Below, one piece after another: positions 1 through 64,000 of a stretch of 64,000 bases of DNA. Source of the stretch: Dactylonectria macrodidyma (lineage: Eukaryota > Ascomycota > Sordariomycetes > Hypocreales > Nectriaceae); contig JAGMUV010000012.1 in assembly GCA_020744425.1 (NCBI GenBank), positions 1,550,001 through 1,614,000 on the forward strand, in the 5' to 3' direction. Under the pieces are notes generated by a model, which searched no databases, was not told the origin of the DNA, and was given only the letters and a program-made list of their open reading frames with translations. The translations under genes and the position numbers were made by a program. Each line of letters starts with the position of its first letter. Position 1 is the first letter of the stretch.

Positions 1-3000
1 TCAACCGGTATAACAAAGCGATGGCGGTCGGCCTCCGCCACAACCACGATGTATCCATGATCCTGACGAGGACCAAGGGCCTGGCCATGGTATTTTACAT
101 CACCAACTATGCCACGAAGTTAGACACGCCCATGTGGAGACGAATCGCCCACGCGGCCGAAGTCTTCCGACAGCTTCGCGAAGATGCCGCGTCGAGGCAT
201 GACGCATCCGCAACAGGCGACCAGGGCGCCCAGCGACCTGCTGTGCTGAACCAGAGTCGCCAGTTTCTGATGAGGGTGGCGAATCGGATATTTTCCGAGA
301 GACAGCTCTCCGCCGTGGAGGTATGTTACCACATGCTCGGCTATCAGACGGACTTTACCAACGTCCCGCACTGGTCCTTCCTAAACCTGACCGCACTGTA
401 TTGGGCGGTATTCCGGAGATGGAAACACCTCCGTCGCCAGGCCGGCGCAGAAGCGGAGGAGGAGGAGCCGCCAGAAACGGTACAACTCAGGGAGGGCGGC
501 CGGACCCTGTTGTGCTTGGATGCTTACGCCTACAGAGGCCGTGTCCTCAAAGATATGTGCCTCTATGACTACATGTCCATGGTTACCCTGGTCCGTAGCC
601 GCGGCCGGGACGAGGACGAAAACCACATATCTCTCGAGGGGCCCTCTCCAGAGCACCATGGCTGGTTTCAGAAGCTCCGGCGACCTCACGAGTACGCAGT
701 GCCGATTTTTCAAGGATTCATCAGCGACGATCACCGGGACGAGCACCCGGTGTATTTCAGACGGTACGTTCTTAGTCAACAATGCCAAATCCGAGCCTAC
801 TCTGACATTCCGTGCAGTAACTCTGTTCTCCATCTGGCCCTGTTTGTGCCTTGGGAAGGCTTTCTTTCCATCATGCAGGGGGATATCGCCGACATATGGT
901 CCGGATATGAAGCTTCCCTCTGTTGCAGGCTGCGTTTTCACGTGTCGAACATCTCCCTTCTCAGCAAGTCAGCCGAGGACGCGCGGAAAGACGCAAAGCT
1001 CTGGGCCAGCCGATCAGAAGGCGACGACACAGTCGACGTAGACTTCCCTCTTGATGAGGGCGACGACGATGAAGAGCGCGCAACCATCGCTGAGCACCAC
1101 CAGAATTTTGCGGCTCTGCTACACACTCTGCACAACGCCGTCCGAGATTCTGATGCCACGAGAGGCTCCCCAGTCTTGGCGAATTTCATCCGCGACCTGC
1201 GTGAAGAGACTTCGGCATCGGAGGATAGGCCTTTTATTCAGCGTCCCGAGGGCTTTTATCAGCAAATCCGCCGTACCCAGGACGCTCCGCTATGCCAATT
1301 TCAGACCCTTTCTGCAGAGAATGTTCAAGCCGCTGCGAAGGCTCTGGAGATGCTCCATCTCCGGATGCTGGATGAGATTGAGACAGGTCCCCAGGGTAGC
1401 GCGCATCACACGCCTAACGCCGACATAGATGATATACTTGCTCGCAACTACGATACGGAGATTCCCCTACCACGTCGAAGTCAGGGCCCAGTCGCACAGT
1501 GTCCTCGGATGCTCGTTGACGTTAATATGGCAACAAGCTTTGCGGGATTAGGACGCCTTGCCGCGTCGAATTATACCCTCAACTCTCTGCAGACAATGGC
1601 TCTTCAACTTGTGTGCAGGTTTTTAGACAGGTACTCAGCGGACCCCGACCCGGCGGGTCAACATCTCCAGTACACCGGAGGGCCGGGCGGTACAGGAAAA
1701 TCCAGGGTCATCTCGGCCCTGAAATGGGTCTTCTCGGCGAGAGGCCAACCACATCTTCTCCAGATCACGGGAACATCAGGTAGTGCAGCTGCACAGATCG
1801 GAGGTACGACATTACATTCTGCCTGTGGACTGGATACCCGGCGCTCCCTCGACAAACAACTCCCACTTTTCTCGGAGGCAAAGAAGTGGACGTGGAAGCA
1901 GAAGCTGGTCCTCGTGATCGACGAAGTTAGCATGCTTGGAGGTGCTACCCTGTACGAGGCCAGCTGCCGTCTTCAATCGCTCCGCGATTGCCCAGATAAG
2001 CCCTTTGGCGGTGTTCCCGTCGTTCTTTTGATGGGGGACTTTTATCAATTCGCCCCAGTTCGGGAGACGAGCCTCCTGGTAGACCGAATGGCGGATCCCC
2101 TCTTCGCATCCGTGAGCCAAGCCACCATTTCTCACCATCGCGGCTTCAGTCTGTGGCTAATGTTCAAGACCGTGGTTCTTCTCGAAGAACAGGTCCGCGC
2201 ACGAGACGACCCTGAGCTAGGCGCTCTTCTGGATCGAGTACGGCACGGCACCCAGACATGGCAAGATCTGGCCCTACTGAATACAAAGCTGGTTGACCGC
2301 TCCGATATCACCTTCAGTAACGGCTTGCGCGCCATAACACCTCTGAACCGCAACCGATGGAGCCTCAATATGGAAGCCGTTGTGGACTGGGCGCGCTTTA
2401 ATGAGAGGCACATCTCCGTCTTCGTGTCAGCCCACACCTGGCGAAGAGCCGGCCTGTCTCAATATGAGATCGCCCAAGCTATCGAGCAAGGGGACGATTC
2501 CAAATGCAAGGTCCCAGGCCTCTTCTTCTATGCTCAGGGGATGCCTGTGGTTGTTAACAAAAATATATACACCGGCTTGAAGGTTGTCAATGGCGCGGAG
2601 TTTACTGCAGCAGACATCATCCCCGATCCGAAACGCCCAGGATACCATCTTGCGGACGATGTCACCATACACTTCGGCCCACCACTAGGCATCTTATTAC
2701 AGTCGAGAGACACCGCGAGCTTGGCAGTCCCCGTCCTACCAGCAGAGATGGTACTCGTTCGCCCTATCTCGCACACCCTCGATCCAACCGATTCCCACTT
2801 CAAGTTCTTGTCAACGAAATGCACCCGACGGGGGCTGCCGGTTGTTCCGGCCTTTGTTCTCACCGATTATAAATCCCAATCCAAAACGTTTGCCGAGGTA
2901 CTCTTGGAGTTGCGGGGAAATCGCATGACCAATGGCGAGCCCTCCAAGTGCGATTTTACCAGTCTCTATGTGCAGTTGTCCAGGTGTACGACTCTTCGAG

Positions 3001-3143
3001 GCATCAAGCTTCTCAGCCCTATACGGCCCCAGGATTTCATCGGTAACAGGCTAGACCAGACCATGGTAGATGCAATGCAGAGACTCAAGAACCTGGCCGC
3101 GAAGACGAAACGGGGCTATGAGGGCCGATGCCACGATACATAG
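1..3143 (+). CDS. Helitron RepHel protein, C-terminal part (cut by window edge)
   Basis: The reading frame is already open at base 3 and matches the RepHel at 6042-12953 from its first residues, so the Rep nuclease half lies outside the window. What remains is the linker and a PIF1-type superfamily 1 helicase: Walker A GGPGGTGKS near base 1680, Walker B VLVIDEVSML near 1912, the GDFYQFAPV motif near 2035 and the C-terminal SLYVQLSRC motif near 2960. Helitron proteins of this type nick and unwind DNA for rolling-circle transposition. A 54-nt intron at about 764-817 (GTACGT to GTGCAG) sits exactly where the paralogue has a 52-nt intron; because 54 is a multiple of three the frame also reads through unspliced. 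No internal stop is present. Similarity to the second copy runs to the C-terminus, so both belong to one family. Confidence 0.93.
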   Translation, partial: NRYNKAMAVGLRHNHDVSMILTRTKGLAMVFYITNYATKLDTPMWRRIAHAAEVFRQLREDAASRHDASATGDQGAQRPAVLNQSRQFLMRVANRIFSERQLSAVEVCYHMLGYQTDFTNVPHWSFLNLTALYWAVFRRWKHLRRQAGAEAEEEEPPETVQLREGGRTLLCLDAYAYRGRVLKDMCLYDYMSMVTLVRSRGRDEDENHISLEGPSPEHHGWFQKLRRPHEYAVPIFQGFISDDHRDEHPVYFRRYVLSQQCQIRAYSDIPCSNSVLHLALFVPWEGFLSIMQGDIADIWSGYEASLCCRLRFHVSNISLLSKSAEDARKDAKLWASRSEGDDTVDVDFPLDEGDDDEERATIAEHHQNFAALLHTLHNAVRDSDATRGSPVLANFIRDLREETSASEDRPFIQRPEGFYQQIRRTQDAPLCQFQTLSAENVQAAAKALEMLHLRMLDEIETGPQGSAHHTPNADIDDILARNYDTEIPLPRRSQGPVAQCPRMLVDVNMATSFAGLGRLAASNYTLNSLQTMALQLVCRFLDRYSADPDPAGQHLQYTGGPGGTGKSRVISALKWVFSARGQPHLLQITGTSGSAAAQIGGTTLHSACGLDTRRSLDKQLPLFSEAKKWTWKQKLVLVIDEVSMLGGATLYEASCRLQSLRDCPDKPFGGVPVVLLMGDFYQFAPVRETSLLVDRMADPLFASVSQATISHHRGFSLWLMFKTVVLLEEQVRARDDPELGALLDRVRHGTQTWQDLALLNTKLVDRSDITFSNGLRAITPLNRNRWSLNMEAVVDWARFNERHISVFVSAHTWRRAGLSQYEIAQAIEQGDDSKCKVPGLFFYAQGMPVVVNKNIYTGLKVVNGAEFTAADIIPDPKRPGYHLADDVTIHFGPPLGILLQSRDTASLAVPVLPAEMVLVRPISHTLDPTDSHFKFLSTKCTRRGLPVVPAFVLTDYKSQSKTFAEVLLELRGNRMTNGEPSKCDFTSLYVQLSRCTTLRGIKLLSPIRPQDFIGNRLDQTMVDAMQRLKNLAAKTKRGYEGRCHDT

Positions 3144-3767
3144 GCCATATCATCTTGTGAAAGCCTGCCAGCTCGGAATTAGTGCCATGTTGTCCATGTC
3201 GAACAATCGGCGGCTCCCTAGTTATTGAAAATCATCATGATGAGATGAAATTTAAGTTTATGGTCTGTGCGTCATCGATCTTCAAAACGCTCCGGTGGTC
3301 TGTGCCTGGCTCAGCCACAACCACGCTGCCCGCAACACCTCATAAGGGACTGTAGACCTTCATCAATTCTCACAAACTGAAAGACTCGTTCCGAAGGTCT
3401 GATGGCGGGCCCGTAGGGACCGGTCTCCTGTTGTAAGGTAGGCGTGCAGGCTGGGGATGCTGGTAAATGCGTATGCCTTTGAGGAACGAAAAGGATCTTT
3501 GCCTTGAGGAACGAAAGGCTTCTTTTTCCCCGCCCTCTCTCCCTCACCAGCCTTAATTCATTAGCCACGATTATTAATCCCCATGCCACACATTATAGAC
3601 GCCTCATTTGTATATTGCATGCGCCTCTTTTCAAGCCTCTGTAAATTTTTTTGGCCTTTTTTTACACGTTTTATAGTCTCCAAACAACCATAGTTAACGG
3701 GATTTTGTCGGCATGTTGGCCGTTGACCTGATTAAGTGGGTCCTCGGCAAAAATACGGCTAGGTCAC
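3144..3767. other. 3' flank of first RepHel; probable Helitron 3' region
   Basis: No gene is seen. About 240 bp after the RepHel stop, bases 3383-3430 contain a segment (CTCGTTCCGAA, then GGGACCGGTCTCCTGT) that recurs about 195 bp after the stop of the second RepHel (13147-13194). That shared position suggests a common 3' region of the element. I could not identify a convincing terminal hairpin plus CTRR end. Confidence 0.4.
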
Positions 3768-5226
3768 CTACTTCCGCGCTTTGGCGCGCTTCCTCGGCAT
3801 CGCATCCGTGCTGGAAGCGACGCCATGCTTTAATCCATTTCTCTCCTGAGCCGCTTCCATTTCTTCCGATCCTATTATTCCGGTCAGCCATGCCGCCTGA
3901 TGTGCTCTCGTATATATGTACTGACCATTTAGCCCTTGTTGCCGTTCGGCTCGGGTCCCTGCCCTATTAGGACTGCCCAGTTTCGGAGGAGAGGGAAGCT
4001 GTGTGGCCGTTTCTGAAGACTCGTTCTCCACTGCCATCTCCTTCCCGCTTCCTTTCCCATCTCTCGAGGTGCCCACTAAAGACGGCGGCTCTGTGGAACG
4101 TTTTGCAGGCGAGCCGACTGGGCTGTTGGTAAATGGGTTTCGGCCTTTACCATGCTCGGTTGCTCCTGCTTTCCGCGGGGAAACGCCAATCCCGGAGCTG
4201 CCGCCGGCGTCGAACGACGCCTTCGATGTGAATCCAAACTCATCCACGAGCACCACCAGTATATCTTGCCCGGGTTGGAGTTCGTCCTCCAGTAGTGTGG
4301 CGTTTAACACACCAACAATGCTCCCCCTCCCGTATATCCATTTCCTAGAGGTAAAGCCGCCCTCGGCCGAGTTCTTCATCCACTCGATCCGGCTTCTCCA
4401 AGGCTGCTGATCGTGTGGCATGTACGCCAGTATGTGGAAGGTCTGCCCGCCTTTGAATGGCGTGTCACCGTCGCGGGGTGGAGTGAGATATGTACGACAC
4501 TGGACAAATCCACAGCACTTGCGCTGGTGGTTTGTCAACGTCTCGGCTTTGAACCGGAACGTGGTCGTGTCAATCGGCCCATGAAAGCTGGTTCGTGGCG
4601 CAATACTCGGGAAGCAGCTCTCCACCTCCACAAGCCTGAGGGACCGAGTTGCAATGCTGGAAGGCTGGTTAGTCGCTGTTCGATCTGTGGGGACGAGTGT
4701 GTAGCAGCTGCGTGTGCAGTACAGCCAGCCACGGGTAGCGCTTCGCTTTCTACAGGAAGCTGTTTAGAGATAAAGGCTCGACTGGCACGTACGGTTGAAT
4801 GCACAAGTAGCCCCGTACCTGCGCAAGTTTTCCATACAAATCTTCCCACGTTCCAACGGCTGACTCCTCTCCGTCCACGATCTTCCGGCGGAAGTGCAGC
4901 TGGTAAGGGTGCAGCTGGACGTCGAAAAAGAACCATTGGCCTTCCCACTCGTCCATCTGAGGGAAAGGAAACACGTGCATGGACAACGGCACATCGATGC
5001 CGTCGAGGCTGTTGAGAACCTCTCTGTGCTCTCCAGCTTCTTCGTCGAAGAAGGCTGGCCTAGCAAACTGAAGACGAACTGCTCCGACCAAGTTATGGCC
5101 TCGGATAAGTTGTCGATCGCCATACGTAGCCATTTCCAGTCCCTCCAGACTAGAAAAGAACTGTACACCAAGAGGGTTTAGGGAAGGCTGTCCTGAGCCT
5201 TGGCCTGATATAGACGAACGTGCCAT
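3768..5226 (-). CDS. Uncharacterised two-exon protein between two Helitrons
   Basis: The product is not recognised. Exon 1 is 5226-4819 and exon 2 is 4664-3768; the 154-nt intron has a CAG|GTACGG donor and a GACTAACCAG acceptor, and both ends are phase 0. The joined product is about 434 aa. The N-terminal half (residues 1-230) is hydrophobic and aromatic-rich, with motifs such as QWFFFDVQLHPYQLHFRRKI and GGQTFHILAYMPHD, and looks like a folded beta-rich domain. Residues 290-430 are Ser/Pro/Gly-rich, end in a basic tail (PRKRAKARK, a possible nuclear signal) and are probably disordered. It is convergent with the first RepHel (625 bp apart) and divergent from the second (816 bp), so it could be a passenger or accessory gene of either element or a host gene trapped between them. 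Its open frame favours it being, or having recently been, functional. Confidence 0.65.
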
Positions 5227-5435
5227 GGGGATGGTGACCGATTGGTGACCTTGTCAGACCGTCTCTTAGTCGAATATAATAAGAGAAGAGGGAATTTCAA
5301 CAAAGAAGGAGATTTGCGACCGAGGCTTCTCCTCTGCGGTGCTTATATAGGCTGCCGTCTACCTTCCCAGGCAGCCCTTGATACTAATCCTCGGGTGATT
5401 GGGGGTCTGTCACATCTCGGGATATCGGATTTCTA

Positions 5436-5712
5436 TGCTTAAGCTTTCCTTCTGTCATCATAGGCGTGCATAGCCACTTGCCTCGTCACCGGCCTCGTCA
5501 TCAGCTTCATCACAAGGCTAGCTTTTCCTCTGATCAGGTGAATAGCTAGACAAAGTTAAATAGTCCGTAGCATCCGGACTGTCTCGGCTGTCCGAGGCCA
5601 TCCGAGGTCATCATCAGTCTCTTCGTCTATAAGACTGACCCAAAGACCATCTTTAGATAGGAATAGCAACAGCTTCTCACACACATGATCACTTCCATCT
5701 GCTAGATGCAAC
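5436..5712 (+). repeat. Dispersed repeat, copy A (about 275 bp)
   Basis: This segment matches 29868-30137 in the same orientation over nearly its whole length with scattered substitutions. Shared blocks include CATCATAGGCGT, GCCTCGTCACC, CTCGGCTGTCCGAGG, TTCGTCTATAAGACTGAC and GCTAGATGCAACA. No open frame is shared and no terminal inverted repeats were recognised. The match stops on both sides, so this is a discrete repeat unit rather than part of a larger duplication. Confidence 0.8.
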
Positions 5713-6041
5713 AGGATCCATGTCGGAGCTTTCGCCGCTTGTAACAACACCGGAAGCCTAGACAATTGTCTACTATAAGCCTATAACCGCTAGGACATGG
5801 GCTTCGATCTTTTGAATCAGAACTGCGTTTCACAGATCGTCGCAGATGAAGAGCTGGAGTCTCGCCAGGTATGGCGAGACACTACATCGTCAGTTCAGTC
5901 TCTTACCACCGTCTCGCATTCGTTTGATTCAATAGCGACACTGGACGCCAGTTCTTCACAGCTCTCTTATACCTACTTGCTGTGACACCTTGTAGAACCA
6001 CTATCTCCTTTCCCTGTTCCTACGCCCGGGTTTTTATCACA

Positions 6042-9000
6042 ATGGCTCGAGAAGAGAAGGTCGTGGTTCCGATGGCCGAGATCCGTCGTACCATAGAGCA
6101 TCTCGATCGCCGGCGCGCTCCAAACGCAGTCCAGAGACGACCCTGTACGTCTCCTCCACCAGCCGTTCCGCCAAATGACTCTATAGAGCCCACTGAGATT
6201 ATCATGCGCCGTGCTAGGACGGCCAGAGTTCCTATGGATGAGGTCTGTCGTACGATAGAAGATCTCGACCGTCAACACGCTCGAACCCGATCGCAGCGAG
6301 ACCAAGGTGAGTCTCGCCCCGTTAGCCAGTCCCGTAGACAAATCTACCCTCTCCGCTGATACCGTCATGCTCTATCTCAGAGAGGGTCATAGTCCCGATG
6401 GATGAGATACGCCGCACCATAGAAGACCTAGATCGTCGGCACGCTGGAAACAGAGCGCAAAGAAGGCGAGAGCCGTCTCCACCGCCAGCCATTCCCCCGA
6501 GTAGGTCTACGACAATTTCCACTGACATTAACGTTCTCCACGGGAAGAAGATCAAGGTCCCGATGGATGATATTCGTCGCACAATGGACGATCTCGATCG
6601 TCGACGCGCTGCCAACACAGCACGAAGAAGACGACTTCGGTCTCGGACGCCGGTCATTCCGGCACCCGTCACTACGACACCCTCTGATAGCAGCATGCCA
6701 CGTATAAGCAAGGTCAGGGTCCCACTGGATGAGATCCGCCGTACGATGGAAGTCATGGATCGCCAACGTGCTGATGCGCAAGTGCGTCAAAAACAGGAAT
6801 TGCCTCCAAAGATCTTCCTCGGCTCCCGGACCGATCAGACTGCCCCGAGACCCGGAAGGGACGTGGCCCAAGTCTCAACTCACCAAGTCTTCGGTGCATT
6901 GCATGATCTGAACCGACAACATTCCGAAGGGCCGGGCGGCATAATACCAGAAACGGCCCCACCAACTGTGGCTGCGGAACGGCACGAGCCGCTCAGGGTC
7001 CCCCTTCACGAGATTCGCAGCACGGCGACAGACTGGGACCGCCAACGATGGCTAGACCGACAGCGACAAAGATCCGAAGCGGCTCAACGACGAGCCTCGG
7101 GACGACCCGCACAACGAGCGAGGCAACAAAGTGAGGATAGATCTACATCCGAAAGTGCTGCCGACCCGGAGCCACCTGCGAGAACACCTGCGGTACGGAG
7201 AGCGAGGATGCCTGGGCAGCCTGCGGCTCCGATGGTGGACGTGGATCCGCTTCCCCAACCCTTAATCGTCCCGCCTCCTAAGAAAAAGCGTCGGCTCACG
7301 CGTGAAACCATCCAGCTCCAACGAGCATCCATACACGCTTTCCTCGAGCAGCTTGATGCTTGTTTTGACCAAAAAGAGGAAGCTTCGCGCACACGATCCT
7401 GGTGCAAGGAGATCCCTCTCCCTCTCCAGATAGAAACTCCGATGTCGTTTTACCGAGCCTTCACAGACGACAGGACGATGCCCACCTCGCATTGCACATT
7501 CTGCTATGGGATGGTTCCCGCCTGCAAACTCGATACCATCCACTGGAAGGCGCACCGGATACCATCACTGCTACATGCTACAAGGACAATTCAGCACTGC
7601 TACAGGTGCCTCCCATCACAAGGAAAATCAGATGTCCCTGTTTGCTCCGAATGCCACGCCTCTTTCGTAAAGGGGAAATTGCCGAAGGCCTGCTCGGTGA
7701 ATAACATGGACATCGGATGCGAGCACCAGTACCCCGAGGAGCTGAATGATCTCACCCCAGTGGAAGAAAAGTTAATCGCTCTCCAAAGCGCGTTCGGTTA
7801 CATCACAAAGTTCACAGTCGATAGGAAGACACGATCGGGCATCAGCTACCGGAAGCATATCAAAGGCCACATTGTTGTGTTTCCGAACAGGGTGGAGGAC
7901 CTAGTTGCGGCGGTTCTCCCTCACCCGCTCCTGCGGACTATCGAGAACATCCACGTCTCTTGGAGCGGCGCTAGCAAACCCGAGCCGTCAGATGTTGGAT
8001 ATCTTCTTCGAGTCCGTAAGGCTCGTATCAGTGCTGCCCTGTCATGGCTCCAACGAAACAACCCGCTCTACAAGCACATCACCATCGACCATGACGAGAT
8101 GGCCAGCTGGCGCTACGCGGAGGGGTCCAGCGTTCCTACTGTCATTATGGAGAGCATGCAGAGGGAAGAACCATCAGCTATGGAAAAGACGGCGACGGAC
8201 CATATAGTCCCAGACACAGACCGAGGCTTAGAGGACGGCGGATTCACCAGCATCGAGGACCTCGTCGCCTCACTAACCAGCGACTCCATCGACCAACCAC
8301 GCCCCTCGGGAGAACCCACCGCGGCCCCTAGACGGAGACAACCTGCGGAGCCATCGGCTCACGTCCTCGCCGATGCACATGCCGATCGTGCGGCGGATAC
8401 CGTCTACGAGAACGTATCATCCGCCATGTTCCCCATTGGCGGGCCGGCTGCTTTCGAAGATGCTGACAAGTTGTCGTTCCTGGTTGACGCGATGCAGAGG
8501 GCGGAGGACCAAGATCCAAAGCAAACCGAAAAACACCGGATTGACGTGCAAACCGCAGGAGACCAGCCATTTATCAGGGTCGAACACGGCGCGGAGTTTG
8601 CGGACAACCTACACACAGATTTCTTCCCACGGACCTTCCCGACACTCTTCCCGTGGGGCAGAGGCGGCCCAAAGGCACAGCCTAAACAAAACATCGACCC
8701 TGCTGAGCCCACCCACAACCACTCACTCAGCTACTGGGCCAGATATGTACTACAACGACACGGCGGCCGATTTGCGACCCACCCAGTCTTTTGTTTCTTG
8801 ATTTTTAACACCTTGCTCAGATCGTCCAACCGTCGAATCAGCATGCTTCGCATGTCGAGGCGCTCATTCGAGAAAGTGGAAGAGGTCTGCGCAAGTTTGA
8901 CAGAAGACCGACTAAAGCGAGCCATGGAGGACATGCGCCAAACAGGATCCACTACAGACCAAGATATCATGATGCTGCTCCGTGAGCTATTCGTCTTTGG

Positions 9001-12000
9001 CCACGCCCAGCCGCTCTCAAACGAAAGCCGGCTTCTCATGCGAAGGAAGATACAAGCTCTCTGTATCTGGATGGGCATGCCTGCCATTTGGTTTACTATC
9101 AATCCGAACGACATCAACAACCCTGTAAAGATGAAGCTCGCCATGCACAGGATCCACGACCACGGCAAGGCGAAAGAGCTCCTAGCGGATCTACAGCAGA
9201 GATACGACAGGATCGCCCTCAGCACCATGGATCCGGTCAGCTCCGCCCTCTTCTTCCACCGAGAAGTCTCTTTGTTCTTCGAGAAATATGTCAGAACAGG
9301 CGAACAATCCGTTTTCGGAAAGATTAGCCACTACTACGCAACGGTGGAAACCAACGAGCGTGGCAGTCTGCACTTGCATGGGCTGCTGTGGCTGGAAGGA
9401 AACTTGGGACTACCATCCCTGATCGACGATATGGCCAACCCCAGCGAGTCCGAATACCGTGCCAGCGTAATGCGCTACGTAGACTCTGTCTATCATGAAT
9501 GCCTCGACGAGAAAGCTGGGAAGGTGACCCGGCAGGACAGGAAGCCCATCCATCCGGTCGCGGAAATGATGAACAGCAGTAACGCGTTAACAGAGTCCTT
9601 TGAGGATGAGTCCAACTACATTGCGTACTGTTGCCAGGTCCATTCTCACACCTACACATGTATCAAGTACTCCCTTCAGGGCCTCGCCGAAGGGGAAGTG
9701 AACGCGCATCGCAGGACCACCTGCCGATTCAAGGCACCTTGGAAGACGGTCGAGCGCACAGGCTTTACGACGGACGGTTTGCTCGAGATCCGTCGGAACC
9801 ATCCCTTGGTCAACCGATATAACAGAGCAATGGCGGTTGGCCTCCGCCACAACCACGACGTCTCGCCTATCTTGACCAACACCAAAGGGCTTGCCATGAT
9901 ATATTACATCACCAACTACGCGACGAAGCTAAATACACCCATGTGGAAACGGCTTGCCTTTGCAGCCGATGTGCTTCAACGACGTCACAACTCCAGCGCC
10001 TTGATGCAGCAGCCACCGGATGCTGCCCCGAACGACAATCATCGATCCACTGTGCGCAACGAGACCCGGCAATTTTTGATGAGGGTTGCCAATCGTATCT
10101 TCTCCGAAAGAGAGCTCTCTGCCGTAGAGGTCTGCTACCACTTGCTCGGCCATCCTACGGATTTCACAAATGTACCCAACTGGTCGTTCCTACACTTGAA
10201 CACGCTGTATTGGGCAATCTTCCGGCGCTGGCCCCACCTCCGCCGTCTAGCCGGCCTAGAGACGGACACAGAGGAGCCCCTCGAGACGGTGAATCTCAGG
10301 GAGCAGGGCCGCACTCTGTCCTACTTCGAGGCGTACCCATGCAGGGGCGCACTCCTTGCGCATCTATGCCTCTACGACTATCTTTCCATGATTCACTTGG
10401 TGCCCCGGAAGAACCGTGACGACGACGAATTTCACATATCGCTAGACAGCCTTTCCTCAGACGTCCCTAACTGGATGCAGAAGCTTCGACGGCCCCATGA
10501 ATATGCCGTCCCAATCTTCCAAGGCTTCATTAGCGACGATCACAAGGATGACGATCCAGACTACTTCAAACGGTGCGACCTGGCCTGAGAGTTTCTGCGG
10601 CCATACTGCTGACACTTTTGACAGAAATTCTGTCCTTCACCTCGCCTTATTCGTGCCCTGGGAATCATTCCTGTTCAGCACTGACGGCGACATTACCAAC
10701 ATTTGGTCCCATCACGAAGCTGCCCTTTCCCCCCGCCTGCGTTTCTCTGTCTCGAACATCTCGCTTCTCAGGAAGTCAGCCGAGGATGCGCGCAAAGATG
10801 CACGGCTTTGGGCCAACAGATCCGAGGGCGAGGATACAGTCGATGTGAATTTCCCTCTGCCTGACGCCGACGACGGCCAACCCCCTGTGGCAACCGCTGA
10901 GCACCACCAAACCTACGTGGCTGTGATCCAGACTTTGCAGAATGCCATACGCAATTCCGATGCCACCAAAGACTCTCCTGTCCTGCGGGGTCTAGTCCGA
11001 GATCTGCGGCAAGAAACCCTACCCGAGGAAGGTCGGCCGCTTGCCCAACGTCACGAAGGCTTTTATCCACAAATTCGACGCAATCAGGACAGCCCCCTAA
11101 GCCACCATCTAACGCCTTCACCAGAGGATATCCAGGCTGCCGCAAGAGCCCAACACATGTTACATCTCCGAATGCTGGATGATATGGAGACTGGCCCCCA
11201 AGGAGACACATGCTCCATGATGAACACCGACATCGATGACATGCTAGATCGGCACCATGATACAGAGATTGTGCCACCCTGTCTGAATCAAGACCCAGTC
11301 ACGCGAGTCTCTCGGATGACCATCGATATCGGCCAAACATCCAGCTTCGTAGAACTCGGCCACCGAGCTGCTGCCCACTACACACTCAACTATCTACAAG
11401 GCATGGCCCTCCAGCTTATCTGCAGATCTCTGGACAAGTATACCGCGAACCCCGACGCCACGGAACAACACCTTCAGTACGTTGGAGGCCCCGGCGGCAC
11501 CGGAAAGTCCAGGATCATCGATGCCCTCAAGCACGTATTCGCTGTGAGAGATCAGCAGCATCTTCTTCAAATCACCGGCTCGTCCGGCAGTGCGGCGGCG
11601 CAAATTGGTGGGACTACGGTCCATTCCGCCTGCGGGCTAGACACCCATCGTTCTTCGAACGAACAGCTCCCTCGCTTCTCGGAAGCGAAGAAATGGGCGT
11701 GGAAGCAGAAACTGGTCTTCGTAATCGATGAGATCAGTATGCTAGGGGGAGCCACCTTTTTCAAAACCCACTGTCACCTCCAGGCCCTCCGCGACTGCTC
11801 TGATAAGCCATTCGGTGGCATTCCTATAGTTCTCTTAATGGGCGACTTCTATCAGTTCGCGCCCGTCCTAGAGACAAGCCTTCTGGTCGACCAAACACTG
11901 GATCTCGCTTCCACCACCTCTCTGGGACAGAGGACCATTGCACACCATCGCGGCTACAATATGTGGCTACTGTTCAAGACTGTTATTCTGCTCGAAGAAC

Positions 12001-12953
12001 AAGTCCGCGCCGGAGACGATCCCGAACTAGTAGCCTTCTTGAACAGAGTACGCGCTGGGACGCAGACCATGGAAGACCATGACCTGCTCAACACAAAACT
12101 CGTCGACCGCTCCCAGATCACCTTCAAAGATGGCCTGCGCGCCATAACACCCCTCAATCGTAACCGATGGACCCTCAACATGGAAGCCATCATAGATTGG
12201 GCCCGGTTTCATAGGAAACATATCTCGGTTTTCGTCTCCGCTCACACCTGGCGATCCACTGCCTTATCTCAGGACGAGATCGCGCAGACAATTGGACAAG
12301 GCGACGACTCCCACTGCAAGATCCCGGGTATCTTCTTCTACGCCCAAGGAATGCCTCTCGTGGTCAACCAGAACATATACACCGGCTTGAAGGTTGTGAA
12401 CGGCGCAGAATTCACTGCTACAGACATTATTCCTGATCCAAAATACCCAGGGTACCATCTTGCCGACGACGTCACAATCCATTTCGGACCGCCGCTTGGC
12501 ATCCTACTACAGTCGAACGAGACAAAGGGCGTAGCCATCCCGGGCCTCCCAACAGGCATGATACTTATTCGGCCGATCTCATTCTCCTTGAGTCCCATCG
12601 ACCGCCACTTCAAGTTCTTATCAGCGAAATGCACTCGCAAGGGTTTGCCAGCTGTTACGGCATTTGTCATTACAGACTATAAAGCACAAAGCAAGACCTT
12701 TCCACAAGTACTCCTGGAGCTGCGGGGAAACCGCATAGTCAATGGCCAGCCTTCAAGGTGCGACTTCACAAGTCTCTATGTACAGCTCTCGAGATGTAGA
12801 ACGTTGGAAGGCATAAAGCTTCTCAGTCCCGTTCGGCCGCAAGATTTCATCGGGAACAAACTCGACCAAAAGATACTTGACGCTATGCAGAGGTTGACAC
12901 ATCTCGCGGCAGAAACGCGGCGGGCATTTGAGGCCCAGCAAAGCCATCTATAG
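6042..12953 (+). CDS. Helitron RepHel transposase/helicase, apparently intact
   Basis: Three exons are inferred: 6042-6306, 6381-10572 and 10625-12953, giving 2261 aa with consistent phases. Exon 1 starts at ATGGCTCGA. Residues 1-340 are basic and carry a repeated 18-residue motif, consensus VPMDEIRRTIEDLDRRHA. A Cys-rich segment follows near residues 460-530 (CTFCYGMV, CYRCLP, CSECH). The Helitron-like N domain starts near 873 (RHGGRFATHPVFCFLIF), and the HUH nuclease motif HLHGLLW is near 1085. The PIF1-like helicase has Walker A GGPGGTGKS near 1773, Walker B VFVIDEISML near 1847 and SLYVQLSRC near 2201. The second intron lies between the Rep and helicase halves, and all three RepHel genes in the window share its position. 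No stop interrupts the spliced frame, so this copy may be autonomous; element termini were not defined. Confidence 0.93.
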
Positions 12954-13545
12954 CCTGTGCAAATAAAGCCATTGGCTAGCCCCTCCTTATTACCATACAT
13001 ATACCCCGCAGTGCCTAGCGAATTGAAAGACACTCTCTCCAAGAAAACCCCATAAAGACCCACTTTTTTCCCCGTCGCATATATCAAAGGTTACTTGTTT
13101 GTTACTTCATGTGTATGTGTATGCTCTGCTTAACTCATCTGGTCAGGCTCGTTCCGAAAGGTTTTCGAGGGACCGCCAGGGACCGATCTCCTGTCTTTTT
13201 GTTGAGCCACACTGCGCCACAGAAATCGGCGGCCCACACCAACGGAAGACACGAACATCATCATCAGACATCAATTTCATCATCGATTTGGTCTCGATCG
13301 TATTAATCCCTATCACTCTGATTGAATTGACCTATCGGAACCAACAATATCCCATGAAAATTCACGAAATTCCACATGCATGCATCCATCTACTACCTGC
13401 AGCCTTTTCGCTTATCAGTGCAACAGGCCCATCTCTTGGTCTACCTATCCCTTTGACTGTGTTAAGGCTCCAGACAGGGGGTCGCAGGGGAGTCGGCCCA
13501 ATTAGGGAACGAGCGTTCAGAGGTACATCAATTCCCACCTATTTT
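12954..13545. other. 3' flank of second RepHel
   Basis: No gene is seen. An AATAAA-type signal (CAAATAAAGCC) lies just after the stop. Bases 13147-13194 repeat the motif found downstream of the first RepHel (CTCGTTCCGAA ... GGGACCGATCTCCTGT). The rest is unassigned. Confidence 0.4.
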
Positions 13546-14260
13546 GTATGGTGATAGAAGTCCCAGCAATCCTGCGAGCTACAAAGAGCTACATTGCACT
13601 GGTCACAGCCACCGCGAGACTGCCGCCGGATCCGGACCCTGTTGCCGTCGGCCTCACTCAACGGCCGCCGCGAGCTTCGTGACCTGACCTCTCCACGCCG
13701 TACGCCCTGACATGCGAGGCAGTTACCCTTTTTCCCTCGCTAGACGTATTTATGCTGTGACAGAGGCGTAAATTCGTCTCCCGCCCGAAACCTCTGCCTA
13801 GAGTCAGATTGACCGCTGTACGCCTGGACGAGGTCATCAACAAGGCGCCCTCGCCACTTAGCCTGACGTGTATATGACTTCCAAATAGGCTTGCCGCGTA
13901 GCTGAAGAAGGTAACTGTTGACTACAATGACGTCAATTAGGTAGGACCAAGCTAGGGCTTGCCAACCCCCTCGGCGCACACGGTGTTCGAAGCCCAAATA
14001 TGACCTCAGTTGGTCACCGCGGTCTACCCCGTTCATCTCGTCATTGTAGAAGGCAGCAACAGACGGGATAATAATCTCTTTCACTGGCTCGTCACCGAAA
14101 AATCGCTGTATTGGGCGTGCTCGAATTTGGTCTGTTGTCGGCCTCTTGCGTAACCGAAGGACGGTCTCGTCGCCTGCGTACACAGTAGATAAGAACAACA
14201 CAAGGGCGTTGTCTTTCCACGCGATCTGATTTACCTGGCCCAGGACAAATTAGTAGGGCA
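13546..14260 (-). pseudogene. piggyBac-type transposase, C-terminal remnant
   Basis: Reading on the minus strand, the frame gives IAWKDNALVLFLSTVY, then NDEMNGVDRGDQLRSYL, the signature of the DDE_Tnp_1_7 (piggyBac-like) family, where the second aspartate is in the NGVDRGDQ block. After an in-frame TAG at 13740-13742 the same frame continues into a Cys-rich tail (CLACQG, then GGCDQCNVALC and DCWDFYH), as is usual for piggyBac C-termini. The stop therefore interrupts a once longer gene. The catalytic N-terminal half is missing; an upstream stop near 14265 ends the open region. About 230 residues of the usual 500-600 remain. Confidence 0.8.
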
Positions 14261-14339
14261 TTTACAGCTAAATGTGAAAGGCCTCTAGCGAGTTGATTCA
14301 ACTAACTAGTCCCTATGCTGTTTACTTTCAAGGTGAAGA

Positions 14340-17068
14340 AAGGAAAGAATCTAAATACAAACTGGGTGCGTGAAGCGTTATATCTTCTTTAATATAGAAG
14401 ATTCGAGAATCGACTCGATGGCGCTGTGGAGAAGAATTCGGGCTTGGCGGCAGAGCCGCCAGCCAAGTGGGCCTGACCCGTTACATCCCTCAGGGATGGT
14501 GTGGTACCCCACCAATGGAGAATTGCGAAGCTCATCCCGCTGAAGAAGGCAGACAAAGGGGACTACACAATGGCTAAGGCCTGGAGACCTATATCGCTGC
14601 TGTCAACACTGGGCAAGATACTCGAGGCAGTCGTTGCAGAGCGGATATCCTATGCAGTGGAGAGCTATGGACTGCTACCCGCAAACCACTTTGGGGCAAG
14701 GAAGCGAAGGTCAGCCGAACAGGCTCTGATACTGCTGCAGGAGCAGATCTATAAGGCATGGAGGGCCGGCAGGGTGCTCAGTCTGATCAGTTTCGACGTC
14801 AAAGGTGCTTACAACGGAGTGTTCAAGGAGCGACTACTGGAGAGGCTGAAGGCGAGGGGCATACCTGGAGGGCTGGTGAGATGGATTGACGCCTTCTGCT
14901 CTGGGCGAACGGCCACCGTGATGGTGAATGGGCACACGTCACAACTACGGGAGTTGCCACAGGCAGGTCTCCCGCAAGGATCACCGCTATCGCCGGTGTT
15001 GTTCCTGTTCTTCAATGCAGACTTGGTGCAGAGAAGAATCAACGCGAGAGGCGGTTCGATGGCATTCATAGACGACTACTCGGCCTGGGTGGTGGGACCA
15101 ACAGCAGAGGAGAACCGAGCAGGCATCCAATCAATTATAAACAAAGCACTGGACTGGGAAAGACGGAGCGGCGCGACGTTCGAAGGAGACAAAACGGCCA
15201 TCGTGCATTTCACGCAAAACGCCGCACATACCAGCGACAAACCGTTCATAATCAAAGGAAAAGTAGTCAAGCCCAAGACCAGCGCCAAGATCCTGGGAGT
15301 GGTCATGGACGCGAAACTACGATACAAGGAACACATAGCTAAAGCTGCCGCAAAGGGGCTCTCGGCCGCTATGTGTTTGAAAAGGCTGAAAAGGTTGTCA
15401 CCGCAGACGGCGAGACAACTGTTCATAGCAACAGAGGCTCCCACCATGGACTATGCGTCTAGCGTGTGGGCGCACTCATGCGGCATTAGAGAAGCCGCTT
15501 GGCTGGACAAAGCACAGATGGTTGGAGCACAGGCGATCACGGGAGCTTTCCGGACCGTGGCAACAGCGGTGGCCGAGGCCGAAGCTAGCATCCAACCGGT
15601 GCAAGAACGGCATGCGCAAGCGGCAACAAGGTTTTGGATCAACCTCCGGACCCTTCCTAGGACACACCCGTTGGCGACACTGAAGGTGAAAGTGTGTCGC
15701 CGATTCGTATTGCCGATGCAGAGGATTGCTCAGATACAAGGGGAGACAGCCACTGAACGAATGGAGATCATTCGAGAATACGCGCTACCGCCATAGCGAG
15801 ACCGTATCTTAGTGTCGTGCGACCCTGACCGGGAGAGAGCGGTGGAAGCAGCAAATAGGGTGGACGGCATAGTCATTGCCACCTGCTCCTCACAGAGAAG
15901 GGGCATAGTAGGCATAGGAGGTGTCATATGAGATACAGCGATCAACAATGCTGACGAGGATGTGGCTAGCTACTCTATTACTCTCGGGTCGAGGGAGGAG
16001 CTGAACCTATACATAGCCGAGCTGGGAGCTATAGAGATGGCCCTGAGATGCATGCCATTCGGACTGCGTCGACGGAATATCATCATGACGAGCAACCGCT
16101 CCGCACTAGAAGCCATACGGCGGCCGCGACAACAGTCCGGTCAACAGACCATTCGGCAAATCTACAAGCATGTTAACCGTCTTGAAGACAAGGGCAACTC
16201 TCCAGATGATGTGGGTTCCAGCAGGAGAGGAAGACTTCGCACTAGGACCAAAAGCCAAAGCAGCAGCCCGGAAGGCCACTGAAAGTGAATGCAGACCAGA
16301 TAAGCCGCCGTATCAAGCAAGATCCACGAGGATAAGACTAGCCATAACCAAGCAGCGGCAACTAACGACATCGCCAGGAAGAATCGGAAAATACTCGAAG
16401 ATGATAGACACGGCACTACCTGGCAAGCATACCCGTACTCTATATGACCTGCTGAAGAGGAAAGAAGCAGAGGTGCTGGTCCAGCTCCGCACTGGAATGG
16501 CAAGACTAAATAGCTTTCTGCACAACATCGGCGCAATGGAATCGGATATGTGCGAATGTGGTCAAGCATCCGAGACAGTTGCACATTTTCTATTCAGATG
16601 CACAAAGTGGACAAAGCAACGGGAAGGCGTGCTGAAATGCCCACAAACAAAGATGGGAAACCTCTCGTTCTTCTTGGGAGGAAAGGCAGCGTCTGACGAG
16701 GACAAATGGGCACCAGATATGCGGGCAGTACGGGCAACGATCAAATTTGCCATTGCAACGGGGAGGCTTAACATGGACTAGAAGCCTCAGGCACACTAAC
16801 TATGCAGATCAATCCCTACTAACATCATACAGTCTCATTTTGACAGACCGGGCTTCAGCTGCTGAAGATAGGATGCTGAACACTTGGGGAAATTGGCCTT
16901 CAAGCAGGCCTGTCACGACATATACACCAGATTGGACCAGTTAGTAAAAGTGAAATTTTGGGGCTTCGGGTGATTATGGAAGAACTGTACGAAACGAAAA
17001 TAGCTTAGCGCAAAGGCCCTCTGGGGTGTGTCCCCCCGGGCGAAATAAAATCCTTACCTTACCTTGAT
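14340..17068 (+). mobile_element. Tad-like LINE retrotransposon, 5'-truncated
   Basis: The element starts inside the reverse transcriptase region with no gag-like ORF or endonuclease. It ends with the sequence CCCCGGGCGAAATAAA (17034-17049) followed by a short TTACC repeat (17054-17066). That 3' end resembles three other short fragments in the window. The left boundary is approximate and no target duplication was found. Its right end lies next to a Copia gag remnant, so the LINE probably inserted into that element. Confidence 0.75.
14501..16781 (+). pseudogene. LINE reverse transcriptase - RNase H, disrupted
   Basis: 14501-15796 is an open frame for a non-LTR reverse transcriptase. It has KAWRPISLLSTLGKILE, QGSPLSPVLF and the catalytic FIDDYSAW box with both aspartates intact. 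The same frame continues after a TAG at 15794-15796 and a TGA at about 15929 into an RNase H-like region (YIAELGAIEMALR). A shift near 16195 moves the rest to another frame. The C-terminal part (16170-16781) contains a Cys-His motif, CECGQASETVAHFLFRC, typical of LINE C-termini. Both stops stand where tryptophan codons would fit (LPPW, GVIW), consistent with G-to-A change. The copy cannot be active. Confidence 0.88.
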
Positions 17069-17081
17069 TGATGGACACACT

Positions 17082-17247
17082 GGCCTTATACCGGTGGGTC
17101 CCGTTTTCTCTCCAGGAGATCGTCGTAGCCGGACAGGGCCAGTAGGTCTCGGATTTCCTCGTTCCAGTTAATCCAGCCTTCAGAGGATTCAAGCTTAGCA
17201 GCTCCGGAAAGGTTTCCGCTCAGGTTCGGTTCTTTGCCTTCTGACAT
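17082..17247 (-). pseudogene. Copia gag N-terminus, truncated
   Basis: From an ATG at 17247 the minus strand encodes MSEGKEPNLSGNLSGAAKLE, then SSEGWINWNEEI and LALSGYDDLL. This is clearly homologous to the gag at 62744 (ANIPKLESTAGWINWSREM, TMSGYGDLFKR). The frame hits a TAA after about 53 codons, next to the LINE 3' tail, so the rest of the gag and all of pol are gone. Confidence 0.8.
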
Positions 17248-17387
17248 GTTGAAATAGTATAATGGGTTGATGTTGTTGGTTTGTTTTTTATGTAGAGGTA
17301 AGTCAAGAGGTCTAAGATATGCTTCTTGTAGATAGCACCTTTGAGGTACGCAAGGTAGTGGGGACCTTCTCGAGGCGGAGAAAATGT

Positions 17388-17437
17388 TCAGCGAGAAGCT
17401 GGTGGAATCAGCGAGAAGTTAGTGGAATCAGCGAGGA
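17388..17437 (+). repeat. Short tandem repeat, about 21 bp x 2.4
   Basis: The unit CAGCGAGAAGYTGGTGGAAT is repeated with small changes (second copy AAGTTAGTGG, third truncated). It lies in the leader of the minus-strand Copia remnant, between its primer site and gag. Confidence 0.75.
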
Positions 17438-17601
17438 GCGGATTCTCCGTTTGAGTAACGGGAAGATGAAAGGCCGTAATTCTGGCGCGGTCCAAGACCG
17501 CTCTTGAGTCTCCGCTGCAGTGGAAGAGGACTGTGAGGTCCTGGTAAGTAAGGGGACGGGTGATTAAGTAGGAGACTCAGCTTTAGGTTTAATTTAGCCT
17601 T

Positions 17602-17615
17602 CCGGGCTCATAACC
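17602..17615 (-). other. Copia primer binding site
   Basis: On the minus strand the bases directly after the LTR end CATTTCAACA read GGTTATGAGCCCGG. This is complementary to the anticodon stem-loop of initiator tRNA-Met (GGGCTCATAACC). The same site follows the LTR at 61985. Confidence 0.7.
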
Positions 17616-17768
17616 TGTTGAAATGAGAAGATTCATATTTCTTAGTTCATCCTAAATGTGCAGTAAGGGAACCACTGTTTATATACAGGCACGATCTCTT
17701 GTGGAAGGTTCCACCTTCTTCCACACCTTGCCACCGACTTGGTCGCCTCACACTTGTGATCTCCAACA
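17616..17768 (-). repeat. Copia 5' LTR (probable, about 153 bp)
   Basis: On the minus strand the segment would begin TGTTGGAGATCAC and end CATTTCAACA, immediately before the primer site. Its 3' end matches the LTR end at 61976-61985. The outer limit is set only by the TGTTG/CAACA rule and is less certain. Confidence 0.55.
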
Positions 17769-18602
17769 TAGAGAATCGGTACGGTTTGGATTTTGAAGCA
17801 CCGTAGGTAAGAGTGGGGTGGCCATAGCTCCAGCCACAGAGTACTGTGGCTACTAGCGACAGCGGCAGCAAACCCTACATACGTAATCGCATGGTTGAAG
17901 TCGAGCGTTCCGGTACCATGCCCCTGGTTGAGCTCATCTTCCAATAAATCCCACTAACAGCTCCACACTATGCTATTGGATGCGGCTCTCGGCCTTATGC
18001 AGGAACAAGGTGCTCCTACCGAACGATTCCGTACAGGAGACCCACTCATGATTCTATAAGCCCAGCCATGCTTGCCCCGACTTAGTGGCTAGTGCATATC
18101 GTACTTGGAGTGGTAGATAGATGCATCTATCTATATCTACATGTAGCCTACCTGTTGAATAGTGGCGAAGATGAGATCGGCAAACCGGAGGTCCGAACTA
18201 CCGGTCAGAGAGATGTCGCAGCACTGTAACAACCTCTCAGCTAGAACATCACTGAACAGATAGAAATATGGTTCCAACCCAACTATCTGACAAGAGGGGC
18301 GATGAATACACACAATTTTTCACCTCAATATCTGACACTACCTCTATCTATCTATATTCCGTTTTATGACTAAGCATCTACATCTATCTACCTTGGGTGT
18401 CGGTAGATAGATGTAGATAGATTCCCCACCCTGCATCTATAGCATCAGTTTTCCCCAGGGGAGAAACAGACGCTGGCTCCCTAAGGCTGAATTTGTTCAT
18501 TGGTCACTACTGAGCCTGGATAACGAGTTTCCCCGCGATGAGAGCACTTGTGGATTTACCGTCATTCTAGAGATGCAAGGAATGGGTTTTGACGAGGCAG
18601 TA
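17769..18602. other. Gene-free stretch with hairpins and an LTR-end fragment
   Basis: No gene is seen. Bases 18112-18153 and 18361-18420 are rich in TAGATAGATG/CATCTATCTA and form hairpins; the best has 17-bp arms, ATCTACATCTATCTACC against GGTAGATAGATGTAGAT (18376-18418), around a 9-base loop. Bases 18300-18337 (AATACACACAATTTTTCACC then TCAATATCTGACAC) resemble the 3' end of the LTR family found at 48404-49040. Confidence 0.5.
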
Positions 18603-20448
18603 CCATGCCCCACCCCCATTTCGGTAACCAAAAAAATCGCCTTCCCATACAAAACTCACCCAGTTCACTTACATAGATTTCAGTCATTCTTGAACCTATT
18701 CGCAAGCCGTCGCCTTCAACATATAAAGAAATGGCTATAGCTTTATTTTTCAAGGTCAGCTGGTTACGTGGGACCGGTGGTCCGTGGTCACCCTGCACTT
18801 CAAAATTTGCAATCCAGTGCCCGAGTCCCCTCCTGCCTACTGACGATTCCTCCTCTTGCCAGTCCTCCACAATTCACCTAAAATAGCTTCAAAACGGCCT
18901 CGGAGTGTTTACACGGAGGATGAAATGGCTGATGCTATATTTGACATCATAGAAAACGGCTTATCGCAACACCATGCCGCCCAGAAATATGCCATAAGCC
19001 CGTATAAAGTTGACCTTGTCAACAGGTGCAGAATCAGTCAGAGAAGCCAGTTTTTCAAGCTCTTTCCGATATGCCGCGTTTGAAGCATTAAAAGCACCGT
19101 TATCCAACGGCTGGAGACCATGGGAACAATGGGCAGAGAGGTAATGACAGTAGACGTTGTTCAAAAGCACGTTACAATCCATTCGTCATGTTTCAAATCA
19201 ACATTGATTCTTTGGCATATAAACAAAAAAGCGCACCGTTGCATGACTTCCATGTCCATCCAGAATAATAAACCTGGCATCAGATTCGTCGGCGGGCTGG
19301 GTCTGAGGTAAACAGACTCTCTCAAGCCACTCGATAGCAATGTGGTTGTCTGTCCACCCATTAGGGGAAGTGATATAATTCCAATCAGCAAATTTCCGGA
19401 ATTCCTCCAAAACCACTGCTGTTGGATTTCCTTGCCCTTAAATATGATGCCAGGCGTCAAAACATGGCCGTCCGCAGTGATAGCCTCAATAAATGAAGTC
19501 CGGTTACGGGACTGGGGACCCTTGAGTAGGGCCTTTCGTTTTGGATCTGAACTCCCAACCACCAGGCTATCCAGACCTAGCAAACAAGCTTAACTAACTA
19601 TCTCTATGAATAAAAAGTTAGACGCTCACCAAAACCGGTCATAATACCGCCCTCATCAACGTTCACGGTGTTTTCCGGCTTAATCCACCCATCTCCTTTT
19701 CCCTGATATCAAAGTACCAGTGCACCGCTTTCGGAGTGAATGAATTGAATCTGTTAGCCTCTTGGCGTCTCTCAGGTTTGATCTTGAGCTCCGGATGGCG
19801 TTTGATGAATTTGGCCACCAACTTGCGTCCCAATTCCTGCTTCTTGTTTTGTTGTTTCAAGAGGGCCACGCAACAGGCGCGGATCTGACTGTAGGAGGGA
19901 GCATAACCCAGGGACTCTTGACGAAGGAACCAGGAGGCTAAATTAGCCTCCTGATTCCTGGATAAGTGTCGATTAGGCTGAACCTGATCATCCAAGACTG
20001 TCTGGCTATGGAATCTGGTGGAAATGGTCTGCTGAGGTATGGCATATTTCTGGGCGGCATGGTGTTGCAAGAAACCGTGTTCTATGATGTCAAATATAGC
20101 ATCAGCCATTTCATCCTCCGTGTAAACACTCCGAGGCCGTTTTGAAGCTATTTTAGGTGAATTGTGGAGGACTGGCAAGAGGAGGAATCGTCAGTAGGCA
20201 GGAGGGGACTCGGGCACTGGATTGCAAATTTTGAAGTGCAGGGTGACCACGGACCACCGGTCCCACGTAACCAGCTGACCTTGAAAAATAAAGCTATAGC
20301 CATTTCTTTATATGTTGAAGGCGACGGCTTGCGAATAGGTTCAAGAATGACTGAAATCTATGTAAGTGAACTGGGTGAGTTTTGTATGGGAAGGCGATTT
20401 TTTTGGTTACCGAAAGGGGGGGGTTACCGAAATGGGGGTGGGGCATGG
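18603..20448. mobile_element. Fold-back derivative of a pogo element
   Basis: The element is bounded by TA (18601-18602 and 20449-20450) and inverted termini CCATGCCCCACCCCCATTTC. The two arms, 18603-18996 and 20038-20448, are nearly identical inverted copies about 400 bp long, including the first 40 or so codons of a transposase. Between them lies the rest of one transposase in minus orientation, cut off before its C-terminus. The native 3' end has therefore been replaced by an inverted copy of the 5' end; the inner junction has a short TATGGC-type microhomology near 18990-19000. Confidence 0.85.
18990..20178 (-). pseudogene. pogo/Fot1 transposase, frameshifted and truncated
   Basis: The frame from 20178 encodes an N-terminal helix-turn-helix domain (EDEMADAIFDIIE, HHAAQKYAIPQQTISTR) and a CENP-B-like second DNA-binding region (LGYAPSYSQIRACCVALL). 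Then come the DDE core blocks VNVDEGGIM, ILDGHGSH and LQPLDNGAF. One frameshift lies near 19690 just before the first aspartate block and another near 19416. The protein stops being recognisable after APVDKVNFIRAYG (about 19000), where the inverted arm begins. It is related to the intact copy at 59198-60931 but not closely. Confidence 0.85.
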
Positions 20449-20486
20449 TACACACATGAAGATAAGTAATTCACCCTAACATCTGA

Positions 20487-21485
20487 CACGTTGATAAACC
20501 ACTGTTGCTGAAGTTTTTTGCTTTAAAAAACCATCCCTGGTTTCAGAAGACGGCCATCTGCAGTCATGGCTTCGAGAAAGCTAGTCCAAGCGTGAGACTG
20601 AGGACCGTTGAGGAGGGCCTTCCTCTTCGGATCACTGCTCCGATAACCCAGGAATCCAAGCCTAGATTCGCAATGGATTAGTGAGTTTATGATAACGATA
20701 AATAATTACTAAATCCAGCCATGATGCCGCCCTCATCGACATTAACTGTGTTCTCAGTCTTGATCCAACCATACTTGCTCTCCCAGATATCAAAGTACCA
20801 ATTGACGGCCATTGGAATAAAACAATTGAATTTTGAGGCCTCCTGGTGTTCCTCTATCTTCGTCTTGATAGCTGGATGGCGTTTCATGAACCCGGCTATG
20901 CAGTGTGCACCGATAGCCCTTCCCCGGGCCTTGCTGTCTCAAGGGGGCAGCGACGGTGGCGCGAACTTGTCTGTGAGAAGGAGCATAGCCCAAGGCCTCT
21001 TGTCGAAGTATCCAGGTGACTAATCTGGACTTCCGAAACTTGGATAACAGCTGGGCAGGCTGGGTGACCTCGGACTTTGGCGGTAGGCCTCTTAATCGGT
21101 GAGAAATGAGTGGTCTGACGGATTTCCTGCTTCTGGGCGGCTTGGTTCTGGGAGAGGCCGATATTTGTGATATCTAGTATGGCTTCAACAACTTCATTCT
21201 CTGTATAAGACATTCGAGGTATTTTTAAGGCGATTGGGGAAGGCTGGTGTAGAGAAATATTCGAAGGAGCGTCGGGGAGGCTGGGTGGTGAAGGAGGCAT
21301 TTTGAGAAATTTTACATTATTCCCAGGCGACAATACCGCTTATGTGATCAAAAAAGTAATGTGAGAATATCAAACGTTATGAAATTCTTAATAAAATAGA
21401 CATGGTTTCATGGCAATAGCTTCAATTTTAGCCCAGCACCGTGCAAGTGAAGATGAGCATTTTGTATGGGGAATTTTTTTTTTTG
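20487..21485 (-). mobile_element. Decayed pogo element, 3'-truncated
   Basis: On the minus strand this is a degenerate copy of the pogo element at 58858-61087. It keeps the subterminal sequence with CATTTTGTATGGGGAA (21457-21472), the N-terminus PRMSYTENEVVEAILDITNIGLSQNQAAQK, and then NWYFDIWESKYGWIK and VNVDEGGIMAGF in other frames, with many stops. It breaks off within the block QQQWFID (about 20490). The join at its left is to an LTR-end-like sequence (TTCACCCTAACATCTGACAC). Confidence 0.8.
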
Positions 21486-22266
21486 GTATAAGTTAATTAT
21501 ATTAATATTCTCCTTAACCTCTTTATAACATAATCTGACTGATATATTAAGATATAATTTTTAATTCTCAAGTCTCCCTTACCTATACTTATAAAGATGC
21601 AGCAAGTAATATTAACTCTAGACAATAAGTCAAACACATATAGGGGGAGGGGATCCAGCCATCTAGGAGCATGAGTTTAGTGAGGTAACTTAGTTAGCTT
21701 ATTAGACAAAACATCCAAAGGCATCCTCGCAAAAGCACTCTATTTATCTGTATCATCCTGTAGATCCATTCCTGTCTCCGTCGCAAGGATCTATTTCAAG
21801 TCTTCTAGAATATGTAGAAAGCTATATCCGAACTCAGACGGAGCCGTAACACAAACCTTGACGATGAGATCATCACAGTTAATAACAGTGGTGTACTTCA
21901 TTGGTTCTGCACCAGTCTATCTTAGGGTACAAGACGTACAAGCCAGTAATGTACGAGCATCTCAAAGCTTTGAACGCCATTTAGACGAACGGGAGGTTGA
22001 GCTGAAGTGAAATGACGAGACTGTGCTCCAATAGGGGACTTTATAGGATTCGCAGCCCTCAGACGAAAAATATTATACATACTTCTAAGTGACATATAAT
22101 TTAGAGTTAAAAGAAAAGAAAACTTTTTTTTTTTTTTTTTTGTTAAATATTACGTTTTTATGTAGCTGCCGAAAAATGCTACATTCAAGAACTAGACACA
22201 GACAAAGACAAACGTACTTAAGCGCAGTGTTCACTTGCCCACGTGTTATATATCCTCAGATATATC
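21486..22266. other. AT-rich intergenic stretch
   Basis: No gene is seen. The left part is AT-rich, and a run of about 17 T lies at 22124-22141. It covers the region between the decayed pogo copy and the 3' end of the HET gene. Confidence 0.5.
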
Positions 22267-24631
22267 CTAGACTAGAACAACGTCTGAGTATGTCTCGGGG
22301 GCATCAATCACCTCCTCATCTCCATGCAACGACTTTGAGCCAATCACCAGCTTGCCCAGCCTCCTGAATCGTTTGCCCCCAGAAGGCGTTGGGCTCGCCG
22401 AGGCGACAGCATCCACAATGAGTGTGGTATATGTCCAGCCCTCCTTGTCAGAATCGGCATTCAAAGACTGCGTCTTTGACAGAACCAGCGCGAAGAACTC
22501 TTTCTCTAGCGCCCATCTTCTCGTTTCCTCCGCCTGCCCCAAGACCCCATCGAAGCTCGAGTAGACTCCGAACGGGTCGCCCTGGGGCGAGCATAGCCGG
22601 ATGTTGTGGCGAAAGCCCTCCGGCAGCTCCGCCTCGTCTCGCTCCGGCAGCTCGCTCAGATGTAGCTTCAGCATGGGAGCTCTCAGTCTGACCCAGCCAT
22701 CCGTCAGCTCTCCAAACGGGTTTTGGTCGTTCTTCAGCGTCACGCTCCAGTCAGTAGCCGTCGCTACGTCCACCCAGCCCAGTCTCGCTGTTCCGTGCGC
22801 CGACTGCCCACTATATGACGCCCAGCTCCACGTCGGCGCGATATATCCTGTCTCTCCTGACAGAGGTAACTCATCTGGTAAATGGTGGTTGTGCTTTTTC
22901 TTGCCAAGACTTTGCCAGCCTAGACCTTCCACGATGGCGTCACTCCAGAGTCCAGCTACATACTTGATGCCAGCTATGGTTTCAATGCCACCATCCGAAG
23001 CCCTTTTGGCCCTCAACTTTCCCCTAATGAGACTCGCCAACCCCGAAATAGCCGGAAGCTGATCAGTTTCCAAGGTCATGTTCCGCCCCGTAAAGTTTGC
23101 TAGAATAAAGTACCACAGCTGGTGAATTTCACTGTGTCTAGACATGCAAGCAATCTGGTTAAACGACGGCTCAGGTTCTTGATATATCGAGTTCCAGCGA
23201 CCCGGGACCACAGCGCCGTCTTCTGATACAAAGTGGCTATTACACTCAAAGAAGATCTGATCAGATGCGAAGTGTAGTATCCGGTATGCAAGAAGACGCT
23301 CCTGGAGAGCCCAAGCTCTGGACATGAGGGGTTCATCGAGAAGCTCAAGTAAAGTGCGATGAGAGATAGCTGGAAGCGTAGGAGCATTACATGCTAACGC
23401 GGGGATGGTCGTGGACCCCTGGTCAGCTCCCTCATGCGGAGATAAGACAGCCAACTTCACAGGTACGTAGTACCTTTCTTGCCTTTGGAAAATGCCCTTC
23501 GTTGTGCTGTCGGCGCCATCGGCAGCAATCACTAAGTGGGCCTTGGCGTAGAGATCCCCCATAGCTGCGGATTCCCGTGCCCAGTCGTCGCCGTCGTCTT
23601 GGCAAATACATAGCGAATCGATCCAGAGGTATCTAATGCCAAGACGACGCGTGACTTTGATAGCATCTTGGAATGTTTTCGGGAGGCTCCCCACCGCAAC
23701 GCCGCTAACATAGTCTGAAAGGGTATCCTGAGTCATCTTTATGTGCCCTGAGGTATTGGTTCCCCAACAGTAGCTGAGCGCGATGTAGCGACCTTTCTGG
23801 CTGCCGTCGGTTTCGACAAGACAGACCATGTCCAGATCATCGAGAAGATTGAGGTCAATGACGCGGGAGGGCAACACGCCGGATGGAGGCTGACAGCACT
23901 GGTGGTTCGTCACACAATCATCCAGCCAGCTGGATGCCAACTCCAAAGGCACCTCAGCTGCGGCATCTGGGCCAATTTTTTGACTTGGAATGAAGCTAGA
24001 GTATTCTAGTCACACGGGGCGTCCAGTTAGCATTACTACCGCAAAGCAATCAAGGCAAGGCATACATACCGCGCTCCGCAGAGAATCCGATCACGGCGAT
24101 CAGATATAAAACGCTGTCTCTATTGCTCTTTGTAAGAACCGAAAATCCATCGCCTCCATCAAAGCGCTGCACGATCTTGAAAGTTGATTCCACTGGCAAC
24201 CCATGGCCTCCGCGCTTGATCTGAAAGTATTTCTCGACTGAGCCTGGCTCTACCTCTCGGAACTCGGCAACCAAGCCCTCAAACTTTTGCAAGATGAGCC
24301 TGCAGAGAGGACAGTCGCGTGAAGATTGCGTTAGAGAATCAAGGCTGGAATGATGTGGCAAGCCAATTGTGTCCCAGGAATCCGTCGCATCTCGACTGAG
24401 CTGGAAGTAATATGTAGGGGAGCGAGTGTCGATAAGCCCAACGAAATACCGCCAGGACTCTGGTAAGATGGGCAGTGTGGACGGAACTGAAAAAGCAGCC
24501 CGGCAATAGGAGCAAGCCGACATCCCTGAAGGTTGCTCGGCAAAGATAGAAAGGTGGCGTTTGGGCTGCGGAGGTTGTCTCCGTGATTGCTGAGATTGAG
24601 ACAGTTGTTGATCGCGTGATAATTTGATCAA
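22267..24631 (-). CDS. HET-domain protein (heterokaryon incompatibility family)
   Basis: Two exons, 24631-24070 and 24005-22267, join through a 64-nt intron (GCG|GTATGT donor, TGACTAG acceptor) to give 766 aa without a stop. The HET domain is at residues 230-400: YIALSYCWG, LPKTFQDAIKVTRRLG, YLWIDSLCICQDD, WARESAAMGDLYAKA. These are the three conserved HET blocks. The N-terminal exon has SACSYCRAAF and RDCPLCRLIL, a Cys pattern common ahead of HET domains. A second possible start (MSACSYC) lies 36 codons in. HET proteins in ascomycetes trigger or modulate non-self recognition and cell death on hyphal fusion; the partner of this one cannot be read from sequence. It is an intact gene isolated between transposon clusters. 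Confidence 0.92.
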
Positions 24632-25195
24632 TTTCCGACCAGTTCATCTGACTGATTGGCACTTGAAGGACTTATCCTGGGGGAAAATGTGTCACTTTGA
24701 CTAAGTAATAGCATGAGGCCAAGGTGATGATCCAGATAGAAGTTGCACGCGCCGTAAGATTGTAAGATCAGACTTCTGTCAGGCGGAAGGAGTGTTCTGG
24801 CCGTATTGGCGCCTCAGGCGGCAAGTCGTGAATTGGTCCGCAATGTCACGAGCTGATTGAAATGGAGGATGAGCGCATCTGATGAATAGAACAGAAGAGC
24901 CTTCGTTTTATACCCGGGAGGCGTCTCGTGATGCGCTGTTTCATTTGTGGCGCAGCCCCAATAGTGGAGGTGCGCCCAATTTAGGCAGCAGCAAGGCAAA
25001 CGATGGAATGCTTTACCTGATAGGGCCGATCTATTAAACATGAGCATCACAGGGAATATTACGAGACTAACCTTCTTATTAATGAAGAATAATTCTATAC
25101 TTAAATCCCTGAGAAGCAGCTTCGTTCTAACCCCAATATCAGTCTTATATGCCTTGAGCCATGTCACGGGTACACCCTTGGCGAACATTTGATCT
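24632..25195. other. Upstream region of the HET gene
   Basis: No gene and no convincing repeat is seen here. The stretch ends at the target duplication of the MITE that starts at 25196. Confidence 0.45.
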
Positions 25196-25617
25196 CAGGG
25201 TGGTCATCGATACGTATATCGATTTGTATCGTCGATCAATATCGTATCGACCCCTATCGATATCGATTTTCAGCACAGCCGAGGCTGAACCAGTCATTTC
25301 CCCATGCAACGCCACACGAATATCACAATTTCGGGATAAAATCATTAATTTAGGGTTGTCAAGGACAACCCGCTTACACAGAGCAGGTATTCAATTCATA
25401 CTGTACAGTACAAGAAGTCGCCCCCGTTGATGTACCGGCCTGTATTAATATGTTAGGTTAGGGACCTCAGCTCCGAGAATACTTTCGCCCACCACAGTAC
25501 GTGCCTTAAAATATGGACGAGGAGGTTCAGGAAAATCGTATCGACGATATCGACGATATCGACCCATCGATATCGATATCGTATCGTATCGTATCGACCG
25601 TATCGATGACCACCCTG
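25196..25617. mobile_element. hAT-type MITE, 422 bp
   Basis: The element is flanked by a perfect 8-bp duplication TTTGATCT (25188-25195 and 25618-25625), the length used by hAT transposases. Its ends are inverted repeats starting CAGGGTGGTCATCGATACG. The subterminal DNA is made of ATCGAT/CGATAT-type palindromic words (25204-25270 and 25538-25605). There is no transposase gene, so it would need one in trans. Confidence 0.9.
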
Positions 25618-25780
25618 TTTGATCTAACTCCTGACGTGAGCGTTCGGGAGTATCGAGCTAACAACACCAGAGGTATACCGGACAGAAAAGACGTTGGAGG
25701 GTAGGGCACCGGTGCGTGAACGTCGAGGCTCTCCAATCTTGGCAACCGGCTCATGTCCGTTCAGAATCTGAACTGTAGAG

Positions 25781-28700
25781 CAGCGTTCTACATAAGTAAA
25801 GTAAGTAAATTTTTCAGGCTTACTTACTTACTTACTAACGATATCCATACTTACTTGCCACCCCGAACTACTTACTTACTTTACTTGCTTACTTGCAAGT
25901 AAAGTGGATCCATATACAATAGCCAATCATCTTACAGCATCGTGTCCTGATGCCCCCTTGGTTTTGCCCAGGAAATCGCACCAGTGCGAGCCCAGTTTCT
26001 GAGGCATTGCAATGCCTCCACAGTAACCCAGTGCAGGGCGTTCCTTTGTGAAGATATGGTGAGCTTTGCGGCACTGAAAACACGTTCATTCTCGCTGGAC
26101 ATGGCTGAGATAGAAAGTAGGTCCATCGCCATATTGAATAACCGTGGGAACTGAGTCTTGCGGCCAAGCCACCATTGGAGCAATTGCTCTTCTTTGAAGT
26201 CTTCCTCTGGAACCATTTGTAGGTATAGATTGATCTCATCCGGAGCTTCTTTCCTGGCCTTCTTGGGGAAGTTTGCAGTGCGCAACAATAACTTTGATCC
26301 ATGAAATGCCGGAGGGGAGTCTGGAGACACCGGTGCCTGATTACCTTGAGCATAGTGCCTATCAAAGTAACCTCTGAAGTCCCGAAGGATCGAGTCTACT
26401 TGGTTCGGTAGCCTAAGCTGCAGGAACCCAATGCCATATCCTGGGTGTAATATCATAGCTGCCCAGTAAACAACGCTCCGCTCCATCAAATTGCGGTATT
26501 TGTCGAGCTTTGACATTGCATACTTGATCGAGTGTTGTATGAAATGTAGCCCATCGTCGGACAACTCGAAGGGCTCAGGATCTGGGTCGTTGCCTTCGAA
26601 TTGTACCGAGATCTCTGCTTGGTATAGTGGAGAACTCGGTTCTCCGCTGGTAGTCGATTCCATGGTTGAATATCTGCCCCAGGTAGATACGCCAGTGTCC
26701 TGTTGCAGCCCTCCGTGTTGCTCTCTCTCTCTGCCATCAGTAGGCGCAGCGACTATGATACAGTCAAGTACTGGCTCTTCGAGAGTGATCCTCGGCGCCC
26801 GATACGGCGCAGGGATAAGGTTGGAAGAATACCGCTGTCGCATTTCAGATAGATGGTCTTTCAAGAGATACATGGTGGGAAGTACCTCTGCAAATCTAGG
26901 AGTGCGACCCTCAAAGTGCTTGGTATACGTGAGGTAAGGCTGTAGGATTTCGATGATCTCGGCGAGTACTACCCAGTCTTCACAGCTAAGAACGTCCTCG
27001 GCGGAGACCCTTTTTTCTTCCTTGGGGTCAAGAAGACTAAGCTTGCAAAAGACATCGATAATGTCCCGAAGTCTGAGCGCACGATGGACCATCAAATAGA
27101 CAGAATTCCATCGCGTATCATTATCTGCCTTGACCATCAAGCCTTTGAGAGTGTCGTCGACAAACCATACTCCCAATTCGGCCATGATTGATTGGTCGAT
27201 CTTGCCACTCGTGATGGATAGGAAAAGCTCCCTACGCTGAGGGTTTCTTCTGATCCAGTGGACCAGATTATGGAGTTTTCCAATAGGGCCTCTTTTTCTC
27301 CATTCACGGAGTAATTCGCGTTCTTTCTTCTGGTCTTTCTCCGCAATGTGACTGTCGAATATGTCACTAGAATCGCCCTCTAAGAAGGCTTTTGCAGATA
27401 GGTTGAGGATATGGCCAACACAGCGGATTCGCCGCTCGCCTTCCAAGCTTTCAAGCTCAGTAGGACTTGCCCGGGGATTGAACATCTTAAGCAAAGCCCG
27501 GACACATGTATCGCATGGGTCAGCGTTATCTGCTGTGAAGAACCCGATCTTCTTTTCCAAGCTGTATTTCTGGATGACCTTAGCCATCAAGATGGCCTGA
27601 TTTTCGCCACCGTGACTGCCAGAGAGCTTCTCTAGGCTGATAAGGCGGACTTGTGGTGTCCCGGCTATGTCGACATAGTACGCTATCACCGAAAGGATAG
27701 CAATACCATTAGGCGAAGTCCACGTGTCAAAGGAGGTATGAACCTTTGATAAGGCTTTATTCATCTCATCCTTTAACGTCCTCGTGTGTTCTTCGAATTC
27801 TTGTAAGATCCACCTTCTTACGGTGTTTCCCGACGTCGGCAGAACTTCGATAACAAACTCGTCATCTAGGAAGGCAAGAAGCTGTCGAAATAGCTTGTGT
27901 TCAACGCCGTGAAGAGGGATATTGGCATCCGTGATCCAGCCGAGAAGAAGTCGCTTGAAGATGTCTGCTCTACTCTCAACGATCAGCGGCCTCCTTTTGG
28001 CGGCCCGCTTTTGCATATCAAGGACCGATACAGAGGATGACGGAGCCGGAGATGTCCTATTCGACGATTCGGGCTCTGAATTAGGACCGTTGTCGTGTGC
28101 AGTAGATGCCTTATATATATGATGGTCGTTGTTCAAGTGGTAGATCGGGGAGGTAGTTGCCTTAGCCTCCAATATCTTAACCTGGTTCCGTGCGTCACAT
28201 AGACCACAAACCCAGTATCGGCCACCTGCTGTACCGTCGTCGCTAAGCCTGATGACGTATTTGCCGTACCGAAGGATCCACGAAAGGCTTCTCCTTCGCT
28301 TTTTGTGTATCCAGTCCTCTAGGACATATCGGAGACCGTCGATGTATAGCGAAGGGAGTGAAGAAGGTTGAGCGACGTCGAGATGCTCAGGCCGAACGGT
28401 CGCCAGTTGGCCTGCTACGCTTCTCGTGCGCCGAAGGTTCGAAAGGGCACTATTGCCAGCCACGGACTGGGTCGTCTCGAAGGAGGAGGAAGAGGAAGTT
28501 CCCGCAATGGATTCTTTGTCAGGCATCTCGAAAATAGAGCGACATACGGTATCCAGGTTCGGGGATATCAGCTGCGTCACTGCACTGTCGCGTTGCTGCA
28601 GCAGATTGTTGCGCGATAAGGACCAACTGTGGGAAGGAATCCTGTCAGACAATTGGCTCTACAGGGATCAGAGATGGCACCAGTTAATTGATGAGAAATA

Positions 28701-29006
28701 TCTTAGGAATAAAAGAAATTGAATAGCCATGTGTTCAGGTATAGCTATTTAAGCTCATGTCGTTAGGATTGGAGCCCTTGATGCGACAAGCCGGATGTGA
28801 AACCGGATACATGACCCCAACGTATGGGCCGCGTTTCACATCCGGTCGCACGGCGCTTGCGGTTTTGCCCCACTTACTTGGATCTTACTTACTTACTTGC
28901 TTCTTGGAGGCTTTACTTACTTACTTGGCTGCCGGGCTTACTTACTTACTTATTACTTACTTACTTGGTTACTTACTTGCAATTACTTTACTTATGTCGA
29001 ACGCTG
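25781..29006. mobile_element. hAT transposon with TAAG/CTTA-rich ends
   Basis: Both ends match as inverted repeats: CAGCGTTCTACATAAGTAAA at the left, and the reverse complement of GTCGAACGCTG with CTTTACTTAT at the right. The CAGCG start fits the hAT terminal rule. Inside each end are arrays of TTAC/AAGT words (25794-25902 and 28874-28995), likely transposase binding sites. The 8-bp flanks (CTGTAGAG and ATCTTCCT) do not match, so the target duplication is lost or the ends are misplaced. Confidence 0.7.
25932..28652 (-). CDS. hAT transposase, intact
   Basis: A single uninterrupted frame of 906 aa. A BED-type zinc finger is at about residues 145-185 (YWVCGLCDAR, then YHLNNDHH). The RNase H-like core follows: HTSFDTWTSPNG near 305, FFTADNADPCDT near 365, and RIRCVGHILNLSAKA near 410. 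The hAT C-terminal dimerisation domain is near 820-885 (QWWLGRKTQFPRLFNMAMDLLSISAMSSENERVFSAAK). No intron is needed. Several ATGs lie near the start; the first is used here, and MPDKESIAG at codon 43 is an alternative. With its terminal repeats this could be a recently active element. Confidence 0.92.
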   Translation of the reverse strand: MSDRIPSHSWSLSRNNLLQQRDSAVTQLISPNLDTVCRSIFEMPDKESIAGTSSSSSFETTQSVAGNSALSNLRRTRSVAGQLATVRPEHLDVAQPSSLPSLYIDGLRYVLEDWIHKKRRRSLSWILRYGKYVIRLSDDGTAGGRYWVCGLCDARNQVKILEAKATTSPIYHLNNDHHIYKASTAHDNGPNSEPESSNRTSPAPSSSVSVLDMQKRAAKRRPLIVESRADIFKRLLLGWITDANIPLHGVEHKLFRQLLAFLDDEFVIEVLPTSGNTVRRWILQEFEEHTRTLKDEMNKALSKVHTSFDTWTSPNGIAILSVIAYYVDIAGTPQVRLISLEKLSGSHGGENQAILMAKVIQKYSLEKKIGFFTADNADPCDTCVRALLKMFNPRASPTELESLEGERRIRCVGHILNLSAKAFLEGDSSDIFDSHIAEKDQKKERELLREWRKRGPIGKLHNLVHWIRRNPQRRELFLSITSGKIDQSIMAELGVWFVDDTLKGLMVKADNDTRWNSVYLMVHRALRLRDIIDVFCKLSLLDPKEEKRVSAEDVLSCEDWVVLAEIIEILQPYLTYTKHFEGRTPRFAEVLPTMYLLKDHLSEMRQRYSSNLIPAPYRAPRITLEEPVLDCIIVAAPTDGREREQHGGLQQDTGVSTWGRYSTMESTTSGEPSSPLYQAEISVQFEGNDPDPEPFELSDDGLHFIQHSIKYAMSKLDKYRNLMERSVVYWAAMILHPGYGIGFLQLRLPNQVDSILRDFRGYFDRHYAQGNQAPVSPDSPPAFHGSKLLLRTANFPKKARKEAPDEINLYLQMVPEEDFKEEQLLQWWLGRKTQFPRLFNMAMDLLSISAMSSENERVFSAAKLTISSQRNALHWVTVEALQCLRNWARTGAISWAKPRGHQDTML

Positions 29007-29738
29007 ATCTTCCTCCTCTTTCGCTTCATAAGCATAAAGAAGTGACAGATTGACCCTGGTTGGATGCGGACTTTGAGGATTGATTGCATTGAGAAATGCA
29101 GCAAGAGAAGTTGTCTCTAGAACTTCCTGAGAAAAGAAAACAATACTTTGCGAACTATTACTGGTGCAACCAGAAATGAACTCCCAGTCAACGGCCCAAT
29201 ATATTGCATCAGTTATTGCACGTGCAGCAACTGATCTCACAAGGTCCGCTTGTGAAGGATAGTTATGTGTTGCGTTTGTAACAAAGCAATTGCCAACTCT
29301 CCCAGCAATAGTAGGAGATCCAGACTGCCACTTCCTGATATCCAATTGACCGCTTGATATACACTTATATGCTGCTATATATAAGGTAATTGCCAACTCA
29401 ATGGGTGTATTGAGTATCGACTTCGTTCGGGTAGCTTGAGCGTAGAGACTTCGGCTTTGGTTGCCTTGATTGACAGCGGATTCCAGTTGAGCAGGATTAT
29501 AGGAAGGGATAGTCATTGCAGGTGCAGGTGCATGTTGGAGTCGTCGTGATCGTGCGTGTGTAGGTGGGATTGGGCTGTCTTCAGTCAAATCGACCATGTC
29601 AATTTGAGGATTGGCAGAAGAAGGAAGAGTTAAAGGTATAATATTCTCTCCACAGAAATAACAACGAACCCAGTCTGGGTTTAACTCCAATACAACGGAA
29701 TGGAGATAACCCTTCTTGGAACAGATTGCGGAATTCAT
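28992..29738 (-). CDS. Hypothetical protein, 248 aa
   Basis: The product is not recognised. The frame starts MNSAICSKKGYLHSVVLELN and includes CYFCGENI near residue 26, which may be half of a metal site. It has a Pro/Thr-rich linker (residues 45-80), then a helical domain (PIELAITLYIAAYKCISSG, LVRSVAARAITDAIYWAVDWEF). An Asn-Pro-rich tail follows. The last five codons run into the right terminal repeat of the hAT element, so the C-terminus was probably changed when that element inserted. It might belong to a Cys-rich accessory gene family together with 30165-30747, but no sequence link is visible. Confidence 0.5.
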   Translation of the reverse strand: MNSAICSKKGYLHSVVLELNPDWVRCYFCGENIIPLTLPSSANPQIDMVDLTEDSPIPPTHARSRRLQHAPAPAMTIPSYNPAQLESAVNQGNQSRSLYAQATRTKSILNTPIELAITLYIAAYKCISSGQLDIRKWQSGSPTIAGRVGNCFVTNATHNYPSQADLVRSVAARAITDAIYWAVDWEFISGCTSNSSQSIVFFSQEVLETTSLAAFLNAINPQSPHPTRVNLSLLYAYEAKEEEDQRST

Positions 29739-29867
29739 GGTTAGGAATAATAAAGAAGGATTAAGTTAAATTATTTGCGTACGCAAAAATTTTCACATTA
29801 AATACAGAGAATATTAGCACTAATGACTGTCATATATCGGTATATCGGATCTCAACGGCTACTGCGG

Positions 29868-30137
29868 AAGTGAAGCTTTTCCTTCTATCATCATAGGCGT
29901 CCATCGCCACCTGCCTCGTCACCAGCCTCGTCACCAGCCTAGCATTTCCTTCATTCAGGTCAATAGCTAGATAAAGCCAAGACCCCGAAGCATCCGGAGC
30001 CTCTCGGCTGTCCGAGGTCATCCGAGGTCATCATCACTTTCTTCGTCTATAAGACTGACGCAAAGACCCTCGTTAGATAGGAAGAATATCAAGAGCTTCT
30101 CACATATATGATCATTTCCATCAGCTAGATGCAACAT
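29868..30137 (+). repeat. Dispersed repeat, copy B
   Basis: This is the second copy of the repeat at 5436-5712, in the same orientation, with about four of five bases conserved by eye. It lies between two uncharacterised genes and ends about 28 bp from the stop codon of the three-exon gene at 30165. Confidence 0.8.
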
Positions 30138-30164
30138 GACTCATCACCTGTAATCGTAGACTAG

Positions 30165-30747
30165 TTACTCTTCGGGTTGTGTGGAGCTAAGTTCCTCTTG
30201 GATCTTAGCTCTTTCAATTAGATCTGCTCCAAATGCACGTAGTTGATCAGGTGTAGACTCCTTCACGATTTTCTCTATTATGGATCGAGATGACTGTGTT
30301 TCTTTTGGCCGATCTAATTTATTCTTATTAGTATTTATTATATAAAGAAAGGTTCAATAACTTACCATGATATGAACATCGAATTCCTCTCGATGAATAT
30401 GTGCAGTTCGCACATGCGCCAGCAGCAATATCACTCTTAGTAATACACCCTTCAAAAATGCCATTTCCTCTTACACATTGCATACAGGAAGGTGTGCGTA
30501 AAGTCCCATAAATATAGATGAGTAGTGCATCAATATTCTGCGTACGGGTTAGGTCAAGGCCAGTTGATGAAGACCGCCCTTGTCTAGCTCGTGTATTCAG
30601 CTGTAAAAGACGGCTCTCTGTTGCCTGCTCTTAACATCTTATCACCTTTGCAGGCCGTAGCAATTGCGCCTTTGTAAGAGCCCATGACGTGAGTGCAGCT
30701 TTGTTTGATGGCTGCTTGGCAGTTGCGGAGTTAATTGGAGGTGACAT
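30165..30747 (-). CDS. Cys-rich protein of unknown function, three exons
   Basis: Exons 30747-30646, 30600-30366 and 30313-30165 join through introns of 45 and 52 nt with GT-AG ends (AAG|GTGATA to TTTACAG; ATG|GTAAGT to AATTAG) and give 161 aa. Each exon alone is short, and the unspliced frame meets a TAA at 30631, so it is easily missed. The core is CMQCVRGNGIFEGC followed by GACANCTYSSRGIRCSYH. This CxxC...C...CxxC...C layout resembles a small domain of uncharacterised fungal proteins (DUF3716-like, from memory). The C-terminus is a charged helix (RSIIEKIVKESTPDQLRAFG). The frame upstream stays open to an ATG at 30990, so the start could be earlier. The second gene of the integrase element (54189-54866) has a comparable Cys layout and intron density. 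Confidence 0.6.
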
Positions 30748-31311
30748 ATGTAATACAGTTGGTGTTTTTGCTGATATGCATTGATGGAGAATGTGACAGG
30801 GAAAAGATGACGTGTACAGGAGGAAAACTTGTTGTATGACCTTGTATATGGAATATTCATCTTGCTTTAATTGAATATTCATGTAATTGGGGTTTTCAGG
30901 CATATGTAGATACGCTAGGGTGGCTCTAATGATGAAATTTTTTGGAAAAGGGGTTTTGAGACAGTGAGCCCTACAGTCAACCGTAGGCAACGCTCATGAG
31001 CTGGGAGTGTCTCAAAGCTCCCATTGCCGCCTGCACCTCCCTTTCTTGTTTCTTCCAACCCGCACACCGCTCCGCATCTCTGGTCATTGCGGCAACTTTG
31101 CGATGCCCTATCGCAGCGTTCATTCGGAGAACAATTTGAGGGCCCACCGTTCTGTTTACAAGTTGTCTGGTCTGTCTTAATTGGCCATGACAAGACTGGA
31201 ACCGGCGTTAGCTCCCATGACTGAGTTGAAACAGCTTGGGTGCAGCGAGATGTCGATGCAGAACAGCGTGGCGCGAGAAATGCATTGGAATGTTTCGAAA
31301 TGGCGTTCTTG
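30748..31311. other. Intergenic stretch
   Basis: No gene was recognised apart from the possible N-terminal extension of the Cys-rich gene (up to 30990). The remainder separates it from the 3' end of the Zn2Cys6 regulator. Confidence 0.4.
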
Positions 31312-32998
31312 TTACACTATTTCTTGTCGATCTCTCTGTCGGCTGACTAAAAATCGCCTAATCTCTGCTCCATATTCTCCTTCAAATACGCGGAGTAGCA
31401 TCTGTTGTTCCTCAGATACCAAGTGCCTTGATGCATCCCCCACGCGCAGGTAAGAAAGTGCCATACCGACGGGAAAAGTCACCATACTAATCACGAAGCC
31501 GCCTGCGTTGCGCGCCAGAAAGAGCGGGAGAAGACGCGCCATCCTCCGACAGTATGCCCGCGGGTTCATCCGTTCAGGTGTGGTTGACGCCTTCGTGGTC
31601 GTGGTGGTCGAATGCAGGACATGATACAAAAGTATGCAAGTTATACAGTGGATAATTCCGAGGTGAGCCATAGACAGTTCTTCGCTGGTGGGGGTTTGAT
31701 TCTCCAAATCGCCTTCTGCCAGCTTCTTGACAATGAAGTCCATTGCGGGGCGTCCGATGTTTGATGCCCAGGCTTGCAGCTCCTTGTCGTATTCCAAGCA
31801 TCGGGAATACAGCTCACCTCTTCTCTTTTCTCGCTCTTTCAAATCGATGCATGACTGCATGCTGTCGAATTCACCAAGTATTCCAGGAATATCCACGAGA
31901 ACGTCTAGCAGGACATCCTTGGGATCCTTTGGTTCCTCGAGCCATGGGATATTCTTCCACGCCGGTTCGCTCAGGAACGATGGTCGACGTAGTTGAATAT
32001 CATTGATAATCTACAATATTTAGACCCAGTCTAAGATTTAAAGGACATCAGATATCTCACCTGGTGCAATCTGCTGTCCACAAAGACACTATGTGCATGC
32101 CCTCTGATATAAGCGAATGGTTTTCTGGATGCCATGATCGCCATGCCCCCTGCAATGTGGGCGCTCCATCGTTGAGATTGTGCCGGATGGTCAACCTCAT
32201 CGGCCCCAAAACACAACTTGAGAGTGTAAGTGCTTCTGTTCCTAGTTGAAAGGACGGGTTCTCTCACTTCGAATAGGCTAAGTAACCTCGAAGCCACTAG
32301 CAGCTCGTTACTTTCCATCTTGACTGGATCTCGTAGCGAGCTAACTACAGCCTTCAAAGCCAGTCCATACACTCGTAGGCTTTCCTCTACCATCCACTTT
32401 TGCCCATCTCCTCGCCCAACGAGCCCCATACAGTTGGCCATCAGCGCCATATGGAGAGGCTTGTCTTGCTGATGCAAATCCTGCACCACATTCATCCAGC
32501 CAGCAGTTGAATACTTGGCCGCTTCTGCAGAGAAAGACCGCCCATTAGGGAGATATGAGCCCCAATAAAGTTCAAGGAATTTGTCTCCGTAGGCAGACTG
32601 CGTTAGTGACTCTGGTAGAATTACCATCGCTTGCTGGGGACCAGCTTCAAGTCGTATTAACGATTGCTGAGGCCCTATGTCGGTCTCCAATCGGAGGGCT
32701 TTTCCATGAGCCTCAGCTTGAGTCTTGTGGATGAAGATCCGTTGCCTCTCATAGCCGCCACATTCAATAGCGGCCCGTCGGCATTGGCCACATGCAGGCT
32801 GCTGAAGGTCGCACTGGGTCTTGTTAGTCTTGGCTGCGTCAAGATCAAGTACAGAGGTCTCGGCTGGGGGTAAATACAACGGCGGCTTTGCCGGCATGAA
32901 CTGATATTGACACTTACGCCCTTTTTGCGTCTTCGGCAGGTGAGACATGCCTTTGACCGTCCCGGAACCCCAACCATTTCGAGAGTTGAGTAATCCAA
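31312..32998 (-). CDS. Zn2Cys6 transcription factor
   Basis: Exons 32998-32918, 32813-32061 and 32010-31312 join through introns of 104 and 50 nt, all phase 0, to give 510 aa. Splicing the first intron restores a perfect binuclear cluster, CLTCRRRKKGCDLQQPACGQ then CRRAAIEC (C-x2-C-x6-C-x6-C-x2-C-x6-C), at residues 18-45. The remainder looks like the helical fungal-specific regulatory domain (YWGSYLPNGRSFSAEAAKY, HMALMANCMGLVG, GGMAIMASRKPFAYI). Its length fits the family. The second intron has a CAG|GTGAGA donor. It is divergent from an alpha/beta hydrolase with a 990-bp shared promoter, an arrangement often seen when a regulator controls its neighbour. Its target genes cannot be told from sequence. 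Confidence 0.9.
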
Positions 32999-33342
32999 CA
33001 GGTGCCAATGCTCCCTAACACGACGTGTGAACTTCGATGTTAATTCCCTTTCACAGCTTATGAATTTCGCCAGTTGTCAGCAGAAGAGTATCGGATCCAA
33101 AACGCACCAGGATTGTTATCGTCGGGGACGTGCGTGCTCAGCACTAACAAGGTGTCGGACGACACGATTGTTTGGATGACTGAACAACGATCGGGAAGAA
33201 GATCCCCTGTGAATCGGGCAACGAAAGAGTCTTGATTTTCTATCTAAAGGAGCGATGAAGGTCGGTCTCTTGTACCTATGTTCAATCTGCCGATATCATA
33301 GGCAGCAGGCTGCTGCCTGATGCTAGTTGTGGTCGTTCACTC

Positions 33343-33366
33343 TCATCGTGAACAAGTTCACGATGA
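33343..33366. promoter_or_regulatory. Perfect palindrome in shared promoter
   Basis: TCATCGTGAAC and its exact reverse complement are separated by two bases (AA). Flanking half-sites TCGTTCAC (33333-33340) and TGTGAACGAGCG (33388-33399) repeat the GTTCAC/GTGAAC word in inverted order. It lies 345 bp from the regulator start and 623 bp from the hydrolase start, so it could serve either. Confidence 0.5.
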
Positions 33367-33988
33367 TCGTGATTCTTGCCTCATTTTGTGAACGAGCGAC
33401 TTGATATTGACACAAGGGTTGCCCAGCCGCTGTCGCGAACCACCAAATAGACTACCCTTAGAACAAGTCAGCAAGTGTTGCTCGTTCCTAAACCGATGGA
33501 ATCTGTTCGGCGCAGGCAGTCAAGAGAGCAAGACAAGTAAACTCCCGCAAAGAGTGAATCCATACGCTGGCCATATTTTCTTGCCCATATTCGGTTGAAT
33601 ATCGGAACCGGGAAACACGGCATCGCGGGTGCATCATGGTTCGGTAGGTTGCTGCAGCTCGCGCGCAATGCTTCTAGGATAAGTTTAGCTCATCTGAGAT
33701 GCTTACATCCACCAAGCGAATGCGACGTGACAAGGTGACGTCCAGCCGGTTCGTCGACACAACTGAATGCAGCCCGCGCGCAATGGTTCCCTATTTGGGC
33801 TGTGGGATGAGTGTGGATTACGTTGGTGTGAGGACATCGAGATCTATAAGAATGGCTTCTCTGAACCAATTTTCATCATTCTGGAGTTTTTAGACAGTTT
33901 ACTCCTGACCTTTCAACCCAGTTCCATCCATTCTTAGTCTTTAGTCCAAACTATCCTCACTCAGAAGCACATCCACTTAACACTCAAC

Positions 33989-35194
33989 ATGATCCCTCTC
34001 AGCCCCGACCACTCCCTTCACTACGAAATCCTTCGCATCCTCTCCGCCGCTCGATATCAGGGCGCCGATATTGGTGAAGTGCTTGAAGCAGCCAGCAAAA
34101 TCGACCACAACAAATTGAGTACATTCCATGACGTCTTCGCTGCCCTCGCCGAACGTGTAAACGCCCAGGCCCAAGCGATCGACTCTAGCAAGCACCCCAT
34201 CTCTGCGCGGGATGCTTTCTTTCGGGCGGCGACATACTACCGCGCTGCGGACTTTTTCTTGCATGGGAATCCCTTGAACCCGAGGATCAATGAACTGTGG
34301 GAGCTCCAGGCCGTCGCGTTTGATAAGGCGCTCGCATTGATGTGTATCCCCGGGAAGCGGATTACCCTGCGCGGCGATGGTTTCGACGTCCCGGCTATTT
34401 ACTATGCAGCCGACAGCTCTTCTACGCCTAAGCCAACTTTTATTATTGGTACTGGTTACGATGGAAGCCAGGAGGAGCTCCTCCACAACTTCGGCTTCCC
34501 CGCCCTAGAGCGAGGCTACAACGTGATCACATATGAAGGTCCAGGTCAACCACTTGTACGCCGAAAGCAAAACCTCGGCTTCATAGCAGAGTGGGAAAAA
34601 GTTGTGACGCCCGTTGTTGATTACCTCGTCACAAGACCAGACGTCGACGCATCAAAAATCGGTGCGATAGGTGTAAGCATGGGCGGATGGCTCGTCGCTC
34701 GAGCGGCAGCATTTGAGCATCGCATTGCAGCTGCAATCGCCGTCGACGGCGTCTACGATCTGTATGAATCCTATAGCAAAGCCATGCCGCCGCCTATGCT
34801 TGCGGCCTTGGAATCGGGAGAACCTGGGAACGTTGACAGTATGGTCAGGGAGGCACTTGCGAGCGATGGTATACCCATAGCTATTCGCTGGGGTATTGAG
34901 CAAGGCCTGTGGAGCTATAATGTCGACTCAGCGACAAAGTGGATGGAGATGACGAAAGCAATGACTCTGAAGGGGATTGAGCATCAGATCCAGTGTCCGA
35001 TCTGGGTGGGAGAGGCGGAGTCGGATCTGTTTTTTATGGGACAACCGGAGCAAGTACGAGATGCGTTGGGTGACAAGGCTACCTACGTCACACTCACATC
35101 AAAAGATGCCGCTGGCAATCATTGCCACGTTGGTGCCCAGGTGTTGTTGAATCAGCTTGTGTTCGATTGGTTTGAGGACATCGTCTCAAAATGA
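33989..35194 (+). CDS. Alpha/beta hydrolase (FrsA/Ayg1-like family)
   Basis: An uninterrupted 401-aa frame. A helical N-terminal domain (residues 1-110) is followed by an alpha/beta hydrolase fold. The oxyanion-side glycine block is PTFIIGTGYDG (about 150), with ITYEGPGQP near 182. The nucleophile elbow GVSMGG near 230 has Ser as the likely catalytic residue. A late acidic block (GEAESDLFF) and the His in NHCHVG near 380 complete a plausible triad. Proteins of this layout cleave C-C or ester bonds; the Ayg1-type members shorten polyketide chains in fungal pigment pathways. No polyketide synthase is in the window, so a pigment role is only a possibility. The ATG is in a good context (CAACATGAT) and lies downstream of pyrimidine-rich leader DNA. 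It is divergent from the Zn2Cys6 regulator. Confidence 0.88.
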   Translation: MIPLSPDHSLHYEILRILSAARYQGADIGEVLEAASKIDHNKLSTFHDVFAALAERVNAQAQAIDSSKHPISARDAFFRAATYYRAADFFLHGNPLNPRINELWELQAVAFDKALALMCIPGKRITLRGDGFDVPAIYYAADSSSTPKPTFIIGTGYDGSQEELLHNFGFPALERGYNVITYEGPGQPLVRRKQNLGFIAEWEKVVTPVVDYLVTRPDVDASKIGAIGVSMGGWLVARAAAFEHRIAAAIAVDGVYDLYESYSKAMPPPMLAALESGEPGNVDSMVREALASDGIPIAIRWGIEQGLWSYNVDSATKWMEMTKAMTLKGIEHQIQCPIWVGEAESDLFFMGQPEQVRDALGDKATYVTLTSKDAAGNHCHVGAQVLLNQLVFDWFEDIVSK

Positions 35195-36136
35195 GCGATA
35201 ACCACATTTTCAGTTACGAATTAATATCACCCAATACACTTGATTATACAGACTGCTAAGATCTATCTTGAAGCTCAAACAGTAGTTAGTCTGGCTATCC
35301 AGAAACCTGTATCGATGATTCGGAAGAGACGTCGGAGATACCATTGGCTACTCTATTACTACGATTCCAATAGATACACAACAGGAAGGAACTGCCGGAT
35401 TAGCCGACTGCCAAGAGGGTTGGCGACGACCACATCGGTTGAACTTCCATGTTCGCAGCGGAACGGTGTTGCAATACGGATTCATCAAAGCCGCCGAAAG
35501 CGATCGTCTGACCAGGGAATGCATGAATGATACCGAAGATGGGTAGCATTCAGGAGCAAGGGGAGTAATAGTTTCACCTAGCACGAGTTATCTTACATAC
35601 CCCCACGAAAGGGAAAAGCCCATTCCAGGGCCGACTGCTGCCTGGCTGTGCATCGTTGCGTAAACGAAGTGGCAATAGACGCCCACCTCGCAGTGCTGCT
35701 AATAGTATGGCAATAAAGTAGTATATTGCAATATACCCCATATGATATGGACTTTCTCATATTATAACAATATAATATGAAGACTTTGATATTGTGACAA
35801 TATAATATGAGGATGTCCCTATTGGCAATATATTATTTATATTGGGTTGTCAATCCTGGGGCCAATTCGCCCCTTGACAGTAGCCAGAGAGGCCTTACCC
35901 TATACCAGCCACAGGGATACTTGGCTTTTTATTGGCTGGCATTCACTTCGACACACGTCTTTGTTGACAGTCATTCCTAACACGCGACCACGCGTTTCTT
36001 CCACGCGCCAGGGAAGGCATAGCCGGTACGGACGACGTTGGGCTGGGCATCCCGGTGGTTGCCTGTCAATATTTGCCATCGCCACCGCTGCCCATTTTCT
36101 TTATCACTGTCGAGCCTACTGACTAACCGTACCGCC
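35195..36136. other. AT-rich intergenic region with palindromes
   Basis: No gene is seen. 35700-35850 is very AT-rich with repeated ACAATATAATATGARGA words. A hairpin TGTCAATCC ... TTGACA with GGGGCC/GCCCC lies at about 35846-35882. It may contain the 5' end of the hAT element whose gene begins at 36137, but no terminal repeat could be fixed because the other end is missing. Confidence 0.4.
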
Positions 36137-37371
36137 ATGCCTCAACAACGCCTCCATTTTGACCAATGGTCGCAACGAAGAGAGTCGTCAATCTCAGTCG
36201 ACGTTTCGGAGTTTTCCAGCCGGCAGTTGAATGACCTAGACCAGAGCCAAACGCCCAAATGCCAGTCATCTCGACCTCGCACCGCCTCCACAACCTCCTC
36301 CACCAAGCCCAGAATGTCATGGGTCTTCTCTCATATGCCAGACGAAGAGATGGAGACGAGATACTACAATCAGCGGACCGGAAAAGAAGAGTGGCGTTGT
36401 AAACATTGGGACAGAGCATATGCCTGTTCTGGGGGTACTGCGGCACCTGCAAAACATCTTATGGACCCTCCTCCTAACGGCCACGGTCTACCAAAAGGAG
36501 CCCTGCGAACAGCTAAAGTGACAACGATACGAACGATTCTCGAACAAGCTCGCGCTGCAGCAGAAGAAAATCCCCGCAAACGCCGTCGGCTCAACGATCA
36601 ATCCGGAGATTCGATCGACCCTGACCGGCTCGAAGTGTTGTACGTGAGGTTTATTACGGCCTGCTCTCTCCGATTTCGGCTTGTAGAATGCCCAGAGTTC
36701 CGGGCACTCTTGGCCTACATCAATGACGATATCGATACTTGGCTTCCAGATACGCACGAGACCATTAGGAAATGGATCATACGGCAGTATGAAGACCAGA
36801 AGGAGAAGGTCAAGCAGCGCGTACAGTCAGCGAAGTCAAGAATTCACATCAGCTGCGATCTTTGGACTTCTCCCAACTCTTTGGCCATCTTGGGCGTAGT
36901 CGGCCACTATGTCACTGAAGACGGTCAGCTAGAACACCATATTTTGGCGTTGAAAGACATCGACAGTGAGCACGACGGTTCTCACCTCGCTGCGGCCATT
37001 TTAGAAGTGGTTGACGAATGGGGCTTTGCTTCAAAACTCGGATATTTCGTGATGGACAATGCTAGCAATAACGACACAATGATGAGGTCCCTTTCGCTTA
37101 GTCAGTACAACTCACCGTTTCTACTGACTGGTTCTAAGATCCCACAGGCCTCCTTCGCCGATATGACATCCGATACGATCCCAAAGTTCACCGACTCCGC
37201 TGGCAAGGTCATATCATTAATCTCGCCACTAAAGCCTTCCTCTTTGTTACCGACAATGAGAAGCTCGAACGCGACGATCCAGGTGTGTATAATGTGATAT
37301 TAAAGCATATTGAAGCGTGGCGGAAGAAGGGACCTCTTAGCAAGCTTCATAACCATACTTGGGCATTGTAG
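36137..37371 (+). pseudogene. hAT transposase, N-terminal part, truncated
   Basis: The start ATGCCTCAACAACG follows ACCGCC and is preferred over an upstream ATG at 36038. A BED-like finger (EEWRCKHWDRAYACSGG, ending near AAPAKHLMD) precedes the hAT core (SRIHISCDLWTSPNSLAILG, GYFVMDNASNNDTMM). Removing a 47-nt intron at about 37101-37147 gives RRYDIRYDPKVHRLR, then GHIINLATKAF and WRKKGPLSKLHN, as in the hAT gene at 25932-28652. Immediately after KLHN the sequence becomes the end of the next hAT element (37352), which supplies the TAG at 37369-37371. The C-terminal half, including the dimerisation domain, is absent from the window. Confidence 0.85.
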
Positions 37372-40300
37372 AGGGAGCTCTACCCACTCTACCCAGTAGG
37401 GTAGAGGAGGTATCTACTCTACTCTACCCAGGTAGAGTAGAGCAGAAGTGGGTAGAGCTACCCACTCTACCCGCTCCTGATTGGTCAATTAGATCTTATC
37501 ATTTAATAAGATTATAAGATTGTAAATGCCGAAGTCCTTGAAGAGTCGTCTAATTTTATTGATTCTGCTCAATATATATTGTGGTGACCTCTCACGTGAG
37601 TTCAGATGCTACTGAACATACTGCCTGCTACTGCCTGCTACTGCCTGCACTAGCTCGGCTACTGCCTACCTGCAGCCTACTTAGCACTACGTTGAATAGT
37701 TCACTCCTTTGCAAATATATATAGCTAGAAACCTTTGCAAGGAATCAATTTAGTTCTCATCTCCTTCCCTGCCTGTTACTACCGGCATCCACACCAAGAT
37801 ATTATTTTATCCTCAATCTTTATTATATAGGTCTCTAGCCATGTCTTTCTCACAGGATTCATTATCCCTTACCGTCCCTACAACGCCCTCCACGCTGAAC
37901 CTCTCCTTGCCGGCACCCAGTGTTGCTTCCAGTGCTCCTCCGAGTATTGCCTCGATTCCCGCCGAGAAACTTTCAATCTGGACCTTCTTTCGATATGCTA
38001 GAGGTTCGGAGCCCGAATTCAGGCCAAAGGAGAGATCTGATCGAAGTGGGAAGTCGTCAAATAAACGCCTACATTACTGTATCGCCTGTTGGGATAATAA
38101 GAAGAAGAGTTGGAGTACAATATACACATCAGGAGCCCGGGATCATCTTCGTCTCAATCACCCTTCTCTGTGGAAGAGGTGGCTGGATATGGAAGACCGG
38201 CAAACCTCTTCCAAGCCTAAACTAGTGCCTGGCCAGCAATTCATAAATTCGTTTTTGCTTCAAAAGGATAAGGCTTCGAGAGAACTGGTCCTCCGAGAGG
38301 CTTATGATCGGCCGCGGCATCTCCAGGCGTTGCTAGCACTCTGTGCTAGAAGGAGGCTTCCTCTCAATGCTATTGAGTGGCCAGAACTCCATGATCTCCT
38401 CCTCTCTGCTAATCCAGAGATCTCGGATCTTGCACAGTTTAGCAGAAGAACATTTACTCATACCCTGGTTCTCAACTACGAGAGATATCGTCAAATACTC
38501 CAGAATAACATCCAGGAAGCTATTAGGGATATCCATATATCAACAGATATATGGACATCTCCAGCTCGAAAGGCATACCTCTGCATCTATGTTAGATGGA
38601 TCTCCCAGGATTACCAGTTCAAGCACGGGATGCTAGCACTCCCACAGGTGCTCTTTAGCCACTCTAGAGAGATCCAGGCGGCCATCATCCTCCGCACCCT
38701 TAAATCCTTCGGGATAATAACTAAACTCGGCTATCACACTGGAGATAACGCCACTTCAAATGATACCCTACTTATTGAGCTCTCTCGGTCTCTAAAACTT
38801 GAACTTGGGGTTTGTATACACTAGCTTTTAGATGGGTATTCACTTATATCGAATAGATTGATTATGATCCAATTACGCACTGCATCCGCTGCCTTGATTA
38901 TATTCTTAACCTTGCCCTTCAAGCCTTTCTCCTTGCCACCTCAAAAGAAGCTCTCAAAGCTGCTCTTGCGGCTATTGAAGAGACGGAAGATACCGACCCT
39001 TACGAGTTATTCTCCGCCTATCTCGATGTACCGGTCGTTGAGGATAACCTGGCCTTAATAAGAGCTCATGAACAAGCCTAGAGAAGAGGGAGTAAAGTTA
39101 AAGCGAAGCATAAAGGTTTTGAAGGCTGGGGTGCTACTACTGCGCTCCAGAAGCTTCATAACCTAGCTGTATGGCTTCGAAACAGCTCTATCCATCATGA
39201 TCGATGGATCGAGGCTGTCGGCATTACATTAGGGATTGATAACGATACTCGATGGTCCTCATGGTATCATCTCATCAAGCGTACGACATGCAAAGAGCGA
39301 GAGATTAAGGACTTCATTAATAAACACCCTGAATGCGATAACTTTCGACTCAATAGTGTTAAGTGGGATACACTTAAGCGTATAGAGAGGTTTCTCTCTG
39401 TATTTGCTAGTAGTACACTATGGGTTGAAGGCAGTGAGGCTTTATTATCCCAGAGCCTTACCCTGATGGATGCTATCCTCACCTTCTTTGAGGATCAGAA
39501 GGTATATCCTATTTCATCAAGATAACGCTTAAAGCTAATGTTTTATAGGTGCTATATAAATCAGGCCTAGAGAAGGACCTCCGCATGGTTCATTCTATTG
39601 AGATGGGCTGGTTTATCCTTGATAAATACTACGCTCTCGTTGAGTCAACGCCAGTATACGCCGCCGCCATGCTTCTCGATCCCTCGAAGCGGAAGCATTA
39701 TCTTCTTCAGAACTGGCCTGAAGAGTGGCATCAGAAGACTATTGATGCTGCTTATTCGATCTGGCAGAAGGAATACGCGCATCTCCCTCATGAATCACTC
39801 CCTGCTGCTACTGCTGATACCGATACGTGTCATCCGTCCTCGAAAAAGAGGGTAGAGAATGAATTAGACCGGCTGAAACGTCGTCTAAGAGTCCAACCTA
39901 CTTCACAAGAGGATGAAGATACGTTTATGGCGTTTATTGAAGATAAGACTATCGATCTTGATGCTCTAAAGATAACTCCTCTTCAATGGTGGTTAGTTCC
40001 AGAGCAGCGCCGGCGCTATCCTCGTCTCCACCGTATGGCCATCAATATCCTCTCAATCGCACCCTCATCCGCTGAACCAGAACAACAATTCTCGGGCGCA
40101 CGCTGTACACAGAGCTGGGATAGGCTTAGGTTATCGCTAGAGAACCTCCAGAGGTTAGAGTGCATGGGTAACTGGTTTGCGAGGAAGCTTATCTCTTCGG
40201 AGGAGCTGCTAGGGATGATTGTAGAGGCTGTGGAGATGGATGAGATGGATATTTATTTCGACGAGGAGGATTGGGATGTATGATATAAAGTGGCATATTT

Positions 40301-40500
40301 TGAATAATTGAGCATATATATAGTATCTACCTTCCTTACCTACCTTATCTTCTACCCACCATCTACCCACTACTCTACCCATCACTCTACTCACAACTCT
40401 ACCTACTCTACCAGGGTAGGGTAGAGGAGACCACTCCTCTACCTGGGTAGGGTAGAGAAGTGGGTAGAGCTCCCTCTACTCTACAATGCCCAAGTATGGT
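37352..40500 (+). mobile_element. Second hAT element with CTCTACC-rich ends
   Basis: The ends are inverted repeats starting ACCATACTTGGGCATTGTAG; the right end has one extra TAGAG. Inside, both ends carry clusters of CTCTACCC/GGGTAGAG words (37366-37475 and 40350-40480). The 8-bp flanks do not match: the left side is the interrupted hAT gene and the right side is a Helitron gene. The element therefore sits at a rearranged junction or has lost its duplications. Confidence 0.75.
37841..40283 (+). pseudogene. hAT transposase with a single nonsense codon
   Basis: Exons 37841-38809, 38857-39501 and 39549-40283 (two 47-nt introns, all phase 0) give 782 codons before the final stop. The protein has a BED finger (HYCIACWDNKKK, then HLRLNHPSLW, residues 75-110) and the hAT core (DIHISTDIWTSPARKAYL near 225, GYHTGDNATSNDT near 300). 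The C-terminal dimerisation region is ITPLQWWLVPEQRRRYPRLH near 680, then APSSAEPEQQFSGAR. The only lesion is TAG at 39079-39081 in HEQA*RRGSK, where TGG would fit; that is one G-to-A change. The rest is undamaged, so the copy died recently. Confidence 0.88.
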
Positions 40501-43500
40501 CCGCAGCTCGGCTGAGGAGGCAGACGAGAGGCATCGTATCGAATCAGGCAATGCAGCCGAGGATGATGAGAGGCAACAGGAGCCTCACACAGCAAAGGCT
40601 GCCTCAGCCTCGACATTTCGGTCTATTTTGCCAAAGGAAGCGCGGAGGATAGGTGAAGATGAAGGAGGAGGAGCAGGGGCGGGATTGGGTGATTGCCGCG
40701 AGGAGTGGTCCCACGGACACAAACGGCAGGTCATCCCCGGTCTCGTCCGTCGCACCAGGATCAGGCGAGGTCGTTCAACAGCGAGGACTGATGGAGGACG
40801 TGATAGAGGACGTGATGGAAAACGTGATGGCGGCGTCGACCGAACCAGGGCTCCGCTGCGGCCAATCCAGCCAAAGGCAACCACCGGGTTCCCCGAAACT
40901 GGAGAGCTTGTTTACCCAAGCCCTGGGCCGACTCAACGAATCCAAGAGGCTGACGCACCCGCTGAACCTGGCCGTGATGGCACGCAGAAGAATCTCGACC
41001 CGGCGGACGAGAAGGGGAACCATTCTAACCGACGCACTGGAGAACCGAGTATCCGAACTCAGGCATTCATTGCTGGGGGAGGCGCCCTGCGGACCCTACG
41101 ACCTAGGGAGCTTGACCCGGAGAGAGCAGGCCTGCATCGGGGACCAGCTGATACTCCCCCAGCGCCGTTTGGGTCTAGGCGGCGCGGTGCGCGGCTGGGA
41201 GGAGCGCCAGAACAACAGGCATGGAGACACATCGCCCCGGCGACGTCACCAGCGTCACGGGAGGTCGTGACAGTGCCAGGACCCGTCCCAGAGTTAGAGA
41301 TAACATCGACCTCGAATGCATCCCGGCGAAGGAGGACGACGACGACGAATCAGGCCGCCGGAGAAGGGCGATCAGTGAAACGGGTTCGGTCAGGCGTCCG
41401 CAAGGAAAGAACGGAAGAAGAGAGGAGAGAGGATCTTGCCAGCGTGTTGCGCTGCCTAGATGAAGAATTCGCCGAGAAGGAGCGGCTGTCCCACAACAGG
41501 GAGTGGTGTACGCCAGTCCCGCACGAGAGGAAGGTGTCCACGGCGCAGGCGTTCTACAAAGCTTTTCATGACGCCGAGACTTTGCCCTTGTGGATATGCA
41601 TGGTGTGCTATCGGAAGCGCGGGAAAGGAGAGTTGGAAAGTATAAAATGGGACCGATGGCTGTCCAGGCTCACGGAGAACAGCGACAATCCCTCCTCGCC
41701 CCTTTCCTGCCGCAAATGCTTCCCCGTCGGCAGCGAAGTTTTGGCCTGCCCGGAATGCATAAGTTACCTCATGAGAGGTTGTCTGTCAACCACTGCCCGG
41801 CTGCACGTTCGCTTGGGATGTGAGCACATGTTCCCAGAGGAACTTAAAGGCCTGACCCCGGTTGAGGAGAAACTCATCAGCCTCAATTCATGCTACGGCT
41901 TTATCACGAAGTATAACGTCGTGGATGGGCAGCGTCAGGGTGTCACATACCCCAAACACGTCAAGGGACATATCACGGTGTTCCCGAACAATGTCCAGGA
42001 GCTGGTCACCAAGGTCCTGCCTCATCCCCTCGTCAAGGTCATGGACGAGATACATGTGGCGTGGCACGGTACGCAGAAGCCGGGACCGAGCGATTTGGCG
42101 AGACTTCTGTCCGTGCGGCGTCGGGTTGTCGAGAGGGCGCTGGTTTGGCTGCAGAGAAATAACCCGCACTATCGGGACATTGAAATCAGCGGGGCCGAGA
42201 TGGACAGCTGGGGAGCTCCGCCTCACGGGGTGCCGTCGCAGATCCTTCAGCGCATGGAGCGTAACGAACCGTCTGCCTGGGAAAAGGTGCGCACAGCGCA
42301 GATCGTGCCGCCTGCGGAGCGCGGGATAGATGATGAGGACGCTGTGGACATCGACGAAGTCATAGCCATGCTGAGGCGGGAGCAACAAGAAGAGGCCGAG
42401 TGTCGTGATCAGGAAGCGAGTCGAAGCAATGAAGCACTGTTCAGTGACGGAGACAACGGCGCAGCGAACGGAGACCGTCGGGGCGCTCAGCTCGAAAACC
42501 CGGAGGCGGTTATCCACGAAGTCAGTTCATCCGGGATGTTTGCGCTCGACGCCCAGCCGGATGTTGCGGACGTGGAAAGGCTACGATTTGCCTGGGAAGC
42601 TATGGGCGAGGACGAAGAACAAGAAGCAGGGCACGCAGCCGGGGAGCAGAGGAGAACGGGGGGCTGGGCAGGATCGGCATCTGTACGGCAAGGTCTTGGC
42701 CTGGAGCCATATATTTCTGTGTCTCGGGGCGACGACTTCGCCGAGTCATCCGACCCCTTCTTCTTTGCAAAGACGTTCCCGAGCCTGTTCCCATTTGGCA
42801 CAGGCGGCCCCCGGCTTGCAGAGGAGAGCACCATCATCGCCGGAGGCGTGGCAGAGGCCGGCATCGAGGAAGGGGCTGAGGCGTCTGCGAGGAGTCTCCT
42901 GTCATCACGGAACATGAGCCTCACTGCATGGGCTGAGGCGGTACTGAGGCGCCATGGCGGCCGCTTTGCAACCCACCACGTCTTCGCCTTCCTCGTTTTC
43001 AACTTGGGCGTGAGGTCGAGGAATCGCCGGGTGAGCATGCTGAGTGTGTCGCGGAAAGATTTTCCCGCCGTGGAACGTATGGTGCGCTCCTTGGGCCGGG
43101 AGAGGTTGGAGCTGGCTCAGCGTGAGCTCGAGCTTTCCGGTCAGACCGCGGATGAGGGCATCAAGGAGCTGCTCAAAAGCCTCTCGCTATACGGCTTCCG
43201 GCAGCCGATGTCGAGGGAGCATCGCCTCAGCCTGCGACGCAAAATCAGGTCTCTCATCATCCGGTACGGCATCCCCGCCATCTGGTTCACGCTCAACCCG
43301 AACGATATAACCAGCCCGGTCAAGCTACGACTGGCTGCATACCGAACCCACGACCCAGAAGGGGCTGAGGCTTTCTTGAGAAGCTTGGACATGGCTTACA
43401 AGCGGGCGCGACTGGCCATCTCCGACCCGGTGAGCTCGGCCATCTTTTTCCACAGAGAAATCTCACTGTTCTTCGAGCACTACGTCAAGGTAGGAGAGGA

Positions 43501-46500
43501 GTCGGTCTTTGGCCGCGTCAGCCAGTATTTCGGGGCCGTCGAGACCAACGAGCGCGGGGCGCTCCACGTCCACGGGCTGCTGTGGCTGCAAGGAAACATG
43601 CAACTGAGTTCGGTTCTGGCGGACGTGCGAGGCGAGGAGGGAGCCTCGTATCGTGACCGTATCGTCGAGTATGTGGATAGTGTCTTCTCCGAGGTACGTT
43701 CTCGCCATCATTACAGTAACGGCCGAGCGCGGCCCCCCAGCCCCCCTTCTAGCGAAGATAGTCTCCCCCCTAAGCTAACGGTTTCGCAATGTGAACAAGC
43801 AGGATCTCGATCAGGAGGCTTTCTACGCCGTTCGAGCAGACAGATCGGTAACGTCAGACATATCACGACTGGTGCAGGATAGTCAACAGTTCGCTGCGTC
43901 CTTTGACGAAGAGGCCAACTTCTGCGCCGGAGCAACACAGATCCATACGCACAGCCCGACGTGCGTGAAGTACTCGTTGGGAAAGCGCGGAGGAAAAAGA
44001 GACCTCTGCCGCTTTAAGGCTCCGTGGAAGTTGGTCGAGAAGACGGCATTCGACCCGGACGGAGTGTTGCGGATCCGACGCACGCATAGCATGGTGAACC
44101 GGTGGAACAAGGCAATTGCCGTAGGGCTCCGGCACAATCATGACATCTCATTCATCGCAACGCAGTGCAAGACCATGGCGCTCGTCTACTACTTGACGAA
44201 TTACGCGACCAAAGTTGAAGATCCGGTGTGGAAGCGGGTAGCGGCCGCAACCGAGATGCTGCATGCGCTGGGCGGCGAGCATGGGCAAGATCATGCGACG
44301 GATTCGGGGAGCGTGGCCAGACAGTTCCTGATGAAGGTGGCCAACCGGGTGTTCACAGAGCGACCTCTGTCACAGGTCGAGGTCGCCGCGCATCTGCTTG
44401 GATACCAAACCGACTTCTCCGGCAATGCCGCGTGGACGTTCGCGAACGTATCCGTGCTATACTGGCACGTTTTCCGACGATGGCATCACCTGCGCCATGC
44501 GAGCGGCGAGGAGGCTGCGGACGGCGAACCAATGAACGACGCCGTGCTCGTGGAGCAGGCAGGTCAGAGAATATCCTACTTTGAGGCATACCCTTATCGC
44601 GGAGAGATGCTCCGCGGCCTGTGCCTGTACGACTACATGTCACTCGTGACGCTGAAGCGCAGGGCCAATGCAGGAGCATCCGCCGCCGCATGGAGTGAGA
44701 TACCTTTCCGAGACGCTGCGCCGTTCTCGGACAAATGGGTGCAGAGTCTGCGCCGGCCAGGCAAGCATGCTGTGGTCTGTCTGGACGGATACCTAAGCAT
44801 GGACTTCTCTCAGGATGACGTTGATGGGCCATGCCACCGGAGGTTCGTACAGCGTACACCATTTGAACCTCAAAATTCAAATAACCTCACTCCTCCTCCT
44901 CCTCAGCTGACTCTGCTATTCTAGGGCTGCTGTGCAACACTTAGCTCTGTTCGTGCCATGGGAGTGCTTCCTATCCGAGTCTTCGGGTGACATCAACGAT
45001 ATATGGACGAGGCAGAAGGCGGCGCTGAGCCGGAGGCTCCTATTTATACTCGGCAACATCCAACTGCTCAGGCGATCAGCGGAAGATGCAAAGCGCGATG
45101 CCAAACAGTGGGCTGCGTGCTCCGGAGATGACGAACGCACGATCGGTGTTATGGAGTCAGGAGATGGTGATGGAAGCGTGAGCGACAGAGACGAAGAAGC
45201 ACGAGCCGCGTACCGCTGTGATAACATCGGGAGTGCCACGCGACTGATCGATGTCTTGAGGAGCGCCGGCGATGCAAATCAGATCACGGCCGGCTCGAAG
45301 GAGCTCTCGGAGATGACACAGAAGCTCTGCCGATTCCAGCACGCCGCTTTGGTCTCAACGGCCGAGCTGCGTGCCCAGATAGCAGCCGAACGGGGCGTAA
45401 GAACCGTGTCTCTGCCGGGAGGACCGTTCACCGGGGCCGAGGTCCCAGCACAGAGGCTGCTGAAGTCTATCAAGTCACAGCAGACAAGCGCTTCGAGAGA
45501 GACAGAGAAGATGATCCAGGGGATCCAGGGTCTGAGCAACAGAAACGCAACGCGTCGCGACGCAGCCGTAGACGCTGTACTGAGCGGGTTCGGAGAGCAA
45601 GACGTCCAGCTGACCGCTGCAGACACTGAGGAGAGCATGCTAGATGACGGCCCAACGGTAGGCGTCCGGTTCGGGCCATCGACATCCTTCCTGGCGGCGG
45701 GGAGGCAACTGGCAGAGCGCTTCACACTCAATACAAAGCAGTCGGTTGCCTTTTTGCTAGTCTGCCGCCAGCTTGACCTAGTACATAGTGGTGAGAGCAC
45801 GCACGGCCAACCTGCTCCCCAGCTATGCCAGTTCATCGGCGGCGAAGGCGGAACGGGAAAATCGCGGGTCATCGAGGCGCTCGTCGAGCTCTTTGCAGGC
45901 AAGGGGATCCTAAATCGCCTGCTGGCCACAGCGACCTCGGGGACTGCAGCGGCTCGCATCAACGGCATCACAATCCACTCGGCCTGCAAGTTCTCCAAGG
46001 ACGCATCGCGAATGAGCGCCAGCTTAGACAAAGGCAGCGACGGGATTGGGTCCTCCAACTCATCCGATCGCTACGTCAATGGCCCAGCGCGAATGGATTG
46101 GCGGGAAAAGTACCTGCTGATCGTCGACGAGGTCAGCATGCTCGGAGCGCGCACTCTCTACATGGTGAACGAGCAGCTGTGCAGGCTTCGAGGGTCCCCA
46201 GAGGATTTTGGAGGTATCCCCATAGTCCTCTTCTGCGGCGATTTTCACCAGTTCCGTCCCGTGCAGGAGAGGTCAATCCTGCTCCCCAGTTCAGCCATCT
46301 CGTGGCTCGAACAGGATTCCTTCAAGGTGGAGCACAGACACCAGCACGACAAGGCACATGCCCTATGGAAGAAATTCACCACCGTCGTCATGCTGGATGA
46401 GCAGGTCCGCGCCGCCGGCGACCCGGAACTGCGAAGGCTGTTGGCGCGGATTCGGCTCGGAATCCAGGACCAGTCGGATGTCGACCTGCTCAACGCTCGC

Positions 46501-47364
46501 TGCTATCAGGAAGGCAGGCGGATCCCGTGGGAGTCGGGCATCACGGTGGTGACACCACTCAACAGAAACCGGTGGAACCTGAACATGGAAGCCACTCTGG
46601 CCTTCCAACGGCAACATAAAGCAACACTGCGCATCTTCATATCCGACCACAAGTGGAAGGACGGCCAGCCGACGGAGGAGGAGGCCCTCATGATGCTCAA
46701 CCACGGCGACGACAGCGCCATCCCAGTGCCGGCCGTCTTCATGTTCGTTCCCGGCATGCCCATAGTCGTCAACAATAACACGCACCAGGGCCTGAAGCTC
46801 GTCAACGGGGCCAGCTACACGGCCTTGGACGTCATCGTCGACAAGGCATACCCGGGACACCAGATCTCCGCTGATACGATACTCCACTTCGGCCCGCCGG
46901 CGGGGATCCTCCTGGCGTCCGAGACGACTCGGGACTTCCACTTCGTCGGCATGCCGCCCGGGACGATCCTGCTGACGCCAATGAGCATCAAGGTGGAATG
47001 CCAGCGGAAACGGCCGTGGCAGCAGCACGACGTCACTCGGAAGGGCCTGCCGTGCACACCGGCCTTCGCGTGCACCGACTACAAGGTCCAGGGGAGAACA
47101 TTGAGCCGGGTGGCACTGGAACTGCGGGGGACCAGGACAACTAACATCGATGGTGAGGGGGTGCCCAGCCAGTGCGACCCATACAGCCTATATGTGCAGC
47201 TGTCACGCTGCCCATCGCTCGACGGCATCATGCTCGTATCGAAGGTGCGGGAGAGGGATGTAGTTGGCAATAAGATACCCACCGACATGGCAGCTGCGGA
47301 GGCTCGGCTTGAGGTGCTCAGTGAGAAGACTGTCGGAGACGCTCTAAGCTGGTTGGATGGGTAA
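40496..47364 (+). CDS. Helitron RepHel, third and diverged copy
   Basis: Exons 40496-43693, 43803-44842 and 44925-47364 join through introns of 109 nt (GAG|GTACGT to AAGCAG) and 82 nt (AG|GTTCGT to TTCTAG) to give 2225 aa. The second intron is at the position conserved in the two other RepHel genes. Domains in order are a Cys-rich segment (CMVCYRKR, CRKCFP, CPECIS), a Helitron-like N region (RHGGRFATHHVFAFLVF), the HUH motif HVHGLLW near base 43567, Walker A GGEGGTGKS near 45840, Walker B LLIVDEVSML near 46120 and SLYVQLSRC near 47190. The sequence is GC-rich and well diverged from the other two. The first ATG in this frame lies inside the hAT end (40496). The first 250 codons are Arg/Gly-rich, and the +1 frame at 40653-41270 looks more protein-like, so the true N-terminus is uncertain. 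Confidence 0.88.
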
Positions 47365-48403
47365 TAACGTATACGACCTATATGATTGGGGTGGGCTAGG
47401 AAGAAGGAAAAAAAAAAAAAAGGGCTTGGTGATGGATTCACCAGCTACGCCAAAAGTTCAGGGTGCCCGCTTATTGCTATAGCTAGGATTAATCCGATAC
47501 ATAATCCAACACTTGGTTAAATAGAACGTATGGTAAAATAAACACAGTGTTCGTTCCCAGCATTCACAAAGCAATTATGAGTAGCGCATAGAGAAACTAT
47601 GCGGGAAGCATAGAAAGTAGTAGGGTTCTTGTAGAGATCGTGAGCGCACGAGCCAAGCATAGTAAGGACACGGTGTTGGAAGAACCGAGAGTTCCCCCTC
47701 AGTTTCAGGACTAAGATTAAAGTTTGAAATCCTACGATTAAAGTTTAAAGTCCTAGCTACGATCACTTAAAGATATAAGGCCCCAAGGGCCTCTCATTGC
47801 GATCATAATAATTTAACCGTGAATAATTACAATCATTCTACAAGAAGAACTGCCTTTTGTCGGATACGAGGGTGGTAAGTCAAGATGAATGAAGAACAGA
47901 TCAGTGATTGATTCAACTCTGTCTCGTCGTCTTCTTCCTTCCTCGTCCTCATTATATTCGACGAGACGAGGCTGTGATACTAGACCTGCCGAACCTGCAA
48001 CAGATCTGTAACACCACTCTGACTCTCGTGGTGCACTCTTGTGACAATCTGGGTAGAGGCATATGCAACACCTTTTATCAAAGTGCACTCATCATCCCTG
48101 TGCAATCCAACAACACACGGAAGGGAGATTATGAGCGGCCAATATAGGTATAAAGCGAGCTCGAGGCATACCCGCCACCAATCAGATTGGAGGATAGGAA
48201 GACGTTAAAGACTAAGGGGGCTCTCTGCCAATTCGAAGACGACGAGCGGGCCAATCAGAGCGAAGCTCTTAAGTTCGGGGGCAACGGCATAAGACCTCTC
48301 GTCACTTCGTTCGTTCCTCTCTTCGTTCCTCTCTTCGTTCCTCAAGGCATAGGCTATCTTGACCACGTAAAGTACAGCATTTAGCACCCCTTCTATGGCC
48401 TTC
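47365..48403. other. Gene-free stretch after the third RepHel
   Basis: No gene is seen. It holds an A run (47409-47422), a short repeated word GATTAAAGTTTRAARTCCTA (47714-47757) and a 14-bp tandem TTCGTTCCTCTC at 48306-48345. The stretch from about 48009 starts TGTAACACC and could be LTR-derived, but I could not define ends. Confidence 0.4.
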
Positions 48404-48581
48404 TGTCAGATACATCAGAGGCGAAAGTTGCCACCTATTGCCACCTATTGCCACGAGGCTTAGCAATCAGCTTCTAGCTGATTCTATACAGAAGAGAAAG
48501 GGTATATAAAGCTTGCTCTGAAACCTCAAGACATAGGGGCAGAAGAGATAATAATAAAAATTTCCACCCTAATATTTGACA
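48404..48581 (+). repeat. Solo LTR, plus orientation (178 bp)
   Basis: It starts TGTCAGATA and ends TATTTGACA, as LTRs do, and holds a TATA box (GGGTATATAAAGC near 48504). Within it GCCACCTATT is repeated. Its direct flanks are CCTTC (left) and AATTT (right), which do not match each other but do match the flanks of the inverted copy at 48864-49040. Confidence 0.85.
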
Positions 48582-48863
48582 AATTTATTATTCGACGCTC
48601 ACGTCCATTTTGGCACGGCTCTGAGCGACCTACTATCTTATACGCTTGCAATCGCTGGCGTCAAGGCTGCCAATTTTCAATCCTAGCCAAAGAAGACTCT
48701 TATGGCTTGTGGCATCTCAAACATGCACTGAAGCCCGATTTTCCCACCACAACCATGGGCCCCAGCAGCCCCGAGAGCCCCAGCAGCCACGAGAGCCCTC
48801 AATACTATTAACTGAACCGCTAGAGAAGAAATTGCCTACCTGGAGCAAATGTCATATAGAAGG
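48582..48863. other. 282-bp segment inverted between two solo LTRs
   Basis: Reading this segment in reverse would place CCTTC after the left LTR and AAATT before the right LTR, restoring a 5-bp target duplication for each. It contains a short Pro-coding tandem (CAGCAGCCCCGAGAGCCC) and no convincing gene. Confidence 0.75.
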
Positions 48864-49040
48864 TGTCAAATATTAGGGTGAAAAGATTGTGTATTATCTG
48901 TGCTCCCCTATGTCTTGAGGTTTCAGAGCAAGCTTTATATACCCTTTCTCTTCTGTATAGAATCAGCTAGAAGCTGATTGCTAAGCCTCGTGGCAATAGG
49001 TGGCAATAGGTGGCAACTTTCGCCTCTGACATATCTGACA
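48864..49040 (-). repeat. Solo LTR, minus orientation (177 bp)
   Basis: It is the inverted copy of 48404-48581, identical over long blocks (CTATGTCTTGAGGTTTCAGA, TATATACCCTTTCTCTTCTG). Flanks are GAAGG (left) and AAATT (right). Confidence 0.85.
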
Positions 49041-49234
49041 AAATTTATAGCCACCAATTGCTGCGTAAATTGCAAGATCTAATGCAAGGTCTTCTTGTGA
49101 ATTATAAAGCTGTTGAGGTGGGAGGTCCATCGTGGGTGCTAGCCATTACAGGGCCCTTAGGGCACTTGGAGGGGATTTATAGGGGGCTATTGCTGACTAA
49201 TCAAACCAGCGGTGCGTGTACGTGTACGGGGCGC
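49041..49234. other. Unassigned sequence
   Basis: No gene is seen between the LTR and the integrase fragment. Confidence 0.35.
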
Positions 49235-49468
49235 CTAGAACTGTACGGTCGATGGGGATTCCCCAATTGCAAGCCTTGCTTAGGTCAGGGTAATGGTAAT
49301 TCATCCAAGGTTGGCCGTGCACAACATGAGGTCGGTTCTTCTGAAGACGAATTTTATGTAGATTCCACGCCTCTACGAAATCGAAGAGCTCTTAACGCAG
49401 CACATCTTCGAAGATAGCGTAGATAGCAATCTAGTCCTTAATCATATCGCCATCAAAGTCCCCATCTC
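49235..49468 (-). pseudogene. Integrase-element fragment (third copy)
   Basis: It matches 50650-50885 of the integrase gene in the same orientation, including the blocks GGTAATTCATCCA, GATTCCACGCCTC and GTCCCCATC, with many substitutions and stops. A LINE tail inserted at its right end. Confidence 0.75.
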
Positions 49469-49688
49469 TAGCAAGTACGGATTGGATTGGATTGGATTTT
49501 ATTTCGCCCGGAGAGAAGTCTCTATAGGGCCTTGACACAATCTAGTTCAAATTTCATACATTTGGTCCCTGACACCCCAAGCCCCACGGATCGTCGTCTC
49601 ATCGCTTGCTGCTCAACCTCGTCGCTCCTTGTTCCATGACAGGCCGCTGGCCCGCATCGAGCCTGTGTGTCGCGATAGCAAGTACGGA
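49469..49688 (-). mobile_element. LINE 3'-end fragment with 12-bp target duplication
   Basis: On the minus strand the fragment ends CCGGGCGAAATAAAATCC followed by an AATCC repeat. It is flanked by TAGCAAGTACGG on both sides (49469-49480 and 49677-49688). It is only about 196 bp long, a heavily 5'-truncated insertion of the family at 14340-17068. Confidence 0.8.
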
Positions 49689-50172
49689 GGACGATAGGGG
49701 GCACTGTTGCAAAACCCGTTTTGGGTTTAGGCGCTCATCGCCCTAGTCATCGGGGTACTTTGAATCGCCATGGAATATGTACCGCGGACTCACTGCGAGC
49801 CCGCGCGGTGACCATTACCAGTCTGTCCTGCCTGAAGCTCCAGGTGCAAAATGGGTTCCGATCGTGGTGTTTGGTGTCGCCCATACATGCAGTACGCACA
49901 ACGCAATATTTGAACTTTGTTCCGATAATATGAATTACTTCTTCCTAATTAATTCATTAACATCCTTTACTATGATATCATCACGATCGCAACGCGCCTG
50001 CACCGCAATGAAATCCCAATTGCCTAACGAATCTGCAACTCGCGATGACGCCCAGCGTCGTGAGCCTACCGAGGCCCACTGCAGTGATCCCGCTCCCGGT
50101 CACCAGCGGCCCAGCGCAGTAACCTCCCTCTCAAATGAGTCTAGTAAACAAACAATGAAAAGGAAGGATTAA

Positions 50173-51960
50173 CTACTCGAGCTCCCCATTCGAAATCTCG
50201 TTATCCTCCTCATCACTTATTCCCTCCACATCGTTTCCTTCTTCGTCCTCATATCCTAGTTCAACAAGCGGTTGCTCTGCTGGTTCCCCATCTCCAAGTT
50301 CATCCTGGCAGGCTTGATTTGCTCGCTCGTATAATGCTTGCTATATGCGTTTAGATTGTGCAATTCGGGACGAAAGGGGACGCCTTACATATTCAGCAAC
50401 GCCTCCGGTTGGCGCTTTATGATATGCCAGCACAGGCTGCCGGCCACTTTCGATGTGTTGAATGATTCTGTCTCGAAGACCAAGATAGAAACGCTTAAAA
50501 GGCCGCAACTTGTCCAACTCCTGGGGAGTCCCAAGGGCTACGTTGTCGTAGCCCATTTCGTTAAGAACTTGGCGACACCAATCCTTTGTCTCTGGCTCTA
50601 AATAGGTGCTAATGTCGATCTTAGCTAATGGCCGCTCCATTTCAGCTAAAACAGAACGGTCAATGGGGATGCCCCAGTTGCATGCCTTGTCTGGGTCCGG
50701 GTAGTGGTAATTCATCCAGGGCTGGCCGTGGACCACATGGGGGCGGTTCTTCTGAAGTCGAATTCGATGAAGATTCCACGCCTCCACAAAGTCGAAAAGT
50801 TCTTGGCGTAATAAATCTTCAAATACGGCGTAGATTGCGATCTGATCTTCTAATATGTCGCCGTCGAAGTCCCCATCCCTGGCGAGTTCTCCAAAGTAGT
50901 CCACCCACTGCCGAGATGAGACATGCAGTATGCTCTCCCACCATTTCTCAATCTTGACGTTCTTTGTACTCGGTGCCGCCTTGTAGGAATCCTTTAGGCG
51001 TTTCCCTTGCTGGAAGACCTGCCCATTCCACTCCACCCGCCCGTCTGCGGCCAAAGCAAAGTTCCAATGGGCTGCTGCCACTAGTGGCGTTTCGCTGCCT
51101 CTGTCTGCCTGCACATACCATGGCCGGAAGCCGTATGCGCTGCATGCAGCCAAGTACTGCTTCAAGACGCTCAAAGCAGTTGTAGCAGAGTGGCTAACAT
51201 AGAACCAGATTATGTTGCGCGAGTAAGCGTCGATTGCGGCATAGATCTCGAATCCATACGCTTTGAGCTTGTCATGGCCGTCAATGCACCACTGGTAATT
51301 TGGCCCTGGCATAAGGAACTGTCCCTTCTTCCTCCGAAACATCCTTTTCCGGATCTCGACCTCATTTAGGAACATGATTTTGTACATCTCAAAGAGAGGG
51401 TCCCTTGGTACCCAGAGCTGCTTTTGCTGACGAAGATACGGCTGGAGAAGGTTTCTGCCATAACCCGCAATGGCATTAGAACGTCGCGTCATTTCAATAA
51501 TGACTTGCTCTGTCTTCTCCAGCAGGGCGAGGCGCTCCTCATCGCTGTTGAGCCTGCGTAGCCAGCGGCGGTCCGGGTGTAGCCTGATGCGCTTCAGACC
51601 TCGTTTCGTGATCGGCCAGCCCTGTCTCTGTAGAACGCTCAGCGTCTGCTTCTCGGTAAGCCCAACGCGAAATATTAGGTCGCGAGTGGCCTCTATGAGC
51701 TCTGGACTTTCTTTGGTGCGGGCCTGCTGGCGCGGGAGACCCCAGCTTGCGATTCGGCGAGAGATTGTGCTGAGATTGATGGCGACATGGGAACGCTTCC
51801 GAAGCTTATACTGAATCCTGCTTCGAGAGACACCGTTAAGGTAGAGGTGGGTGATATAGTCACGGTGTTGATCGATTGGATTGGGTGGGCGTGCTATTGC
51901 TGGCGGTGAGTTTGGGGGGAATGTTCTTGGCTCTAACAAGAAAAGGGGGCGTGGCCTCAC
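50173..51960 (-). CDS. DDE integrase-type transposase
   Basis: Exons 51960-50389 and 50340-50173 (48-nt intron, TAT|GTAAGG to GCATATAG, phase 0) give 579 aa with no stop. The N-terminus has helix-turn-helix-like repeats (DYITHLYLNGVSRSRIQYKL, GLTEKQTLSVLQRQGWPITK). The catalytic core is retrovirus-integrase-like: YQWCIDGHDKL (D, near 228), YVQADRGSET (D, near 290) and KNVKIEKWWESI (E, near 345). The C-terminal exon is acidic. It resembles integrase-core proteins common in fungal genomes (rva_4-type, from memory) rather than Tc1 or hAT. It would cut and join the TGTTGCAAAACCC ends. It is the only unbroken copy of three in the window. Confidence 0.85.
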
Positions 51961-52239
51961 TCTTAAGTTGAACCTACCGTGATGATACTGGCCCGCAGCG
52001 GCCTAGCGTCAGGGGTTTTGTTGGTGGTACCTTCCCAACTTGGGACAGGATGAAGCCGCTATCCGGAATTACAGACCCCAGATCCCTTCCAACCTGGATC
52101 ACCATGGCGGTGGAAAAGCCAGTGGTCAACAGCGTTCCTATATCATACCTACATCCAATCCCGTCACCAGAAGTGAAATTATAACCGCCGACACGGTGGT
52201 TAGGGACTCGCCTAGCAGGAACTCTATAGTCAAGAAGGG

Positions 52240-52399
52240 CCGAGGATTGATTCGACCTAGTGCCTGGAGATTCATGGCTATTGCTGGGGCTGTCTGGATT
52301 GTGAGCGAAAGTCTTCAGATGCAATTCAACTACTAACTCAATGCTCAGCAGCTCAGTCAGCCGGACGAGGACGAGGAAGATGAGAATGAGGATAATTGA
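52240..52399 (+). pseudogene. Second gene of integrase element, copy 1, C-terminal exons
   Basis: The exon ending FMAIAGAVWI and the one after a 48-nt intron (GTGAGC to TACTAACTCAATGCTCAG), QLSQPDEDEEDENEDN, match the end of the gene at 54189-54866 (EAIAEAARLWT; QLNNPNEEGTEV). The intron position is shared. The Cys-rich N-terminal part is not recognisable here, so the gene is truncated in this copy. Confidence 0.55.
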
Positions 52400-52651
52400 T
52401 CAGTGGCAATTTTCACTCCGGCCGTCATGCCGATGCCTGATGTCGCTTTGAATGGATTAGAGATGGACCCCGCCGTTCTGCAGCTGACTTGTTGCTGTGA
52501 CCATATCCTCCCAAAAATTCAAGGAACGTGGGCTGAGGTACAAGGAGCAATGTACTGCGGGGCCTTGGAGATATGCCGCTAACCCAATTTGGCCCCTTAA
52601 TGGCGAATTTTGGGGTTTTGCAACAGCGACCCCTATAGGCTGCCATAAGCA

Positions 52652-53668
52652 AGCTCCCCAAAGTAGTCCACCCACTGCCGTAAAGAGATATAAAGCATAC
52701 TCTCCCACCATTTCTCGATCTTAACGTTCTTCGTACTCAGTGCCGCCTTGTAGGAATCCTTCATCCGCTTACCCTGCTAGAAGACTTGGCCATTCCATTC
52801 CACGCGCCCACCAGCAGCTAAGGCAAAGTTCCAGTAGGCTACTATAACCAGTAGCATTTCACTACCCCAGTCTGCCTACAAGTACCATAGGCGCAAGCCA
52901 TAAGCGTCGCATGCAGCCAAATACTGCTTCAACACACTCAAGGCGGTACTAGCTAAGTAGCCAAGGTAGAATCAGACAATATTACGGGAGTATGCATCAA
53001 TCGCAGCATATATCTCGAAACTGTATGCCTTCAGCTTATCATAGCCGTCAATGCACCACTAGTAGTTCGGCCCCGGGACGAGAAACTGCCCTTTCTTCCT
53101 TCGCATCATCCTTCGGCGCATCTTGACATCGTTTAGGAACATGACTTTATACATTTCAAACAGGGGATCCCTAAGTACCCAAAGCTGCTGTTGTTAGCGT
53201 AGATATGACTGGAGAAACCTTCGACCATATCCTGTAATAGCATTAGATCGTTAAGCCATCTCGACAATAACTTGCTCTGTCTTCTCCAACAAAGCAAGGC
53301 GTTCTTCGTCGCTATTTATACGACGTAGCCAGCGACGGTCCCGGTGGAGTCTGATACATTTCAAACCTCTTTTAGTGATAGGCCAGCCTTGCCTCTGAAG
53401 AACACTCAAGGTCTTCTTCTCGGTAAGGCCAACACAGAAGATAAGGTCGTGAATAGCTTCCATAAGCTCTAGAGTCTCAATAGTGCGTGATTATTAACGC
53501 AGAAGTCCCCAGCTGGCCACCCGCCGCGAGATTATGCTAAGGTTGACAGCGACATTATAATGTTTCCGCAGCTTATATCTAATCTAGCTTCGCGAGACGC
53601 CATTAAGGTACAGCAAGCTAACGTAGTCGCGAAATTGATCGATTGGGTTGGGTGGCCGAGCCATGACA
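52652..53668 (-). pseudogene. Integrase transposase, decayed second copy
   Basis: It aligns with the intact gene from MARPPNPIDQFRDYVSLLYL at 53668 down to the VDYFGE block near 52655, keeping RDLIF-like, LTEKKTLSVLQRQGWPITK and the catalytic region, but with many in-frame stops and small changes. Its 3' third is missing. It directly follows the right terminus of copy 1. Confidence 0.85.
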
Positions 53669-54188
53669 ATAGGTAGGGATGAGAACTAAGGCAAGGACGA
53701 GGTCGTGGTGTTTAATGCAAGGGGATTTGTGGCTAGAACCCCTATTTGAGCAACGCGATCGGCGCGGACCGTCGCGCTTTTGCTGCTGCCTCGCTGCGGA
53801 CTAGATCAACTAGTGGGATGGCGGACACCACTCATTAGGAATAGCTTGGATGCGGATCAATTCAAGAACGCCTCAAGTGGCCTATTGATAAATGAGTTTT
53901 CCGCTCTATTCTCATTATCATCACCAAGGAAACGAATTGAGCTCTTCTAACTGTCACCAAAGTGCTTTTAATCAGAAGCGTAGTGCAACATAACTGTGCG
54001 CCGTCGACTTGCATTAGTCATAGCAAACGTAGACGCTGTACGCGCGTCTGGTGGACTGCAGTCCAACAGCGACAAAATTGTCAATAATAAGGGAAGAGTC
54101 CAGTCCAGCACCCGCAAATCCGCAAGCAAGATCACCGTACGGTCCACCCGGCTGCTCTGCACAAGGTATCGTTACTAATTACATTTGT
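53669..54188. other. Interval between the two divergent genes of copy 2
   Basis: No further gene is recognised. The right half may include 5' exons of the Cys-rich gene (RKSASKITVRSTRLLC at 54115-54162). Confidence 0.4.
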
Positions 54189-54866
54189 TTGGGTAGAAGA
54201 AGAGGGCACAAAAGAAGAAGGCCCCTCCGATCGGCTCAGCGCGTGACTTCCCCTGCCGCCCCTGTATTACCCGCACTACCAAGAACCCTAGGCATGAGTA
54301 TGCCTCTCAGGATAGTAAGTGGCTATTCTGTCGTAGAAGCTTTTCCAGGCTAACTTATACAGGACAGATACTAGTGCTGCCTGCTAGGACTGCGCAAAGA
54401 ACGGTCACACGTGTCGGCCAGTGAGTAAACAATACCGACTCTCTACAAATCAGATGCTAATCAGTTGCTATCAAAGGTCCCCGCTGGTGCCGTCTCTGCT
54501 GTGCATGCCTTCTGGGAATTGAACCGGCTGATCGACGATGTAAATAAGGATCCCGACGATGCCTGGCACTCTGCAGCACAGCGCGCAGCACAGCAACTAC
54601 GCGCTTGCGGTGCTGCTGACCGGGGTCCTGCTGCCTCTCTAGCTCATGCTCCCGCCTTGGCTCGCCTTGGTGAATCAGCCGAGCCGACACTCGAGGAGCG
54701 GAAGGTTGCGGCGCTGGAGGCCATCGCTGAGGCTGCTCGTCTCTGGACTGTAAGTAGGTCAAGACGTAGTTACGAATCCGTTAGTTACTGAGTCGGTATT
54801 TAGCAGCTCAATAACCCGAATGAGGAAGGTACAGAAGTGGGAGAGGAATCGGATAAGGAATACTAG
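54189..54866 (+). pseudogene. Second gene of integrase element, Cys-rich, copy 2
   Basis: About four exons can be read: one ending at 54317 (FPCRPCITRTTK), one at 54361-54421 (AAC*DCAKNGHTCRP), one at 54476-54749 (PAGAVSAVHAFWELNRLIDD to EAIAEAARLWT) and one to 54866 (LNNPNEEGTEVGEESDKEY). Introns have GTAAGT or GTGAGT donors. The Cys layout CxxC...CxxC-x6-C suggests a small zinc domain. The TAG at 54385-54387 falls inside the second Cys pair (C*DC), where CAG or TGG would fit. The function is unknown; the place next to the element end and divergent from the integrase suggests an accessory transposition or regulatory protein. Confidence 0.6.
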
Positions 54867-54869
54867 GCG

Positions 54870-55395
54870 TTGATATTATCTAACAAAATAGAGCTGTTAA
54901 GGGGTTTATTTGAAATGGAATGTTTTGGTCGAACATCAGTGAGACTTCTAAGCGCTGATCCGCAGCGGCCCCGCTGTAGTTCGTTCTGTTGACCGTTTGG
55001 GCATGAATTCAACAGAATTGAGTACGGAGGTACACGGCTCAATGTACTGTGGGGCAAATGCCTTGACCATGTGGACCCTATTTTGCGTGTTCAGGCGTGC
55101 TTTTAGGGTTTTGCAACAGTGACCTCTATAGGCTGCCATAGGTAACCAGGAGTGGTTGAACCCCCCTGCCCGGGTCTTTGGGAGGGGGGGCCCGAAATCA
55201 CTCAAAGCCAAAGACAATACCGTAACCACCAGGCGTGTGTTTCAGGATGAACAATATTTTACGGCAATGAGCCCACCCTCGTGGATTGACGCTTGGAGTG
55301 GATGAATTAAAAAAAAATTGTGTCGTGGAAGCCCAGAACTGATTCCCAACCTGGCAGTCATTTGTCCCGTCTGATCTGTCCGATACGGCGGTCTG
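54870..55395. other. Right end of integrase element copy 2 and flank
   Basis: Bases 55105-55132 carry the element terminus TTTTGCAACAGTGACCTCTA. About 120 bp before it also resemble the end of copy 1 (GTACATTG ... TGTACCTC words). No gene follows until the F-box gene. Confidence 0.55.
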
Positions 55396-56793
55396 TTACA
55401 TAAAGGGATATTTTCCAAACCTGACAAATTTAAGCTCAATTCCCCGCGTACCGAATAGCGCCTTCAAACCAGCTTCTCTCTCCGGCGTGGTGCTCCTCCA
55501 GCTAAGGACGATCTGCACCCGCTTCAGGCTCAGCAAATGGCTTGGGGCAATCTGAGCAAGGGGTGCGATGTTCCACGGAGCATTCGTCTCGCGTATCGTG
55601 ATTTCCTGAATATTCGGAGGAAGAAACTTGATGAAAAAAGACCCGTCCAAGTCGGCCACGTTTTTGTTGATGGAAAGCCCAGCCGATGATATGGATATCT
55701 CCTCCAATGCGGTCATGCAGGCCACGCTCTGCAACAGACCATCCTGCGTCCAAGATGATGGGTCCGCCCTCTCCCAGGATAGCGATAAGTGTTTTAGCGT
55801 GTCCCTTCGTTGGCGCATGGCTCTCATCGCATACTGGGGAGACACCTCCTGACGCCACGTAAGGTCGGAGCTACCATTGCTGTAGACAAGCTTCTCCAGC
55901 TTCGGGAAACCCTTGGCGATGGCGTCGAAACTGTTGCGGCATAGCCCACTTATCCGCAGATCCAAAACTCTTAGATTGTCATGGAAAAGTTCAGGCACCA
56001 CATTGGTGACGGCTTGGCCGCCAACTCTCCTGAGGGCCGGTGCGGCCGCGAGCATCCAAGCGACACCGCTGCCGATGGTTACGCCCAAGTCCGAGTCAGC
56101 TTCGGAGACCTCTAAAGAGACGAGGCTGTTCAAAGCTACTGGCTGGAGAACGCTTGGCATATCCCAATGCTCTGTCCGAATGACGAGTTCCTCCACGTTG
56201 TGACACTGCAATATTGCTAGCGCGGCTAGGGCGCCAACCAGTTCTCGGTCGTCCACGCTGTTTGGGTCCGCCAGCGCTCCGATGGCCGATATCCGTAGAG
56301 GGTTTTGATTGTCGCCCAAGACAGTATATTGATCTAAAGCGGTGTTAAGAATTAGGGCATCCTCAGGAGTGATCTGCCAAGGCTCACGGCCAGAGCGATT
56401 TGAGTAGCAAATTCCCCAGCCATTTATGTACATGGCCTTAACATTTGCCGCAAGGTCAGGTCGTCCAACGAGGGCTCGGACAAGTCCGACAAAGCGGTTG
56501 CTCTCCGTCGATAAAATGGAGAAAACGAGAGGTTGCGCTATTCGTCGAAATAGTTTGCATGTCTTCGACAAACTGGAAAGCGAGCGCCGGTCGGCCTCAA
56601 CCTCGTCGGGAACGCCCTGATCGCTTAGCTCTTCCTCAAGTGAGCACAGGCTTCGAGCAACGCTGGAGAGTATCTCCAGTGGAAGGGTGGTCAGCGAGGG
56701 CGCGTTGGTTTCTCGTGGTCGTGAAACACTGGTCGTGGTTCTGTGTTGCGGATTTTCGACCCCAAGAGTCGTCCTTGGGCCGTCTTTGCTCAT
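55396..56793 (-). CDS. F-box/LRR-like protein
   Basis: A single uninterrupted frame of 465 aa. The N-terminal segment LTTLPLEILSSVARSLCSLE, then SLSSLSKTCKLFRRIAQPLVF (residues 34-95), is an F-box. The remainder shows irregular leucine-rich strands (VEELVIRTEHW, LRVLDLRISGLC, LEKLVYSNGSSDL, LKHLSLSWERAD, LEEISISSAGL, IQEITIRETNAP). F-box proteins hand substrates to SCF ubiquitin ligases; the target here is unknown. No intron is needed and it shows no damage, unlike its neighbours. Confidence 0.85.
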   Translation of the reverse strand: MSKDGPRTTLGVENPQHRTTTSVSRPRETNAPSLTTLPLEILSSVARSLCSLEEELSDQGVPDEVEADRRSLSSLSKTCKLFRRIAQPLVFSILSTESNRFVGLVRALVGRPDLAANVKAMYINGWGICYSNRSGREPWQITPEDALILNTALDQYTVLGDNQNPLRISAIGALADPNSVDDRELVGALAALAILQCHNVEELVIRTEHWDMPSVLQPVALNSLVSLEVSEADSDLGVTIGSGVAWMLAAAPALRRVGGQAVTNVVPELFHDNLRVLDLRISGLCRNSFDAIAKGFPKLEKLVYSNGSSDLTWRQEVSPQYAMRAMRQRRDTLKHLSLSWERADPSSWTQDGLLQSVACMTALEEISISSAGLSINKNVADLDGSFFIKFLPPNIQEITIRETNAPWNIAPLAQIAPSHLLSLKRVQIVLSWRSTTPEREAGLKALFGTRGIELKFVRFGKYPFM

Positions 56794-56852
56794 CGTATTC
56801 CCAACGACTGTGAGATTGCGTGAAAACGTGATTAGCGCAAAAAATTATTAGA

Positions 56853-57040
56853 TAGTAGTAGTAGTAGTAGATTTATTACGCCCGGGAGAACGGATCTCAT
56901 AGGGCCATGGAATACGCTATGCTATTTACATTTCTGCCACCTTCAATCCTGACCACAAGTAAAGCCCCACTTTCTCTCCCTGGATCGCTTTCGCTTGGCC
57001 TCGCTTGACTCTCTCTGACAGGCCTGCTTGAAGGCCAGTG
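56853..57040 (-). mobile_element. LINE 3'-end fragment, minus
   Basis: On the minus strand it ends CTCCCGGGCGTAATAAAT followed by (CTA)5-6 (56857-56872). Upstream it matches the LINE at 16894 (GGCCTTCAAGCAGGCCTGTC). It is a heavily 5'-truncated copy. Confidence 0.75.
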
Positions 57041-57093
57041 CCCTTTCGGTTCAAGCCGCCGGGCGTAATAAATTGTGCCTGCCTGCCTGTAGT
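57030..57093 (+). mobile_element. LINE 3'-end fragment, plus
   Basis: It ends GCCGCCGGGCGTAATAAAT followed by a GTGCCTGCCTGCCTG tail. It lies back to back with the minus fragment, so two insertions are fused at their 5' sides. Confidence 0.65.
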
Positions 57094-57314
57094 GGATTAT
57101 TACGTAATCTGAGCGCCGACAAGTGGATGTAGTAGAGATGGGCCACTACCAGCTCAAAGAAAAGTGATGCGGCGCGAAAATGAGTCCCTGTCCACTGAGC
57201 CTTGCAAACTTCCCCCAGCATCAGTCTCACGAGACTTCATCGTTGACGGCCAATTTAAACACCCGCAACATCCATCACAGGTCGTTAAACTGCGATCTGT
57301 CCACCCGTATACGG

Positions 57315-58322
57315 TCAAGGCGTAGGATCGCGCGGTGTATTGGGGTTAGTCGTGCTAACCCGTTCCTCAGTGTCTGATGAACCCTTTGCCTGGTCACGTG
57401 AGCGCTTTTGCTCACGCAGCTTCTGATTAAGTCCGGCCAAGGTTGGTCGTTGAGAAGAAGGCGTAGACCGTGTCCCCCATCCGAGAACGTCATCTGGCCC
57501 CCACTGGAATGACCCCGAAGAATCAGGCTCGTCTACGGAGTCTTTGGGCCCTGGGCGCAGTTCGAGTCGGGGCCGCTGTGAGGCACGGTCGCCTTGGTGA
57601 GACGGGTTGGCAAAGTGGGATCGTTTGATGGGTTGTGGTCTGGGTTGATCGTCGCCTTGCAAGGCCCTTTCCCGTGCTTTTCTCTGAAACTCAATGAAGT
57701 TTTCTTCGTTGAGGCCAAGCACCATCTCAATGAGCTCGAGGGTCAGTTCAGGATGCTTGATGATGATGTCGCCGTCTTCATCATCGCTCGATTGGGACTC
57801 GGTGTCAGAAGGATGGGTATGCGGGATGTCGTAGAAGGAGGCGAGATACACGAGCATTCGCTTTTGTCGTTCGGTTGTGGGGTCTCGAAGACCGTAGAAC
57901 TCTTTGGCGTGCTTGGGAAAGAGGTTGGGATCAGGGTTGACAATGCCTTTGGCAGGATTCCAGGTGGGGAGTCGGTAGATGGGAAGAATGGGGTTGCGGA
58001 GTCTGGCATTGAGAGAAGAGAAGGTGTTGCGATGGGTCTCTATTCTCAGCTCTTCAAACTGGTCCTTTATGCGTTGATTCTGAGTCCTAATCTCAGCAAA
58101 CTCATCCTTCATCCAATCAAAGCGGGCGTTGACGTTGTCGAAACGCGCATCGATCATATTGAATCGCCGATCCGTCTCGGTTTTAAAAGCATTGAAATCG
58201 GCCTTTAGCTCCACTCTCACTTGGTCGATGGCGCGATGAACCGACTGAAATTCTGCGTCGGTCGCCTTCTTCCGGGAATCCTGATCCTGGGCATACTCAT
58301 CGTGCGTGACGTAATGCGGCAT
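57315..58322 (-). CDS. Coiled-coil protein of unknown function
   Basis: An uninterrupted 335-aa frame. Residues 20-105 are a strong amphipathic helix with phased hydrophobics (DFNAFKTETDRRF, ARFDNVNARFDWMKDEFAEI). A compact central part (LPIYRLPTWNPAKGIVNPDP, LFPKHAKEFYGL) follows. The C-terminal 140 residues are acidic then Pro/Ser/Arg-rich and likely disordered. Similar proteins are common as hypothetical genes in ascomycetes; I know of no assigned function. The long plus-strand frame over the same DNA is a shadow. Confidence 0.75.
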   Translation of the reverse strand: MPHYVTHDEYAQDQDSRKKATDAEFQSVHRAIDQVRVELKADFNAFKTETDRRFNMIDARFDNVNARFDWMKDEFAEIRTQNQRIKDQFEELRIETHRNTFSSLNARLRNPILPIYRLPTWNPAKGIVNPDPNLFPKHAKEFYGLRDPTTERQKRMLVYLASFYDIPHTHPSDTESQSSDDEDGDIIIKHPELTLELIEMVLGLNEENFIEFQRKARERALQGDDQPRPQPIKRSHFANPSHQGDRASQRPRLELRPGPKDSVDEPDSSGSFQWGPDDVLGWGTRSTPSSQRPTLAGLNQKLREQKRSRDQAKGSSDTEERVSTTNPNTPRDPTP

Positions 58323-58857
58323 GATGAAGGTTGAATGTCAGGTTGCTCGAATGAGAGAAGGAGAAGGAGTGGTGATCGTGTGAGAGATGACGCGGGGTAT
58401 GCCACGCGACCAGCACGCCGCTCCACGTGACAGGTCTAACTTCAATTCGGCCAAACTTCGGATAACTGAACCACAACCACGCTTGACCTACTACTACTTA
58501 TCAGCCACAACACTGATCTGCCACTGTATCCGTATCGTTCCAGAAACGACTTTCAGAGGTTCTCGCATCATGGATGTGCAGCGAAATCGGCATCCTGCCA
58601 TTTTTGCTAAAGCAAAGAAACGCGACGAAATTTCTAAACCAGGGGTCAAATGACCAGGTTGTGGTTGGTTAAGAAGTGGAAATGCGCCGCATTTCCACCC
58701 TGCATTCTTGAGTAGAAAAGTGGCTGGTGGAAATGTGGCTAAAGCTTGGTTTTAATTGGCTGAGTGCAAATGAACACTACTAGGGTGCCAGAAAATGAAC
58801 TCTACCCCCGGGAAAGTGGGGCTTGAAAATGAACTCTAGTAGAGTTCTGAGGTTATA
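58323..58857. other. Intergenic stretch before the pogo element
   Basis: No gene is recognised. The words GAAAATGAACTCTA occur twice (58789-58802 and 58826-58839). TA at 58856-58857 is the left target duplication of the pogo element. Confidence 0.45.
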
Positions 58858-61087
58858 CCATGCAGTACCCACCTACCGGTAATACCCACCTACCGGTAAT
58901 ACCCACCTACCGGTAATACCCACCTACCGGTAAGCAAAAATAAAATTTCCTCATACAAAATGCCCAACTTCACTTACACAGTGCTAGGCCAAAATTGGAG
59001 TTATTTACATGAAACAAGCTGTGTCTTATTGAGAGTTTCATGTTGTTTCATATTGTGATATTACTCTTTACATTACAGAAGCGGTTTGGTCGCACGGGCC
59101 TAATGTATAATTTCTAAAAACGCCTCGTTCAAGAATCGACTTCCACCAAGTTTCATCGAATTTTTATCTGCACTAACCTTCCATAATCACTTCAAAAATG
59201 CCCCGAATGTCTTATACAGAGAATAGCGTTGTCGAAGCCTTACTGGATGTCACAGATAACGGCCTCTCCCAGAACCAAGCCGCCGAGAAGCATGACATCC
59301 CCCAGACGACTCTCTCAGACCGATTAAGAGGCCTACCGTCAAAGTCCGAGGTCACCCAGCCTGCCCAGCTATTATCCAAGTCTCAGGAGTCCAGATTAGT
59401 CACCTGGATACTGAGACAAGAGGCCTTGGGCTATGCTCCATCCCACAGTCATGTTCGCTCCACCGTCGCGGCCCTCTTGAGACAACAAGGCCGGGAAAGG
59501 CCTATCGGTGTACACTGGGTAGCCAGGTTCATGAAACGACATTCGACCATAAAGACGAAGATAGGGAAACGTCAGGAGGCATCGAGATTCAATTCTTTTA
59601 CTCCAATGGCCGTCAATTGGTACTTTGATATCCGGGAAAGCGAGTATGGCTGGATCAAGCCTGAGAACACAGTTAATGTTGATGAGGGCGGTATCATGGC
59701 TGGATTTGGTGAGTATTTATCGTTTTTATCATAAAATTCACTAATACATTCCGAATATAGGCTTGGATTCCTTGGTTATCGGCAGTAGCGATCCCAAGAG
59801 GAAGGCCTTCCTCAAAGGCTCTCAGTCCCGCGCTTGGACTAGCTTTATCGAAGCCGTGACAGCAGATGGCCGTCTTCTGAAACCAGGAATTATTTTTAAA
59901 GGCAAGGTACTTCAGCAGCAGTGGTTTATTGACGAGTTCAAGAAGATAGCCGACTGGTATTATATCACTTCTGAAAACGGCTGGACAGATAACCACATTG
60001 CAGTTGAGTGGCTCAAAGAGGTCTATCTACCTCAAACCCAGCCGGCAGATGATTCTGATGCCAGACTTATTATCTTAGATGGCCATGGAAGTCATGTATC
60101 TGCGAGTATCTACCTAGTCTGAATCATAAATGCCGCTGACCTAAAACTCAGGATGAGTGGATGGCTACCTGCTTCTTGAACAACGTATATTGCTGTTACC
60201 TGCCGGCTCATTGCTCTCACGGCCTACAACCGCTGGATAATGGCGTTTTTAATGCCTCCAAAGCTGCATATCGCAAAGAACTCCAAAAATTGGCAAGCCT
60301 GACCGATTCTGCGCCGGTGGATAAGGTCAACTTCATTAAGGCTTATGCCAAAGCCAGGGAAGTGGGTATGACTAAGAAAAACATACTCTCAGGCTGGAGA
60401 GTGACTGGGAATTGGCCAATTTCACGACGGAAAGCCCTCATACATCCAGAGATTCAGCCAGACAAGAAGGAAACTACGCCTGCATCAGAGGGCCTCAGTG
60501 ACGGACAACGCGACTCTGATAATACGCCAAAGACCAGCCGTCATATCAGAGATCTGGGAAAGAACAAGAGCCCTTCAACCAGAAGACGGTATTCTGTAAT
60601 ATCAAAAGGGTTTGAAGCCCAGGAGTCAAAGATAGCCTCGCTGAGCGCAAGAGTCACCAGTCTGGAGGAGGAAGTCGGCCGGTTGAGTAGAGGCAAGAAG
60701 AGGAAGGCGATACCCAATCCCAACAAGAAGTTCATGACATTAGCTGAGGCTCTAGTGGCTGGTGAAACTACTTCCGAGCCAAACCAGGCAATTGAAGAGA
60801 CAGGGGCTGTTGAGGATGTGATTGAGGTGGGAGGGATGCAAGAGGATGGAAGTTCAAATTCGGAGGCGGAAGAGTTACCCGTCATACGCACCCGCAGCGG
60901 CCGCGAAGTAAAAAGACCGAGAAAATATTAAAATTCATTCAGTTCTAACCCGAATTCTGGAAATAAATTTATTTGTACAGTTTTTGTTAAGTTTTTCCCA
61001 TGAGGCTGAAAATGTGAATTTTGTATGGGGAATTCTTTTTTTTGCTTACCGGTAGGTGGGTATTACCGGTAGGTGGGTACTGCATGG
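58858..61087 (+). mobile_element. Complete pogo/Fot1 element, 2230 bp
   Basis: TA flanks both ends (58856-58857, 61088-61089). The termini are inverted repeats CCATGCAGTACCCACCTACC. The left end holds four tandem copies of TACCCACCTACCGGTAA, the right end two. Subterminal DNA is also shared in inverted form (CATTTTGTATG/CATACAAAATG). With an unbroken transposase gene it may be autonomous. Confidence 0.92.
59198..60931 (+). CDS. pogo/Fot1 transposase, intact
   Basis: Exons 59198-59708, 59761-60095 and 60152-60931 (introns of 52 and 56 nt, GTGAGT to ATATAG and GTATCT to ACTCAG) give 541 aa. The N-terminal helix-turn-helix is MPRMSYTENSVVEALLDVTD, then LSQNQAAEKHDIPQTTLSDR (residues 1-50). A CENP-B-type second domain follows (LGYAPSHSHVRSTVAALL, VHWVARFMKRH). 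The catalytic aspartates sit in VNVDEGGIM (about 163), LILDGHGSHDEWM (about 280) and LQPLDNGVF (about 315). A coiled coil near residues 440-470 and a basic C-terminus follow. Transposases of this family cut and paste at TA sites. All splice junctions keep frame and no stop is present. Confidence 0.93.
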
Positions 61088-61109
61088 TAGCATCTGTAGG
61101 GTCCAGAGG

Positions 61110-61843
61110 AGGAAAAGGCTAGCCTGGCGCTACCAATCCCTAGCTGTGCGGAAAAGACGGCCTCAGCCAGGTTCCCGCTGATCCCTCTAGCCCTAGGTCC
61201 TTAAGACCTAGTAAGCTAGGAAGGATCCGATTGATCAACTGGTCTCTAGCTGACTGACCTACGCCGACTACCCGTCAACCTCTCGGCAAGGTCTCTGCTT
61301 TGTCTCTCTAGCTGTCAGTCTCTCGAGACCTCACAGCTGGGGAGGAATCCAATCCCTACTGGACCCTCTTCCTAGCCAAGGTCTCTAAGACCTAGCAGTG
61401 GGGGAGGATCCGGTTAGTCATCCGATCCCTGACCCTCTAACCTTCGCCGACTATTCATCAACCTCTCGGCAAGGTCTCGGCTTAGTCTCCCTAGCTATCA
61501 GTCTTTCTAGACCTCACAGCTAGGGGAGGAACCCAATCCCTGACCCTCTGACCTTCGCTGACTATTCGTCAACCTCTCGGCGAGGTCTCTGCCGGTCTCT
61601 CTAGCCCTAGGTCTCTGAGACCTAATAGCTAGGAAGGATCCGGCTGATTAATTGGTCTTTGGCTGACTGACCGTCGCTGACTATTCGTCATCCTTTCGGC
61701 GAGGTCTCTGCCCGGACTCCCTAGCTGTCAGTCCCTCTAGACCTCACAGCTGGGGAGGAACCCAATCTCCCTGCTGGCCTTCCTAGCCTTAGGTTCCTGA
61801 GACCTTCGAGCTAGGGAGGAATCCAATCTCTGCTGGATCCCTC
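61110..61843. repeat. Complex tandem array with internal palindromes
   Basis: The words CCTCTCGGCRAGGTCTC (near 61278, 61461, 61573 and, as CCTTTCGGCGAGGTCTC, 61691), AGACCTCACAGCTRGGGAGG and GACTATTCRTCAACC recur at 110-180 bp spacing. Each block contains hairpin-forming stretches such as CTAGCCCTAGGTC...GACCTA...GCTAGG and CTAGCTGTCAGTC...GACCTCACAGCTGG. No open frame is seen. It ends directly at the Copia LTR. Confidence 0.8.
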
Positions 61844-61985
61844 TGTTGAGATCCATTGTTTAACGGATCAATGGCTATTCCGATCCATTGGTGGCGAGGA
61901 TGTGGATGTCTTCTTGTCAATAGTTTCCGGTGGTTAACACCAGTCTTTCTTCTTCTTCAATCAACACAATATGCTCATTTCAACA
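61844..61985 (+). repeat. Copia 5' LTR, 142 bp
   Basis: It starts TGTTGAGATCC and ends CATTTCAACA, so the ends are inverted (TGTTGA/TCAACA). It is followed at once by a primer site. No second LTR is in the window. The end matches that of the minus-strand remnant at 17616. Confidence 0.75.
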
Positions 61986-61999
61986 GGTTATGAGCCCGG
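61986..61999 (+). other. Copia primer binding site
   Basis: GGTTATGAGCCCGG directly follows the LTR and is complementary to the anticodon stem-loop of initiator tRNA-Met, not to a tRNA 3' end. Priming by a half-tRNA, as in Drosophila copia, would fit. Confidence 0.7.
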
Positions 62000-62743
62000 A
62001 AAGCCACCATACAGCTGAGTATCCTCCTAATCATGATTCCCAATATAACTCGAGGTCTAATCGCCTCCTTCCACTGCGACAAAGATACTCATCATACCTT
62101 ACCCGAATTTTAGCTGAATACTGCTAGCCGCCCTATTTAGGACTCAACCGGTTGTTTTTGCACGCTTCTCGACCTCACGATGGCCTCACGCGACTATAAT
62201 CTGAGAGCTCGACCCCTCTAGAAGCCGACCTTCCTTTGTTTCCTCCACAAGCAACTTTTACTTATCGTGTCGCTGACCTTGACGGATGTTCTGTCGCTGA
62301 ATTCTGCTACTGAATTCTCGTTGAATATGTGGCAAAAAGGAAGCTATTGGAAGCTGCTGGAAAGGAAGGAATTTGCCACAGGAATATCGCCACCTATCGC
62401 CACAGGCTGATAAAGCAGCTATTCCAGCTGATTCCACAGGACCACATTGCATAGAAAAGGACCTCGGAGGCCTTGTACCTTCGGGTAGTTCCTTCTAGGT
62501 TTTGAGTCCTGGGCAACCCACTTTGACACCGACGACTCGTTTTCAGATAACCAGGAGAAACCCACGTTACGTCCAGTGGGAGCTCCGACTCATCCGTTAC
62601 CGATACCATCGACAACAATGAGGATTCCAGCCTCGCGCTCGCAAGAGACATCGCTAGGCTGAAGAGGGAAGATTCACCTGAACCTGCCCTACACTCGTCT
62701 CACGCATTCTCTCGTCCAGCCATCAAGGAATCCATCCTCAAGC
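62000..62743. other. Copia leader
   Basis: This is the long leader between primer site and gag. A block at 62373-62440 (GCCACCTATCGCCAC, CAGCTGATTCCAC) weakly resembles the interior of the solo LTRs at 48.4-49.0 kb. Just before gag, 62568-62740 is open in a different frame with an acidic Ser-rich reading (SSVTDTIDNNEDSSLALARD); whether it is translated is unclear. Confidence 0.4.
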
Positions 62744-64000
62744 ATGTCGACCTCGAAGGAATCGACAGGAACACTTGGCAACCTAGCCAACATCCCGAAG
62801 CTAGAATCAACAGCGGGATGGATCAACTGGAGCCGAGAAATGAAGGACCATCTCACGATGTCGGGATATGGAGACTTGTTCAAACGAAACAAGGACAAAC
62901 CCACCAGCACCAGCGCCGCGACCATCGAAAAGATCGACAACTGGCTCTCCAAACAGGAACGCGCGTGCGGAGCAGTCCTCAATCGACTTGGATACAACGC
63001 CAGGGAGCAGGTAAAGGGCAAGGAGACCGTCACGGAGATGTTCGGGGAACTTCAAACCAAAGGGGAGTGCGGTTTTCCAAGATCTCGACCGACGATACAA
63101 CAGCCTTGCCTTAGACCAATGCTCGGGAGTCATGAACTTTGCGGAAAGACTGCGAGAAGCCCAATCTGAACTCTTGCAACTAGACGAGACATGCGAAATC
63201 GGCACTCCTCAATTCATCAATAAGTTCCTAACCGGACTTGGCCCCGAATACGAAGTGTTCCTCACTGCTTTCTACCAAAACCACAACTTGCTACCCGAAC
63301 GAGGCTCCAACGGAGAAGTAACCAAACCTGCCGTCACATTCGAAATCGCCCTTGCCGCCGCAGAGCAAGAGGAGATGAACATTCAACAACGAGAAAAGGC
63401 CAAGACACAAACAGCTCTGCTGGCTGGAATGCGTGGTCCTGGCAAAGACCGAGTGGCTCAGACGTGCGGCCACTGCAATAGACCAGGTCATACCAAGGCC
63501 GGATGTTTCGGCCTACACCCCGACCTTCTTGAGGAGTTCAGAAGAAAACGAGCACTTCGGAGTGGACGACAAGAATCTAAGCTTGAGAAGAGAAAGAAGA
63601 ACACCTCGCCACTGCAACTGGACGAGGATCACACCGCCGCCGTCGCCTTCTTAAACACGGCCCTTCTATCCTTTCAACCCCAGTTTGGCCTGGCTGCATC
63701 AGAGCCGTCCGGGCTGCTCGAGCGAATTCACGTATTGGACAGCGGCGCCTCTTCCCACACGTTCTGCCGTCGACAGAACTTTACGTCACTCGAGAACTTT
63801 ACCGGCTCTGCCATCAACGGCATAGCTGGCTCGGCCATTATGCCCGAGGGGCAAGGCACATACACCCTCAGAACCATACGGAACAATGCCAAAGGAACGA
63901 CGATCCTTCATAAGGCACTTTACGTCCCAGACGCTCACTGCAACCTTGTCTCGGTCTCGGCCCTCGAGGAAGATGGAGCAACTATTTTATTTCGAAAAGG
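62744..64000 (+). CDS. Copia Gag-protease, frameshifted, runs off the window
   Basis: Gag begins MSTSKESTGTLGNLANIPKL and has the UBN2/DUF4219-type N-terminus (STAGWINWSREM). After a GGGG run at 63062-63065 the reading moves to another frame (VFQDLDRRYNSLAL onward), either from a one-base insertion or a recoding site. That frame is open to the window end. It carries the retroviral-type zinc knuckle CGHCNRPGHTKAGC near 63460, the aspartic protease motif LDSGASSH near 63737, and the start of the gag-pre-integrase domain (HKALYVPDAHCNLVSVSALE). Integrase, RT and RNase H would follow outside. The element is probably a recent copy with one lesion. Confidence 0.85.

What the first reader, a model, noticed from the sequence alone, without database searches (positions are those of the whole stretch)
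48404..49040. Inversion between two solo LTRs proven by swapped 5-bp target duplications
The left LTR has flanks CCTTC/AATTT and the inverted right LTR has GAAGG/AAATT. Neither pair matches as it stands, but reversing the 282 bp between them gives CCTTC-LTR-CCTTC and AAATT-LTR-AAATT. Two independent perfect 5-bp matches are very unlikely by chance. This captures homologous recombination between inverted solo LTRs.
Basis: seen in the sequence. Interest (0 to 1): 0.75.

Follow-up and report, generated by a model that had tools for sequence, protein, structure and literature searches.

The report
Small inversion between inverted solo LTRs
In a fungal genome, two leftover retrotransposon ends pointing in opposite directions recombined and flipped the 282 bases between them, and an unflipped, element-free copy of the same sequence elsewhere in the genome shows what it looked like before; this is a very clear case of a well-known process.

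Summary
The LTRs sit in a short repeated element, and another copy 62 kb away on the same contig (C4:1661707-1662215) lacks both LTRs, has each 5-mer once and carries the 282-bp segment in the opposite orientation. The predicted uninverted empty sequence matches it at 508 of 509 positions. All 12 further copies keep at least one junction in the uninverted order. Of 15 family units without perfect TSDs, only the window pair match reciprocally. A third line favours exchange inside the LTRs: of 101 other LTR copies, one and the same (C20:705269) is nearest to the left LTR's 5' part and to the right LTR's tail; few sites, so supportive only. The mechanism is known: the same signs were used for Drosophila Galileo inversions (PMC2775673). 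A new, unusually well documented member of a known kind. Untested: raw reads and other isolates. Species inferred: Dactylonectria macrodidyma.

The parts
48349..49222 (+). Remnant of a short terminal-inverted-repeat (MITE-like) element that hosts both LTRs; 48349-48403, 48582-48863 (inverted) and 49041-49222 are its pieces
   Evidence: Matches to genome copies; 508/509 match to C4:1661707-1662215 after un-inverting
48399..48403 (+). CCTTC, outer half of target duplication 1
48404..48581 (+). Left solo LTR (178 bp, TG...CA), Ty1/copia-type family
48582..48586 (+). AATTT, inner half of target duplication 2 (now inverted)
48582..48863 (-). 282-bp inverted segment of the host element
   Evidence: Opposite orientation to both flanks in the empty paralogue C4:1661757-1662038 (281/282 identical) and in diverged copies
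48859..48863 (+). GAAGG (= CCTTC reversed), inner half of target duplication 1
48864..49040 (-). Right solo LTR (177 bp), opposite orientation
49041..49045 (+). AAATT, outer half of target duplication 2
48415..48539 (+). Interval of the left LTR within which the exchange would lie if both LTRs are now mixed (identical between the two LTRs)
   Evidence: alignment; chimera comparison (inference)
48905..49029 (-). Matching exchange interval of the right LTR
   Evidence: alignment; chimera comparison (inference)

Best explanation
Two copies of a Ty1/copia-type LTR retrotransposon inserted 277 bp apart, in opposite orientation, into one copy of a short inverted-repeat element, each making a 5-bp duplication (CCTTC and AAATT). 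Each was reduced to a solo LTR (before or after the next step; not resolved). The two LTRs then paired as inverted repeats and exchanged strands inside their near-identical 5' three quarters, flipping the 282 bp between them and swapping the inner halves of the target duplications. Shown: the swapped duplications, the flipped orientation relative to other copies, the empty uninverted paralogue. Inferred: that the exchange was a homologous crossover within the LTRs, and the order of solo formation and inversion.
For: Swapped 5-mers. Empty, uninverted paralogue on the same contig, 508/509 identical to the predicted ancestor, against a much worse alignment score for the window's present order (1014 v. 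460). Of 13 copies of the host element examined, that one included, 13 of 13 have at least one junction within 3 of 29 mismatches of the uninverted order (upstream 12 of 13; L035 has an indel there and matches downstream exactly); the window's order differs by 8 or more of 29 at every junction. Family-wide, 27 of 39 solo-like copies and 21 of 24 paired full-length copies have perfect 5-bp TSDs, so TSD loss is the exception (one duplicated locus, C19:37272 and C20:1023478, counts twice among the 27). Full-length copy L050 carries copia-type domains. C20:705269 is nearest of 101 other LTRs both to the left LTR's first 120 bp (119/120; next 118/120) and to the right LTR's tail (55/57; next 52/58), and its 'CA' at positions 10-11 occurs in only 2 of 82 5' tips, itself and the left LTR.
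Against: The comparison is with a paralogue, not an allele from another isolate; no reads or second isolate were available. The chimera evidence rests on two adjacent bases plus a hypervariable tail; 'CA' could arise from the commoner 'CG' by one transition. At LTR position 114 both window LTRs have T while C20:705269 has C, so a simple crossover between an exact C20:705269-like parent and a T-type parent does not explain that site without gene conversion or a different parent. The left LTR's tail has no close match (best 52/58), so the other parent is not identified. In one truncated host copy (L044) the downstream junction fits neither order (14 v. 13 mismatches).
Confidence: 0.86

Rival explanations
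1. The flip is real but arose by replication-based template switching or annealing between the two inverted LTR arms rather than by a reciprocal crossover.
For: Arms are identical over 125 bp and the LTRs only 282 bp apart, a geometry that can form a cruciform or stall a fork (general knowledge, not tested). The shared T at position 114 fits copying from one arm.
Against: Predicts nearly the same sequence product; nothing here separates them. Both breakpoints lie inside the LTRs with no loss or gain of flanking bases, which a plain crossover explains without extra steps.
Confidence: 0.1
2. The inversion is an assembly flip, or only one of two orientations present in the culture: an assembler misplaced the 282 bp between inverted repeats.
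For: An assembly flip between the arms would produce exactly the same swapped TSDs and mixed LTRs, so cannot exclude it.
Against: The assembly has 77 contigs for 77.3 Mb, with contigs of several Mb, as expected from long reads, which span 640 bp easily. That this strain was long-read sequenced is inferred: the paper looked at for it (PMC8664821, passages) names neither Dactylonectria nor macrodidyma in its main text.
Confidence: 0.03
3. Aberrant integration joined two cDNAs crosswise to two cut sites, giving an inversion and swapped duplications in one step.
For: It would also give exchanged TSDs; a related 'hybrid element insertion' route is discussed for cut-and-paste transposons in PMC2775673 (passages).
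Against: I know of no LTR integrase that does this (recalled); it would not make chimeric LTRs, whereas C20:705269 matches the left 5' part and the right tail best; and both reductions to solo LTRs would still be needed.
Confidence: 0.01
4. No inversion: two independent insertions without TSDs whose flanking 5-mers match by chance.
For: Five intact-looking solo-like copies elsewhere, at 4 distinct loci, also lack perfect TSDs (my reading).
Against: About 1e-6 to 5e-5 by chance, and the paralogue directly shows the opposite orientation.
Confidence: 0.0005

Closest known systems
Drosophila buzzatii inversion 2z3 generated by the transposon Galileo (PMC2775673; abstract and passages seen)
   Same: Opposite-orientation element copies at both breakpoints, exchanged target duplications, one copy of each target in the non-inverted arrangement, chimeric copies argued from comparison with other family members
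   Different: There a chromosomal inversion by a P-superfamily cut-and-paste transposon, compared with non-inverted chromosomes of the species; here 282 bp, solo LTRs of a retrotransposon, and the non-inverted reference is a paralogue in the same genome
Solo LTRs of Ty1/copia retrotransposons formed by LTR-LTR recombination (general knowledge, recalled)
   Same: Single LTR, internal region absent, TG...CA ends; 27 of 39 solo-like copies flanked by perfect 5-bp TSDs
   Different: The window pair lack their own TSDs because the inner halves were exchanged by inversion

Membership tests
Solo LTR of a Ty1/copia-type retrotransposon | LTR with TG...CA ends that also brackets full-length elements of the same family | tested here: met
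   24 full-length pairs formed, 21 with perfect 5-bp TSD; e.g. C32:354597-362047 (AGTCC) and C29:198833-206795 (AGAGG)
Solo LTR of a Ty1/copia-type retrotransposon | Integrase region upstream of reverse transcriptase in the internal region (copia order) | tested here: met
   L050, the one copy scanned: SH3_retrovirus and Pol_BBD above Pfam cut-off, gag_pre-integrs and rve (integrase core) below cut-off, all in the ORF before RVT_2 (115 bits, cut-off 31.6); an unrelated DDE_Tnp_1_7 insert lies between. The integrase-core match itself is weak
Solo LTR of a Ty1/copia-type retrotransposon | 5-bp TSD on insertion | tested here: met
   48 of 63 insertion units perfect; 16 unpaired LTRs left out
Solo LTR of a Ty1/copia-type retrotransposon | Primer binding site complementary to a tRNA or to the element's own RNA | not tested
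   5' LTRs are followed by a recurrent ATTAAGAGTCT string and 3' LTRs preceded by GGGGGTG or variants; the primer was not identified
Inversion by ectopic recombination between inverted copies of a mobile element (signs given in PMC2775673) | Element copies in opposite orientation at both breakpoints | tested here: met
Inversion by ectopic recombination between inverted copies of a mobile element (signs given in PMC2775673) | Exchanged TSDs, each target present once in the non-inverted arrangement | tested here: met
   (paralogue, 508/509)
Inversion by ectopic recombination between inverted copies of a mobile element (signs given in PMC2775673) | Both copies chimeric | tested here: inconclusive
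   Favourable: same copy C20:705269 nearest of 101 to left 5' part and to right tail, but few informative sites, one of them (position 114) not explained without conversion, and the second parent not found
Inversion by ectopic recombination between inverted copies of a mobile element (signs given in PMC2775673) | Non-inverted orthologous allele in other individuals | not testable with these tools
   No relatives of this genome are held in the genome tool
Mutator-like MITE (host element) | Long TIRs and 9-bp TSD | tested here: inconclusive
   TIRs of about 100 bp; of 8 copies whose two ends are shown, exact 9-bp flanking repeats in 5 (L034, L036, L037, L041, L045), one mismatch in L042, none in L038 and L039; the superfamily name is recalled, no transposase was linked

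The most novel reading that the evidence does not exclude
The inverted solo-LTR pair is a small natural flip switch: the 282-bp segment inverts repeatedly, so both orientations coexist among nuclei or isolates, and exchange comes with gene conversion between the arms (suggested by the shared T at LTR position 114). More broadly, at this locus structural change runs far ahead of point mutation: by inference at least six structural events (two insertions, two reductions to solo LTRs, one inversion, one Helitron insertion) against one substitution in 509 bp since the split from the empty paralogue.
Probability: 0.12. Interest if true: 0.5.

Novelty: new member of a known kind. Interest (0 to 1): 0.36.

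Why it matters
Exchanged target duplications plus an almost identical uninverted, empty copy in the same genome make this a near-complete record of an LTR-mediated inversion, with before and after states 62 kb apart. It suggests that short retrotransposon remnants (125 identical bp, 282 bp apart) suffice for inversion in a filamentous fungus, and that scanning solo LTRs without TSDs for reciprocal 5-mer matches is a cheap way to find such events. No open frame of 180 aa or more lies in 48404-49040, so I see no gene changed.

Tried and rejected
Chance match of flanks: rejected. Element not an LTR but a MITE or TRIM: rejected, a full-length copy carries copia-type pol domains. Other reciprocal TSD swaps in the sampled family: none besides the window pair among 105 pairs of TSD-less units; one single-sided match (C14:729109 with the window left LTR, AATTT) taken as chance. 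Gene conversion inferred from the contrast between the near-identical body and the divergent tail: dropped, since the tail is hypervariable across the family. A second inverted repeat in the window (18613-18996 / 20038-20421, 99%) looked at as a possible second event: it looks like the ordinary long-TIR build of a repeated element, arms and interior recurring together at other places. The host element's left end beyond the Helitron: not found in the window. tRNA scan of the window: none. Literature searches for the same signature in LTR elements or fungi (listings only; one search found no paper) showed no title on this locus; most subscription papers are not in the library. One search (listing) gave no genome paper for the inferred species that I opened.

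Full report
What was claimed and what is there. Searches confirm every letter: CCTTC-[48404-48581 +]-AATTT ... GAAGG-[48864-49040 -]-AAATT. Read in its own direction, the left LTR has CCTTC before and AATTT after; the right has AATTT before and CCTTC after. The exchange is reciprocal and exact.

Decisive test inside the genome. The window lies in an assembly of 77.3 Mb in 77 contigs (G000, contig C4). Searching it with the spacer, the left flank and the right flank separately shows that all three belong to one short repeated element. One copy, C4:1661707-1662215, 62 kb to the right on the same contig, holds the three pieces next to each other with no LTR, and with the spacer in the opposite orientation relative to both flanks. 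I built the predicted state before insertion and inversion (left flank, reverse-complemented spacer, right flank, one copy of each 5-mer) and aligned it with that copy: 508 of 509 positions are identical, no gaps. The one difference is a C/T in the spacer. The present order of the window aligns far worse (score 460 against 1014). Thirteen genome copies of the host element (L033-L045), this one included, were checked at both junctions by best ungapped 29-base match. The upstream junction is within 3 mismatches in 12 of 13 (the exception, L035, has an indel there, 8 mismatches, and matches the downstream junction exactly). The downstream junction is within 5 in 11 of 13 (L040, 7 v. 14 for the other order, and L044, 14 v. 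13, lose the homology there). At every junction the window's order has 8 or more mismatches. So the uninverted order is the family's order.

The LTR family. I fetched all places listed and located 103 LTR copies with their flanks, the window pair included. After sorting by the neighbouring strings ATTAAGAGTCT (after a 5' LTR) and GGGGGTG or variants (before a 3' LTR), there are 34 5' LTRs, 30 3' LTRs and 39 solo-like copies; 24 full-length pairs could be formed and 16 LTRs stay unpaired and were left out of the unit counts. Perfect 5-bp TSDs flank 21 of 24 full-length pairs and 27 of 39 solo-like copies; two of the 27 (C19:37272, C20:1023478) share flanks and are one duplicated locus. Two of the three failing pairs differ by one base (read). 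Of the 12 failing solo-like copies, 2 are the window pair; by my reading a further 5 look intact (C14:729109, C21:460315, C22:110952, and C35:50366 with C39:299196, which share flanks), four are truncated or diverged (C2:1530849, C20:157476, C28:348116, C62:12755) and one is probably a 3' LTR (C37:167499). The counts are lower bounds because the searches score only the best candidates. Among the 15 TSD-less units only the window pair match each other on both sides. The internal region of L050 has SH3_retrovirus and Pol_BBD domains and sub-threshold gag_pre-integrase and integrase-core matches ahead of RVT_2, the Ty1/copia order (name recalled), with an unrelated DDE_Tnp_1_7 transposase inserted between.

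Exchange inside the LTRs. If the LTRs exchanged strands, each is now a mixture: left 5' part from parent A and tail from parent B, right the reverse. Among 101 other copies the nearest to the left LTR's first 120 bp is C20:705269 (119/120; next 118/120), and the nearest to the right LTR's tail is the same copy (55/57; next 52/58). A direct search with the right LTR's last 63 bases also puts it first (97%, next 91%). Its 'CA' at positions 10-11 is shared only with the left LTR among 82 5' tips. That is what parent A should look like, and it argues against crosswise integration. Limits: the 5' assignment depends on two adjacent bases, 'CA' may come from 'CG' by one transition, both window LTRs have T at position 114 where C20:705269 has C, and parent B is not identified (the right LTR's first 120 bp are identical to those of C32:354597 and C32:361872, the two LTRs of one full-length copy, but the left LTR's tail has no close match). 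I count this as supportive only. The exchange interval, if the ends are mixed, is 48415-48539 / 48905-49029.

Setting and timing. The host element is cut off on its left by sequence that looks like a Helitron end: the window has Helitron-type ORFs at 40460-47364 (Helitron_like_N, DUF6570, PIF1) and the stretch up to 48348 recurs at other places joined to different flanks. On its right the host homology stops at 49222. Complete copies have inverted ends of about 100 bp and, in 5 of 8 copies with both ends shown, exact 9-bp flanking repeats (read), which recalls Mutator-like elements; that name is from memory. Only one substitution in 509 bp separates the window copy from its empty paralogue, so both insertions, both reductions to solo LTRs, the inversion and the Helitron insertion appear young; gene conversion between the two copies could also have kept them alike, and I have no clock.

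Organism. A HET-domain protein hit named Dactylonectria macrodidyma lies on a contig of 4,754,684 bases, the length of G000 contig C23, and its sequence maps to C23 at 100% over residues 148-727 and 96% over residues 1-159. I infer that G000 is this species (Nectriaceae).

Known or new. PMC2775673 (abstract and passages) gives three signs of ectopic recombination for the Galileo inversion 2z3: opposite orientation, exchanged TSDs, chimeric copies. The first two, and single targets in the uninverted arrangement, are met here; the third is favourable but inconclusive. It is therefore a new, unusually complete member of a known kind. Remaining doubts are an assembly flip or mixed culture, which would give the same letters, and the exact recombination route; reads across 640 bp would settle the first.

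Noticed in passing
window 22267-23952 (-): HET-domain (heterokaryon incompatibility) gene 96% identical to a protein named Ilyonectria robusta but 79% to the protein named Dactylonectria macrodidyma, which maps to this genome's own contig C23; possible transfer between genera or an old kept duplicate.
   Followed up: partly
window 6398-12953 and 40460-47364 (+): Two Helitron-type ORF sets; Helitron_like_N and DUF6570 in 6398-10588 and 40460-43882, PIF1 in 44932-47364 (10497-12953 was not scanned).
   Followed up: partly
window 48299-48348; L046-L049: The putative Helitron 3' end carries a variable number of 12-bp TCTCTTCGTTCC-like repeats; copies at C4:522628, C4:816931 and C4:668832 end in the same CAAGGCA before different flanks, while the C27:153324 copy ends earlier and then joins a flank (CAGGGGAAGG...) also found at C4:816931.
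   Followed up: partly
window 18613-18996 and 20038-20421: 384-bp arms, 99% complementary, about 1 kb apart: apparently a long-TIR repeated element whose arms and interior recur together at other places.
   Followed up: partly
L050 (C32:354300-362300), about 3863-5880: Pieces of a DDE_Tnp_1_7 (piggyBac-like, name recalled) transposase lie inside a copia-type element.
   Followed up: no
L094, L122, L128 and others: Several LTR copies differ by C-to-T and G-to-A changes (TGTT.. or TATT.. starts..AATA ends), looking like repeat-induced point mutation (name recalled), while the host-element pair stays 508/509 identical.
   Followed up: no
C35:50366 (L064) and C39:299196 (L076): Two solo LTRs share the same non-matching flanks (CTTTAAT / AGAAGCC), so one TSD-less solo LTR probably lies in a duplicated region.
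   Followed up: no
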